NCBI RefSeq assembly: GCF_025602895.1
Contig: NW_026516301.1
Coordinates: forward strand, 111,207-175,206
DNA: 64,000 nucleotides
Direction: 5' to 3'
Origin: Polychytrium aggregatum
Lineage: Eukaryota > Chytridiomycota > Chytridiomycetes > Polychytriales
A model generated the notes under the pieces. It searched no databases. It was not told the origin of the DNA and saw only the letters and a list, made by a program, of their open reading frames with translations. Made by a program: the position numbers and the translations under genes. Positions 1-64,000 of the stretch are shown in pieces (positions within the stretch are counted from its first letter, which is position 1; each line of letters opens with the position of its first letter).

Positions 1-146
1 CCCTCGTATCATGTCTTCTCGTGCTGGCACCCCCTGTTCTGCTCGCTACAGTTGTGGTTGCATGATCGCTGTCGATGCGGCTTAAGGAGCCATCGACCGG
101 TTTCACTTGTCTTCAGCCAGCTGATTCAACACCCCGTCCTCAACAG

Positions 147-1540
147 TCTTCCGTTTTTGAAGCACGACGAGTTCCGGGTATGTCTGCAGGAGCCAACTTC
201 AAGCCTGGGAGGTGGTATGGACTTGCGCCATGCCGCGGATCTCTCCAAAGCAAGCAGTTCTTCGTGGCGCTCACTTGACACCCGGGCTGAAATCTGACCT
301 TTTGATTGGCTTGTCTGCAGGATTTCTTCCTCACGCTGCCATGTGACGATGTCCGGGCGTATCTCCGAGCTTTATTCAGCGGGCTGAAGCATATCCACTC
401 ACACGGGGTCGTGCATCGCGACATCAAGCCAGCCAATTTTTTGTACAGCGTGCAGCACAAGTCGGGAGCCATTGTCGATTTTGGGCTCGCCCAACCCGAC
501 GAGACGGAGAGCTTGAAGAAGTGGATCCTGGACCCAACGGTTAACTGCGTGGCCCGGCGCGATGTCTTGCGGATGAATGCGCGCCTGAGCCAGTCCAAGC
601 ACGAGTCAAATGGATACATCGTCGACCCGTCCAAGTAAGGTGTTTGCGATGGCGCGGGCCTCGAGATCTTTTAAAGGCTGAACAAGACATTCGCTTGGTT
701 GCTGTTGCTCACATTACTGCTTCCGATCGCCCACAGGCCTGCCGTCAGGGCGAACCGAGCTGGGACACGCGGCTTTCGTGCCCCTGAGGTTCTCCTCAAG
801 GTGGTCTACCAAACGACGGGTGAGTACCTACTTGGGATATGAATGGCACCCGGCGCAATCCAGCGCACCTGTCTTTGTACCCTAGATCGACTCGCTACGG
901 GTTTGACTTGCAATCGCGGCATTCTTCGGTGTTGTAGCGTCCCTGTAACTTGCATATCAACCTATGGACACTTGGCTAACTGCGCCAACGGGCGAATGCT
1001 TGCAGCGCTGGACATATGGTCTGTTGGGGTGATCATACTGTCGTTTATGACGGGCATCTATCCGTTCTTTCAGTCCAAGAGCGACGAAGAGGCACTGCTG
1101 GAGATTGCGCTTCTCTTTGGCAAGAAGGAAATGGCTGCGGCCGCGGCCGAGCAGCGTAAGTATGCCGATGGTGACCGCGAAGCAGTGGCTGCAGCGGCTC
1201 TCGGATCCCAGGCGGATATATCTGTCTTCACGCATGGAGTGCGTCCATCTCCCATTCCTATATGCTCACGCCCTTGTGCTCTCGCTGATCGACTGTGATC
1301 ATACTGTCATCCTGCTGCCACGCTATCCCTGCCGCAGATCGTGTCTTCACCTCCAACGTCCCTACACTCCCGGAGTCCGCACCCAGCCTCCACGCCCTCT
1401 GCTCCAAGCTGCAGCCCAAACGCTCAGAGCAATTCCCAGAATCGGCGTTTGACCTGCTGAGGCAATGCCTGATGCTCAACCCAGAAAGGCGCATCACAGC
1501 GGCCGATGCACTTGAGCACCCGTTTTTGAAGATGCCCTAG
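147..1540 (+). CDS. CDC7: Cdc7-type protein kinase (DDK catalytic subunit), 5' end missing
   Basis: Serine/threonine kinase that, with its Dbf4 partner, phosphorylates the MCM helicase to fire replication origins in the nucleus. Readable exons are about 147-177, 321-634, 737-819, 1006-1155 and 1338-1540, all with GT-AG borders and consistent phase. The first gives a FLKHDEFR segment. The second holds the catalytic loop HRDIKPANFL and the metal-binding VDFGLAQ. The third gives RAGTRGFRAPEVLLK, the activation-segment APE region that is characteristic of Cdc7. The fourth gives DIWSVGVIILSFMTG, and the last is kinase subdomain XI with LMLNPERRITAADALEHPF before the stop. A kinase insert follows DFGLAQ, as is usual in Cdc7. 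The glycine loop and VAIK lysine must lie upstream of the window, so the gene is partial. Family assignment is strong. Confidence 0.88.
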
Positions 1541-2295
1541 GTCTCGCACACAATCGACGACGATGATGATGATGTGCTTGCGAGTTTGCACTGTGTATAT
1601 GATAACCTGGCTCTACAACGCTCGCATGACGATGCAGGCGTGAGATCATGTATTTATGGCCCATCGCAATCATTCTCCTCCCTTCTCTCTCAATACACAC
1701 TTTCGAAATACAGTCATCTCTGGCTCTCAGGCATGTGCGACCGGCCGGTGCCATCCGCATGAACTGGTGTGATCTGTGAGCACCTCTGTTATCGTCGATC
1801 GCTGCCTTCGCTTGGTTGCGAATTATATTTGGAAGTGACGGGGTTGGGAGGAGGGGGAGGAGTATGGGATTGGAGAAATAAGAAGAAAAGTTGAAAGATG
1901 GAACGAAACGGAGGAAACGGAGGAAACGGAGGAAATGAAAGAAACGAATCCGTCACAATCGTAGACTGGCTACAAAGGGCATGATGGGTGAAGATGTCGC
2001 AAGGCTGGCAAGAGCATCGATCAAAACATCACAGCCCGGCCAACCATCAACGGCCTGAGCACAAACAGGAGGAGAAGGAGAAGTAAATGGCAAATGGAGC
2101 GACGGGGAGAGGTAGCACGAAGGCGATAAAGCTGATGGGGAAACCCAGCGAGCCGGAGAGATGTCCGAAACGCAGCAGTGGCGACCACGTACACGCATCC
2201 ATCGGCAAATGGCGACGATATACACCGACGGCGGCGCCGACGACCTTCCCAGAGTGTCACTTCTTTCCCCCTTGATCAGTCGGCATTGTCTCGGT
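1541..2295. other. Convergent intergenic region with a 9-bp tandem repeat
   Basis: This lies between the 3' ends of the kinase (+) and the ChAPs gene (-). It holds A/G-rich DNA with about four copies of ACGGAGGAA-like units at 1902-1937. No coding region is recognisable; it is probably two 3' UTRs. Confidence 0.6.
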
Positions 2296-5200
2296 TTACC
2301 AGTTGACACCCTCGACCTTGAACAGCTCGGCATAGTCAAAGAACCGGGTGACCATTCGGTACTGCTTCTGCGGGACGTTCATCGAAATCAATCCGTTGGT
2401 AACCTTGGCAAGACCGTGGCGGCGGATGAGCTTGAAGATGGCTCTTGCGACGGGGCTGGGGTACTGTGGGCGGCGCAACCGGACGCAATTGTTAGACTTG
2501 TCAGCGGCACGGCCCTCGAAATGCCGATCGCTCGTCAGTCCCGCTATCCATCTTGCCAGTGAGCGGATGCGGCTACGTGCGCTGCCAGGGAATGTTCAAA
2601 GGGCCAGAGTACTCACAGTGTGCTCCACATAGGCACGATCCAGCAAGCCAGTCAGCTTTACGACGGACTCGAGCGTGTTCTGCAGGTGACCTTCGTCCGA
2701 GTAAACCTCCATCAGCTTCAGATGGGACTTGACCGAGAGCTTTTGTTCGAGACACATCTTGTAGGCTTCCTTGGCGTCCTCCTGTTTATCGGCCAGGTGG
2801 TGCCATGTTAGAGGACCCTGTGACCATCTCCGTCACGACACGCTGCGAGATAACTGTACTTTCGAGACCAAAGTGACAGGCGTGCTCCCGAGTCTCTCTA
2901 CATCTGCATCGCACTCAAGCACAAGCACATGCTGCAATGCGGTTGTCTCCATCGAGTGCCGGACCAGAGCCAAGCCACCAGGGCGATATCACCATCTCTG
3001 TACCTTGTGGCCAAGGCGGGCAGCAAGATCACCGTAGATCTCCCACTCTGCGCCAGTCTTGCGGTACAGCAGCGCATTGGTGTTGCCAGTGGCACTCGAC
3101 TTGTACTGAGTAATCTCCTGCTTGAGGGCCGTGTAGAGGCGGAGGTCGTTGTAGAGCACCATAAAGAGGTTGTCGAGCCACTTTTCGCACAGACGCTTGG
3201 TGCGGAAGGTGTACGCAACGTTCTTGCGCGTCAGAGGGCGGGGGTTGGGCTGCTTGCCATCGCCCTTGGCTTCGGCACCGGCCTTCTTGATCAGCTCATC
3301 GATGGGGAGCCCGGCACCGGCGTCTCGGCTTTCGGTAGCAGACTCGGCGCCAGCATCACTCAGAGGAATATCCTCGGCATCATCCAGGGACTCGTGCAGC
3401 TCATCGGCGTCATCTGCGGGAGCCCCGCCCTTCTTCTCCTCCTCGGCGAGAGAACGGTGGATGCGATACTCCTCTTCCATGACGAAGCAGCTGGAGCGGA
3501 ACTTGAGAAGCTCGTCCCAGCCGTTCTTGTTCAGAATCCTGATCAGAAGCTGGTAGGCCTTCAGGAACGTTCCGCGGAGCGACAGGGCGGGGAGACGCTG
3601 GAGCTCGGGGTGCACCTCGTTCTCGCGCGGGTCGTTTTCGTCGCTGAGCGATCCGCTCCCGGGTGGCATTTTTCTGACGTCATCCTCAGGCTTCAAGAAA
3701 GCCGGGTCGGGCTTGAGGGGCAAATGAGTGCGGACGGGGGGAGGCATACGGTGGGCGTCTCGCTCGCAGTAGGTGAACATGGGGCACGAGTTGAGGGACA
3801 GTAGAGCCTGTGGCCCCCCCACCGTTCACATTCATCGCGTCGATTTTGGGTAGACATGAAATCGAGCGGAGTAGAACCAGCCCGGTCAGCAAGGAATGCG
3901 TATCTTCTGTACCCAATGCCCTTTGTGGCGATTGCCAGGCCCACTGGCCGGCACTACGGACCAAGAAAGCAGCCTCCTGGAGACCGTGGTAACCCGGACT
4001 CATGCCGATGCGCCTGCAAGCACAATCACTCACCGACTCGTAGTCGCTCATATCAATATAGGTCTCCGTGAGTTTGGCCCAGGTCAAAAACTCCGAAGGC
4101 GCATAGGTGACGGCGAGCTTGGCAAGCTTGACGGCGAGGTCGAACTTTTTCTAGAGATACCACACACGCACATATTCCACATGTACCACGCGTTAGCGAG
4201 GCCGCGAGTAGGCCTGTGGCTGCTGGCGCTTCAGCGAGACACACCACACACCACAGATGGGTGACTTGGTATCCAACACACAGTCTACGTTGGGTCATAC
4301 CTTGGATCGCAAAAAGTCGATCTGAGCGAGCAGCAGGCCGTACGAGAGAGGCTGTCTCTTGAGCGAATCGTGGAGAATCTGAACAGCCTTGATTTCCTCA
4401 TCTACACATCGGAAATCGCGAGCGGGATGAGAACAAGGCGCCAAGCCTGTCGGCTGCTATGATGCACATCTCGATAGACACACAGAGGCTGATTGGCAAA
4501 TCAGATGCCGTGGTGGATGTACCAATTCTGCGCGCCCTCCCAAATAAACCCAGTTCACAGTGCTTAGATGACAGGGCAATGCCTGATATCGGGCCGTCAT
4601 GAGAGCGCGCGGATGGTCACACTTGCAAAGGCAGGCTTGGGTCTCTGACGTACCCATGCCCAAATATGAGCGAGCCAGAGGCACGCCGACTTCAGGTTCC
4701 TTATCGAAGAGGGCCTCGAAGAAGCGGACACCTTCGCTATGGCGTCCACTATCGGAGAAGTACTTGATGATGCCGTTGGTCAGATGGTTGCTGTAGTAGG
4801 TGGCCACCTGGACTTCAGGATCGGTGCCGAGCTGCCAGGCTGCCAGTCGCGGGGAGAGGGTGTTCAGTACATTAAGCACCACTTCAAGTTGGCACACAAG
4901 TCGGCACAAGTCGAACCCTCGGTTCCCCAGGAACGAAATCGAAGGTCGTTTGCGAAAGACAGACGCGGATGCCTTGCTGAATTACCTTTCCAGAACTCGG
5001 CCTTGGCGGCATCCAAAAATCGCTTCTCGGCACTCTGGGTGGGAAGAGGGTCGAGTTTTCTCAGTCCAAGCAGGGGCTGGCCGTCATTTCCATCGGGCTC
5101 GTCGTTGTCGTCGAGGATGGAACGGAGAACAGCAGACACAGCCGTCTCTTGCCAAATGGCTGGGTTGGTGATGGGGTGTCTGGCGAGAAAGAGGGTGATC

Positions 5201-6666
5201 AGGATGAGCCACAAGCTATATCCACTGCCCGCTCAGAGAAATCGATGCCAAGCTGACAGCCAGGCTGACAGTCAAGCCGCCACTCAGACCACACCGCCTC
5301 CATTCACAATCGGGGATAATGCTGTTGCCTGAGCAGCAGGACATCATGCCGGCTGGGGGAGAGGGGAACGATGCGTTACTTGTCACCACGCAAATCGACA
5401 ATGTAACTCTCGACACCGCCAGGAATGCGGACTTCGACCCGAATGTCGACCCGGGAGAAAGCGTTGAAGCAGCAGTACGTTCCGGACTTGATCTTCCACT
5501 GAGTATGCTTCCCGCCGAACCAGGTCTGGGACTCTTCCTGCACAGGGAGAGGGGACGAGGTTTCAGAGAATAGGCATGCAGACCAATATGCGGCCAAGAC
5601 AGTGTGGGCTCCACAGAGTCGTCAGCGGGACAGACACTGGAGAGCCAGCGGCCACAGTTGCCTCAGAGGGGTTGTGGCGTGTCCAACAGGTTCGCAACGC
5701 CGGGCTGATACGCACGATGTTGTACATCAAAGAGTTGAGGTAGGCAGCCACGGTCGCGGAGGAGCTGCAAGAGAAGCGAGTTCAGGATGAGACACGATAC
5801 GGATGAAGAGGACCGTGGGCTTGGAAGCTCGCAAGATCGGCACTCGACAGTTGATCCCAGCCAAAGTCCAATAAAAGGCCGGCCCTGATAGACCAGCTCC
5901 CAGGTTGGCAGCAGGAGCCACTTACCTCGAATCGACACCCAGGACATAGTGATAGGAGCCAATCTGCGTCGAAAAATAGGAGAGTGCGAGCAGAATCGAG
6001 CAGAGTCAGAGGAAGGTAGGTGCTTGACAGGAGACGGGCTCCTCTATGCCGTTGAGTCGTGCGGCGGGCTCGCTCGGGCGCTGCAGATATCTCGGTGGTG
6101 AGAAAGCGAGGGGGCCGGAATCGATTGAGGCAACCAAGAACATCCCGGAGACGAGCACATACATCCTTTTGCTGTCCCTTGATGTTGGTTTTGATGACAT
6201 GGCAAAGATCAGGAGGGCCCAACTCCCGGAAGGTAGCTGCAGCGAGATTGGAAACGGAGGTTGGTGATCAGGGAGGCTTGGCCAAAGCAAACCGCCGGGA
6301 GAGGCGGAGCCCCCATGGTCGGTCGTGTACCGCAGATGGAAGCACCACACAGTATGGAGGAGACGGGATATGCATGGCAAGAACGCAGCCGCCTGCCCCC
6401 AGGAGGAGCCAAGAAGCTGCGTCGAGCCGTCTTTGGTCAGGGGCCTTGGGACGGCCCTGGCCGAGCGACAGGGCGGCTGTGGGCTCGCGAGCCATCGACC
6501 GATCTGGGCAGCACCAGTAGCGAGCGAGCAAATAAGCGACGAAACAAGATGCGATGGCGAAAAGGGTACCTAGGGCCTCAGTGCGGGCAGCAAGGCACTC
6601 GGCGAGCTCGCTTTCGAAAAACTCGGGGATGCCTCGCAGAACGGTCGAGTCGACGACAAAGACCAT
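2296..6666 (-). CDS. ChAPs-family exomer subunit (Bud7/Bch1/Chs6-like)
   Basis: Cargo-binding subunit of exomer, the trans-Golgi coat that (with Chs5) sends chitin synthase and other cargo to the plasma membrane. The ATG at 6666 opens exon 6666-6570. Exon 6236-6163 follows in phase and reads TFRELGPPDLCHVIKTN, then 5963-5926 reads IGSYHYVLGVDS; both are hallmark ChAPs motifs. Later exons give TVAAYLNSLMYNIVRISPAL, WFGGKHTQWKIKSGTYCC, a TPR-like stretch near 4900-4080 (VRFFEALFDKEPEVGVPLAR; LAVTYAPSEFLTWAKLTETY), and a long exon around 3822-2989 with FRTKRLCEKWLDNLFMVLYN. The last exon, 2478-2296, ends VTRFFDYAELFKVEGVNW. It has at least ten exons with short introns. An acidic, low-complexity insert (about 3440-3260) sits between conserved blocks. 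Which yeast paralogue it matches cannot be decided by eye. Confidence 0.9.
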
Positions 6667-7168
6667 GGCTTGCTGAATGCAGGAAAAGGCGCTGGCGTGA
6701 TGGATGGGGGAGGAGAGATCCGAGGCAAGTACAGCAGCAAGACGAGGCCGCAAGGACGGGCTGGATCGGCTCGATGGAGATGGGCGGGAGGGAGTGCGAT
6801 GGGGCGGGGGAAAGAAAAAGGAGAATCTCGCAGGAGCCGCGAGCGACACCCTGCTGGCGGCGACCAGGCGAGACACAAAGCGCACCAGCGGCTCCCAGCC
6901 ACACGGCATCCGGCGCACGCCGTCCAACACCACCGGGCGGGTCGCTGTGATCTGCTGTGATCTGCTGTGATCTGCTGTGATTTGCTGCGATGCAAGGGGA
7001 TGCAAGGGGATGCGAAAGGGATGCAAGGGGATGAACTCGTTGCGATATGATATGGTGGAATGCGATGCGGTGCATTGCTTATGGACGGCATCCCGCCATC
7101 CCGCTCCCCTCTCATGAAAGATCTATCGCCGATGCAAGTCCGTGAGCGATGGTGACTCCAGCAGTCCG
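6667..7168. other. Upstream region of the ChAPs gene with two short tandem repeats
   Basis: This lies between the ChAPs start and the PSF3 stop. At 6949-6985 there are about four head-to-tail copies of TGATCTGCTG. At 6986-7032 there are imperfect copies of GCAAGGGGAT. They lie 280-370 bp upstream of the ChAPs ATG. No gene was recognised. Confidence 0.6.
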
Positions 7169-8618
7169 TCAGCTCCGCCGAATCCGTTTCGCCTGCCGTT
7201 CCAATACAGAAGCCATCCGAATACGGCCGGTCATGCTTCCTTGCCATTTTTCAAACAAATGCACAGAGTCCCTGCCAGCTCGATACACTGCGTTGCGACG
7301 AGAAAACACCGGTTTTGCCAACGGGAGAGTCAGTCCATCGGCGCTCATGTTCTTGGAAGCCGCCCGAGACTCTGTGTGGATCGAGCTCTTTGGTCGGGCA
7401 TAGCCCAACGTTTACGCACGCTCGTATGCCTGGCAACCAGCCACGGAGTCAGCCTCCAATGTCGACTTACGCTGCTTCTCCGTCTCGTCCAGCGCATTCA
7501 GGTAGTCCAGTCGATCGGGGCGCTGTGGTGTCTGGGTGAAATCCATGACTTCGCGAATGCGACTCCGGAAGGCCTGGACCGACGATCCGGCGTGGGATAG
7601 AACCAACCCCTTGCGAATGAGTATGTCGAGCGGACTCGGCCACGAAGGGTGGAAGGGGAAGCACATGGACGCCGCAAGTTGCGCAGATGCGAATACCTCC
7701 AGCAGAACCGAGCTCAAATCGCGAATTTCGATCCTAGGCAAGAGTCGAGATATGCTCAGCACCTTTCGAAGCATATCATCGCCGTGGAATCACTGACCAG
7801 TCCACTGGCTGTCGGCTCCGTTTGTGGTATATCCTCTCTGAGGCTTCAATCATGTCCAGTGGCTTATGGATGTCTACGCAACTAGCACTGTGCATTCAGG
7901 CACATGTAGCTTACAGGTCCAAGAGTTTCGTCGCAAAGGCAAAGTAGTAGCTGCAGATGTTATTGAGCGGAACGGCCTTGGCAGATGCCGTCAGGTCCGA
8001 CATGATCTTGGGGCCAAAGCATTTAGGGAGATCGAGCTGCACAATGTCGCTGTTTGTCCGTCAAGCGATATTGTATAAGTAACAGCCGTTGTCATCGTCA
8101 TCAGGACGCAAATCGCCCGATCCATCGAACCATGTAACCCACCGCTGAGCAAGCTCGGAGGCCATCCAAAACGGCAGCTCGACCCTGGTTTCGGCGGGTA
8201 GGTCCTGTAGTGTCATGAGAACGGGATCGTTGAGGCATGACTGACGGATCAACATGGGCAGAACGGATTGACTGAGCTCTGGCAATGCGTGAGCGACACA
8301 CGCCATCGAGGAAACATGAAAGCGCTTTTCGAGTCGCAACAACAGCCGTCGCCGCCGCAGCAGCAGCAGCATCAGCATCATACACTGGTGTCATGGAGAC
8401 CGTCGAGGAAGCCATATTCCGGCACCACCTGTCCGAACACTGCAGGGATTTTCTGTCGAGGAAGCCAGACATGCACATGGCGGTGGAGATTAGGATGGAA
8501 AGACGATGGCGATTTTGAACCTCGAACGACAGCTTGTGAAAAGAGAGAGCTCCCGCACCTGCTGCTCGACGAGAATAGAGTCCAGATCGAAGTGATCGCT
8601 TGGGTGGTAAGTCGCCAT
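7169..8618 (-). CDS. PSF3: GINS complex subunit Psf3
   Basis: Subunit of the GINS tetramer, part of the CMG replicative helicase (Cdc45-MCM-GINS) in the nucleus. The ATG at 8618 opens the exon MATYHPSDHFDLDSILVEQQ, the typical Psf3 start (D-DIL-E). The next exon gives KIPAVFGQVVPEYGFLDG. A third gives the diagnostic VELPFWMASELAQRWV, then DIVQLDLPKCFGPKIMSDLT. The helical C-terminal part (7774-7470) includes RSRIREVMDFTQ and YLNALDETEKQ. A last exon, 7287-7169, continues in phase with LYRAGRDSVHLFEKWQ and ends at the stop at 7169. The second intron contains CAG/CTG-rich sequence. Length and motif order fit the family. Exon borders around 8400 are less sure than the rest. Confidence 0.85.
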
Positions 8619-9317
8619 TGCGCTCGGCAGCCCAGATCATCGCCCTCGCAAAAGATGGAGGGCGATCCTGGCCATCGCTCTCGCGAGAGCGTGCTCGCCC
8701 AGCGACGAGCCTGTCGCTCACGTGGCTCCCAGGCATCCAAACCGAAACAGGATTGTGCCGTTTCGGAATCGATCATCTGGCTGAATGATGCCGATGGCAC
8801 CTCCAGTAAACCAAGGGATACCGAATATGAGAGGCAGATCTATGCCTGACATCAATATTCACACATTGTTTGTTAGGAGGGACATGATGTGCAAATCATG
8901 CACCGGCTTCCGAAACGAGAGAAGTATGCAACACTCGCAGAGTGAAGCGTGCAATCCTCGTTTGAATGGTCAGAGCAAACAAATCTATTATCCACAATGA
9001 CTGTCACTCTCGCGGAAGCAATACAAAGAGTATGCCACTCCCAGGTTTCTTCAATAGCCTGCCAAGACGGAACCGCGCTGCGAACATTATCGCCTGGCTT
9101 GAGGCAAGTGGCCACTACAGAAGAAACGGCCATGTCCAATTTATTTCGGCACAAGATGTATACTCTTCATTTCTGGTAATAACTCGCAAACAGCAGAAAG
9201 TAGATCAGCTCCATAGAGACATTAGGGTCAAACGAATCATAGAGTACAAGGGATACAATAGCAATGGGGTGACTGAAGGAGGGAAGGGGTGGAAGAGGAA
9301 AAGTAGCAGCCTGCCCT
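8619..9317. other. Intergenic region between PSF3 start and GH20 copy A stop
   Basis: It holds the PSF3 5' flank and the 3' flank of hexosaminidase copy A. No gene, RNA or strong repeat was seen. Confidence 0.5.
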
Positions 9318-11532
9318 TTAGTAAGGGTAGGGGATGGCCTGAGGAGCAGTGTAGGTGAAGGAGTCGGTGTTGTAGGTGCTGGCGATCTTGCAGTAGTCGG
9401 TGTTGTCGTTGGAGGGGAAGTGGTAGCCGACGGTGGTGTCGATGGGAGAGCCGTTGTGGCCGGTGAGAGACTCGCCAGGGAAGCAGCACTCGTGGGTCTT
9501 CTGGCCGGGAGTGGCAAGGTTGGCATCACACCACTCAGTACGGAAGACGGTGCCCTCTTGGTTACCGAGGTAAGAGAGATCAGCAGCGGCAATCTGGAGC
9601 TCGTTGACAAGGGTGGCACGGAAGCGAGCAAGGCGAGCAGCAGTTTGGACACTGTCATAGGCAGGGGCGGCGCTGCCAGACCAGTAGCGCTCGGCAAAGG
9701 CCGAAGCACGGGGGAAAGCATAGCGGTCGAGGTTGTGGCGCTTGATGGTCTCGGTCCACAAGCAAACCGAGCCACCAATAAGAGCCTTCTTGGCCGAAGC
9801 AGTCAGGCCGGTGGTGACGTCGTAGTTGTAGATGCGGGTCCAGTTGTGCCACTGGCCAGCAAAGGTGGCATAGCCAGTGAGGTTGTAGGAAGTGGCAGGG
9901 ACGCTAGTTTCGAAAGAGTCACTGCACCAGTGGGCGGAGGGAGAGCAATCGAGATAGTAGGCATTGGAGGTGGTGGCGATGATGTTGGTGAAACCCTGGT
10001 CGGCAAAGTTCTGGATGGCCGAGTTGTCGCCCTGCCAGTTCCAGATGTAGGTGTCCTTGGGGATGATGTTCTGGACGTTAAAGTCGGTGACAATGTCATC
10101 CCAGGCACCGTAGTGCTTGTTGTTGGTCTGGGCGATCTGGAGGAGCTTGGGCTCGGCCTGAGCCATGATCTCATAGATACCATTGACATCAACAGAGTCC
10201 CAGCTGTCGGGAGTGGTGCCATAGACACGGTAGTTGAACTCATCGTGGCCAAAGTGGAGGACAGGGTCCTCGAACCAGGCACCAACCTCAGCAACAAGCT
10301 GGCCGTAGAAATCAATGGCAGCCTGGTTGTTCAGATCGATCTGACCACAGGGGGGTTCGTTGCACCACTGGGTGCCCCACCAGACAACACCGTTGGAGGC
10401 GTTGTTGGCATCACCGTTGCGGCCATCCCAGGGAGCGTGGTTGAGACCGACAACGAAGGAAGGATCGGCAGCAGCAAAGACGGCGTTGTGGCCGATGGCC
10501 TCGAACTCGGGAAGGACACGGATGTTGCGCTGGAAGGCATACTGGACGAGCTCACGGACATCCTCCTCGCTGTAAACCTTGGGGTTGCCATTCTGATCCT
10601 TGAAAGCGGCGTTCAGGAGCTGGGGGTACGAGGGCCAGTCGATGGGGAACGACTGGGAGTCGTAGATGTGCCAGTGGAAGACGTTGATCTTGGAGTAGGC
10701 CAGACCGTCGATGATGCGCTTGATGTCGGCAACGGGGAAGAAGTTGCGAGCAGTGTCGAGCATGAAGCCACGGTAGGGATAGGCGGGAGCGTCGTTGACG
10801 GTGGCAGCAACGACCTGACCACTGCTGGTGACGAGCTGGGAGAGGGTCTGGAGGGCGTAGATGGCGCCGACCTGGGTGTTGGCTGTTGTGTGGGAGTGGG
10901 AGTGGGATTGTGCAGTTGATGGCAGAGACAGTGAATGGGACAGTATCAAGGTCAGTGAGTGCGACATACACATCAGGGTCGATGAGTGCGACAGTATCAA
11001 GGTCGGTGAGTGCGACAGTATCAAGGTCGGTGAGTGCGACATACACATCATGGTGAGCGTGACATGGCCGCGGTCAAGGACGTGGACAATCAGATCGTGC
11101 ATCGCAGGACAATCGATCATGAGCCACATCTCATCCATCCTGATCAGAGTGCATCGCCGTGGCACACAACTCACCCTTGACGTTGACACCGCTCGAGCTC
11201 ACATCGAGGGTGTACGACTCATCGGCACCGACGAGGTCCTTGGCGGCAAAGCCGTTGTCGTTGGCAATCGAGACGGTGACGGTCAGGGAGCTCTTGGCCT
11301 TGGAGGCAGAGAAGCGCGAGCGGGCCGAGGCCTGGAGACGGCCAAAGGCAGCAACGACGTTCTCGTTGTTCTGGCTGTTGTCAGCGAGAGTGAAGCCATG
11401 GGCGCTGATGAGGGCCTTCTTGTCGGTGACCTGAGCGGGGTAGGGCCAGAGGTAGTCGCCGGCAGCGTGGGACTGGGCAGCGACGGCACCGGCAAAGGCA
11501 AAGACGGCAGCAGCGGCTCTGAATGAGACCAT
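9318..11532 (-). CDS. Secreted beta-N-acetylhexosaminidase, GH20 family, copy A
   Basis: Hydrolyses terminal N-acetylhexosamine, probably chitin oligomers, outside the cell. Exon 1 (11532-11175) begins with a signal peptide (MVSFRAAAAVFAFAGAVAAQ), then the GH20b-like N-terminal domain (DYLWPYPAQV). A 292-nt intron (11174-10883) joins in phase to exon 2 (10882-9318), giving 640 residues. Exon 2 opens ANTQVGAIYALQTLSQLV and holds the TIM barrel: RGFMLDTARNFFP, KINVFHWHIYDSQSFPIDWP and RVLPEFEAIGHN. The catalytic Asp-Glu pair sits in FGHDEFNYR, and IWNWQGDN and GGSVCLWTETI follow. The catalytic context is GHDE, not the common GGDE. The C-terminus is Cys-containing (ATPGQKTHECCFPGE). It is a paralogue of the copy at 16886-19100; the first 1.27 kb of the two look identical. 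Long open frames on the opposite strand are composition artefacts. Confidence 0.95.
10883..11174 (-). repeat. Minisatellite-bearing intron of GH20 copy A
   Basis: The intron contains about four imperfect ~24-bp units (core GTGAGTGCGACAGTATCAAG on the + strand) at 10932-11050. The same intron is found unchanged in copy B (18451-18742). Confidence 0.85.
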
Positions 11533-11613
11533 TGTGAGGAGTTGAGAAGAGGGGAGGGAGAGGAGCGTCGGCAGTGAGGGATGCGGACCGTCCAAGACCG
11601 CGCGACGATGGGG

Positions 11614-11619
11614 TTTATA
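11614..11619 (-). promoter_or_regulatory. TATA box of GH20 copy A
   Basis: TATAAA on the minus strand, about 82 bp upstream of the ATG. It lies at the very edge of the sequence shared with copy B; beyond about 11624 the two upstream regions are unrelated. Confidence 0.6.
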
Positions 11620-11623
11620 TCCT

Positions 11624-13273
11624 TTCGCCGCACCCCACCTCTACCACGCAGGTCAGGCCAAAGGACACGGAATCGACAGAGTCTTGATGGAAACAAGCAA
11701 TTCGTTCTGTCCCTCGAACAGGCCACGACGCGATCGCGCAAGCGGCTGGCTCTTGGTGGTGGGGGGGTCAGAAGCAGCACCGTGCCGACGAATCGTTGGC
11801 GGATCGCCGACGGGCAACAAGCGCGGCTGGCATGCTCTTGGAACCTTCGCGTTCACCCGACCGTCAGCTGATGGAAGGGACGGGTCAGGATGCGTCTGCG
11901 TGGCATGGGTTTGGAACACCGCCAGCACTTTGTACCCGCCCCGCCAGTCAATTTTGCGCGTCTGTGCGACCACGGCGGACAAGGGCGGCGGACTCTGTTT
12001 GGCCAGTGCTCCGACAAGGACGGTCGGTGGAAGGATGCCTGCCCTGCTGTGCAGCCAAAGGAACGTCTCAGCGAAGCATTCGGTAGTCTCCCGCAAGCGG
12101 CTCTGGCTTTCGATTTCGCGATGCAGGGTCTATTTGCGGCGTCCTGCTGCCCGGCCAAAGCCGCCTAAACCGAGGCCGACAAAGCGAATTTGCGTCAGGG
12201 GGAGAGTGCCTGCCCCTCGGATGCCGATCATGGGGACAGCGAACACGGCGAGCAGTCCCTCACGCTCGGCGGTGTGTGGGGGGGGGGAAGGTGGCTTCGC
12301 TCTGGGCCTGCAAGAATGGTTCTGCGGAGCTGCGCTGCAAGCTCAACACAGAATCCAACAAGCAAGCAAAAGCAAGCCGTCCCCGCACGCCCAGCCATAC
12401 GCGCTCGACCTGGAGCCAGCAAGGTCAACACGCCGCCCAGGTGCTCCTCGATTCCCACACACATCTCTGCACAGATGGAACTGGGCATCTGTGGCCTTTG
12501 CACCCACCTCGCTGCAAGGCCGGCAAAGACACCGTCGTGCCAGGTTGCGAGCCACCAGGCGACCACCAGCCCGCAAGGAAGGCCTTGCCAGCGGGCTTCG
12601 ATCCCCAGACTGCCCCCGATTCCACGAGCACCCATTGCTCGGCTGACCCGCCGCGTGACTCGTTCTGACCAGCTGTGCAATCAGGATGGGTGGGTGTCTG
12701 TCGACGGCTGCCGAGACTGCGAGAGCATTGCCTCGCTAAATGCGCATTGGTTGGGTGTTTCCAGACACCACCTGAAGGCCGCTCATCTTGCCAGCTTCAG
12801 CGGCAATCCCGACCACGCAACTGCTCACTGCTTTTGTATGGCTCGAGATGGCCAGCGCTTGTTCGGGTGTGCAAATTGCCTGAGCCGGCGCAGTAATTCA
12901 TTTCGGGACTCGATCCCCAACAGCCACCGCCCGAGCAAGCCGCACGACCCGGCTCCTGGACCTCCGAGCGCGCTGGTCATCTGCACGCCCACCCTGCAGG
13001 ATGAGGCCGTGGCTCCTCGGATTGGCCGTCGTCGAGCTGCTGCCTCGTGTCTCGCCCATGGCGTGACAAGCGGTCGCCGAGGCATTCGGCCTTCCAGCAT
13101 TATATCCCATACCACCCGCCACGACCACCTTCTCTATCCAGGCAGGGCATTCCGAGTGGTTCGCCGATCCTACCTTGTTTCTTATCACCGAGCGTCATTT
13201 TATTCGCACTCGCCAGGCCGACTGCTCGAGCAGTCTCGCTTCGGACAAGATACACCAGCGATCCTCGGACACA
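11624..13273. other. GH20 copy A upstream region, no gene recognised
   Basis: About 1.6 kb of GC-rich DNA between GH20 copy A and the 3' end of the SH3 membrane-protein gene. An open frame of 385 codons at 12190-13347 (+) has biased composition, no domain and overlaps the neighbouring gene's exon, so it is not called. The region probably carries copy A's private regulatory sequence. Confidence 0.5.
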
Positions 13274-15463
13274 TCACAGTCGGTTGCTGGCTTCGTCGGC
13301 CTCGTTCCCCAAGTTTGGGAGCCGTGGCTGGAGACAACTCGTACTGACAACACCCCTCTGGCCCTTTTGATTTTCGATCAGCAGCCGGCCATCACCGTAC
13401 TCTGCCAGGACGGCCACCTGTTCAAAGGGACGCAGGGCCATATCGCTGTCGACTTGCGATCGGTTGGGGCTGATGACGCTGCGAATCTCGCGTTGCCTCG
13501 AGACTGTCTCGTAAGGAGGTGGTTCGTCGGTCCCCGAGCCCAGGGCTGGCTGTGGAGGCCATTGGCTGGCGGGATTGGCAAGGCTGACAACAAAGGAGGT
13601 CTGTGGGATGGCTTGATTCGAGACACGAGCACCGGGGTGTCGGCTGTGGCTGTCGCGCGAACCCCCACTGGCACCGACGCGGTCACCAGCACAGGAAGCT
13701 GGGAAGCCCGGATCGATCCGAGCCGCCGGTATCTGTGACAGAGGCACAGCGGGCCGGGCATCGTGGTTGGCACCAGCACCGGAGACTTCTGGCTGCCAGC
13801 TCCTCTCGCCCGAGACCACTTTGCCACAAGTCGCGGAGGCCGCTTCATCTGGGCCAGATCCTTGGTAGAGCGACAACCGGATCTTCTCTTCGTGCTCTGG
13901 GCTCCTTGGTCGCACATCAACCAAAGTGTCGAGCAGCGGCGGATTAATCGCTGGGCTTATTTGCATGGACAGTGATTTGCCTTGGGCATGAGATGATCCC
14001 CGAGGCTCTGAGTGGGCCCACGTCGGTGCTAGTCAGTGTTGTGCTCCCAATATGCGTCTCGCAGATCCACAGCATGCTGCGTGAACACAGGCGGCTTACC
14101 AAACGGTGCCTCCGTGGGTACTTTCTCCAGGCCGTAGCCTTCATTCTGAGGTGGGCTGTAGCCATCGTATGAACGAGCCTCGGTGGCATCGATGTCCTCA
14201 GACAAGCCATGGGGATTCAGTGGCACAAGCGACTCTCTGGGATGACCGATGGGCACGGCTCCGTCATGCATCTCCGCGGATCCAGGCTGTGTCGGCGATT
14301 GATCTTCGTCTCGCTGACTTGCTTTCCGAGCGAGATATGCCCGACGACGCCTCATCCCAAAAAAGATCAAGAAACCGGCCACCACGACCAGCCCTGCGCC
14401 GACGCATCCGCCAATGATAGCTCCACTGGTCGACCCGTGTCCGATACCGACGGTTGGCCCTCCTGGGGCGGGGGTGGTGCCAGGGGTGCCTGAGAATCAT
14501 TCAAAGTTGTCATGCCAAAGAAGTGCGCAGTATTTGCATGATAGCCACAGAGCGTATTTGTGAAAACAAGTAGCCAATACGAGAGGGAACACGGTGAGAT
14601 GTGCGAAGAGTGCTCACAGACAGCTAAGGCCAAACAGCACCATCGTGTCCTATCGAGTCAGCATCGGGACATCCAGCACAACGATTCCAACATGGTCTCT
14701 TTCGTCGACCTCGCTGTCATGCAAGCATACCTGCGGAAATCGAATCTGGATTTGCAGTACTCGTGGGTGACGGCGAGAGAGTGGTTGAGCCGGCCGATGG
14801 TGAAACCAATGAGCCGCCGGGACCAAGCGACGCGTTGACGGAGGAGAGGCTGGTGAGACTGCTTTCTGACACACTATTCCATGTTACACTCGGCGAAGAG
14901 TATAGACTGGCACTCTGGGGGGATCCGGGGGATGTGGTCGCAGTGGTGGTGATGAGAGACGAAAGAGAGGATGAGGAGGAGATGGGTGAGGTCGCGGAGA
15001 AAGCTGGGCTTGGAAGGGACGCTGTGGACGAGAATGTAAATGACGATGAGGACGTTGTTGAGGACATTGTGGAGGACACGGTGAGTGCAGATGTTGGAAT
15101 GGGGCCGGGGGCTGTCGTAGATGTAGATGTAGATGTAGATGTAGATGTAGATGTAGATGTAGATGTAGATGTAGATGTAGATGTAGATGTAGATGTAGAT
15201 GTAGATGTAGATGGAGTGGGTGGCTGCGAGCTCACAGATTCTGACTGTGATGATGTCGATGATGTGGGTGACGACGTGGCCGATGCATCCGATATTGTCA
15301 CAGGTGAGATGGAGCGTGACGTTGACGATCGTGACGGTCGTCTCGGGTCGATCAAATCGATAAGCTGCTGGTGCTTTGGAACTTCGACTGGAGCTTGCGG
15401 ATTTGAACTCGAGGCGCCTGCGTGATGCCCATGCGCCAGATCGTCTGGACGGCGGCGGCCCAA
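13274..15463 (-). CDS. Single-pass membrane protein: Ser/Thr stalk, TM helix, cytoplasmic SH3 domain (copy 1)
   Basis: Unnamed family, probably a cell-surface sensor or scaffold. Exon A (about 15463-14731) encodes an extremely Ser/Thr-rich stretch, including a run of Ser-Thr dipeptides from a hexanucleotide repeat. Exon B (14489-14100) joins in phase and gives Gly-rich sequence, then the TM helix (AIIGGCVGAGLVVVAGFLIF) with a basic stop-transfer RRRR. Exon C (14007-13274) gives a cytoplasmic Pro/Ser-rich linker and a C-terminal SH3-like domain (FEQVAVLAEYGDGRLLIENQ, then GVVSTSCLQP). The true start is unresolved: no in-frame ATG or signal peptide is visible before the stalk, so a further 5' exon is likely. 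The same architecture recurs at 59526-60984. The nearest known designs are fungal osmo- or wall-sensors such as Sho1 or Mid2/Wsc, but identity with them is not claimed. Confidence 0.7.
15117..15213. repeat. (GTAGAT)16 hexanucleotide microsatellite inside a coding exon
   Basis: About 16 perfect 6-bp units. Read on the minus strand in the frame of the SH3 membrane protein they encode alternating Ser-Thr. Unit-number change would alter stalk length without breaking the frame. Confidence 0.95.
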
Positions 15464-16885
15464 CAGCCACGAGTACCCATGCTATATCATTCAGGATAAG
15501 GTGCGTTGAGTTGTGTCATGGGTGGATGGGAAAGAGAGATTATATCAGGACAAACATGAAGAATACGACCGATTTCGCTCTTGGGTCGGATGAAACCCTC
15601 CTCCCCAAGCTATATTTCCAGCACGCTCTTGTCGGACCCAGGGCACCAATGCAACTCGAGCTCATAGCTTGGGTCGCGTGGGGCGGCCGCAGCCCATGAG
15701 AGCAATCAAGCTTATGCGGTCTCTGCATGTTTCGCCATATCGATGCTTCACTTAACAATTCATCAAACTTGCCTCGACAAAGGTTCGTTTTGTCGGTGGC
15801 ATTATGAAATCCACGCTGTTTGGACAGAGCGAGGTTGTACCGCGACCACGTTTCAGCAGAATCGAAGGAATTGTGAGCAATCGAGACCCAACTCCTGAGA
15901 GGCCAGAGGAGACATGATGCGAATATAGACAGATGGTGAACAGAAAAATGTGAACTTTCCGAATCGGCGCCATGACGACAGGACAGGACAGGACAGGACA
16001 GGACAGGACAGGACAGGACAGGACAGGACAGGACAGGACAGGACAGGACAGGACAGGACAGGACAGGACAGGACAGGACAGGACAGGACAGCACTGTACC
16101 CAAATCTCAAGAGCACACTTTGAAGAGCGACGTCTGTGTGTGTGGAGGTTTGCTGGTTTGGATGCAGATTGAGTGGATGAAACAGGAGTGAAGAGGGCGA
16201 GTGGAAGCTTCAACCAGAATGTTCAAGATGATGGAGGAGAAGTGCCATAGGTTTTGGAATGAGGAGCTTGGGACTGAAGGCTGCCGATGGTGAGCCCCGG
16301 AGGCTGAACGGCGAGCGCGGGAATGACCGTGACGGGGCCATGACTTCTGGCGGGCTGGCCTGGGGTTTGATCTGGCGCCGAAAAAGCCCACATGGAGGGG
16401 CGCTAACGACCTGATCACTTCCATGCCAGTTGCCAAGGAACGGGTCATGTACGAGCCGATGACTCAGATGATGTGGCGGGCGGGCCGGCAAGCTGGGCGG
16501 GGAAACCATTGACAAAAGCAGAGATAGCCTCAAAGGGGCACTCGAGCCGTCTGGGCAAACCCGCTCGAGAGTGACGATGGAGACCATCTCGCTGGGTGAT
16601 TTACGACGAGACCGACTGGTGCTCGTGAGGGGAGGGGGTCTGGGGTCGGAAGAGCAGTTGAAAGGATCCTTAAGGCGACGAGTATATTTCGATTTCTGTG
16701 TACTTTACATTATGCAAGCCGGCGTCGAACTAGTGCGACGCATCATAGACGAAGAATCTCATAGACTGCGGCAAGCAGGAGGAGCGAGGGTAAAGGTGAG
16801 GAGGATTCATAGAGACGAAGAGAAGATCATAGGTGAGAAGAGAAAGGATGGGAGGGATGAAGTAACAGGGATACGCGCTGCTCCT
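15464..16885. other. Intergenic region with a pentanucleotide satellite
   Basis: It holds the 5' side of the SH3 membrane protein and the 3' flank of GH20 copy B. The only notable content is the (GACAG)n array at 15976-16091. No gene was recognised. Confidence 0.55.
15976..16091. repeat. (GACAG)23 microsatellite
   Basis: About 23 perfect head-to-tail 5-bp units. It keeps all three frames open on the minus strand, so apparent Cys-Pro-Val-Leu-Ser repeats read from it are artefacts. Confidence 0.97.
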
Positions 16886-19100
16886 TTAGTAAGGGTAGGG
16901 GATGGCCTGGGGAACGGCGTGGGTGTAGGAGTTGGTCTTGTAGGTGCTGGCGATCTTGCAGTAGTCGGTGTTGTCGTTGGAGGGGAAGTGGTAGCCGACG
17001 GTGGTGTCGATGGGAGAGCCGTTGTGGCCGGTGAGGGGCTCACCGGGGAAGCAGCACTCGTGGGTCTTCTGGCCGGGAGTGGCAAGGTTGGCATCACACC
17101 ACTCGGGGCGGAAGACGGTGCCCTCCTGGTTACCGAGGTAAGAGAGATCAGCAGCGGCAATCTGGAGCTCGTTGACGAGGGTGGTGCGGAAACGGTCGAG
17201 ACGAGCAGCGGTCTTGACGGCATCGTAGGCAGGGGCGGCGCTGCCAGACCAGTAGCGCTCGGCAAAGGCAGAGGTACGGGGGAAGACGTAGCGATCGAGG
17301 TTGTGGCGCTTGATGGTCTCGGACCAGAGAGCGACAGAGCCACCAATCAGAGCCTTCTTGGCCGAAGCAGTCAGGCCGGTGGTGGCATCGTAGGTGTAGA
17401 TGCGGGTCCAGTTGTGCCACTGGCCAGCAAAGGTGGCATAGCCAGTGAGGTTGTAGGAAGTGGCAGGGACGCTGCGCTCAAAGTCATCACTGCACCAGTG
17501 GGCGGAGGGAGAGCAATCGAGATAGTAGGCATTGGAGGTGGTGGCGATGATGTTGGTGAAACCCTGGTCGGCAAAGTTCTGGATGGCCGAGTTGTCGCCC
17601 TGCCAGTTCCAGATGTAGGTGTCCTTGGGGATGATGTTCTGGACGTTGAAGTCGGTGACAATGTCATCCCAGGCACCGTAGTGCTTGTTGTTGGTCTGGG
17701 CAACCTGGAGGAGCTTGGGCTCGGCCTGAGCCATGAGCTGGTAGATGCCGTTGACATCAACAGAGTCCCAGCTGTCGGGAGTGGTGCCATAGACACGGTA
17801 GTTGAACTCATCGTGGCCAAAGTTGAGAACGGGGTCCTCGAACCAGGCACCAACCTCAGCAACAAGCTGGTTGAAGAAGTTGATGGCGGCCTGGTTGGTC
17901 AGATCGATCTGACCGCAAGGAGGCTGGTTGCACCACTGGGTGCCCCACCAGACAACACCGTTGGAGGCGTTGTTGGCATCACCGTTGCGGCCATCCCAGG
18001 GAGCGTGGTTGAGACCGACAACGAAGGAAGGATCGGCAGCAGCAAAGACGGCGTTGTGGCCGATGGCCTCGAACTCGGGAAGGACACGGATGTTGCGCTG
18101 GAAGGCATACTGGACGAGCTCACGGACATCCTCCTCGCTGTAAACCTTGGGGTTGCCATTCTGATCCTTGAAAGCGGCGTTCAGGAGCTGGGGGTACGAG
18201 GGCCAGTCGATGGGGAACGACTGGGAGTCGTAGATGTGCCAGTGGAAGACGTTGATCTTGGAGTAGGCCAGACCGTCGATGATGCGCTTGATGTCGGCAA
18301 CGGGGAAGAAGTTGCGAGCAGTGTCGAGCATGAAGCCACGGTAGGGATAGGCGGGAGCGTCGTTGACGGTGGCAGCAACGACCTGACCACTGCTGGTGAC
18401 GAGCTGGGAGAGGGTCTGGAGGGCGTAGATGGCGCCGACCTGGGTGTTGGCTGTTGTGTGGGAGTGGGAGTGGGATTGTGCAGTTGATGGCAGAGACAGT
18501 GAATGGGACAGTATCAAGGTCAGTGAGTGCGACATACACATCAGGGTCGATGAGTGCGACAGTATCAAGGTCGGTGAGTGCGACAGTATCAAGGTCGGTG
18601 AGTGCGACATACACATCATGGTGAGCGTGACATGGCCGCGGTCAAGGACGTGGACAATCAGATCGTGCATCGCAGGACAATCGATCATGAGCCACATCTC
18701 ATCCATCCTGATCAGAGTGCATCGCCGTGGCACACAACTCACCCTTGACGTTGACACCGCTCGAGCTCACATCGAGGGTGTACGACTCATCGGCACCGAC
18801 GAGGTCCTTGGCGGCAAAGCCGTTGTCGTTGGCAATCGAGACGGTGACGGTCAGGGAGCTCTTGGCCTTGGAGGCAGAGAAGCGCGAGCGGGCCGAGGCC
18901 TGGAGACGGCCAAAGGCAGCAACGACGTTCTCGTTGTTCTGGCTGTTGTCAGCGAGAGTGAAGCCATGGGCGCTGATGAGGGCCTTCTTGTCGGTGACCT
19001 GAGCGGGGTAGGGCCAGAGGTAGTCGCCGGCAGCGTGGGACTGGGCAGCGACGGCACCGGCAAAGGCAAAGACGGCAGCAGCGGCTCTGAATGAGACCAT
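16886..19100 (-). CDS. Secreted beta-N-acetylhexosaminidase, GH20 family, copy B
   Basis: Tandem paralogue of the gene at 9318-11532, at a constant offset of 7568 bp and with no net indel. Exon 1 is 19100-18743, the intron 18742-18451, exon 2 18450-16886, giving 640 residues. The signal peptide, N-terminal domain, intron and first third of the barrel appear identical to copy A. From about 17925 down to the stop the copies diverge, with about 30 amino-acid changes, for example NQPPCGQIDLTN against NEPPCGQIDLNN and GGSVALWSETI against GGSVCLWTETI. The catalytic pair is kept in FGHDEFNYR. Both genes look functional. The likely role is extracellular chitin or chitooligosaccharide breakdown, or wall remodelling. 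Confidence 0.95.
18451..18742 (-). repeat. Minisatellite-bearing intron of GH20 copy B
   Basis: It is base-for-base the same as the copy A intron as far as can be read, including the ~24-bp repeat units. Confidence 0.85.
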
Positions 19101-19181
19101 TGTGAGGAGTTGAGAAGAGGGGAGGGAGAGGAGCGTCGGCAGTGAGGGATGCGGACCGTCCAAGACCGCGCGACGATGGGG

Positions 19182-19187
19182 TTTATA
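19182..19187 (-). promoter_or_regulatory. TATA box of GH20 copy B
   Basis: TATAAA on the minus strand, about 82 bp before the ATG, in the last bases shared with copy A. Divergence starts at about 19192. Confidence 0.6.
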
Positions 19188-19191
19188 TCCT

Positions 19192-21781
19192 TCCAGGGAG
19201 GCGAAGGCGGCGGCAGGTGGAGCCGTCGCTGTCAGCCAGCGTTCTCACGGCGACAAGGGCCGTGGCGTGGTGGATATTGAGGTGGTCAGCTGGCCTTTGT
19301 GGAGGCAAGCAGCTTCCTCGGCGATCGACCGCTCGTCGGCGATGGCTCAGCTTGATTCAGTGTCTTGCACACGCAGCCGCTCCAGGTCGATGGAAGCCAG
19401 CTGACCGGATAACGCCTTGAAACTCAAAGCACCCCGTCGTGTGAGCCCGTGGTGGGGAGGCAGGTGGCCAGTCCACAGCCTTTGCCCGAAAACGCAAGAC
19501 CGAGCCGGCGATCAAGGACCGCTGGGGGGTGCTGCAACCCGAGACAAGGGCTGGGGTCTCGCTGCCATCCTTATGCCCCTGCATCGTTGCTCGGATGACC
19601 CCTCCATACCACCGATCCTTGTTGCCGACAAGGCTGGCGCCGCTGCCATCGCAGTGGCGGGGCCAGGTCTGTGGCCTGATTCGGTCTGCCGCGCGCAAGC
19701 CCGACAGCGCCGTTGCATTCGATCTCTCGCTCGGTTTCCCACGGTCCTTCGGGCTGCTGCTGAGCGTGCTCGGGTGTTTGCGTCGCGATTTGGCGAGGAA
19801 CAGATGCAGACCAGTGCTCGGGGTGGGCGTTTCTCGGCCTGCTGTGGTGTCGACGGCCGCGCTGGTGCTGGGTCGCGGCGCCTGTGCTGGGACGATCCGC
19901 CGGCCTTGTCAGCCTTGCTGCATCGCGCTCGGGGTCGTCAAGGGCCCGCTGTACCGCCGACAGCGTCTGTGCTCAGCCGCACGACTCGGGCTGCGCTGGA
20001 GCGGACCCTTCTGCACGGGCTTCGGCTCGCCATCGATCCAGCGGCATGTTGCATCGGCGAGATGACTGGCGATATGCATGCATCTCTGCAAGTGCAGCTG
20101 TAGTTGCATATGCATATCTACGTACATGGGTATGCCTATGTATCATACATCTGTACATCTGTACATAGGTGTGTGTATGTGTATGTGTATGTGTATCTGC
20201 ATGTGCTGTATGCGGACTGTGTACAGGCAGGGCAGCTTGTTTCTGGCTCTGTGGGTGTGTGTGCTCACCCGACACGCGTGCGTGTGTCACCCTGTGGCGG
20301 ACAGCCGCACGGCCTTGCCGTCTGTGTCACTGTCTGTGTCACTGCCGGTGTCACGGCCCCTGGTTCGCCAGCGCACACGCCTCTTGTGCCACGGGCCGTG
20401 CCACGTGTCCAGGCCCGTGCGGTCCCCGCTCAGTCACCGTGACCGGCGCACCCGGACCTGTTTCCCATTCCCATATGGGCTCTGCGCCTGCCGTTTGCAC
20501 TCCATTCCTGCTCAGCGCATTCATTTGCGCTCATCCCGTATCCCTCCTTGTTCCCATCTGTTTCTTGCTGTGGTCTCGCTGTGGTCTCGCTGTGGTCTCG
20601 CCGAGATCCCGCTTCTGCCTCGCTGTGGATATGCTGGCAGTGTGCTTTGAACGTGCCCTCGATGTGTTGGAGCTGCTACCAAATGCGGCCGATAATGCGG
20701 TCGATAATGCGGTCGATATGCCCCTGGTGCTTTCCGCTGTCCCTGGCCCAGCCCGTTTGCGGCAATCTGTCCATGGCCGCCAATTCTGCCTGTTCTCCTA
20801 TTTATCCAGAATATCCGCTCCGTCTGTGCCCACCAAGGACGACCCCGGCCTTCTGTCGCCACACCCGCGCTGCCGCTTGTTGCCCTTCTCTGTGGCTCTT
20901 GCTGCCATCCCAGAGCGCCTTGCCTCTCGACCTCCACCATCCTGCCTTGCATCGGCTGCGCTGCCTCGCCAGCGTGCACAGCACCATGTGGTCTGTCGCA
21001 TCCTTCGTTGGCGCCGGTGCAAATTTGACGCGCACTCGAAAGCCGGCCGTGCCCTATGGAACCCCAGACCCCGCCGTCGGTCCTGTCCCCAAGCAAATTT
21101 GAAATCGCCCCTGGTCGCCCTTGCGGGTTCTGGATGGGTCACAACCGGGTCACCTGCCCCGATCGCCATTTGCACATTCCAGACAAGAGATTTGCTGCCT
21201 GATCGTCCTGGCGGGCCCTTTGGGGTGGGTCCTATCGTCATGTGTGTGAGTCAGCATGCGGTGCGCCGGGGTTCGCTGGCAACCTCCTGCGTCTGCATCC
21301 TCGACATCCCACAGCCCCCCGGGCATCTGCGTCAGCATTTGCATTTGCATTTGCATCAGCGTCAGCATCTGCGTCAGCATTCGCATTTGCATCGGCGCCG
21401 TCTCCGCGAGCCGGGTCGGGCTTGTCTCCCCCACCCAAGAGCAAGTACTCGGGCCATCGGCCGCTTGCTGCTTCATCGGGTGGTGGGTTCTTGCCAACCC
21501 GGCCCCCACCCTCCGATTGCCTGTCTTTGCTCGCAGCTCCGTCGGCTCCACATCGGCTCCATCGGCTCCATCGGCTCCATCGTCTGCCAGTCTCCAGCCG
21601 ATCCGGGCTCGCCAGGGGGCGGCCTCCGTCATGATGAGCCTGCGGCTGTCATGACCCACGGGAACCAAATTTGAGTTGCCATCTCGCCACCATTTGATCC
21701 GCTTTGGCGGATCTGGCCCTGGGAGCAGACTCTGTCTGGACCAGCCCAGTCAACCCGACCCTGATCTCACCGCTCCAAGCA
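19192..21781. other. 2.6-kb low-complexity intergenic region
   Basis: No convincing gene was found on either strand. Short repeat patches include TGTGTA/TGTATG units at 20168-20205, GTGTCACT units at 20322-20353, three CTCGCTGTGGT units at about 20577-20610, GCGGTCGATAAT units at 20686-20716, CATTTGCATTTG/CATCAGCGT units at 21332-21393, and CGGCTCCAT units at 21540-21582. It includes the upstream side of GH20 copy B and the downstream side of the EXS gene. Confidence 0.6.
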
Positions 21782-21812
21782 ACAGAGCCAATCCAGAAAG
21801 AAACGGGACACC
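21782..21812. repeat. Orphan copy of the Fanzor-associated terminal-repeat motif
   Basis: Contains ATCCAGAAAGAAACGGGACA (21791-21810). This is the exact reverse complement of the 20 bp that end the Fanzor coding sequence at 28322-28341. It lies about 100 bp from the EXS gene stop, with no other transposon sequence recognised beside it. Confidence 0.7.
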
Positions 21813-21907
21813 TTGGTTTTTGGTCATTGACCGAACAATTTGTTACCCACCGCTCGCCTGCCAATCTGCGAGCGCATCCAAAATGATGCTTCTGGGCCAG
21901 TCATTCA

Positions 21908-24310
21908 TTAGGCATACAACTTGGTCGAAAAATTGCCTCGCTCCTTGAAGACACCAGCTTGGCTCAAGCCTCTCATCACCCACTCGCGCTCGATTCTGAA
22001 AAACACCCAGACCCACCGCCGGACAATCTCAAAGAGCTTGATCAGCAGCTCCAGAACGACGGCCTCCTCCAGGATCGCCAGGGTCTGGCCCGCGATCTGT
22101 TCGTGCTCGTCACCGAGCTGCCGGGTCTGCCACTCTTTGACTGTCATCGTCATCAGCGTGTACATCAGATCGACCTTGAGGCACCACGAGAACCGCACAA
22201 TGACATCGAACGCCATCGCAAAGTAGTACGGCATGGCGCTCGGAAAGTGCAGCACCGGCCGGAGCAGCAGACTCGCCAGCTCCTTCTTCAGCCGACTCAG
22301 GAAGCTCCCGCTGTTGCTGTTGTGCATGCTGGCGTTGATGGCGTTGCTAGTTCCGCCAAGCTGCCAGTCGACAAAGATGTCCCAGTAGATTGAAAAGATG
22401 GTGTTGATCATGTTGAAGAACACCCTGAGCGTTCGTTTCGGATCGGATCGGATCATGGGAGATTGGCCAGCATCGAATCCGAGTCCGAGTCCGAGTCCGA
22501 GTCCGAGTCCGAGCCCGAGTTCGAATGATAGGACCGGTCCCGGGGGTCGTGTTGATGCGCCGATCGATAGATCGATAGCTCATTAGTCGAACAGTCCCGG
22601 CAGGTGGCTCATACCAAATAGGGATCCCTCGAACACACAAAAAGACAAGAAATCGAACCTGCAGTGCAATCCTACCATATGGTTACCGTGAACTTCATAT
22701 TGGACTCGATCTCGACCAGTGTCGCCGCATCGTCGATATCGCTATAGCTCTTGAGACGAATCCACGCCATCGAGAACGATGCCGCAATCACGGGAATGGA
22801 CGAAAGATACTTGAGGGAATTGAGCAAGTGCCGCCCACGGCTACCCCGATCGGTGGCCAGACAAAACTCGGCGACACATTGACGCAACCGGAAGAGATAT
22901 GGCAGACTGATGGGGGGGGTTGTAGAGAGCATGGCAGGTCGAGTTGTGAAACTGGGATTAGTTGGTAGTCCAAGATATGGACGTGATGCCACGGGTCGGA
23001 GGGGAGGGAGATCCCGATGGAGATGGCTCTGCTGGAGATCAGCAGCCAGCGCTGACGCAACGGATTCAACTGATACGGCCAATTGGCTCCCTCCAACGAT
23101 CGGTTGCCTAGATTTCCAGCATCATCTAGGTTCCCTCAGGCCCATCCAGGCTTTGATTGACCAGGTTCGGTTCTGAGCCAGTGTCCACGGCTCTTCCAGC
23201 TGCGAACATCCGACCGTTTCGCTCTTGCCGTCCCAACTCGACTTGCCTTATGATGACCGGTCCAATCCAGTCCGATAGAGACAGACCCGGGAGCTCGCTG
23301 CTGGTGGAGGCTCCAAGCTCGGATTCTTCTGTCCACCAGAGCTCGATAAGCGCCAGGTGTAGATCCCCAAACACTCGGGCATATGAAGTCAGGATATCTG
23401 CCAGGATGACATCGCAAAAGGGTACTGCCGAAAAGATACCACCAAATACGATCCGTTTCATCGAGCTGATGCAGAAGAAAGTGACGCAGGTTAGCGGCCA
23501 CCGGTGTACCTTGGCCACGATCGACGCAGCAGTCGGCGAGATGATGCTCGCTGAAATAGAACAGCGACACCGGTATGCAGAAACGACTTACTTCCAGAAC
23601 TTGATGCGTTCTTCGGCAAAGAGGGATATGGCAGGTATCGCCGCCAACAGGAACGAAATGCCTAGTGCTGCGATCGGAAAGAGGATGCTCCTGTCGTCTT
23701 TCCAGATCCATGAAACAAGCCCATGTCCAAACAGTGCCGCAACAAAGATGACCGTAAAGCAAGATGCCAGAGAGTAGACGTTGTGGTGGGAGGATGACAC
23801 AGGTGAGTCCGCCGGCGCCAACGCAATCGACGATCCTTCGCTGCTCTTGTTTGACGACGGCATCGTGACGATACTGGAGCCGCCAGGGCTGCCGCTCTTG
23901 GTGAATGCTGCGAGGTTGATCTTGGGTGCACTTGAAGGAGCTGTGCCGAGGTCCCGGATGTCGATGGACGACCGCAGGTCCAGGCTGGAGCTGCGAGCCG
24001 AGCCGAGGGGCGGATGGGCCATCTGATCGACCTGATGCTGCTGGTAGTGCTGGACAGACTGGAAGACCGAGAGCGACGCCGGAGTATCGACGTGAAGGAT
24101 ATAGAGAGTGTCGATCCCGAACCGAGAGAGGATGTCGAGGTTGGAAGCCCAGCACCACAGGCCAATGTTGAGCAGAAGCAGGATGTGCAGCAAGGGCGGC
24201 AGCCCCGCCAGTCCGGCTGCCGCATAGTAGATGTTTTTGAGAATGAGGTAGCAGGCAAACGAGACGGCCAGCAGCAGCAGCACGTTGAGAATCTTGGATC
24301 GCTTCCACAT
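21908..24310 (-). CDS. ERD1: EXS-domain membrane protein, Erd1-like
   Basis: A polytopic Golgi-type protein. In yeast, Erd1 is needed for retention of ER-lumen proteins and for phosphate recycling and glycosyltransferase retention in the Golgi. The ATG at 24310 starts MWKRSKILNVLLLLAVSFAC. Exon 1 runs to about 23592 and carries several TM helices and a Ser-rich loop. Middle exons give KRIVFGGIFSAVPFCDVILA and then LRQCVAEFCLATDRG and LNSLKYLSSIPVIAASF. The last exon has the EXS signatures NTIFSIYWDIFVDWQL, then RFSWCLKV and LEEAVVLELLIKLFEIVRR, ending at 21908. There is no SPX domain, so it is Erd1-like rather than Syg1/Xpr1-like. A (GAGTCC)n repeat lies in an intron at 22476-22520. Confidence 0.85.
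22476..22520. repeat. (CCGAGT)n microsatellite in an EXS-gene intron
   Basis: About seven 6-bp units lie just upstream (on the minus strand) of the exon that encodes the conserved EXS segment. Confidence 0.85.
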
Positions 24311-24911
24311 ATTGTCGTCAGCAGCGAGCAGGGGAATGCAAGGGGAGGCAAGAGTTGGTGGGTCGAAGGAAGGGCAAGCCGGGGAGGAATGCAAATGCAG
24401 AACGGAAGCAAGAGGCCACGGAGAGACCGAGAGTCAACGCCCCAAAGACAAGGCGGATGATGGCGGGGAAGACAGGTGCCGAGACGACGATCTAATGGCC
24501 GGAACAGGGCCGTCTATATAAGAGCTGGGTGCCGGGACGCTGAATCCGTGATGGCGATGGATGGCGACAGGAGGTGGTTGGATCGCCGCTGCTGCCGCAA
24601 AGAAAAAGGCACGGCCGACGGCGAGCGGGATGAGGGACCGACAAAGAGTGCTGCCGAGAAGACGACCCGAGTCGAGACAGAGCGACGGATTGACAGGACG
24701 GCCAGCTTGCCCCAGGCGACGAAGCGCTGCCCTCGACGGACAGGAGACGGCCGAAACATCGGGGCAGAAGCAGCGGGTTTGGCTTTGGCTTTGGCTGTGG
24801 GCCTCGGATCGGCGCTGTTTGTGTGGCCAGCGTCGCAGAAGGCCGAATCGGGCGCTTGTGCTCAGGGCCTTGCCGAGGGGATGGCGCGGCTCGATCTGGC
24901 TGGTCTGGATA
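24311..24911. other. EXS gene upstream region, truncated by the Fanzor element
   Basis: About 600 bp between the EXS start codon and the left boundary of the Fanzor element. A TATATAAGA-like TATA box is visible at 24514-24522 but it is in the + orientation. No gene was recognised. Confidence 0.45.
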
Positions 24912-25574
24912 TCACTATCAATTTTTTCCGGCCCCTCGCGGCTGCTCATCTCGGTCACCTGAAAGTCACGTTGGATGTGGTGCAGCAAAAGTTGGAATCC
25001 GGCCATCGTCCGTTGAAGGCATTTGATATCACCTTGAGCCGATTGACGGTGGTGGTGGGCAATTGGTGTGGAGGAATGACCAATTGTATCATTGTTGGAA
25101 GCTCCACTCCGATTGCGGACAAGAACCACCACCATCTGAATCTCTCTGGTTGGAAACCTAGTCAAGCGTGGCTGTGTGTCAGCGAGATGACATGATCGTT
25201 TGGCTATCAGGCAAGACTCACCTTGACAAGATGTCTTCCCACGACTGATTGAGCGAGCGATGCGTTTCTGGATCTGAATCAAGGACGCCACTGCGCAGTA
25301 TCTCTGCCAGCCCAAAATGCGCTGGTTTTGAGGAGAATTTTTCTTCCCCAAGGGCAGAACTGTCATGAACCGCGTTCCCACGCCCGGTGGATGGTTTCAT
25401 GGGCGCCCCAACCCGTGTCCTGTTTTCTTGATGTGCAATGTTGGGTAAGGCACTGACATGAAACCTCCCGGCGGGCGAGGGAAACGTTCGGATCTAATTT
25501 CCCCCCGTCGCAGATAACTAATCTCCCTTGTAGTGGAAGAAAAATCTGCGGCGAACAAGGACGGCGTTTAGAGA

Positions 25575-25580
25575 TATAAA
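25575..25580 (+). promoter_or_regulatory. Candidate TATA box of the Fanzor gene
   Basis: TATAAA in GAGATATAAACGAGG, 179 bp before the ATG at 25759. This stretch is deleted in the second element. Confidence 0.4.
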
Positions 25581-25758
25581 CGAGGTGCTGTGGCCTCAGA
25601 ACCAGCACCTCACCTTGCCTCTTGTATCCTGCCCTTAGCCTATTGAATACACTCCCCTTCGTCCTACGACCGTCCGTTCGACTACCATCAGCTGTCTGGT
25701 GCCAAAGTCCAGCTCCGTTCCTGACAAGAACCAGCCATCGCTGCTATTTTCTCGCCAG

Positions 25759-28344
25759 ATGGCTCCCAAGAGAAAGACACCCCCCGACCCCGACCCAGGA
25801 TCACCCAGTGACTCTCCTGTGGCCAAGAAACCCGTCATCAAATCGTGTCGTGCCTGTGGCCTGACCAACCATGTTAGGCCCTTCACCAAGAAGTGCACAG
25901 CCAGAATCGACAGCAGCCCTGCCTCGGTCGCTGAAATGGTCAGCCAAGCACCCAAGGTCCCTGTATGTGCCACGTGCAAGCAAGTGGGCCATGCCAGAAG
26001 CAACACCCCAAAGTGCCGTTTCTATAACCCACTCTGGAGCTCTACCCTGCCTGGCTGTGGCCCAAACGAGCAAGTCAAGGCCGAGTACTCCACCGTCAAG
26101 TGCACCCTCGATGCCATCATCAAGAACGACACCTTGCACGACAAGATCGAGGAGACTGTCCGGGCCATGACACACGTGCAGTACGAAGCATCTCGTCTCC
26201 TGGAGCTGCATCTCAGGCGGTGCTTGGACGAGGGCATCACCCTCCCCACCGTGTCGTCGAGTGAACCCGCGTTTGTTCGAAAGTGCTTCAATATGGTGCA
26301 GACAGGAACAGTGGGTGCCAGGACAAACACCCCAAAAGATGACAGGCACATCCTCGACACCTATGAGATGTACCGAAGTACATGGAGTGAGACGTGTGTC
26401 CTGCCTCCAGTGTCCCTCCCGAAGGGTACTGGCTCGCAGGTTCTCGCATTGGCTGTCAAGACCTATGCTGTCAACTGCGAGACCCACATCGTGGATCGAT
26501 ACTGGTCTCTCCTCCGTCGATACTGCAATTTGGTCCTGGTTGCTCCCAAGGGTGTGAAACGTCATACACACGTCGACGATTGTATGAAGCTGATGGAGAA
26601 TCCCCTCTCCAAGACACTCCTCGGTGATCTGAGAAAATCCTTCGCCCACCATGCCGACCAGTTGTATGAGTTTCGGTACGAAAGCCACCAGGACCTGTAC
26701 AAAGTCGTACCAATTCTGGCCAGTGAAGTCTCTCGGCTGACCCACCTGAAGGAGGCCCTCTTCATGGTGGTCTTTCAGAAGATGATCATTCCCAGGCTCG
26801 CGAGGGTGACCGATGTTCTAAAAGGAGAGCGTGGGCGACTGAACGAGGAGATGTGCCAACCCATCCACCACATCGGGGCTGACAGACTCAAAGATCTCCA
26901 GACCCAGCACGAGGAGGTGTGCAAGCAGATCGCTGTGAACATGAAACGGATCAAGCGCATCACCGACCGGCTTGCCCAGACCAAGAAGCGCCTCAACATC
27001 CCTCGAGCACAGTGTACCTTGGTCCCGCTCTGCGATGCCCGAGCCAAGTATGTCAAGCTCGACACCAAAGCACTGTGGGAAATCCTTGGATACCAGACTG
27101 GCACTGGACTCAAGTGGGGCGACCTGAAGACCAAGGTCAATGGCACCACAAAGCAAGAGACCTTCTGGCAGACCAACTTCAAGCTGGAGTCGAGACTCTT
27201 TGGTGCCAGGGAGGAAGGCAAGCAGCTCTTTGGTTGCGAGATCACCGATGGGGTCGGGTGCTCGATCACCACACTCAAATACAAGATCCTGGAGAAGGAT
27301 CCTGATGTCAAGCCAGAACCCGTGGACAAGACACCCAAGCTCACTCCCGAGCAGAGGATCCAGGCCAGAGTCGGTCCCATCGACGACTCTCGGACCACAT
27401 GGATTGGGATCGACCCTGGTGTGGGATCGATCTTCACCGCTGTCATTCGAGCACCCGGTCAACCATCCATCCAGGAGCAAGACGGTGTCAAGGTGACCAA
27501 GGCACAGCGTGCCAACGAGAAGATCGTGTCGTTCTCCAACAAGGAGTACCAGCATCGATGTGGCACCACCCAGGCGACCAAGTGGATCCAGAGCACCCAC
27601 AAGATCCTTGATCTGCAGCAATGGATGAGCACCACACCGAGCCCCAAGATCCCTGGGTTGGCTTCCTTCCTGCAATACATTCGCCATGTGTTCGATGGAG
27701 ACATGCTGGACAAACAGCTGTACTTCAGCCTGACCCGGCGACGGCGATTCAAGCGACTCGATCTCCACAGCAAACGACAGCGCACCGTCCACGAGATGTG
27801 CAAGCAAGTCATCGACCAGGCACCGAAGGAGACCGAAGTGGTGATTGCCTTTGGGAATGCATCCTGGAAACAGGGGAAGGGATATGCCTCCAGTCCCAGG
27901 AGACTCAGGTTCGTCAAATACTTTGAGCAATTCCACCATCACCAGAGACGCCCACCAGACCGATCCGTCTCCAAGATCCATGTGTGCTCGGTGAACGAGT
28001 TTAACACATCCCAGGTGTGCTCACACTGCCGGGAATTCAAGCGACTCGAGAAGGTCGAGCATCTCGATATCGAGAAACCACACTTTGTCCGGAGCTGTGC
28101 AAGCTGCCATACGCTGTGGGATCAAGACATCAATGCAGCCAGGAACATGATCTCGGTATGCCAGTCGATCATCGCCACAGGAGATCGGCCGAGTGTATTC
28201 AAGACCATGCTTCCCAAACCAACCAAAACCACTCGATTGCCAACGAAGACAGGAGTGCAATGCCATGGCCTGCCCACTGGGCCTACAAGTCAGTCAGCGG
28301 GCTTCAGAAGCCAGAAAGTGACTGTCCCGTTTCTTTCTGGATAG
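25759..28344 (+). CDS. Fanzor (eukaryotic TnpB-like RNA-guided DNA endonuclease), intact
   Basis: Encodes 861 residues without introns, starting at the first ATG (MAPKRK, a nuclear-localisation-like basic start). Domains in order: two CCHC zinc knuckles of form CxxC-x4-H-x7-C (C30, C33, H38, C46; C70, C73, H78, C86); a long helical/REC-like region; then the RuvC-like nuclease. RuvC-I is WIGIDPGVGS with D552. The RuvC-II strand reads EVVIAFGNASW with no Glu after the strand. SVNEFNTSQVCSHC holds E747 and the first Cys pair (C754, C757) of a zinc ribbon, closed by SCASC (C780, C783). RuvC-III is DQDINAARN with D790. By family knowledge, TnpB and Fanzor proteins use a guide RNA from their own element's end to cut DNA, and Fanzors have a relocated catalytic Glu; E747 fits that. 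All three catalytic positions are present, so it may be active. The stop codon lies inside an inverted-repeat motif. Confidence 0.93.
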   Translation: MAPKRKTPPDPDPGSPSDSPVAKKPVIKSCRACGLTNHVRPFTKKCTARIDSSPASVAEMVSQAPKVPVCATCKQVGHARSNTPKCRFYNPLWSSTLPGCGPNEQVKAEYSTVKCTLDAIIKNDTLHDKIEETVRAMTHVQYEASRLLELHLRRCLDEGITLPTVSSSEPAFVRKCFNMVQTGTVGARTNTPKDDRHILDTYEMYRSTWSETCVLPPVSLPKGTGSQVLALAVKTYAVNCETHIVDRYWSLLRRYCNLVLVAPKGVKRHTHVDDCMKLMENPLSKTLLGDLRKSFAHHADQLYEFRYESHQDLYKVVPILASEVSRLTHLKEALFMVVFQKMIIPRLARVTDVLKGERGRLNEEMCQPIHHIGADRLKDLQTQHEEVCKQIAVNMKRIKRITDRLAQTKKRLNIPRAQCTLVPLCDARAKYVKLDTKALWEILGYQTGTGLKWGDLKTKVNGTTKQETFWQTNFKLESRLFGAREEGKQLFGCEITDGVGCSITTLKYKILEKDPDVKPEPVDKTPKLTPEQRIQARVGPIDDSRTTWIGIDPGVGSIFTAVIRAPGQPSIQEQDGVKVTKAQRANEKIVSFSNKEYQHRCGTTQATKWIQSTHKILDLQQWMSTTPSPKIPGLASFLQYIRHVFDGDMLDKQLYFSLTRRRRFKRLDLHSKRQRTVHEMCKQVIDQAPKETEVVIAFGNASWKQGKGYASSPRRLRFVKYFEQFHHHQRRPPDRSVSKIHVCSVNEFNTSQVCSHCREFKRLEKVEHLDIEKPHFVRSCASCHTLWDQDINAARNMISVCQSIIATGDRPSVFKTMLPKPTKTTRLPTKTGVQCHGLPTGPTSQSAGFRSQKVTVPFLSG

Positions 28345-28350
28345 ACTGTA
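28312..28350 (-). repeat. Inner terminal-repeat motif at the Fanzor 3' end (copy 1)
   Basis: Read on the minus strand it begins TACAGT and contains ATCCAGAAAGAAACGGGACA then GTCACTTTCTGG. The outer end is a TA (28349-28350). It also folds on itself (CCAGAAAG pairing with CTTTCTGG, 28311-28340). It includes the last codons and stop of the Fanzor gene. Confidence 0.75.
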
Positions 28351-28636
28351 AGTATCTCGCACTGTTGAGTATTTCGACAGTGGATGCCGGGTCGTCCATA
28401 TTCTGGGCAGTCCACTTCGGGGTTGCCTTCCCTCTTGGGATGGTCGATGGGAGGTGGTTGACTCCCTTGTGCAAAGTGTGTGTGTGCAAAGTGTGTGTGT
28501 GTGTGACGGCGAGAGGCTTCTCGCCTTCCCTCGGGGGTCTCTCGCCAGAGACTGCTCTTCTCGCCGACCGAGGTGGCTCCGAGAGCGCGTTTTATCGTTC
28601 TCGCTCATTTTATTAACAAGAACTTTTTTCATAGTG
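28345..28636 (+). ncRNA. Candidate Fanzor guide-RNA (fRNA/omega-RNA) scaffold
   Basis: This 292-bp noncoding segment runs from the Fanzor stop to the element's right end. It is retained almost unchanged, with no net indel, in the second, coding-defective element. It has two adjacent perfect hairpins: 28508-28525 (7-bp stem GGCGAGA/TCTCGCC, 4-nt loop) and 28537-28552 (6-bp stem GTCTCT/AGAGAC, loop CGCC). There is also a duplicated GTGCAAAGTGTGTGT unit (about 28469-28500). In TnpB/Fanzor systems the guide RNA typically comes from this position. No transcript is shown, so this is positional and structural inference. Confidence 0.45.
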
Positions 28637-28939
28637 TACGGTGCGACCGCTGGGAGCCTTGGGATCTGTTCTGCTTGGTGGGACTGGCCATTGGCTGAGC
28701 CATCGCTCCATTCCGGCCATTGGACTGGCCCTGGTCGCTGCCCGTTTCGCTCGGCACCAAAGCAGCGTCGGTCTGCGCCTCTGCCAAGAAGCGGCCGTTC
28801 TGCTCTCTTGGACCCGACCCTTGCCTGGTCGCCGTCCATCTCCGTCGTCCTTCCGTTTCGCCGTCTTGCCATCCTTCTTGGGTCGCTCTCGCCATCCCGT
28901 CGCTCTACTCTCTCGCCTCCACGGCCCAAACCCGTCGCC
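28637..28939. other. 5' flank of the LRR gene, between the Fanzor right end and the ATG
   Basis: About 300 bp, pyrimidine-rich near the start codon; the LRR gene promoter or 5' UTR is expected here. The Fanzor element abuts it directly. Confidence 0.5.
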
Positions 28940-31518
28940 ATGTTCCCGTCCCCCGCCTCCGACCTGTTCTTCCACAACTTTGACGTTCACCAGGCCATCC
29001 TGAACCTGCTCTCGTCCGAAGACGCTCTTTCGCTCTGCACCGTCGTCCCCATCCTGCGGTTCAAAGCCCCGCACTTTGTCCACCGGGCCATCAGCAACAA
29101 GCGGGTGAAGAAGGGAATCGCCACCAAGAACGTCGAGCTGATTTGCTCTTCCCTGAACAGCTCTGACATTACATCCCTCAATGCCACAAGGCTCTTCCGA
29201 GGTGCGAGTGGAGGCCGCTGAAGCACATGTCCCGCAAATGAATAGCGATGGATGTGCGGGGCTGCTCCCAGCCTGCTTTCGGCCGCATCGGGCTGTCGCG
29301 GGTATAACAAATACCGACCATGTTTCATGATTGTGTCCGCCGCCGCAGCCCGTATCCCCTTCATGACGTTCATCAACACCCTCAAACCCAACCAGAAGGT
29401 GACGATGCTTTGCTTGGACGGTGAGCCATCTGCCAACACCTGCGTCGTCGACTCCCCAGTGTCGATTCCCCAGTGTCGAATTGTCAAACCATGTCCTTGC
29501 TTGCACCTGATGGACGTCTGTCGATCCATATGCCGCTCTCCCCTTCCAGGAAACACCATCGCTGCCGGTGGCGCTCGTGCCATCGCCGAGCTGCTCGAAG
29601 TCAACTCGACAATCAAGTACCTCGAGCTCAGAGGTGGGCAGCGTCGCTGCATCCCAGGCGGCCCTGATTTACTTTGACATCTGCTGAGAACCATGCGGCT
29701 CACAGTCCCATATTTCCTCGACCAGCCAACGGAATCGAGCCCGAAGCCGCTGCATTCCTGGCCGAGGGACTGGTCCGCACCAAAACACTCTCGTTTCTCG
29801 ATCTAACAAGTGGGGGACCGTCAGGCATCTTGCCTGCTTCCGTTGCTGCTCAGCTCGACTCGGCCCTATTGGGAGTTGCTGTCATCACGCCGCTCAGTCC
29901 TTCATGTCCTTGTTAGCCGCTGCGTTCTGAGCATCTGTCCTGCACCACACAGCCAATTTCCTCGGGCCCCAGGGAGTCGCCAGTCTCTCGCAGGCCCTCT
30001 GCCTCAACACCTCCATCCGGTCCTTGGTCTTGTCAGGTATCGACTCTGGCCTCCCCGTGGCAAAGTCTGGCTGACCTGCATTCATCGTTAATCGACGACT
30101 CGCTCACTTGCCTCGACAAGATGTTTGCATGGGCGCCGACGGCGCACAGGCCTTGGCTCAACCGCTCCGTCAGTCGAAAACATTGAGGGTGCTCAAGATT
30201 CGAGGTATGGGCCGTACGAAAGCCCGTCTCCAGAACCGCCATCAGCCATAGGCATGCCAAGCTCCCACTGACACTGACACTGACACTGACACTGACACTG
30301 ACACTGACACTGACACCCGCATACGCATACGCACCCACATGTCGGCGACAGACAATCGAATCGGGCCGGACGGAGCTATCGCGTTGGCGCGAGCTCTAGA
30401 AACCAACAGCCACCTTGAAGTCCTCGATTTGCAGCGTGCGTTTCTCACTCATTGTGCCTCAGAGCGCTGCAACTCTCACTGCGCCTCCAAGGCCATGCGG
30501 ACTCACTCATTGCGACTCCTATCATTTTTCATCTAGGCAACGGTATCATGAATGAAGGCGCCGTGGCCATAGCAAATGCTCTCGAAGTCAACCAGACGCT
30601 GAAGAATCTCAATCTTCGAAGTCTGTAGCTGCCATCTTTTGCAGCGTCTGCTTTTGGATCGATCTCTTGTGCAGATTTATCCGTCGTTCTGTCGGTGTAC
30701 CACAGCCTCCACAGACCAATCCCTAATGTCACTCGTGGCGCTCACTCCTGTATATCTTCGTACAGACAATCGGCTCGGCTGGATCTCGGCCGAGGCATTT
30801 GGACAGACTCTCAAAGTCAATAGCACTCTGCGTGTCCTGGGCTTGGATGGTATGGCAGCTACACTCGGAGCCGATGCCAACTTTGCCTCGCTTTTCTTGA
30901 ATTGAACTCATCACTCACTCACTCAACCCCATAGATAACATGATCAAGGACCAAGGTGTGTCGATTCTTGCCGATGGATTGCGCCTCAACACTGCCCTAC
31001 AGAAGCTGGATCTCAACAGTAAGCACCTCCCCCTCCCATCACCCTGAGTATGCACGGTCTCGGCCGGATACTGTTCCGGTCTCTGACTACGAGCAATCGA
31101 CCCGATTCCCCTCCTCCAACTTTCGCGGCTGCTCTCAACCAAACGCCACGACGGCAGCCTCAAGAATGTCAAGTGTGGGTGCAATGTCCTTGTTGAGTGC
31201 CCTGGACTCCAACCAGACCTTGAGGAGACTCGATTTGACAGGTGCGTGACCTTGACGAGCACCTTGGATATGCCGCAGCGGCACAATAGAGTGCTTGTCT
31301 TATCCACGTTTCACGGACTATCTTCCATAACAACCCTCTGCTGAACATCTCCAACTCTTTTTGTCAACCACAACACCATCGCCCGTGTTGCTATCACCAT
31401 CGCTCTCAACGCAAACACTCTCGTCACCACCCAGGCAACTCGGACATCCAACGAGACATTGTCCCCAGCGTCGATCGTCACTCGGCTCGCGTCGAGATTT
31501 TTTTGGATCGCAATTTGA
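28940..31518 (+). CDS. RNI-type leucine-rich-repeat protein with one repeat per exon
   Basis: Exon 1 (28940-29201) starts MFPSPASDLFFHNFDVHQAI, a helical N-terminal domain that may be F-box-like. Exon 2 (29349-29420) gives the first half-repeat. Nine following exons are each exactly 84 nt, all in phase 1, and each encodes one 28-residue ribonuclease-inhibitor-like LRR. They are 29550-29633, 29726-29809, 29953-30036, 30121-30204, 30352-30435, 30537-30620, 30766-30849, 30935-31018 and 31158-31241. Typical repeats are NTIAAGGARAIAELLEVNST and NGIMNEGAVAIANALEVNQT. A C-terminal exon with NTIARVAITIALNANT ends near 31518, but no clean AG acceptor is visible for it. The role is unknown; such LRRs bind proteins. 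An AATAAA lies at 31632. Confidence 0.85.
30266..30316. repeat. (CACTGA)n microsatellite in an LRR-gene intron
   Basis: About eight 6-bp units, in the intron between the 30121-30204 and 30352-30435 exons. Confidence 0.9.
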
Positions 31519-31712
31519 CGGCAGACTAATCCATTGTCCGCAAGGCGATAGATATTCGCTGTGTACCGCTGTCATATAGGAAATCGAGCGCCTCTAGTTG
31601 CAAACGGATTCACTTGGGCGAGAGCGACAAAATAAAGTAGCACATGCATCACCCCTTGCTCTCAAGCAGACACTCAAGCAGGCTCTTGCGATTATCCCAG
31701 AGTATGTGATGC

Positions 31713-34636
31713 TTAGTACTTGAGCACCACCGCTGTTTCCTCGGTGAAGAAGCGGATCGAGTAGTTGTAGCCCTCACGGCCGATCCCGCTCATCTTGACG
31801 CCACCAAAAGGCATATGGAGATCACGGACCATCCAGCAGTTGACCCATACCGTCCCAACCTGTTCGTTAGAGCAAGAGGTGTCAGTCAAATGCTCTGATC
31901 ATGCAGTCTGGATCAACTCTGAACAATTCTGAAACCGGAAGCTCGCTCGACAAACTCTGCACCAGTAAGTGCTCCAGGACAAATATTGCTCGCATGTTTA
32001 GTTCGAGGAACCGCTCTCAACCAAAGCAACAAAACGTCATCACAGATCACAGATCACAGATCCGAAATCCGAGATCCGAGACCGATAGCCGAGATCGACT
32101 GCCAAGGTCTTACATTCAACTGATGCGCGACCCGCTGGGCCCTGCGTCCGTTCTCGGTCCAAACCGAGGCCGAGAGGCCGTAGATGGTTCCGTTGGCAAA
32201 CTCCACAGCCTGTTCTTCGCCTTCGAATGGAACCAGTGTCACAACGGGCCCAAAGATCTCTTGCTGACAGCATGTCGAGCTTGGACTGAGCCTAATGATC
32301 AGAGACAGGCGCACTTGTAAGGCACCGCCACGGTTGCCTACCCTCCTCACGCTTTGTCAAGGGCCCTCCAACTCCGTACTTGAATGCCATAGGTCGCCGC
32401 TCCGATATCCAGAACGGCGAGCGCTCTTACTCTGTGATGATCGTAGGCTCCATCCAATATCCATCCTCAAACTTGGGCATCTGGACACGTTGACCGCCAG
32501 TCCAGATCTTACCGCCTTCCTTGCGGGCAATATCGACATATCGAAGCACGTTGTTGAGGTGCTGGAGACTGACCAGAGCGCCAAGATCGGTGCTTGGATC
32601 GCCCGGATCGCCCATGCGCAATTGCTTGGCTTTTTCAATGAAGGCCGACAGGAACTTTGGAAAGATAGTCGATTCAACAAAGATGCGGCTGCCGCCTGGA
32701 GCACATGCCCAAGTCCACGAGAGGTTAGTGGGTGCGAACGCCTCCCTCCGACTGGAATAGTGTCAGGTTCCCTCCACCCATGCCAAGATCTTTGTCGACC
32801 AGGCTGTCATCAGGGATCGAATTGGTCTCTGTGACCACCGACGGGAGACTCACATAGACAGATCTCGCCTTGGTTCGTGAATGCCGCCTGGACGCTCCCT
32901 GCGATGGCTTCCTCGAAACTGCAGTCCGCAAACACGATATTGGCATTCTTGCCACCTGTATCGCAAGGCAAGATCAGTGGCATCCGTAAGTTAGCTATCC
33001 CGTTGAACGGCCGGCACTCGAACAGTCCCTCGACAAGTGTATACCAGCGCTCCACACTTGAAATGCTCGCTGGTCATGCTGGTCGATGCTCGCGACTGCT
33101 TGCATACCCAATTCCAATGAAGCCTTCTTGAACTTTGGGACACAGCTGCGGTAAATCGACTCGCCGGTGACGGTACCCCCAGTAAATGAAATAACAGGCA
33201 CATTGGGATGCTGCACCAGCGCTGCGCCAGCGGGCTGGCCCCTTCCAAAGATGATATTGACCACGCCTGCGGAGGACACAGTGGCCCCCCCCCCGCTTTG
33301 GTTAGCATCCGTAAAGCGCGAAGCGTCAATGTGTAAATGTGGGCTGAACTGCAGAATAAACCTTCACAATGACACACAACTCAGACACATTCGTCCCGAT
33401 ATTTCGCAAACCGGAGCGATAGATTGCAGCGAAACACATGCCTGGCGGGAAGCCGGCTTCAACAACGAGCGAGCATAGCATGAAAGCTGTCACGGACGTA
33501 AACTCGCTGGGCTTGGCCACAACTGTGCATCCAGCAGCCAGTGCAGGTCTGAGGGGCAGAATCGTTGGAGACGGGACCGATTGGGGGCGTGAGAGAGACG
33601 GAAGTGGAATGGAAATGCATTAGCGATCGCAACTACAGCACCGAACAGCAGCTGGACCGGCTCGTTCGCACGCTGTACTCGCTCACACATTATACTGGCT
33701 GGCTAGCTGCCATCACGCTCGACGCATACGCTAATTTCCAGGTAAGTAGATAAAGAGGAAGATTCCAGGGTGCGATCAGAGCTGCCTGCGGTGCGAGTCA
33801 GGAGAAGATGTCAGCGGCGTTGCCCCGCAAGCAGAACACTTCAGAGCACCGACTTGATTTGCCGGGCCCGAACGCATACCACTCCACACGGCTTGCGATG
33901 CACGTAGTTGAAAGCCACGCCGTCCAACTCGGTGGCTTTTTCCTCCAGGTGATTGATGTTCTCCGCAAAGAAGCGAAAGTTCAAAACGGCCCTGGACGCC
34001 AAGGGAGCACCAGGTGAGACCAGATGAAGGAATGTCAGAAAGGATGGGAGACTGAAGTCGGCTTGCGAGTCACTGAGGCCGGGGTCAGGGGTACATATAA
34101 CCTCGGGATGTCGATGCGCTTCGCAAGCGAGACGGGTTTGCCCTGGTCCTGCGACTCGGCCTGAGCAAACTCATCGAGTCTGGCCTCGAGAAGATCGGCA
34201 AGTCGGCTCAAGCATTTTGACCGGAACTGTCGCGTGGCCTTGGACCAGGTTGGGAATGCCTTTGCTATTGGAAAAAGCAGGAAATGCGTTGGCCAGCTGC
34301 CCCAGGGGCGCCAGGGGGAGCAACGGCGCTTGGAACAACCCAGGCGCGGACAAATCTCCGAGGCAAAGCATTGCTCCCAAATCGACAAGGCCAGGTTAGC
34401 TCACATGCACTTTCGACAGCAGCATTGACATCGGCTTCGGTGGAGTCTGGAACATGGGCATGCACCTGCGATGAAATTGCGTCGTCAGAGTCCGCAGCCA
34501 AATGCTCGGCCGAGTTTCGCTTCAGTCTCGCGGGACCTCCACATACCTCGCCAGTCGCCGGAGCAAAGCTATCAAGATACCGGCCGTCGACGGGGCCATG
34601 GAATTCACCGTTGTAAAAGTTGCGGATTTCGATCAT
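31713..34636 (-). CDS. Aldehyde dehydrogenase, ALDH8A1-like (2-aminomuconic semialdehyde dehydrogenase type)
   Basis: NAD-dependent oxidation of an aldehyde. The closest family recognised is ALDH8A1, which oxidises 2-aminomuconate semialdehyde in kynurenine/tryptophan breakdown. Start at 34636 ([18 protein letters not shown]). Exons in order give: [45 protein letters not shown] (33770-33725), with the catalytic-site Asn in [73 protein letters not shown]; and NQGEICLC with the nucleophilic Cys. They continue with [12 protein letters not shown] and [20 protein letters not shown]. The last exon gives [17 protein letters not shown] and [20 protein letters not shown], stopping at 31713. It has at least nine exons. 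NQGEICLC and the NCW..R..H.PFGG signature support the ALDH8 assignment; substrate is inferred. Confidence 0.9.
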
Positions 34637-35190
34637 GATATCCTTCCGTCTGAACTAGTCTTGGGCAATCGAGCAGGCAGAGTCTTGGAAGAGGTGGCTA
34701 CCCAGACCCCGGATGTGTCTGTGGGCAGCGCCGGCGGTTGGTGGACAATGACTCGGATCAAAACACTGGAATGGATACCGATGCCTACTGGCGATCCATT
34801 TTCCACCACCTCGAAGCTCTGGTGGATCATTTCGTTGGTGGAGCCACCCGCCACTCAGCGCCAATCTATCTTTGAGGCGAGGGGATACTCCGCAACCTCG
34901 TCATGCCTCTGTCGAGGAAGGGTATTGATGAAAACAGTGATGAAGCTGTAGAGGAATAGCAGTTGAATGGACGATTGAATGAATGAACGATTGAATGAAT
35001 GGATATATTGGAGCGAAACTGTTTGGAGCACCTGAGAAGCGCCTCAAGCGACAGGAGCTCAACACACCATTCCGGCTTCCATGAAGACACTCCTGGTATA
35101 TTGGATGATACAATCGCAAAAGGGGACTTTGGATATCGAAAGATGCAATTTGACACAGGAACAAGTATTGAATGAATCGGCAGGGTATAA
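34637..35190. other. Intergenic region
   Basis: It holds the ALDH 5' flank and the 3' flank of the membrane protein. A GAATGAAT-like repeat at 34975-35002 is the only pattern noted. Confidence 0.5.
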
Positions 35191-37862
35191 TTAGAGTGAT
35201 AGAGATGCATTTTGACTGTCCAGGTCGCAGCTGGCACCGACGAGCAGGCTAACAAACACCATGATGTACGCCATTAGTTCGTGGGTGACAATGTTGCGTC
35301 CTCCGCGCATGTGAGGGTTCATAGCTTCGCCAAAGGCCCACAGAGCCAGAGCCGAAAATTCATAGACGTTCTGTGGCATCGATTGTCCCACACGATGTAA
35401 TAAGATCGAGGACAGCGCGGTGGATGGTCGTGGATGGTGTTAGTGCGGGTGCGTGAGCGTGGTATCGATCGTGCGCGGCTGTCGCAAGACAAAATGGAAC
35501 ATTCTGTAACAGTTGCGACGGCGAGTGGCTGGCAGAGAACGATCCGTTACCTGGTAGAACTTGTAGGTGGTGAAGAAGGCAAAGTAGACAATGATGCCGG
35601 CAATGATCCAGCAGATGATGCAATAGATGATTTCGTAAATGGACCAATACTCGTAGTCCTTTTGAATTGATCGGCTGTATACATCGAGAAACGGCTGTGC
35701 TTCAAGGTCGTTCTGAGTTGCCGGAGTTGCCGGGGTTTCCTTGGACCTTGTTGGCCTCAGGAATTTGGCGAGAGTGCGGCTCAGCAAATCGCTGAAAGCA
35801 GTATTCGTCGATTGGCATGGTTCAGGATCGCTGCTGACTTTCACGGCGAGGGAATGCTTTTCTTCGAAATAGTAGAAATCCTTGAGCTTCGCGCGAACCC
35901 ACTTGGGGGCAATCATTGCACAGCCAACAAAGACGGTGAAGAACGAAATGACGCCGCCGATCGCTTGGGGGAGCCAGAACTTGAAGTCCGCAGTTTGACA
36001 CACGTAGGTGTAGCCGATCGTGGGGTGCTTTTTCATGGGTAGAAACCACACACCGATGACCACGAAGAGCTCGATCGCCGAGAGGAGGATCATCTGGAGG
36101 CAGATACTCCAGGTCGGCCGGATCTTGATCAGGGCCCACCATTCGTCGCGCCCACTTCCAACAGAGTATACCTCTGCTTCCTCGATAAAGTGGTCAGCAC
36201 AGGGTGCGCTCTTCGGGAAGAAACCGGCTCGGACAAGCAGCAGGCGCGAGGTGCTCATGGCAACAAGCGGGCCCATTCCGAGGACCACGGTGAGAACGAC
36301 AGCGATGGTGATTTCGATGAGTGACTTGAGGGCGCCGTGATACCACTTGTAAGTTTTCTTGATTGAAAACGGACCTGCGTCGCCGTTGTGTTCGGCGTGG
36401 GCGCTCTTGAGATCGTTGAGGGTATCGCGGACGGCGAGCGAGTTCAAGAGATTGGAGAGCGAGTCGCGGCTGTACCCTGCAACGATAAAGTGGCGCTTAC
36501 TCTCCGACTTGGCAGCGTCGGCAGGGTCAGACTTGGCAGCGGCCAGGTCGAGGGTCGTGAGGGTGTGCTTGGCCGCCTTGTAGGCGGTATAGTGGCGAAG
36601 GAGGTCGCTGGCAAAGTTGGCCGTGTCGCACTGCTCCACGGCGCTGACCAAGCGCCTATTCTGGTCGTCATCCAGGCCCGCGTTTGCGGCCAACTTTTCA
36701 CTTGGCACGATACAGCGCAATAGGATACGCTTGAAGGAATGATCTTTGGGCTTTTCAGTCGAAGTCGAAATCGAAGCAGAAGTCGAAGCACAAGTCGAAG
36801 CACAAGTCGAAGTCTCTGTGTTCTGGAGTATCCGAATGGAATCAATGAGCGGAGACAGGGCACGCCTGTTGGCTCTCCAGACGAGGTCGGGCTCCGAGGT
36901 GGGCTTTTGGGCTGAGCCATCCCAGGCACAGAGGTCTTTGACAAGGCGCCGGCCCCAAACATCGATGGGATGCTTGTCACTATCGCTGGGACGTTTGTCA
37001 CTATCGCTGGTAGACTCGCACTTATCCAGGGCATGCTTCCAAAGACCCTCGACCAAATCGATGAGCTCCCGGCGAGTCAGCTGCTTGATGCCTTCCTTGT
37101 GTTTGCAGATCATGTATGGATTGGCGTTGTTCAGAGTCAGTTCATTCAGGTAAGCATCGGCAGATGCTTTGAGCGAGTCGTCGACCCCGGTGTATTCGCC
37201 GACGTTGACACTCGTGTGTTCGCCATCGTCGGGCTGATTATTGAGACTATCACAAGGAGTAGCGGAGCCTCGGGCATCGCCCAAAGTTGTGGGGGTAGAG
37301 GCGGCTGCTTCTCGCTTGGCTGGCGTGACGGAGGTGATCATGCCAAAGGTGGCGTGCGCCCACCTTCCCATCTGCTCTTCGGCCTCCGCTAAATGTCTTG
37401 GCTCTGATGCGGCGGATACAGAGAAGGAGGAGGGGTCAGTCATAAGCCCACAAGCACATACCCACAGGCACAAACCCACAAGCACATACCCACAAGCTCA
37501 AACTCACAGGCACGAGAGCCTCAGCCACCGGGGCGACAAGACAGAGCGGACTTACCAGCGCAGGATAGGCTGGCCGGGTTCGGAATACATTCGGGTGGCT
37601 GTTGGTCGTGGATGCTGCAGAGGATACCACACTCGTTCAGCCATCCGAGAACAGTAAACTTATCGTATTCGGAGAGCCCACGATGGAAGATGCCGCAGTC
37701 AGCCGAAGGGATAGTTTTCTTGACTAGCCAAAGATGGTAGCCAAAGATGCTGATGGCGACCGAGAGCTGATTCTCGGCGAGGGCGCCTCCCTTGAAACCC
37801 TTTTGCAGGGCAGCAATGAGGACACCGATGGCAATTAGAGCTCCGTTGTCTCCCGTAGACAT
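35191..37862 (-). CDS. Unrecognised polytopic membrane protein
   Basis: Not assigned to a family. The ATG at 37862 starts MSTGDNGALIAIGVLIAALQ, a probable first membrane helix. A short exon follows (AISIFGYHLWLVKKT; FTVLGWLNECGILCSIHD), then a long exon (about 37420-35550). Its N-terminal half is hydrophilic and Ser/Thr/Asp-rich; the second half has four or five helices, for example SLIEITIAVVLTVVLGMGPL, LQMILLSAIELFVVIGVWFL, AIGGVISFFTVFVGCAMI and IIYCIICWIIAGIIVYFAFF. A last exon ends LMAYIMVFVSLLVGASCDLD and stops at 35191. A Thr/Ser/Ala-rich tract comes from the imperfect repeat at 36760-36813. The layout (terminal helices plus a large soluble loop) could suit a transporter-like or sensor protein; no function is proposed. 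Confidence 0.7.
36760..36813. repeat. AAGTCGAAGCAC imperfect tandem repeat within coding sequence
   Basis: Units of 6-12 bp encode the Ser/Thr/Ala/Cys-rich tract of the polytopic membrane protein on the minus strand. Confidence 0.8.
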
Positions 37863-38407
37863 GGGTAGATAAGGAGCAGATGCAGAGAAGAAAGTGCTGT
37901 GTGGAGATGGCAGGAGGAAGGGCAGGAAGGGTGGGTATATATGCAAACGAGAAAGGGGCGGGTCAGGAGCGCACCCCACCGTGAAGTAAGGGTATCAAGG
38001 TGACGCAGCCCATCATTTGGAGTTTGGCACGATTCTCCCAGCCACCAGGCAAATTTGCCACATCGTGCTTTCTCGATGCTTTGCGCCACCGGCTCATCCG
38101 AAATAGGGAAGGCCAAGATCCCCAAAGCTCGTCGTGGATATCCAGCGCCTCCAATCGCCGTGGCCGCCACCATCGCTTCTCCAGCGGAGACGGGGCAGTT
38201 TCGGAGAACGAGGGGAGGCGTCGCGAGCTGCGGTGTTCCATGGCACAGGCGACGCGACCTAACGTCCCAAGATACCGATCACATGCTGCGAACTCGGGAT
38301 CAGACGCCGGGCAAAAGTCGTCTGTGGTTTGCAATCCAAGATGTATTGCCGTCGCTGCCGTGCCATGTGCGCAACATGGCATCGCCACACCATGTCTCCG
38401 AGCACAA
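37863..38407. other. Intergenic region between proteasome alpha1 stop and membrane-protein start
   Basis: About 545 bp. The minus-strand TATATA at 37937-37942 lies about 75 bp upstream of the membrane-protein ATG and could be its TATA box. Nothing else was recognised. Confidence 0.45.
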
Positions 38408-40369
38408 TCAGTCAGAGTTCTCGACAATGCGGGTCAAGTGGGCCTCGATTTCGTCTTCTGACAGCGCGCGGAAGTTAGTTTCATCGGCCGTGACAATTCC
38501 AACCTCGATGTCCGCCGGTTTGAAGTCGATCGAGAGGGTCGTGGAGAGCGTTGTGATGGCAAGCTATGACAGGCGAGCAAACATGGGTTGAGACGTGGTC
38601 CAAAGCCAGTGCCATAGCCTGGGCCGGCTGGGTATCGATGTGGCCGAGGGCGACAGGTACGGCGCGGATACCCTGCAAAAAATCTGGTCGGCTGCGCGGG
38701 GGATGCTGAGACAGCGGCCGCGATGAGCCCCGTCCTAGTGCCGTCACAGAAGCGCATGGGGATAGACGGAATCTCTAACCTCGATGGTCTCCTCGAATGA
38801 GAGCTCGGGATCCTTTCTCAGCTTCTTCTCGAGGTGGTTCAGAGCCTCTTGGTGCTTGGCGCCGGCACTCGTGGCCTTGTATCCGACGTAGTAGCTATTA
38901 TATGCCGGGAGCGCCAGCGTCAGCGATGATGCGGGTGTCGCTTGTGCAGCAAATCCAGTGCCCAAATGATTCAGCGGCAGAAATACAGTCGGTTGGCGGA
39001 CTTGTTCTTACCCGGCGGGATCACATTTGAACAGCTGTGGTCCGCGCTCGTCGTCGTATCCGATCAGCATCATAGCTATCGACAAAGGATAGCAAGGGCA
39101 GAATGGATCAGATATGGTCGTCATCGGTCCCCGGGCCTCGCCCCGGTCTCAAGGACAGAGAAACATATCGGCGACGTGAGAAGCGATCAGGGACGTACAC
39201 ACGCCAAGAGGTCTTGTTGCCGCCTGCTGGGTGTGGACCTGGTTGATGTTGGCCATACGCTTGGCCAGCTGGTCTGCCGGGATCTCGTAGCCAAACTTGT
39301 AGCGCCATTCGGCAGCCTCGAATCGAGCCCGGGTGACTTGGGCTCTAGCATCGGCTGTTGGGGTTCAGGGAGACCCGGACGGTCACCATTTGAGATAAGC
39401 ATATCAGGGGCCATCCAAGTCGAGCGGTGGTGTTGGAATTGATGGGTCCGAAGAAGGCATCCGGACAAGGCGCCGATCGGGAAAGGGGTCTGTGAGCATG
39501 ACGGACGATATTTTGTCGGGTGGGGCTGCTGATTGTCGAGGACTCTGCTGTGCTATCCAGTCCAGCGGATCCCGCAGCCGCTCTCGCATTGCCCGCTACC
39601 GAGTCGTACCGATCAAGCCTGTCATGACGCAGCCAATCTTGGGGGTAAGCTGAAAGACATGGGTGATTGTCGAGGGATCCAGCAACTTGTCCTGGAAGGT
39701 CCAAAGCCAGAGGGAGCGATCGACCCCGGCCACAGCGGAGGACCGCGAGGAAAACGAGTTTAGGCATCTGCACACACTGCCCACAGCAATGCACAACAGG
39801 TAACAGCCGCAAAGCATACGGACGGGCAGACAGAAGCGCGCTGTTCTGCGGATGTGCCCGGCGACGGGTTCCCAGTCCACGTCGTCTTAGCGGTGATATG
39901 CTCCAACGGCGAGGCCAAGTGTTCTGCAGACATTGCTCGTCACCCCAGCGCTAGCAACGTACAGGGACTTTCTTTTGAGTGACGACAACCGCCGAGTCCT
40001 TGCCTCGGACTCCAACCGCGGTGATTCCGGCGTTTGTGATGGCTTTGAAGGCATATTCGACTTGGTACAGACGGCCTTCTGGCGAGAAGATCGTGATGTG
40101 TCGATCGTATCCAGCTGCATCAAAGTAACAGTAGCGTCAAGAAGCGAAGTTGCCACGTCTTGATGCTCAGCGGAATGTCGACGCAACGAGGAACGCAAAC
40201 GCAGCCGTCCGCCCGATCGCGAGGCCACAGCCCCGCGGAGGCGGCAGCACATGGATGGCTGGGTCGCAATGCAGATATCCCGACGGCCGCCCCAGGAAGC
40301 GGCGTGATCGTCGCCATCCAGCCGGCCCCGCAGCCCACAATGCGACGTACCACCGGATCCTCTGCTCAT
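38408..40369 (-). CDS. SCL1: 20S proteasome subunit alpha1 (PSMA6/Scl1 type)
   Basis: Outer-ring, structural subunit of the 20S proteasome in nucleus and cytosol. Exon 1 at 40369 gives only MSRGSG before a GT donor. The next exon (about 40116-39962) reads [20 protein letters not shown], the proteasome alpha signature, and [20 protein letters not shown]. Later exons give [20 protein letters not shown] and CVMTGLI, then [79 protein letters not shown] and a last exon ending in [20 protein letters not shown]. Motif order and length match the alpha1 family. The gene is split by several introns and diverges from the importin gene across about 765 bp. Confidence 0.93.
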
Positions 40370-41134
40370 GATGTATCGGCGGCGACGGGGACTGGGGCTC
40401 TCCGGGACAGGGAAGGCAGAAGCGGATGCAACGGATGCAGCGGATGCAGCGGATGCAGCGGATGCAGCGGATGCAGCGGATGCACAGCGGATGCAATAGC
40501 GGTGTCGAAGGCAGGATGGGCGACGGAGCAGGGCCAGCCAACCCGGCCGGCTATATCCAGCGGCTGCGTGTGTGTGTGCGTGACCTCATGGCGCCAGGGG
40601 CGGCGACGACCAGGGTGCCGCCACGTGCTGCTCGCGTGGCTGCGGCGCCGGCCAGGTGATCTGCACGGCGTCGCCCAAACTTTTTTTTCGCAACTCAGAC
40701 AGCGTTACACAGGCGAAATTTTTTTTGGAGAGACGACCGCGAGACGGCCGCGAGGGCGAGGGCGCAGCCGAGACGCGATCGGCGCGGCTGCGCACGCTGT
40801 TTGTGTGCGCGCGGACACAGCGCACATGGGCCGGCGAGGCGCAGAGCGCTCCTCGCTGGCGGTCTCTGGTGTGCGGCGGTCCTGGTCGCTTTTCTGCCTC
40901 TTCCCAGGCTGCTCCAACCTGCCCAGGCTCGCCCAAATCCTCCCTCCCGGGTCCGTCTGCACAAGCTTGCTCGAGGTGTTGGCCTTGCCGTCTGATCAAT
41001 AACGTCGCCCAGAGGCCTGTCAGCACATCTCCTCCTTGGTCCCCTTTCGTTCTGTCCCGAATCCGCCCTCCTGCCGTTCGCTGGTCACTTCCGTTGTCCT
41101 CTTGAACCCCACCCGCCACTCCTCATACGCCAAC
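40370..41134. promoter_or_regulatory. Bidirectional promoter region, proteasome alpha1 / importin
   Basis: Divergent start codons at 40369 (-) and 41135 (+). It contains a 9-bp tandem repeat (40423-40490) and two T-runs (ACTTTTTTTTCG at 40679, ATTTTTTTTGG at 40718) about 40 bp apart. No consensus elements are assigned. Confidence 0.55.
40423..40490. repeat. (GGATGCAGC)n 9-bp tandem repeat
   Basis: About seven units, 54-120 bp upstream of the proteasome alpha1 start. Confidence 0.9.
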
Positions 41135-44100
41135 ATGGACCCAGCTGCCCTCTATCAAATCTTTGGCGCCTCTTTCTCGTCCGATGCCAACGTCCGCATG
41201 CAGGCCGAGTTGGAGCTTCACAAGGTAAACCCAGCACTTCGGCAAGGAGCATTGGCCCGCCAGCACCGCAATCTGGTACAGCAATCTCGGTGGAAGCCCA
41301 CGGCAGATGCGAAGGCCACAGCCGCAAGCACATACCGTCCTGGTCACTGCGTCTCAGCAAGAGGCTTTCGGCCGTGGCCAGAGTGGCTTGGCTATTCCAT
41401 TCAGCATTGGCTCGCGCCGTCGACCTTGGGTCGAATCATCGGGCTCTCGATAACCGGTCATGGGAACTGCGTGTCCTAACCAAACATGATCCGAGACGGC
41501 CTCGCAAAATGCACAGGCTGCCGTTGTCGAAGCAGATGTGTCCATGCTTGGGTGGTCTTGTGCTCGGTGCTAACAAAGTGTGCATGTTGCTTCGATGCTG
41601 CAGCTTGAAGAAAACGATGGCTTCGTTTCCAGCCTCCTGCAAATCATCGGCACTCCAGCTTCAGAGCAGGCCGTTCGCCAGGCTGGTGGGTAGTCTGCTG
41701 ACGATCGTATCGGCCCTTCGATGTTGTTTTTGCGGCCTTACAGCTCACACGGTGTCTCTATTCCGTCAGCCGCCATTTTCTTCAAGAACCGCATCCAGAA
41801 GGGATGGGAGCCTGCCCGTGACAAGGCCATCGGCGAAGCCGACCGTGCCATCGTGCGCCAGTCCATTGTCGAGGCCCTCTTGATTTCACCCGAAACCATC
41901 CGGTAATGATCTTTTCCCGGCAGCTGTTTCTGAAATCAGGCCCTGGCCAGAAAACATATTGGCGACTGCCGTGCTCTGTTTCCGGTGGCGCGCCTTCTGT
42001 CGACGGTTCCTGGCAGATCGCCATGCTGTGATTGTGGACCCCATGGAATATGGCTTGGTCGCTCGTACATGCCGTTGCCTCGGAGGCGCTCTGTGCTGAT
42101 GTCACATCTTCGTCTTTCCCCAGCAAGCAGCTGATTGCCTCCATCAGCATCATCCTCAACTCGGACTATCCCGATAAGTGGCCCGGATTTCTCCAGAGCC
42201 TTCATTCGATGCTCCAGAGCAACGACTCCACCCACGTCTATGGCGGTCTTCTGCTCTTGAGGGAGCTCGTCAAGGTCTTCCAGTATGTTGCCGCTTTTGC
42301 GCAAACCGGCCGCTATCTTCGTCTGTCCGTCGCCATCGCCCTTCCTGAGTCGACGACGACTCAGTGCCCGTCCATCTCTCCACTATGTAGTCTCAAGAAG
42401 CTCGAGAAAAGAACTCCTCTGAATGAGATCATCCAGCTGGTCTTCCCGACCATCCAGGCCATTGCCAACGGCGTCCTCGAATCCGAGACGATCGAGGCTG
42501 CAGAGATCCTCAAGCTCGTCTTGAAGATCTACCACACGTCGATCCAGGTAGGAGGCCCTACTCTCTGCCCTTTGCAGCTCTGCCCAATCGTCTGGATAAA
42601 GCACTCACTCGGGCCTTGCTGAACCGCATCCCAGTACGAACTCTCGGCGATCCAGCAGGAATCTTCCTGGATCGTACCCTGGGGCAGCATTTTCATCAAG
42701 ATCGTCGAGAAGCCTCCTCCGGCCTGCTCGCTCGAGGGCAGTGACGAGGATCGCGAAGCCCACGTTTGGTGGAAGACCAAGAAGTGGGCCTACCACTGCC
42801 TCCTCAAGCTCTTCTCTCGGTAGGTCTGCATGCGGTTCTCAGGAGCTGCTGGTACGACAGGACCTGCCATCATGAGCCTTGTCAACGAGTGGCTCCCCGT
42901 TGTCCCCCATACTCCAGTGTGCAAAGCCGCAATCTCTTCGTTGCAATTTTACCATCGCGAAAGAGCTGTTGTGTGCTGAATGCGAGTCATCCATTAAGCG
43001 AACGATATCTGACCACTGCGCGCTGCCCTCCCCTCTCAGCTACGGAACCAACCTCAAAGATCCTAAATACGGTGCCTTCGCCGCCACTTTCCTCAACCAC
43101 TTTGCCCCCAACATTCTCCAAACCTTCCTGGCCCAGATCCACCAGCATGTTGCCGGCCAGTGGCTCTCGAGCCGTGTCAAGCAGCAGCTCGCCACGTTCA
43201 TTGCCGACTGTGTCAAGCACAAGAATACCTGGGCGCTGATCAAGCCTCACCTCGAGATGCTGATCCAAAACTTCATTTTCCCTGCCCTCTGCTTCAGCGA
43301 GCAAGATCAGAGCGTCTGGGAAGAGAACCCGGTCGAGTTCATCAACAAAAAAGTCGGTCGGTATCGTCGCCTTCACTGATGGCCTTCGTGGAGTGCGTGG
43401 CACTTGCACCTTCGCGCTCTGGGAAAAGTTACTGGCGATCCGATCTCTAATCGTGCTGTCTTTGCATAGATCCCATCGAGAGCTTTTATAGCCTGTCTGC
43501 TGCCGCCGAGGTTCTCCTCATTGGCATCGTCCGCGATCGTTTCTCGCAGACCTTCATCCCCGTGGTTACCCTCATCAACAACATCCTCACTCAGTATAAC
43601 AGCACTCCTGAGGGCCAGCGCAACCCTCGCCACAAGGATGGCGCCCTGAACATGATGGGTGTTCTTGCCTTTGATGTGCTCAAGAAGCAGGTGAGAGTCT
43701 CGAGTGTGTCAATGGTCGCGGATCTACCTGCTCGAGCAGATTGCAGTCGGCCCTCCATTTGCTGACCCATCATTTCCGCCACCCAGTCTTCGATCAAAGA
43801 TCAGATGGATCAATTCCTTATTACCCACGTGTTCCCCGAATTCGATAGCCCCCACGCTTTCCTGCGTCTGAGAGTGAGTCTGCGCTTGTATCTTTTGCAT
43901 CATGTGCTCAGACGCATAGCCTCTGCCGTTTCTGTATTGACCAGAGCAGAGCGCGCTGAGGGCTGAAGCTCCTCGCCTGAGCCGCTGAACGCTGACCTTG
44001 ATATTTGCTCGCACAGGCTTGTGACCTGATCCACCGTTACATCGATGTGGATTTCGCAAACCCCGAGGTAGGCCGAATCGTCGGAGTTCACAGCCCGCCG

Positions 44101-46662
44101 CGGCTTCTCGAGACTGCTCTCCGTGCCATACTGCTGACTGTCGCATCACGCCGTCGCTCACATCCTCGTGTGTGGATTTCGTTCAGCACAAGATCTTCTC
44201 CTTCCAGAAGGTCCTCAACGCCATGCAGGACCCTGAACTTCCTGTCCGCATCACTGCTGCTTTGGCTCTCGGCCCCTTCCGGGAATACGCCGAAAGTGGG
44301 TTTTTGTCCGTTGCCTTCCGCTTCTGTGAACTTTTTGGCCTATCTCGGCCCCATCCTCGAGCAATGCAATGCTCTGTCAAGGAGCTGGCTTGTTGCTGCT
44401 GCAGGGGCTGACCAATGACTGTCTCCTCCCTTACCACCACTGATAGTCCACGCTGCCATGATCCCCCATGCACCGGAGATCATGCAGGCGTTCCTCAACC
44501 TCACCAACGAGATTGACATGGACACGCTGTCCGACGTCATGGAAGACTTTGTTGCCGATTACGCCGAGCAGCTGACTCCCTTTGCTATCCAGCTGACTAC
44601 CCAGATGGTAAGTGGCACTTTGCGTCGGCCAGAGGCGTCTCTCGATGGGTGGATACTCCGTCTTTGGGGAGAGCCTTGTGCCACCATTAACCAGTGCCGT
44701 TCATATCCGCATTTCAGACCGCCACGTTTATGCGTATCCTTGGCGAGGTCAACTTTGACAGCGACGATCTTGAAAACCTTGACGAAGATGCCGACAAGAT
44801 TTTGGCGGCCTCTGGTGTTCTCAAGACTCTCTGCACTCTGGTCGTTGCCGTTGATGCCTCCCCCGACGTAAGTAGTGTCGGAGTCATTGCTACTGTCTGC
44901 GCCTCTCTCCACTGCGGCAGTGCGTATCGTTTTCGTTGCGCTCTTGCCGCTTTCGTTGCGTTCTTGCCACTTTCGACCATTACTGAGCCTTGGTATCTGC
45001 TCGAACCAGATCTTGCGCCAGCTTGAGGTCCTCGTCGCCCCTATCATTATTTACGTCCTTGAAAAGAACGTCATGGGTAAGACTTTGAAATGGTGCCTCA
45101 CCTGCTCGAAATGGTACCTCCCCTGCTCCGCGTATTTGTACGCCCTCTCACTCAGGATCTCGCACACAGATCTCTACGAAGATACCTTCGAGCTCCTGGA
45201 TTCGTGCACCTACTGCCTGAAGGCCATCAGCCCCGTCATGTGGACTGTGTTTGACTATGTCTACCGCGCCTTCAAGGCCGATGCCGTGGACTATATCCAG
45301 AGTAGGTGTTGAGATCTCCAAGTTTGGCAGTGTGCCGCACCGCTTTACAACTGTACCTCGCACAGCGAGCCAACTCCACGATTTCCCTCCCGCAGATATG
45401 CTTCCTTCTCTGGACAATTTTATCTCCTTCGGCAAGGAGGTCTTCGTCCAGAACAAGGCTTACCAGCACATCATTTACGATATCATCGAATCGGTAAGAT
45501 GGCTGGCGATACCAGCTCCTTCTGGTCATTCATTCGGCCGACCCGCTTGTGGCTGCTACCGTGCCGCCTACTCTCCAGCTAACAATGGCTTGCCTTGTCC
45601 ACAGGTGTTTGTCTCCGCCCAGGCCGGAGAAACCGACCGAATCTATGCCTGCCAGCTGATCGAGTCCTTGCTCCTCAACCTCCGTGGCCAGGTTGATCAG
45701 TACATCCCCCAGTTCCTCGACCTTGCTTTCCGCTACCTCAAGGACGACACCCAGGCCATCCGCTCCCATCCTTTCCGCATCCATTGCCTCGAGGTCGTCA
45801 TCAACTGCATCTTCTACAACCCCACTGCGACCCTGGCGCTTCTCGAGCAGGCGGGCTTGACCACCACCTTCTTCACTCTGTGGTTCAAGCATCTCGAGGA
45901 CTTTACTCGTGTTCACGACAAGAAGCTCTGCATCAGCGCGATCTGCGCCATCATGGATCTTCCTGTCGAGTCGCTGCCTGCCTCGGTGCAGTCCGGCTAC
46001 GCCCAGATTGTTGCCGTCATGGTCTCGATCTTTGATTCCCTCCCTGCTGCCCTCGAAGGTGAGACTTTCTCTCCGCCAGCATAACCGAGGCCCTAACTCT
46101 CGTGCGATGATATGGATCGCGGCTCAGAGCACGATTGTCTCGCTTCACTGCATTCGATTCTGGATACGCCACTAACGCTGCTCCAACCTACCTGATGTCG
46201 CTAGAGCGCCAGAAGGTGATCGACGATAGCAATGCCGACTGGGAAGAGGATGAGGACGATGACGAAGGCGACGAGGATCTCGATGAGATCAACGACGACG
46301 ACGAAGCCGGTGGCGACGTTGCCAATATCAGCGAGGAAGAGTACCTCGAGTTCCTGAGCAAGGAACAAGGCAAGATCAGCGCGGGCGACGACGACGAAGA
46401 CGACTTTGACGACTGGTTTGTCGAAGACATCATGGAGGAAGACCCCTTCCACACCACGCCTCTCGACGACGTTGATGCCTACATCCGCTTCCAGGAGACT
46501 CTCAACAGCATTGCAAGCCGCCCCGCTGCCTTTACTCTGCTCAAGCAGGTCGTCAATGCCGAGCAGCAAGCCAAGTTGGATAACATCATAGTGACTGCCA
46601 ACGACAACCGGGTCAAGCAGGCTGAGGCCGCCGCCAAGAAGCAGCAGCAGCAGCAGGCCTAG
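41135..46662 (+). CDS. Importin-7/8-type karyopherin (Nmd5/Sxm1-like)
   Basis: A HEAT-repeat nuclear import receptor that binds Ran-GTP and carries ribosomal and other proteins through the nuclear pore. The ATG at 41135 opens MDPAALYQIFGASFSSDANV, the importin-N beginning (exon to 41224). Following exons read: LEENDGFVSSLLQIIG; IFFKNRIQKGW; SIILNSDYPDKWPGFLQSLH; YGGLLLLRELVKVFQ; LNEIIQLVFPTIQAIANGVL; VWWKTKKWAYHCLLKLFSRY; a long exon near 43040-43353 (FLNHFAPNILQTFLAQIHQH); and LNLTNEIDMDTLSDVMEDFV. Near 45605-46060 is FRIHCLEVVINCIFYNPTAT. The final exon is strongly acidic (NADWEEDEDDDEGDEDLDEI) and then gives EDPFHTTPLDDVDAYIRFQE, matching the importin-7/8 C-terminal acidic tail. About 17 exons with short introns. 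Confidence 0.9.
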
Positions 46663-47341
46663 AGTACGGCGCTACACTTTGTTACCTTGGCCCCGGATGT
46701 GAGGTCAACTCCATATTTCTATCGTGTTTTGCGTGTGTGCGTATATCTGGTTTGCATTTCTGTCTTGCTATTCCATTATTGTCTCGCTCTATCACTCCCC
46801 CCCCCTATTTCTACTTCCACCATTCCCTCGCCAATCCATGCCCGCCCACGTTTGCCCCTCCATCCTCTGTTGTCGTCGATTAGGCCAATCCCCCTGTCTT
46901 TTGCGAGACCCAGTGTCTCCTCGATCTTCCCCGATCCCCCACCCTTTGTCCTCTGGTTGTCGTCTGTGCTTCGTTTGGTTGCTGCCTGGCATAGATGAGT
47001 CTCATCAACATACTGCGGTGAGAATCAAGTTGGGCGACGACGTGTACAGCTTCCCCAAGAAAACAAAAGCGGCACCCCCCCCCGTTATTTCAGAATACTT
47101 GATATGTATTTGAGTGGCATCCATGATAGCCATTGATCCGTCGTTGCCGCTATGGGTGTCACCAGTCGCTGGCAGCGGGATGTTGATCTTGGGTGTTGCT
47201 CTTGCACGAGCCATCGTCTGAACCATCACCATCACAGCCATGGCATGGCTTGAGCACCGCGATTTGACCCGAGGAGGAATCCTTTCTACCTGGCAGCCAG
47301 AGATGCAGGCCAGCGGATCAATTGGACGGCCTCGCAGCTTG
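46663..47341. other. Convergent intergenic region
   Basis: About 680 bp between the importin and F-box/ankyrin 3' ends. Pyrimidine-rich up to 46990; no gene was recognised. Confidence 0.5.
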
Positions 47342-48523
47342 TTAGTCATAGTCCGAGTGGCCCTGCTGCCGCTGACGGCGCTGCAGATATGACCGTATGT
47401 CCTTGACTTCGTTGTTGCGAGATGCCGCTGCCGCAACAGACACATCGCATCCCTGCCGAAGCAGCAGCTTGACAACACCAGCATGGGTGTTGCATTCCGC
47501 GGCGAGCCTCAGCGGCATCTGGTCCGAGACGAACGGATCGGCACCGTTCCTGAGCAGCAGCTGGACCAGCCCAACGTTTCCGTTCATGGCAGCCATACAG
47601 AGTGCATCCTCCTCGGCAGCATGGATGTCTACGCCCGAGTCGATCAGCAGCCTTGCGAGCGAGACGGCCTCGGGCAGAGAGTCCTTGCACACAGCTCTGA
47701 GAGCGGCGCTCCCTTGGGTGTTGACGTCGGCTCCGTGAAGAATGAGGTACTCGACGAGTGCCGCATTGCCGCTCTCGACCGCCAGCAGCAGGGGTTCGTC
47801 CTGGTCGAGGTGGATGTCAGCCCCGGCTTGGGCCAGGATCCGGACGGTTTCGAGCCAGCCGGCGGAGCAAGCATTGCGAAGGGCCTCGTTGTTGCCGGCC
47901 TCGATCCATGCACCACACCGGACCAGCAACTCCACGATAGATGAGTGTCCGTTGAGGCTGGCTTGCCGCAGCGCAAGGTCGTCGCGAAAGTGGATATCGA
48001 CGACATGGCCGCTACGTCGGTCGCTCGCATCGATCGAGACGAATGGCTGGTGAAAGCCGAGGATACGCTTGACCAGGTCAAGCTGTCCCTCTCGCGAGCA
48101 GCAGACGAGACTGGTATTGCTCGGCAATGCACCACAGTCCAGGAGCCGGTCGACCCAGCTCCAGCGAGAGCGCTGGGCAGCCGTTTCGGAGGCCTGTTCA
48201 AGATCAAGCAGCGAGTGGACGGAGATCAGAAGTCCGCGCTGGACGAGATGCTCTGCCCAGGCCAGGAAACGCCGACCAAGGACGTCCTGCTCTCGGTCAA
48301 TGAGAGCGGCCAGAACCGACTTGCTCTCGCAGGCAAAGTGGATCCGACAAGCCTCCAGCAGCTCGGAAAAGAAGCCGAACCGCAGGACCAGTGCATGGCG
48401 AAGCCTCATGTTGGTTGCGGCAAGGCGCAGAAGGTCTCGTGGTGTGCTGAGAAAGGTCGAGACATTGAGGAGGATCTCGATGGGCAGCTCGGCGAAGGGG
48501 ACTGCGGGGATGCTCGGAGCCAT
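47342..48523 (-). CDS. F-box and ankyrin-repeat protein
   Basis: 393 residues in a single exon. The N-terminus (FAELPIEILLNVSTFLSTPR, then DLLRLAATNMRLRHAL) is F-box-like. From about residue 150 there are seven or so ankyrin repeats, for example ALRQASLNGHSSIVELLVRC, PLLLAVESGNAALVEYLILH, ALCMAAMNGNVGLVQLLLRN and PLRLAAECNTHAGVVKLLLR. The predicted role is substrate adaptor of an SCF-type ubiquitin ligase, with ankyrins binding the target; this is inferred from domain order. It is one of the few intron-free genes here. Its start codon lies about 120 bp from a terminal-repeat motif and 250 bp from the second Fanzor element, so its promoter region is shared with that insertion. Confidence 0.88.
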   Translation of the reverse strand: MAPSIPAVPFAELPIEILLNVSTFLSTPRDLLRLAATNMRLRHALVLRFGFFSELLEACRIHFACESKSVLAALIDREQDVLGRRFLAWAEHLVQRGLLISVHSLLDLEQASETAAQRSRWSWVDRLLDCGALPSNTSLVCCSREGQLDLVKRILGFHQPFVSIDASDRRSGHVVDIHFRDDLALRQASLNGHSSIVELLVRCGAWIEAGNNEALRNACSAGWLETVRILAQAGADIHLDQDEPLLLAVESGNAALVEYLILHGADVNTQGSAALRAVCKDSLPEAVSLARLLIDSGVDIHAAEEDALCMAAMNGNVGLVQLLLRNGADPFVSDQMPLRLAAECNTHAGVVKLLLRQGCDVSVAAAASRNNEVKDIRSYLQRRQRQQGHSDYD

Positions 48524-48639
48524 GGCGGCTCAACCAGCGCGAGCAGACGAAGAACACGATCGCTGACGGGAATGTTCCCGGCACAAAGAGGGACATCCCG
48601 ATCACCGCATTCACGACTGCAATAATGGACTTGGGCCTG

Positions 48640-48677
48640 TACAGTTGATCCAGAAGAAACGGGACAGTCACTTTCTG
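48640..48677 (+). repeat. Terminal-repeat motif left of Fanzor element 2
   Basis: TACAGT then GATCCAGAAGAAACGGGACA and GTCACTTTCTG. It is the inverted partner of the motif at 50017-50055, matching over about 33 bp with one missing A. Its outer end is TA (48640-48641). Confidence 0.75.
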
Positions 48678-49246
48678 CCCTTGGGCAAGAGAGCGAAAGT
48701 CGAGGGTGTGGCGAACGGTCATGGCAAGTAAGCGTTGGTGTTGGGCAGCAACATATCTGCTCAACGACTAACACTATCAATTTTTTCCGGCCCCTCGCGG
48801 CTGCTCATCTCGGTCACCTGAAAGTCACGTTGGATGTGGTGCAGCAAAAGTTGGAATCCGGCCATCGTCCGTTGAAGGCATTTGATATCACCTTGAGCCG
48901 ATTGACGGTGGTGGTGGGCAATTGGTGTGGAGGAATGACCAATTGTATCATTGTTGGAAGCTCCACTCCGATTGCGGACAAGAACCACCACCATCTGAAT
49001 CTCTCTGGTTGGAAGCCTAGTCAAGCGTGGCTGTGTGTCAGCGAGATGACATGATCGTTTGGCTATCAGGCAAGACTCACCTTGACAAGATGTCTTCCCA
49101 CGACTGATTGAGCGAGCGATGCGTTTCTGGATCTGAATCAAGGACGCCACTGCGCAGTATCTCTGCCAGCCCAAAATGCGCTGGTTTTGAGGAGAATTTT
49201 TCTTCCCCAAGGGCAGAACCAGCCATTGTCGCTATTTTCTCGCCAG

Positions 49247-50049
49247 ATGGCTCCCCGCAAGCGAAAGGTACCACCCAGGCGACCAAGTGGATCCAGAGCA
49301 CCCACAAGATCCTTGGTCTGCAGCAATGGATGAGCACCACACCAAGTCCCAAGATCCCTGGGTTGGCTTCATTCCTGCAATACATTCGCCATGTGTTCGA
49401 TGGAGACATGCTGGACAAACAGCTGTACTTCAGCCTGACCCGGCGACGGCGATTCAAGCGACTCGATCTCCACAGCAAGCGACAGCGCACCGTCCACGAG
49501 ATGTGCAAGCAAGTCATCGACCAGGCACCGAAGGAGACCGAAGTGGTGATTGCCTTTGGGAATGCATCCTGGAAACAGGGGAAGGGATATGCCTCCAGTC
49601 CCAGGAGACTCAGGTTCGTCAAATACTTTGAGCAATTCCACCATCACCAGAGACGCCCACCAGACCGATCCGTCTCCAAGATCCATGTGTGCTCGGTGAA
49701 CGAGTTTAACACATCCCAGGTGTGCTCACACTGCCGGGAATTCAAGCGACTCGAGAAGGTCGAGCATCTCGATATCGAGAAACCACACTTTGTCCGGAGC
49801 TGTGCAAGCTGCCATACGCTGTGGGATCAAGACATCAATGCAGCCAGGAACATGATCTCGGTATGCCAGTCGATCATCGCCACAGGAGATCGGCCGAGTG
49901 TATTCAAGACCATGCTTCCCAAACCAACCAAAACCACTCGATTGCCAACGAAGACAGGAGTGCAATGCCATGGCCTGCCCACTGGGCCTACAAGTCAGTC
50001 AGCGGGCTTCAGAAGCCAGAAAGTGACTGTCCCGTTTCTTTCTGGATAG
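49247..50049 (+). pseudogene. Fanzor remnant: C-terminal nuclease part only
   Basis: The original ATG (49247) is still present but after the second deletion it reads out of frame (MAPRKRKVPPRRPSG) and stops soon. The C-terminal 261 residues are intact in another frame, from TTQATKWIQSTHKILGLQQW to the stop at 50049. They keep the RuvC-II strand, SVNEFNTSQVC, the zinc ribbon and DQDINAARN. RuvC-I (the IDPGVGS Asp), both zinc knuckles and the REC-like region are gone, so it cannot be an active nuclease. An open frame begins upstream at 49108 by chance. One amino-acid difference from copy 1 was seen (D to G in KILGLQQ). Confidence 0.88.
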
Positions 50050-50055
50050 ACTGTA
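50017..50055 (-). repeat. Inner terminal-repeat motif at the Fanzor 3' end (copy 2)
   Basis: The same sequence as 28312-28350. Its outer TA is at 50054-50055. Confidence 0.75.
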
Positions 50056-50341
50056 AGTATCTCGCACTGTTGAGTATTTCGACAGTGGATGCCGGGTCGT
50101 CCATATTCTGGGCAGTCCACTTCGGGGTTGCCTTCCCTCTTGGGATGGTCGATGGGAGGTGGTTGACTCCCTTGTGCAAAGTGTGTGTGTGCAAAGTGTG
50201 TGTGTGTGTGACGGCGAGAGGCTTCTCGCCTTCCCTCGGGGGTCTCTCGCCAGAGACTGCTCTTCTCGCCGACCGAGGTGGCTCCGAGAGCGCGTTTTTT
50301 CGTTCTCGCTCATTTTTTTAACATGAAATTTTTTCATAGTG
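50050..50341 (+). ncRNA. Candidate guide-RNA scaffold of the deleted Fanzor element
   Basis: Counterpart of 28345-28636 at a constant offset of 21705 bp. Both hairpins (50213-50230 and 50242-50257) and the duplicated GTGCAAAGTGTGTGT unit are unchanged. Differences are confined to the last ~40 bp (T/A changes). If transcribed, it could supply a guide to a Fanzor made elsewhere. Confidence 0.4.
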
Positions 50342-50351
50342 TAAAATTCGG

Positions 50352-50378
50352 GGTGTCCCGTTTATTGGATTGGTTGTA
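50352..50378 (-). repeat. Divergent terminal-repeat motif just right of element 2
   Basis: Read on the minus strand: TACAACCAATCCAATAAACG followed by GGACACC. It resembles the other copies (AATCCA, AAACGGGACA) and is closest to the orphan at 21782-21812. Confidence 0.55.
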
Positions 50379-50509
50379 TTTGGGCCCAGAAACAAGCGAC
50401 CGGCTGCCTCGAACATACCACGCCCTGCTTCATCGACGCTGTGCCCAGTTTCGCATGGCGGGACCCGCAGCGAAATAAAAGTACTTCCTTGGGCCAACAC
50501 ACTCACTGC

Positions 50510-52522
50510 TCAGTCTCTCACAGCCGGCTCGAGCTTCATGGCATGTTGCTTGGGCGGATTTGCCGGGATGGGAAACTTTTTGATGGGCAGCTTGAGAGGC
50601 TGGTTGCGCTTCCAGAACTCGATCAGCGAATCGCCGACTTTGTGCGGGACGTCTTCTTGGATAGCATGTCCGGACTCGGGGTAGATGGTCATCTGGAATT
50701 TGCCTGCACACATTGTTTGCCATATTCAGGAGCGAGCGACACATGCGGGAGTGGGCGACACTGGTGCCGATGATTCATGCCCACCAGCCATATCGGTGGT
50801 ATCACCGCAGCGAGTGGCGATCCTTCAACGGGACGGCCGCTTGTGCCGACACATACCTTGCATCTGACCGATGGTCAGGGGCTTGTCGAGCCGATCCGTC
50901 CCTTCATGTTTGAGGTAGCTACGTTAAGTGATTCCCCGGGGCCCCATTTGGTCCCAGATTCCCAGCTCGAAACGGCCGGATCCACACAGGAGAACGATCA
51001 TTCACTCACCTGCAAGGATCAGCAGTCGTGCTCCTCTGACGGTCAGGAACTTTAACGAGAGATCCGTGAACCATCCTGGTGAGCGACAGATCGGTTAAAC
51101 TCGACCGTCAAGAGCCGTCTGCGGTGCGTACGATCCCGAGCCCAGGTGCAATCAGGCAACAATTCAGTGGGCCTTACCCATCCAGTATGGCTCCGAGTTC
51201 AGCAGCTTGGCCCTCCATTCATAGTAGAGGACTTTGGAGGAGTCGGCGCCCATAACGGGAACCAACTGGGACGGGATCGAGACACTGGCTGCCTCATGGT
51301 TCTTCACGGTATTGCTGTGGAGACTAGCAAGACATAATCCGCAACACATCAGCCCCTGGATCGATCTGCCCTTTGCCAGCAGGGCGTCCGAAGCTCCCTT
51401 GCGACATTGTCCCTCGCTCCAGCTTACGCCCAGTCGATAGCCTCGGCGGGCGACTTGAAGCGACTTGGGCGGGATCGGATCAAAGACCGCATGTGCTGCA
51501 ACGAATCAATCGCAGTTCCTGCAACGAGCCGGCAACCACCAATATGGCAAGCCCTGGAAATCAGTAACCCGATATGATGGGATCGACAGAACACATGTGC
51601 ATCCAAACCGCCCATGTTGGCATTGCTCTGCGAATGCTCTGCGAATGCTCTGCGAATGGCCCAGCCGCTTGGTTTGGCTCATACACTGTTCTGCATCAGG
51701 ACTCACCCTCAACGACGTCAATGACGACGACGCCCAGAACGTTCTTGATCAACTTGCGGGAGGCTGCATCGACCACGACAGGGCCGCCCATGCTGGAGTG
51801 AGTCAGCAAGGCAGGTTGTGGGTCAGCGGATGAAGCCGGTTCGCACGGTGGTCGTTGACTCGAGTGTACGGCTGTCGATGCAAAGCTACCTGTGTCCGAC
51901 CAGAATGACTTGCTCCGGCAGTGTAGGGTAGAGGAAATTGACAACATTGGCAAGATCATCGGCGAGTTGCGCCAGACTGAGGTTGTCGTCGTCCGAGGTG
52001 TGGGTGGATCCTGCCAAAAGCCATCCGCGGTCACAGCAGAGTCAGCAACTGAACACTGGCTCAAAATCCATCCAGAGTTAGCCCCATCCCCCAGCCTCAT
52101 CGGTGCATACCAGGCTCTGCCTTTCGACCGAGAACGCTCACCGTGCCCACGACAGTCCATGCAGAGCACCGAGAAGTCGTTCTGGAGCTGCGACTTGATA
52201 TGCGCCGAGACCAGGGCCCAGGTCAGGGCCGAGTGGCCGCCGCCATGGTGCATAATAAACAACGGGCCGGCCTGGGATCTGATTTGGTAGACTCGAAAGA
52301 CGTTGAGGACGCAAAGCAAGCCAAGTCAAGGATCAAGAAGCGGGAGCCGGCGCTGAGCGCCAGAAGCATCCAGGACGAGATCGGCGATGCGAGCGCGCAG
52401 GCCGCTGTTTTCAGATGGAAGTAAAAGGATATATCGTCTGTTTCGGGCAGCCGGACGTCGTCGCAAGAGTCGAAATACGGGGCCCACGGGGCGGTTGCGG
52501 GTGCAGGTTCGGCCTGGCTCAT
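50510..52522 (-). CDS. PPE1: Protein phosphatase methylesterase 1 (PPME1-like alpha/beta hydrolase)
   Basis: Removes the C-terminal methyl ester of PP2A catalytic subunit. The ATG at 52522 gives MSQAEPAPATAPWAPYFDSC, then DDVRLPETDDISFYFHLK. Next come the hydrolase core exons: GPLFIMHHGGGHSALTWALV (oxyanion region), VLCMDCRGHGERS, ADDLANVVNFLYPTLPEQVI followed by LVGHSMGGPVVVDAASR (nucleophile Ser in GHSMG) and VLGVVVIDVVEGES. Later exons give SLQHMRSLIRSRPSRFKSPA, VKNHEAASVSIPSQL and the last exon MTIYPESGHAIQEDVPHKVG with the catalytic His in SGHAIQED. The gene ends at 50510. The motif set matches PPME1 rather than a generic esterase. About nine exons with small introns. Confidence 0.9.
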
Positions 52523-52710
52523 TGATGGTGGAGATGCAGTTGCAAGTCGATCTCGCAGACACGCGCCCATCAGATGCTGTTCAGGGCCGGCGAGCACCGG
52601 GGCGGATCGGCCTGTGGCGATGCGTCACGTGGTCGTGTTGCAGGCATTTTTCTGCCGCCTCTGCGGAAACGACGGGCCAGGTTCGTCAGCCAAGCACCGA
52701 TCGATCAGCC

Positions 52711-54489
52711 ATGTCCGGGAAGCGCAGAAGCGAGACCGCGCAGCATGCCCACCGCAAAAAGCTGAAGAAGGTCTTCAACAAGGCAAGTGAGCGAGCGAGG
52801 AGCAGACCGAGGCATCTGACGCCAAGCGAGACGGCCGGGATCAAACTCGGCGCAATGTCCAGCGATTCACTGCGAGCAGCCCCGATCGACGACACCACGG
52901 GCCGATCGGTCTGTCGATGTGTTCGGCGAACGACAGGAAGCACACCGCCTCACGGGAAGCTGTGTCATCGTCTAGCACGGATCCTGTTTCCCTCCTTCGA
53001 TCGGCCGCGCTCGTGTGAACAGCGTCGGTGGAGCATCGGCATCCGCATGATATACGATTGGCTCACAATACACCTTGGTGCTGGTGCGGAACTCTAGCCG
53101 GCAGAGAAGCACAACCGGCCCTTCCAAGTTGAGCCCGGCATGGTCGGCGTGTTTGTCTCATGCACGCTGGGCCGCGAAAAGTATTGCATCAAGGAGCTCT
53201 ACAATCTGTTCGACGAGGTATGTTCTTGGCGTGGCTGTGGATCGTCGAAGAGGCCCGACGAACTGCGAACCAACGATGCGGCCGTGCGGGCTTTGCAGGA
53301 TTTTCATGCTTTGTGAATGAAGCTGATGCCATGTGCGCATTTTCTCATCGTTCCAGTATGCAGAGAGGCTCTACGGAAAGGATATCGGTCTGCTCGACAA
53401 GCCAGGCGCAAGTCAAGGAAACGATCTGGAGGACGACCCCGCAGAGGACGACGACGACGATGAAGACGAGTCGTTTGAGGCAGCTTTTGCGAAAGAGGTC
53501 CAGGGCCTCAAGACCTCGCGTTCGCAAAAGCGGTTCGTGAACGTCAACATCAGCATCGATTGCTGCGTTTTCATGAAGGTGAGGGTTGGATCACACAGGC
53601 AACTGGTTGATTCCACGAGCCAGTCATGGGAAGATTCCATCAACCGATCTGATTCGACAACGCAGCGCACTTGATGCCAACGGCAATCCTGTCCCGGGTG
53701 CTACCGATCCATCTACTTTGGTGCCAATCGATGCCAACCTCGGGCGAACTCCACCCACTGACCTCTTCATCTATGGCGCTGCTGTTTACGGCCGTATGTG
53801 TTCGTCCAAACCTTTAGTTTGCACCTCCGATCGTGCCCACCGAATTCGTCCACACCATCCTCAGCGATCTTTACGACACAAAACTCAAAAAGTGTCGCTA
53901 TACACATCGCCTGATCCCCATCTCCGCCACAACGGCTGCGACCATGCCCTCGGTCGTGATCATGGCCAAGAATGTGCTGAAGCCACACTTCCACGACGCA
54001 GCCGAGCCCAAAAAGTTTGCCATTGTCTTCAAGGCAAGAAACAACGACAAGATCGACAGAGACGAGCTGATTGCGACCCTGGCCCAGATTGTCAACGAGA
54101 CCGAAGCCAAGCACACAGTGGACCTCAAACAGCCGGATCTGGTCATCATCGTCGAAGTGTTCAAGGTGCGCTGTGTGTCCAGCTGCCCGTGTCTGGTACC
54201 AGAGCAAGATCGGGCTTGGGGCTGCTCTGCATCGATAGAGATTCATCGCTAAAGTCCCCTCCCTTCGCAGAGCGTTTGCGGCATGTCCGTTGTGGAAGAC
54301 TACTACAAGTTCCGGCGATTCAATCTCCACGAGATCTTCGAAGGCGACGTCCATGACGGCCCGCGCGATCGGCAGCGCAAGTCCAAAGACGATAAGGGAG
54401 ACAAGACCATCACAAAAGCGAATGCAAGTGTGGATGGTGCCGAGGACAGACCCGTCCAAGATAGCGCTGAGTCAAAGGAAGCGCTGTAG
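52711..54489 (+). CDS. TAN1: THUMP-domain tRNA acetylation adaptor (Tan1/THUMPD1)
   Basis: Adaptor that brings tRNA-Ser and tRNA-Leu to the Kre33/NAT10 acetyltransferase for ac4C at position 12. The ATG at 52711 starts MSGKRRSETAQHAHRKKLKK, a basic N-terminus. The next exon reads GMVGVFVSCTLGREKYCIKE with LYNLFDE, then YAERLYGKDIGLL, an acidic tract and KRFVNVNISIDCCVFMK. The THUMP domain follows (AEPKKFAIVFKARNNDKIDR; LKQPDLVIIVEVFK). The last exon gives SVCGMSVVEDYYKFRRFNLH and a hydrophilic tail ending at 54489. Five or six exons. Confidence 0.9.
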
Positions 54490-54914
54490 ATTGATGTTTC
54501 CGGAGGGCAGATGCGGCTGGAGGATGACAGCTTTGCGCTGCCGTGCTACACACCGAGAATGCGCATCAAGCCACATAGCGAGAGTTTGTCGTGGACCCAT
54601 ACCGATCGCCAGCGGCGATTCTTGCACAGTGCACTGTGTACGGCGCCGGGTGATGCGACTCTGGTTCATTGTCGAGTCATTGATGAGATCGGGGTACTCA
54701 CTCTCGCTGGCGACAGCTCTGTCTGGACTTGAATATACACATTTCTAGCTGCTGCCTTTGATCAACCTCCACGCAACAAGCAGCCTCGGATCTCGACTCG
54801 AGATCTGTCAAGGACCCGTTTCCGCTTTATCCCTCGAGAGTCGTATTATGAATCGTGCCAGGAAGTATCAAGTGAGGATAGCACATTAACCATTGCTTGG
54901 GCACACCAGAGCGC
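54490..54914. other. Convergent intergenic region between TAN1 and the mannosidase
   Basis: About 425 bp of 3' flanks; no other feature was seen. Confidence 0.5.
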
Positions 54915-57397
<2,483 letters not shown>

Positions 57398-57724
57398 TCT
57401 GGGCTCGTCAGGGCTTGCAGGATTCGGGGGCGAGATGAATGCAGCGGGAACGATTGCCGTAGCGTGGCTCGACAGATGCAATGAAGCACGATGTATTGAT
57501 GCCGATGCTGGCAAGGGCCGGATCTGGGGTTGAGCAGGTGGAGCCGTGCTCGAAGAGAGGCAGCTCGGGGCAGATCAACGGCAAGAAGTCAGACGCGATG
57601 TCAGGGCGGAACGCCAGGGAAAGGCCGTCAAGCAGCAGGAGCCCGGGCAGAATGCCACACCCTCCTATCAATCGGAGCCAATCATTTATTCACTGATCGA
57701 CTCAAACTAGTATCCATGAGGCCG
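57398..57724. other. Intergenic region, mannosidase upstream side
   Basis: About 330 bp. It may include 5' UTR or an alternative mannosidase start at 57514. No other gene is supported. Confidence 0.4.
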
Positions 57725-58732
57725 TTACGACCATAGCTGCAGATCAACACTTTTGATCTCGCGGGCGTCTCTGTGGACTCGAGTCCATTGGCGGTCGACC
57801 GGAATGGCGATCGGATATGTGATCGCGAGCCAGTGCGATTTTCGGTACAGGATGACGCTGTCGGGCCATTCTTCGCCATCGAGCTCTCTCTGCACAAGCT
57901 CATCGTCGACGATCATGCAGACGCGGCGGTATTCCTGCAGGAGCTGCTGCACCCACGACCGCACCTTGGGCGACATGGTCCAGTCGCTGCTGTCGTTGTT
58001 CTCGTCGTCGTCGTCGGTGATCGAGATGACGCCGCGGCTTCCGTCGCTTGAGAGAGAGTAATGGGCCGAGCTAACGTTGACGACCTTGTGGCTCTGCTCG
58101 CTCGGATGCAGCTCACGGTATTGCTCGTGAGTCATGATCTGCCATTCGCTGGTGCCGGAACGGGTGACGTCTTCGGGCTCGATATCCTTGATCTGGCGAT
58201 AGACCGATCCGACAGGCAAGGCGACTGCTGCCATGGCACCCACAACTCCCAGCACGAGGACCGGAAGCGCAACCAGAAGCAGACCAGAGAAGCCGACTCC
58301 AACAAAGGCGATGAGCAGACCCAAGCCCCCGAGCGGAAGTGCGACGCTGAGTACCGTCGGGCCGACTACGAGCACCGCCATGGGGCCGACAAAAAGGATG
58401 AGGGTCATCCAGCCAAGCCCCTGGATAAACCGCTGGAACAGGGTATAGCGGGGTTTTAGATAGACTTGAGTCGGGTGCCGGTCCGGGCCAGATCCCCATT
58501 GGCGAGCCATCCAAGGAGAGGAGTGGAGCCGTCGATGCTGGAGACCGCACTGAACCTGAACCGAGGCGATGCCGATATGAGGCGAGGAGACTTGTGGAAC
58601 GGATGTTCGTATCAGCGCTAAGGCGGCTGGCAGAGGCGGCAGGAGTAGAGAGTCAGAAACGGTTGCATGCGACTGTGTTGATGCGGCGACCGGAACTCGC
58701 TTTCCCAGTCCTTGTCCACCCCAGCCAAACAT
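57725..58732 (-). CDS. Unrecognised membrane protein, possibly organellar
   Basis: 335 residues in one exon, ATG at 58732. The first ~85 residues are Ser/Arg-rich and poor in acidic residues, compatible with a mitochondrial targeting segment (CGLQHRRLHSSPWMARQWG). Then come KPRYTLFQRFIQGLGWMTLI and two or three strongly hydrophobic Gly/Val/Leu helices (GLGLLIAFVGVGFSGLLLVA; VLVLGVVGAMAAVALPVG). The C-terminal half is soluble (EWQIMTHEQYRELHPSEQSH; WVQQLLQEYRRVCMIVDDEL; WLAITYPIAIPVDRQW). The plan resembles small mitochondrial inner-membrane proteins, but no named family is recognised. Confidence 0.65.
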   Translation of the reverse strand: MFGWGGQGLGKRVPVAASTQSHATVSDSLLLPPLPAALALIRTSVPQVSSPHIGIASVQVQCGLQHRRLHSSPWMARQWGSGPDRHPTQVYLKPRYTLFQRFIQGLGWMTLILFVGPMAVLVVGPTVLSVALPLGGLGLLIAFVGVGFSGLLLVALPVLVLGVVGAMAAVALPVGSVYRQIKDIEPEDVTRSGTSEWQIMTHEQYRELHPSEQSHKVVNVSSAHYSLSSDGSRGVISITDDDDENNDSSDWTMSPKVRSWVQQLLQEYRRVCMIVDDELVQRELDGEEWPDSVILYRKSHWLAITYPIAIPVDRQWTRVHRDAREIKSVDLQLWS

Positions 58733-59525
58733 CGATGGAACTGACCCAGAGGCCGGGAAGATATGGGGAATCGGAGAGCATCCCGTGCGACAGCTTGCAG
58801 ATGAGGATATTGAGCGGCTCCTCTGACGAGGAACGGCTGGCTGGGCAAGGCGCTCCGTGAGATTGGTCGAACCCAGAGACCAGAGTTAATCCTGGGGCGC
58901 AACATGTGTCTGGCGAGGGAACTCATGGCGCAGGTGGAGGACGGATCGGAGGCAGCAGTGCCCGAATTGATAGACAGCAGCGGGTCGATTCTCTGGGATC
59001 TGAAATCTGAAATCTGAAATCTGAAATCTGAAATCTGAAATCTGTGATCCTGGTCGAAGAGGACCGGCGCGGCGTTTTGTCTTGGCGCCAAGGCAGCCAC
59101 AGAAAGCGCAGCCCAGACAGGAACCGACAAGCGTGCGTTCTCACTCGCTGTGCGAGCAGGCACCTGCCTCGGGAACATGGCTCTGCAAACGAAGCGCCCT
59201 TTCCGGCTGAAACAGGGCATTTCTCCAAGCGAGAACCGAACGATCGGCGGCTGGGTTGCTATAGAACTGTGCGGCTCTGCAGCTGTTCTGCCGTGCCACT
59301 GTTCCGCCGTGCCACTGCACTGCTGTACCACCGCACACCGACAGAATTGCTGCTGTGCGACAGAAGCAAGTCCCGACCTCTTGCCGCGCCACACAGATTC
59401 CAGATCCGCCGTCGAAGCCAAAATATTTGCAGCGGATGGTGGGAGAGGGCCAACCTGCGGGTTTTGGCCGCCGATCGTCGCCTCCACCATCTCCGTCTCT
59501 CCACCACTTGCTTGCCGTCTCAACG
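58733..59525. promoter_or_regulatory. Divergent promoter region with a 7-bp tandem repeat
   Basis: It lies between the membrane protein (-) and the second SH3 protein (+). It holds about six copies of ATCTGAA at 58999-59043 and a stretch of related CTGTTCCGCCGTGCCA units at 59279-59318. No gene was recognised. Confidence 0.5.
58999..59043. repeat. (ATCTGAA)6 tandem repeat
   Basis: Perfect 7-bp units, in the region between two divergent genes. Confidence 0.92.
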
Positions 59526-60984
59526 ATGCTCGCTACCGACTCAGCCCAGGCGCGCCTGCTTCTGCTGGGCCTGGCCCCGGTTGCAGATGCGCTCTACCCG
59601 GTGTTCAGCACCAAGGTTTGTCTGTCTGCCGCTATCCGCTGCATGATCTGTTTCCTCAACTTTGGATGACTTGCTACCGTTTGCAAGGCTTCCGCCATCT
59701 GCTTCGCATGCCATTAACTGCAGCGGCTCTCTCTCACCTTCCGTCGCCCCGCTATCCCTCTCGCTTCCATCACCCTGCCATCCCATCGACCGCGGAGACA
59801 TTACTAGACCCCGGCCATGATCACCACGAATCAGCCGACAATCTTGACGCTAACCTGGTACAGCAGCCCCCCACCAAACATCCAGTATATTCCGTCCACG
59901 GTCGATTTATCGTCTGCCTACAACGGCACCTTTGTCTACAGCATCAGCATCTCCCAACCCGAGGTAGCTGTCGTGCAGTGCCGGCACCGTTGCGTGCGAC
60001 TCGTTTTCATCGGCCATCGCCGATTTCCATTGCTATTCAGCTTGCTTGCACTCCTTGCATCGATTATAAGCAGACTGATCACACCGCAATCCTCGGCTCG
60101 ATGCACATGTCCTTCGCGCTTGCTAGGTCATCCAAAACATCGGCGTTTACTCGTACCCAACGGTACTGGAGCCGTCAATTACCCTGCCTCATGTCAACAA
60201 CCTGACAGACACCCTGACGCTCGGGATATGTCTCATCGACAGCTCCAATGTCTACACCGAGTGCATCACTCCGCCCACCGTGAACATCACGATCCCAGGA
60301 AACGCCAGTGTCATTACCCCGTCGCCTCTGGCCAGCACCAATACCCCGACTGCCAGCTCAACTCTGGCTTTAAACTCAACCCAGAGCCCTGCATCCAGCA
60401 GCGATAGCCCATCGGATACATCCCTGCCGTCTCCGAGCAACTTACCGTCGCCCGATGCAACTCCGCCAGTCAACCTAACGCCCATCATGTGGGTTATCAT
60501 CGGGGCAGTGCTTCTCCTCTGTTTAACAATCTGCGTCGTCGGCTATGCGATCTTTGGACACAGAAAGCAGATCAAGGTGGCCCAGCCGACCATTGCCGAG
60601 CCCGCCGCAAACCTCGATACCCCCAGTGGAAGTCCCAACACTGCCAGCAGCGAAAAGGCCCTGTACAGCCTGGGCTTCAACAACACCGAATCAAACCCTT
60701 TGCCCGAATATACCCCGGCGCTCAACAGCGAATGCGACTTTGTCCAGCCAGAACGGGCGGCCCTAGGCCGGAGCAGAACCGGATCGACATCGACGGGTCA
60801 GTTCGACCAAATGTATCGAGTCAAGACCCCTCGAAAGCGGCAGAACGAGGATGAACTCAACTTGGAAGCCGGGGACCTTTTGGTTGTCACAGAGATCTTT
60901 GAGGATGGCTGGGCGATCGCACGCAACCAGAACGGGGACATGGGCGCTGTGCCTCTCAATTTTCTGGAAGCTGGCCACATATAG
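59526..60984 (+). CDS. Single-pass membrane protein: signal peptide, stalk, TM helix, cytoplasmic SH3 domain (copy 2)
   Basis: Exon 1 (59526 to about 59614) encodes a signal-like start (MLATDSAQARLLLLGLAPVA, DALYPVFSTK). Exon 2 (to about 59962) gives an extracellular beta-type segment (TNQPTILTLTWYSSPPPNIQ; GTFVYSISIS). Exon 3 (about 60127-60984) continues VIQNIGVYSYPTVLEPSITL and GICLIDSSNVYTECITPP, then a Ser/Thr/Pro-rich stalk, a TM helix (PIMWVIIGAVLLLCLTICVV) and a cytoplasmic Pro/Ser-rich linker. The C-terminal SH3 domain reads DELNLEAGDLLVVTEIFEDG, WAIARNQNGDMGAVPLNFLE: ALYDY-type strand replaced, but E-x-GD, GW and PxNF are all present. Architecture as in the gene at 13274-15463. It is probably a plasma-membrane sensor or scaffold that recruits Pro-rich partners. 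Confidence 0.82.
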
Positions 60985-61438
60985 ACAAGAAACCATCTTT
61001 CCCAAATACAGTCGATCGATCGCATTCGGGAACCGCATCGTCCAGATTCCCACGGCGGCCCTGGCAGATGGAGCTGGTCGTGCGTGTTGGCCGGCGTATG
61101 TCCAGCACACTCGCTTTGTGCATCCTTCGTCGATGGCCGGACATTTCGCATCGGCTACACCGTCGCACTGACAGACCAGACTATTCCTCGGCCACATTTC
61201 CGCTGTCCTTGCCCTCGCTGTCGCTCAGAGCACCCCCCCCCGCCTGAGCCCGAGCCTATACTCGCTTGTGATCGCCTTCGTGTCGAGCAGCACTTGTGGA
61301 CAGCCCCGCCCGGGCGACTGCGCTGCCGGCTGCGCCACGCACATATTTCTTTTTTGTTCTCCTTGCCGACCCAACCCGCACCATTGCCAGGCATCGCAGC
61401 AATCTCACCCAGAGCACACCGACAGACGATCGCCGAGC
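60985..61438. other. Intergenic region, SYO1 upstream side
   Basis: About 450 bp between two same-strand genes. No clear elements were seen. Confidence 0.5.
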
Positions 61439-64000
61439 ATGGGCAAGCACAAGAACAGAAAGCGATTTGGGCGGCCGCGGGCCACGCCCGTTGCGCCGTC
61501 CGACCAGCAGATCGCATCGGACGACACCATGGCAACCCATGTCAACCCGCAGGATGTTGCCCCGATCCTCAAGAAAGTACGATTCTGGCCTTGCAAACCT
61601 GACCTGCTCTCGGCCTCCTCGGCTGGGTGGATCGAGACATGGCGAGCCAGGTGCGGGCCGGGCGCCCATGCAGACGTTGACAAGCGTCCTTCAAACTCCC
61701 TCCCTCATCTAGCTCAACCGACACGACAAATCGGACGAGCGGTCGTGGGCTGCTGCCGCCATCTCGAACCTGGTTCAGGACCCTGCCACCCTCAAAGTCC
61801 TGCTGTCGGGGGGTTTGGTCTCGGCCCTCATCGGAGCCCTGAGTGACCCTCATCGCGAAGTCGTTGTCGAGGTTACCGGTGCCTTGAGGTTCGTGCACAC
61901 CGCTTGGCTCTCGTGCTGGACAGGTTGCATTTGGTGTTTGGTGTTTGGTATTTGGTGTGAAGCACCGGGGATGTCTCGGTAGTGCTGTCGTCGTCGTCGT
62001 CGTCGATCGATCGATCGGGGCTGGGGCTGTTCTTGGGCATTCCATCGACACCCTAGTCCGAGGACATCGAGGGATCCTCGCTCACATCGCTATTGGTGCT
62101 CTTATGGATGACTCCAGGAACCTGGCCGTCGTTGGTGGCGATGATGTCTGCAAAGAAATGGTGCGCAAGGATATCTTGACACCACTACTGGCCCAGATTC
62201 CTTTGGTAGGTGTCGTTTTCCTCATTGTTCCGACTCTGTCTGGCCGTCGATGTGTGGCCGTCGATTATGCATCCGCGACCAGAGATCACTTGCTTCGTTG
62301 GCCCTTCGTCTGTCTCCTGTCCGTCGCCCGCTTACTCAACGCCTGCATCTCACCTCTAGCTCTCCGAGTCTCTGACTCGAATCGTCACCAAGGCCCCCTC
62401 GGAAGGACCCGAGGACGATGTCAACCGAAAAACCACGATCGACTGCTCTGAACAGGTCATCTCGCTGGTATGGTCGCTATGGTAAGGAAGCCTCCTGGCT
62501 GGTGCGGGTTCTTGGCAGCTTCATTTCTCGGGAACACAAGGCTCGCAACAGCATCAACAGCAACGTCCCTTTGCGGCCCATCGTACCTGCCTGACATTTC
62601 TTGATCGTCTCCAGCGAATCGTCGGACGTTGCCGTCAACCGCGTCACCCAAAAGTCGACCCTTGGCTTCTCATGGAGATTTTGAACCCGGAACACGACTT
62701 CATCCCGAGCCTGGTCCAGGCTGCGGGCCAGTGCCTGAACACCATCACGGAGGAGAACCAGCCCTGCCACATGGCGTTCCAGGCCAATCCGCGATTCTGC
62801 GATCTCCTTGCTGCCATTGCCAACGGCGACATTGAACACTTCAACAATTGGGACGAAAACAGGATACAGATCCGGGTGCTGGCTGGCAGCATTCTGTACA
62901 ATGTGCGCGATGCTATCAAGGTGCAGCCCCTCGATCTCTGCAAGCAGATATTCCCGGCCATCTCCACGACGCTCGACTATGATGTCAACCGCGCGATCGA
63001 GTTGGCCTGCAAGGCGTCGACAGAGGTACGGCTATTTGCAACGTTGTGAAGCGCACCGCCTTAAAGGTGGGATGTCGAACAGCCGGACCATCGAGGACAT
63101 TCGCTGACTCGACGATTGCGTCGTCTCGTAGATCCTGAGCGGCGAGGTCCCGAAGAATCGGGCAAATACGTCCGTCTTTCGTCCAAGAACGAGGTAGGAC
63201 CCCTGTGATGGCTTGATATCGATCTTGAGCCACTGCCATCTGTCTTGATTAATGAACCGTCTTGTGTTTTTCCAGAATTTGATGGTTTCTGCTGGAGGCA
63301 GCCATGTTGCCACTGTTCAGCTGGGATTGGAGCTGCTCGCCAATATCTGCGCCGACGATATCCCGGAGGTAGGATCGAGTTGTCCCGGAGTCGCGGACCA
63401 ATCTCTGTTCGCCGACATCGAGGGGATTCGTGACGAGAGGCCGGGCCAGTTGTTTTTACAGAGACAAGCTTGCCCACGAGTCATATCGGCTGGCACATGT
63501 GCTGCTTGGCTTTCACAAATCTCCTCGAATGAGCCACCAAGCACGTAGCTGACTTTGGCCGCTTCCCCGTCATCAGAGGAGAACTGGGAAGAGATGGACG
63601 CTGCCGAGGAGGAAACGACGAGGTCGAGCTCGACGAGGATCTACAGGACGTCATTGCTTCTGAATCGCAACCGGCCGAGCCCGAGAACAACGAACGCAAC
63701 CACCTTCTGGACCAGTTCAACATTCTGCCCCGGGTCCTGAAGCTTGCATCGGGCTTTTGTGGTTCCCATCACCAACGATATCATCAGCTCCTTTGCCTCC
63801 GAGTTAGCCCAGCTGCAGTATCGCGCGCTCGGATTGCCTGAACAACATCCTCGACAATGTGCCGGGCCCGTGGTACCAGTCCGAGGCACCCAAGCAAGTC
63901 TGGATATGGCTTTTTGATGTTGCCAATCGCGGCGCACAGCAGAGCGGCCCGAAGCTGGAAGGCTCGGCTCTCGAGCTCGTGGAGGCATGCGTCTCAGCGA
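61439..64000 (+). CDS. SYO1: Symportin Syo1/HEATR3-like ribosomal-protein import adaptor, 3' end beyond window
   Basis: Syo1 carries ribosomal proteins uL18 and uL5 together into the nucleus for 5S RNP assembly. The ATG at 61439 gives MGKHKNRKRFGRPRATPVAP. ARM/HEAT-type exons follow: SWAAAAISNLVQDPATLKVL with LLSGGLVSALIGALSDPHRE; NLAVVGGDDVCKEMVRKDIL; then the large exon near 62615-63026 (LGFLMEILNPEHDFIPSLVQ; IRVLAGSILYNVRDAIKVQP). Next is VATVQLGLELLANICADDIP, and an acidic exon, EENWEEMDAAEE, that continues as VELDEDLQDVIASES. Near the window end, AFVVPITNDIISSFASELAQ and DCLNNILDNVPGPWYQSEAP are in different frames from the preceding text. At least three single-base frame changes lie between 63600 and 63840 and no intron explains them, so the gene is broken here or the sequence has small errors. 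Confidence 0.82.

Follow-up and report, generated by a model that had tools for sequence, protein, structure and literature searches.

The Fanzor gene at 25759–28344 of the window (the whole stretch of 64,000 nucleotides analysed here) is one of dozens of Fanzor genes on a family of non-autonomous DNA transposons, the copies of which share their ends and 3-bp target duplications, fall into distinct size classes, carry a gene under purifying selection and appear in the assembly as mosaics of one another. Under our main reading, to which we assign a probability of about 0.5, Fanzor1-type nucleases of this family would cut empty insertion sites, and repair of these cuts would retain the insertions and convert their interiors. 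The features of the window element, together with a second, deleted copy nearby, are as follows.

24913..28636, + strand: whole non-autonomous element, 3,724 bp, CACTATC...CATAGTG, boundaries set by comparison of copies
24910..24912, no strand: left target-site copy TAT, its third base differing from the right copy
28637..28639, no strand: right target-site copy TAC, mismatched to the left TAT; the site is not among the 27 with an exact duplication
24913..25360, + strand: left end, non-coding, containing a little-variable block at 25093–25292
25361..25726, + strand: solo-LTR-like insert TGTCA...TGACA, 366 bp
25759..28344, + strand: Fanzor ORF, 861 aa, ATG at 25759, stop ending at 28344
28373..28636, + strand: right end, candidate scaffold region of the guide RNA (omegaRNA), conserved blocks at 28373–28452 and 28513–28592
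28640..28659, + strand: predicted natural guide, the first 20 nt past the right target-site copy, following the Fanzor1 reRNA layout in excerpts of PMC10711439
48772..50341, + strand: internally deleted copy, 1,570 bp, of the 1.55–1.64 kb class, target duplication TAA

The frame of 861 codons proved to be unbroken from ATG to stop, and the residues on which the original prediction relied were all recovered: the RuvC-I Asp D552 in GIDPGVG, Glu E747 in VNEFNTSQV, the four cysteines of the zinc ribbon (C754/C757/C780/C783) and D790 in WDQDINAARN. In addition, the N-terminus contains two CCHC knuckles (C30–C46 and C70–C86). A Pfam search with the 861-aa protein returned PF07282 (OrfB zinc-ribbon / TNB domain) at E=1.2e-8 and 35.5 bits, above the cut-off of 26.3, and the codons for D552, E747 and D790 are kept in all 34 family copies examined, broken ones among them. 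The same 34 copies all combine the D552-P-G of RuvC-I with a repositioned Glu six residues before the CxxC, which is the Fanzor pattern according to excerpts of PMC10711439. The predicted Fanzor identity was thereby upheld, and the ORF product is likely an RNA-guided DNA-cutting enzyme. Its D552–E747 spacing of 195 residues lies outside the 120–160 residues between DPG and Glu in the search pattern given in the same excerpts, a range that we took as a search setting rather than a definition of Fanzors; the older D-X(125,275)-[TS][TS] motif, as it appears in part of PMC3627910, fits the protein, R789Q apart. The match to SpuFz1, the solved Spizellomyces Fanzor, was sub-threshold (E=2) with a collinear C-terminus. 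That the best single-sequence PDB match was a Cas12m (E=0.017) could suggest another RuvC nuclease, either a TnpB or a Cas12, and this we regard as extremely improbable given the DPG and alternative Glu signature, a eukaryotic TIR element as the carrier and a sister gene that adjoins a mariner transposase.

The carrier is a eukaryotic TIR/TSD transposon and not IS607, as expected of a Fanzor1. Since some Fanzor2 are likewise carried by TIR/TSD transposons, as far as the excerpted literature goes, the carrier alone does not settle the matter. This genome also has a Fanzor2 of the IS607 type, which is a different protein; the window gene is most likely a Fanzor1. Fanzor2 genes of the IS607 type, or pieces of them, lie at L001–L008 (genome G000, contigs C49, C124, C157, C346, C379 and C410). 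L003 and L007 combine an IS607-recombinase-like N-terminus and a TnpB-like nuclease in one 477-codon frame, and L003 matches NF033518 and guided_TnpB.

The gene had also been called intact. This is correct for the reading frame and has to be qualified for the RuvC-III motif, where R789Q, directly beside D790, gives QD instead of the usual RD. Among the 34 full-class copies, Gln is found at residue 789 only in the window copy and Arg in the other 33, the window copy's own allele (L010) included; the Gln codon is also carried by the deleted neighbour. The quality of the window copy as a nuclease is therefore doubtful.

No transposase was found inside the 3,724-bp element. Genome-wide, the left-end pattern gave 119 matches (at most one mismatch) and the right-end pattern 125 (at most two mismatches), while reversed control patterns gave none. 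Pairing, which drew on 100 of the 125 right and 100 of the 119 left ends, yielded at least 64 elements: 31 of 1.55–1.64 kb, 14 of 3.33–3.42 kb, 14 of 3.70–3.77 kb, two of about 0.28 kb and three others. The extra LTR-like insert is present in those 3.7-kb copies that were read through and missing from the shorter full-length class. For 34 full-class loci the copies were compared in detail; 33 came from the best matches (40 scored) and L049 from another search, so the set favours full-length, similar copies. Two fold-back elements of about 1.1 and 1.3 kb, L058 (C51) and L059 (C142), consist of two opposed Fanzor left ends. A search for relatives in viral contigs gave 45 pattern matches, none of which was confirmed.

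Diversity (pi) in the left end is 0.039 overall and 0.00–0.04 per 20 bp in the block 25093–25292, compared with 0.116 at third codon positions; this block varies little among copies although it is apparently non-coding, and might act as a promoter, in transposase binding or as RNA. A 93-aa frame in the left end had no Pfam match. At the right end, 28445–28636 is retained in the 278-bp minimal copies. Its predicted RNA fold was not significant (z=-1.3) and covariation was uninformative; Rfam gave no match in 24000–29500 up to E=1, and no tRNA was found in the window.

Among known systems, one close likeness is to SPu-1/SpuFz1 of Spizellomyces punctatus, a Fanzor1 which, in the published excerpts, is likewise a fungal TIR element with Fanzor as its sole gene and a TAM adjoining the target duplication. 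SPu-1 has 17 full-length copies and ghost copies without the protein gene, just as the window family is multi-copy with deleted members. However, SPu-1 is described there as encoding 633 aa and as having TIRs of 33 bp and putative duplications of TA, whereas the window protein has 861 aa and bears two zinc knuckles at its N-terminus. The window element also differs in its 3-bp duplications, its LTR-like insert and the mosaic nature of its copies. The Fanzor1 element of SfAV, according to similar excerpts, is also non-autonomous and carries only Fanzor between TIRs and target duplications, but it is viral, is present in two copies, and has 4-bp TTAN duplications and other ends.

The history of the carrier can be read from a sister Fanzor family, whose protein is 43–44% identical to the window Fanzor. 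A sister element of 3,740 bp on contig C112 has TA on both sides and TIRs sharing AAAAAACGGGACA, and encodes a Tc1/mariner transposase (DDE_3, E=2.1e-20) together with a 790-aa Fanzor. It thus resembles the mariner–Fanzor1 elements PGv-1 and PUl-1, as excerpts describe them, in combining a mariner transposase and a Fanzor with TA on both sides. Two remnants of such an element were found in the window element.

25230..25277, + strand: scar of a Tc1/mariner transposase C-terminus (DVFPRLIERAMRFWI*), 95% over 43 bp to the end of the sister transposase
28323..28350, + strand: fossil of the right inverted repeat of a mariner-type ancestor, lying across the ORF end and aligning to the sister right end

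For the fossil repeat, none of 1000 single-base shuffles gave as good a local alignment to the sister right end. The transposase scar and the fossil mariner end together show that the window Fanzor has changed carrier: its source was an element of the mariner type, and the ends with which it now moves, or once did, are different ones. In contrast to PGv-1 and PUl-1, the window element has lost its transposase, has other ends and retains the mariner end as a fossil inside the ORF. It was rejected as a present member of Tc1/mariner because it has neither a DDE_3 transposase nor a TA duplication, both of which the sister element has.

The new ends look like those of CACTA transposons. CACTA termini and 3-bp duplications are the defining marks of EnSpm/CACTA, and the window element starts with CACTA and belongs to a family with 3-bp target duplications, but has no Tnp2 transposase inside. 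Tnp2-type transposases (PF02992) were found at 29 places in the genome. In a comparison with 100 of the 125 right and 100 of the 119 left ends, the nearest lay 8.7 kb from a listed end and outside the paired element, and a CACTA transposase was not retained as partner. Around one Tnp2 locus, no convincing termini could be recognised. The multi-copy Tnp2-like PF02992 locus L102 (C201:118700-126400) adjoins a palindrome of about 1.5 kb (6194–7701, 98.8%).

Target sites were compared for 54 copies with both flanks: 31 full-class copies, 20 further sites, the window's deleted copy and two minimal copies. Three full-class loci (L030, L051 and L052) were dropped because their left flank was unusable. 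Merging of copies by shared flanks left 39 independent sites, 15 of which have two members on two contigs. Most matches listed for chitin synthase and IFT46 come as such pairs as well, which suggests that the assembly contains both haplotypes and that independent sites are fewer than copies. The same genes bear on the host: Chitin_synth_1 (PF01644), which we take to be a fungal family, agrees with the predicted fungal genome, and the IFT46 match, which points to a flagellum, indicates a zoosporic fungus that probably forms swimming spores.

An exact 3-bp duplication was present at 27 of the 39 independent sites, against a null mean of 4.2 and a maximum of 11 in 2000 shuffles. Matches of 4 bp occurred at one site (null 0.08). 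Since 2-bp matches were at chance level (3/39 versus 3.4), a TA duplication of the mariner type was rejected for the window element. The left flank also showed a motif: the base preceding the duplication is A or C at 34/39 sites, the first duplicated base C or T at 38/39 and the second A or C at 34/39. In full, this MYM was found at 30 of the 39 sites, where the composition of the flanks would predict 12.5%. In the reverse reading it was found at three (p=1.4e-6), the middle base making the two readings mutually exclusive. By class, it occurred at 16/20 full-length, 13/18 deleted and 1/1 minimal sites. We regard the one-sided left-flank MYMN as a candidate TAM. The one-sidedness fits a TAM because the guide RNA (reRNA) of Fanzor1 is reported in excerpts of PMC10711439 to take in both the end repeat and the duplication and to extend about 15 nt past the latter, and because CATA, the SpuFz1 TAM (PMC10432273, in part), lies by the putative TA duplication of its element (PMC3627910, in part). 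Where an element occupies the site, its right end places a G of its own directly ahead of the duplication, which would protect the junction.

The interiors of the elements behave very differently from their flanks. Across 11 allele pairs, mismatches amounted to 18/18,770 (0.1%) in the flanks and 862/40,145 (2.1%) in the elements; in one of these pairs, the element takes in some neighbouring repeat and has no left flank. Individual pairs have between 0 and 176 substitutions, one being identical and one having five differences. For 760 of 864 allelic differences (88%), both bases are present in other copies, versus 12% for a random new base. Linkage between sites approaches free assortment beyond some 60 bp, and four-gamete breaks were seen in 54% of SNP pairs 11–30 bp apart. 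Furthermore, L031 and L032, about 21 kb apart on the same contig, share an exact stretch of 3,072 bp, whereas L031 differs from its allele L036 at 108 sites. Two insertion sites have a long version on one contig and a short version, identified by span only, on the other (3.88 versus 1.56 kb and 3.36 versus 1.63 kb). These findings suggest that the copies are mosaics, with ectopic gene conversion among them. Relative to diversity, conversion was 0.34–0.43 in the right half and 0.22–0.33 in the left, a difference without a significance test; being only somewhat higher, the right-half value does not clearly mark a break at the right end. No title or abstract among the open-access papers listed for Fanzor described such a carrier or such conversion.

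Nearly identical flanks with differences confined to a repeat interior are also what errors in assembling or polishing repeats could produce. We consider it decidedly unlikely that the mosaic copies and differing alleles arose in this way. The assembly of 64.7 Mb has contigs of up to 1.6 Mb with no N in the window, the allele pairs spread from 0 to 176 substitutions, and the four-gamete breaks at 11–30 bp are shorter than usual k-mers. Other repeats look clean: across 3.1 kb, the two alleles of a Fanzor2 pair agree at 99.7% in one case and 99.1% in another, and the Tnp2 loci L045–L048 are identical to L102 over 3,165 bp with L041–L044 all at 98.0%, although these may simply be young.

Recombination between copies is further indicated by the LTR-like insert. 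It is flanked by a 5-bp duplication, AGAAC (25356–25360 and 25727–25731). All of its 19 genome matches (361 bp searched) lie in Fanzor elements at 98–100% identity, the nineteenth, on C416, being assigned from how far it lies from a listed right end. A parent of the insert was not found genome-wide. Its pi of 0.010 is a tenth of that at third codon positions, and copies sharing it differ by 6–8% in the ORF. The possibility that insert-bearing copies form a separate lineage was rejected, since Fst against other copies is near 0 beyond about 50–90 bp from the insert; at the right end it was 0.08 (p=0.04). Because Fst is near 0 elsewhere and insert diversity is low, the insert seems to have spread among copies by recombination. 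It contains TATAAA at 25575, 184 bp before the ATG, and may drive Fanzor as a promoter.

In the mechanism that we propose, Fanzor from any intact copy would load right-end RNAs of many copies, deleted ones too, with the DNA directly right of the target duplication as the guide. The required TAM would be about 5'-MYMN, that is, the left flank including the duplication, and an occupied site would escape cutting because the element's own GTG takes the place of the first M. When a transposase acting in trans removes a copy, Fanzor would cut the empty site, and repair would restore an element with the homologue or a further copy as template, retaining the insertion while overwriting element interiors by gene conversion. 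A stricter version would be that insertions survive only with MYMN in the left flank and an own end that destroys this TAM, RNA-guided breaks turning the copies into a recombining pool. We think this version rather unlikely; if true, the LTR-like insert and the 1.57-kb deletion would pass between fixed insertion sites.

Fanzor could also be a passenger, in which case the motif would reflect where an unknown transposase prefers to insert, and the conversion would be ordinary recombination of repeats. Gene conversion between repeats is well known. The one-sided motif overlaps the target duplication, and deleted copies show it about as often as full ones. However, target preferences of cut-and-paste transposons are mostly symmetric, and the motif is not (30 forward versus three reverse); the purifying selection on the ORF, with a pN/pS of 0.29 for RuvC and the zinc ribbon, also speaks against a passenger. 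We rate a passenger role as a real possibility, short of probable. The biological role of Fanzors is stated to be unknown in the excerpted text of PMC10432273. This one genome gives a testable prediction (the TAM MYMN, the start of the guide and an element end that protects its own site), preserves the record of a Fanzor switching carrier from mariner to another end type, and shows a possible footprint of nuclease-driven conversion, and with it a handle on what Fanzors do for their carriers.

Selection and diversity were estimated with one copy per allele pair (23 of the 34). The pN/pS ratio was 0.35 for the whole ORF and 0.29 for RuvC together with the zinc ribbon, which shows that the Fanzor family is, or at least was, functional under purifying selection. 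Of the 34 copies, 14 keep the D/E/D residues and the four cysteines in an ORF that reaches 780 aa or more; in the other 20 the ORF is incomplete or a catalytic or zinc residue is missing. Joined-flank queries for 14 of the 39 sites recovered no empty allele among the best 40 candidates, whereas several of these sites yielded a second allele that was occupied. No excision was therefore seen, and recent movement is not shown. The earlier expectation of a probably active copy that may still be mobile is weakly supported: purifying selection is seen for the family as a whole, and the lack of a transposase in the element, the 0/14 empty alleles and R789Q count against it. R789Q, the 0/14 empty alleles and the 20 impaired copies would also suit a window copy that is dying in a family by now largely inactive. 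This we find somewhat unlikely, in view of the 14 copies that keep frame and residues and of the insert, whose low diversity in copies 6–8% apart in the ORF implies that sequence has recently spread among copies.

The nearby deleted copy, which had been predicted, is real. It matches the full copy over 451 bp at 99.6%, 1,077 bp at 99.1% and 62 bp at 84%. The window copy is 99.2% identical to this neighbour and 97.6% to its own allele L010, and none of the other 32 copies exceeds 94.2%. The near-identity of the neighbour had been read as a sign that the full copy may still be expressed and mobile. It does not show recent movement: the neighbour is a member of the large 1.57-kb class, and contig C212 carries two copies with the same spacing as the window pair, the first with the same flanks. 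The match fits local gene conversion. The deleted element is enclosed by a short, TA-flanked mariner-type derivative (48642–50376) whose TIRs resemble the sister family's and which has an apparent remnant of that family's transposase start. An adjoining ORF at 47342–48523 encodes ankyrin repeats and has a weak F-box match below the Pfam cut-off. Elsewhere in the window, two 623-aa ORFs at 9318–11189, a glycosyl hydrolase family 20 protein, and 16886–18757 match at 94% of DNA positions over 300 bp, and therefore probably represent a tandem gene duplication.
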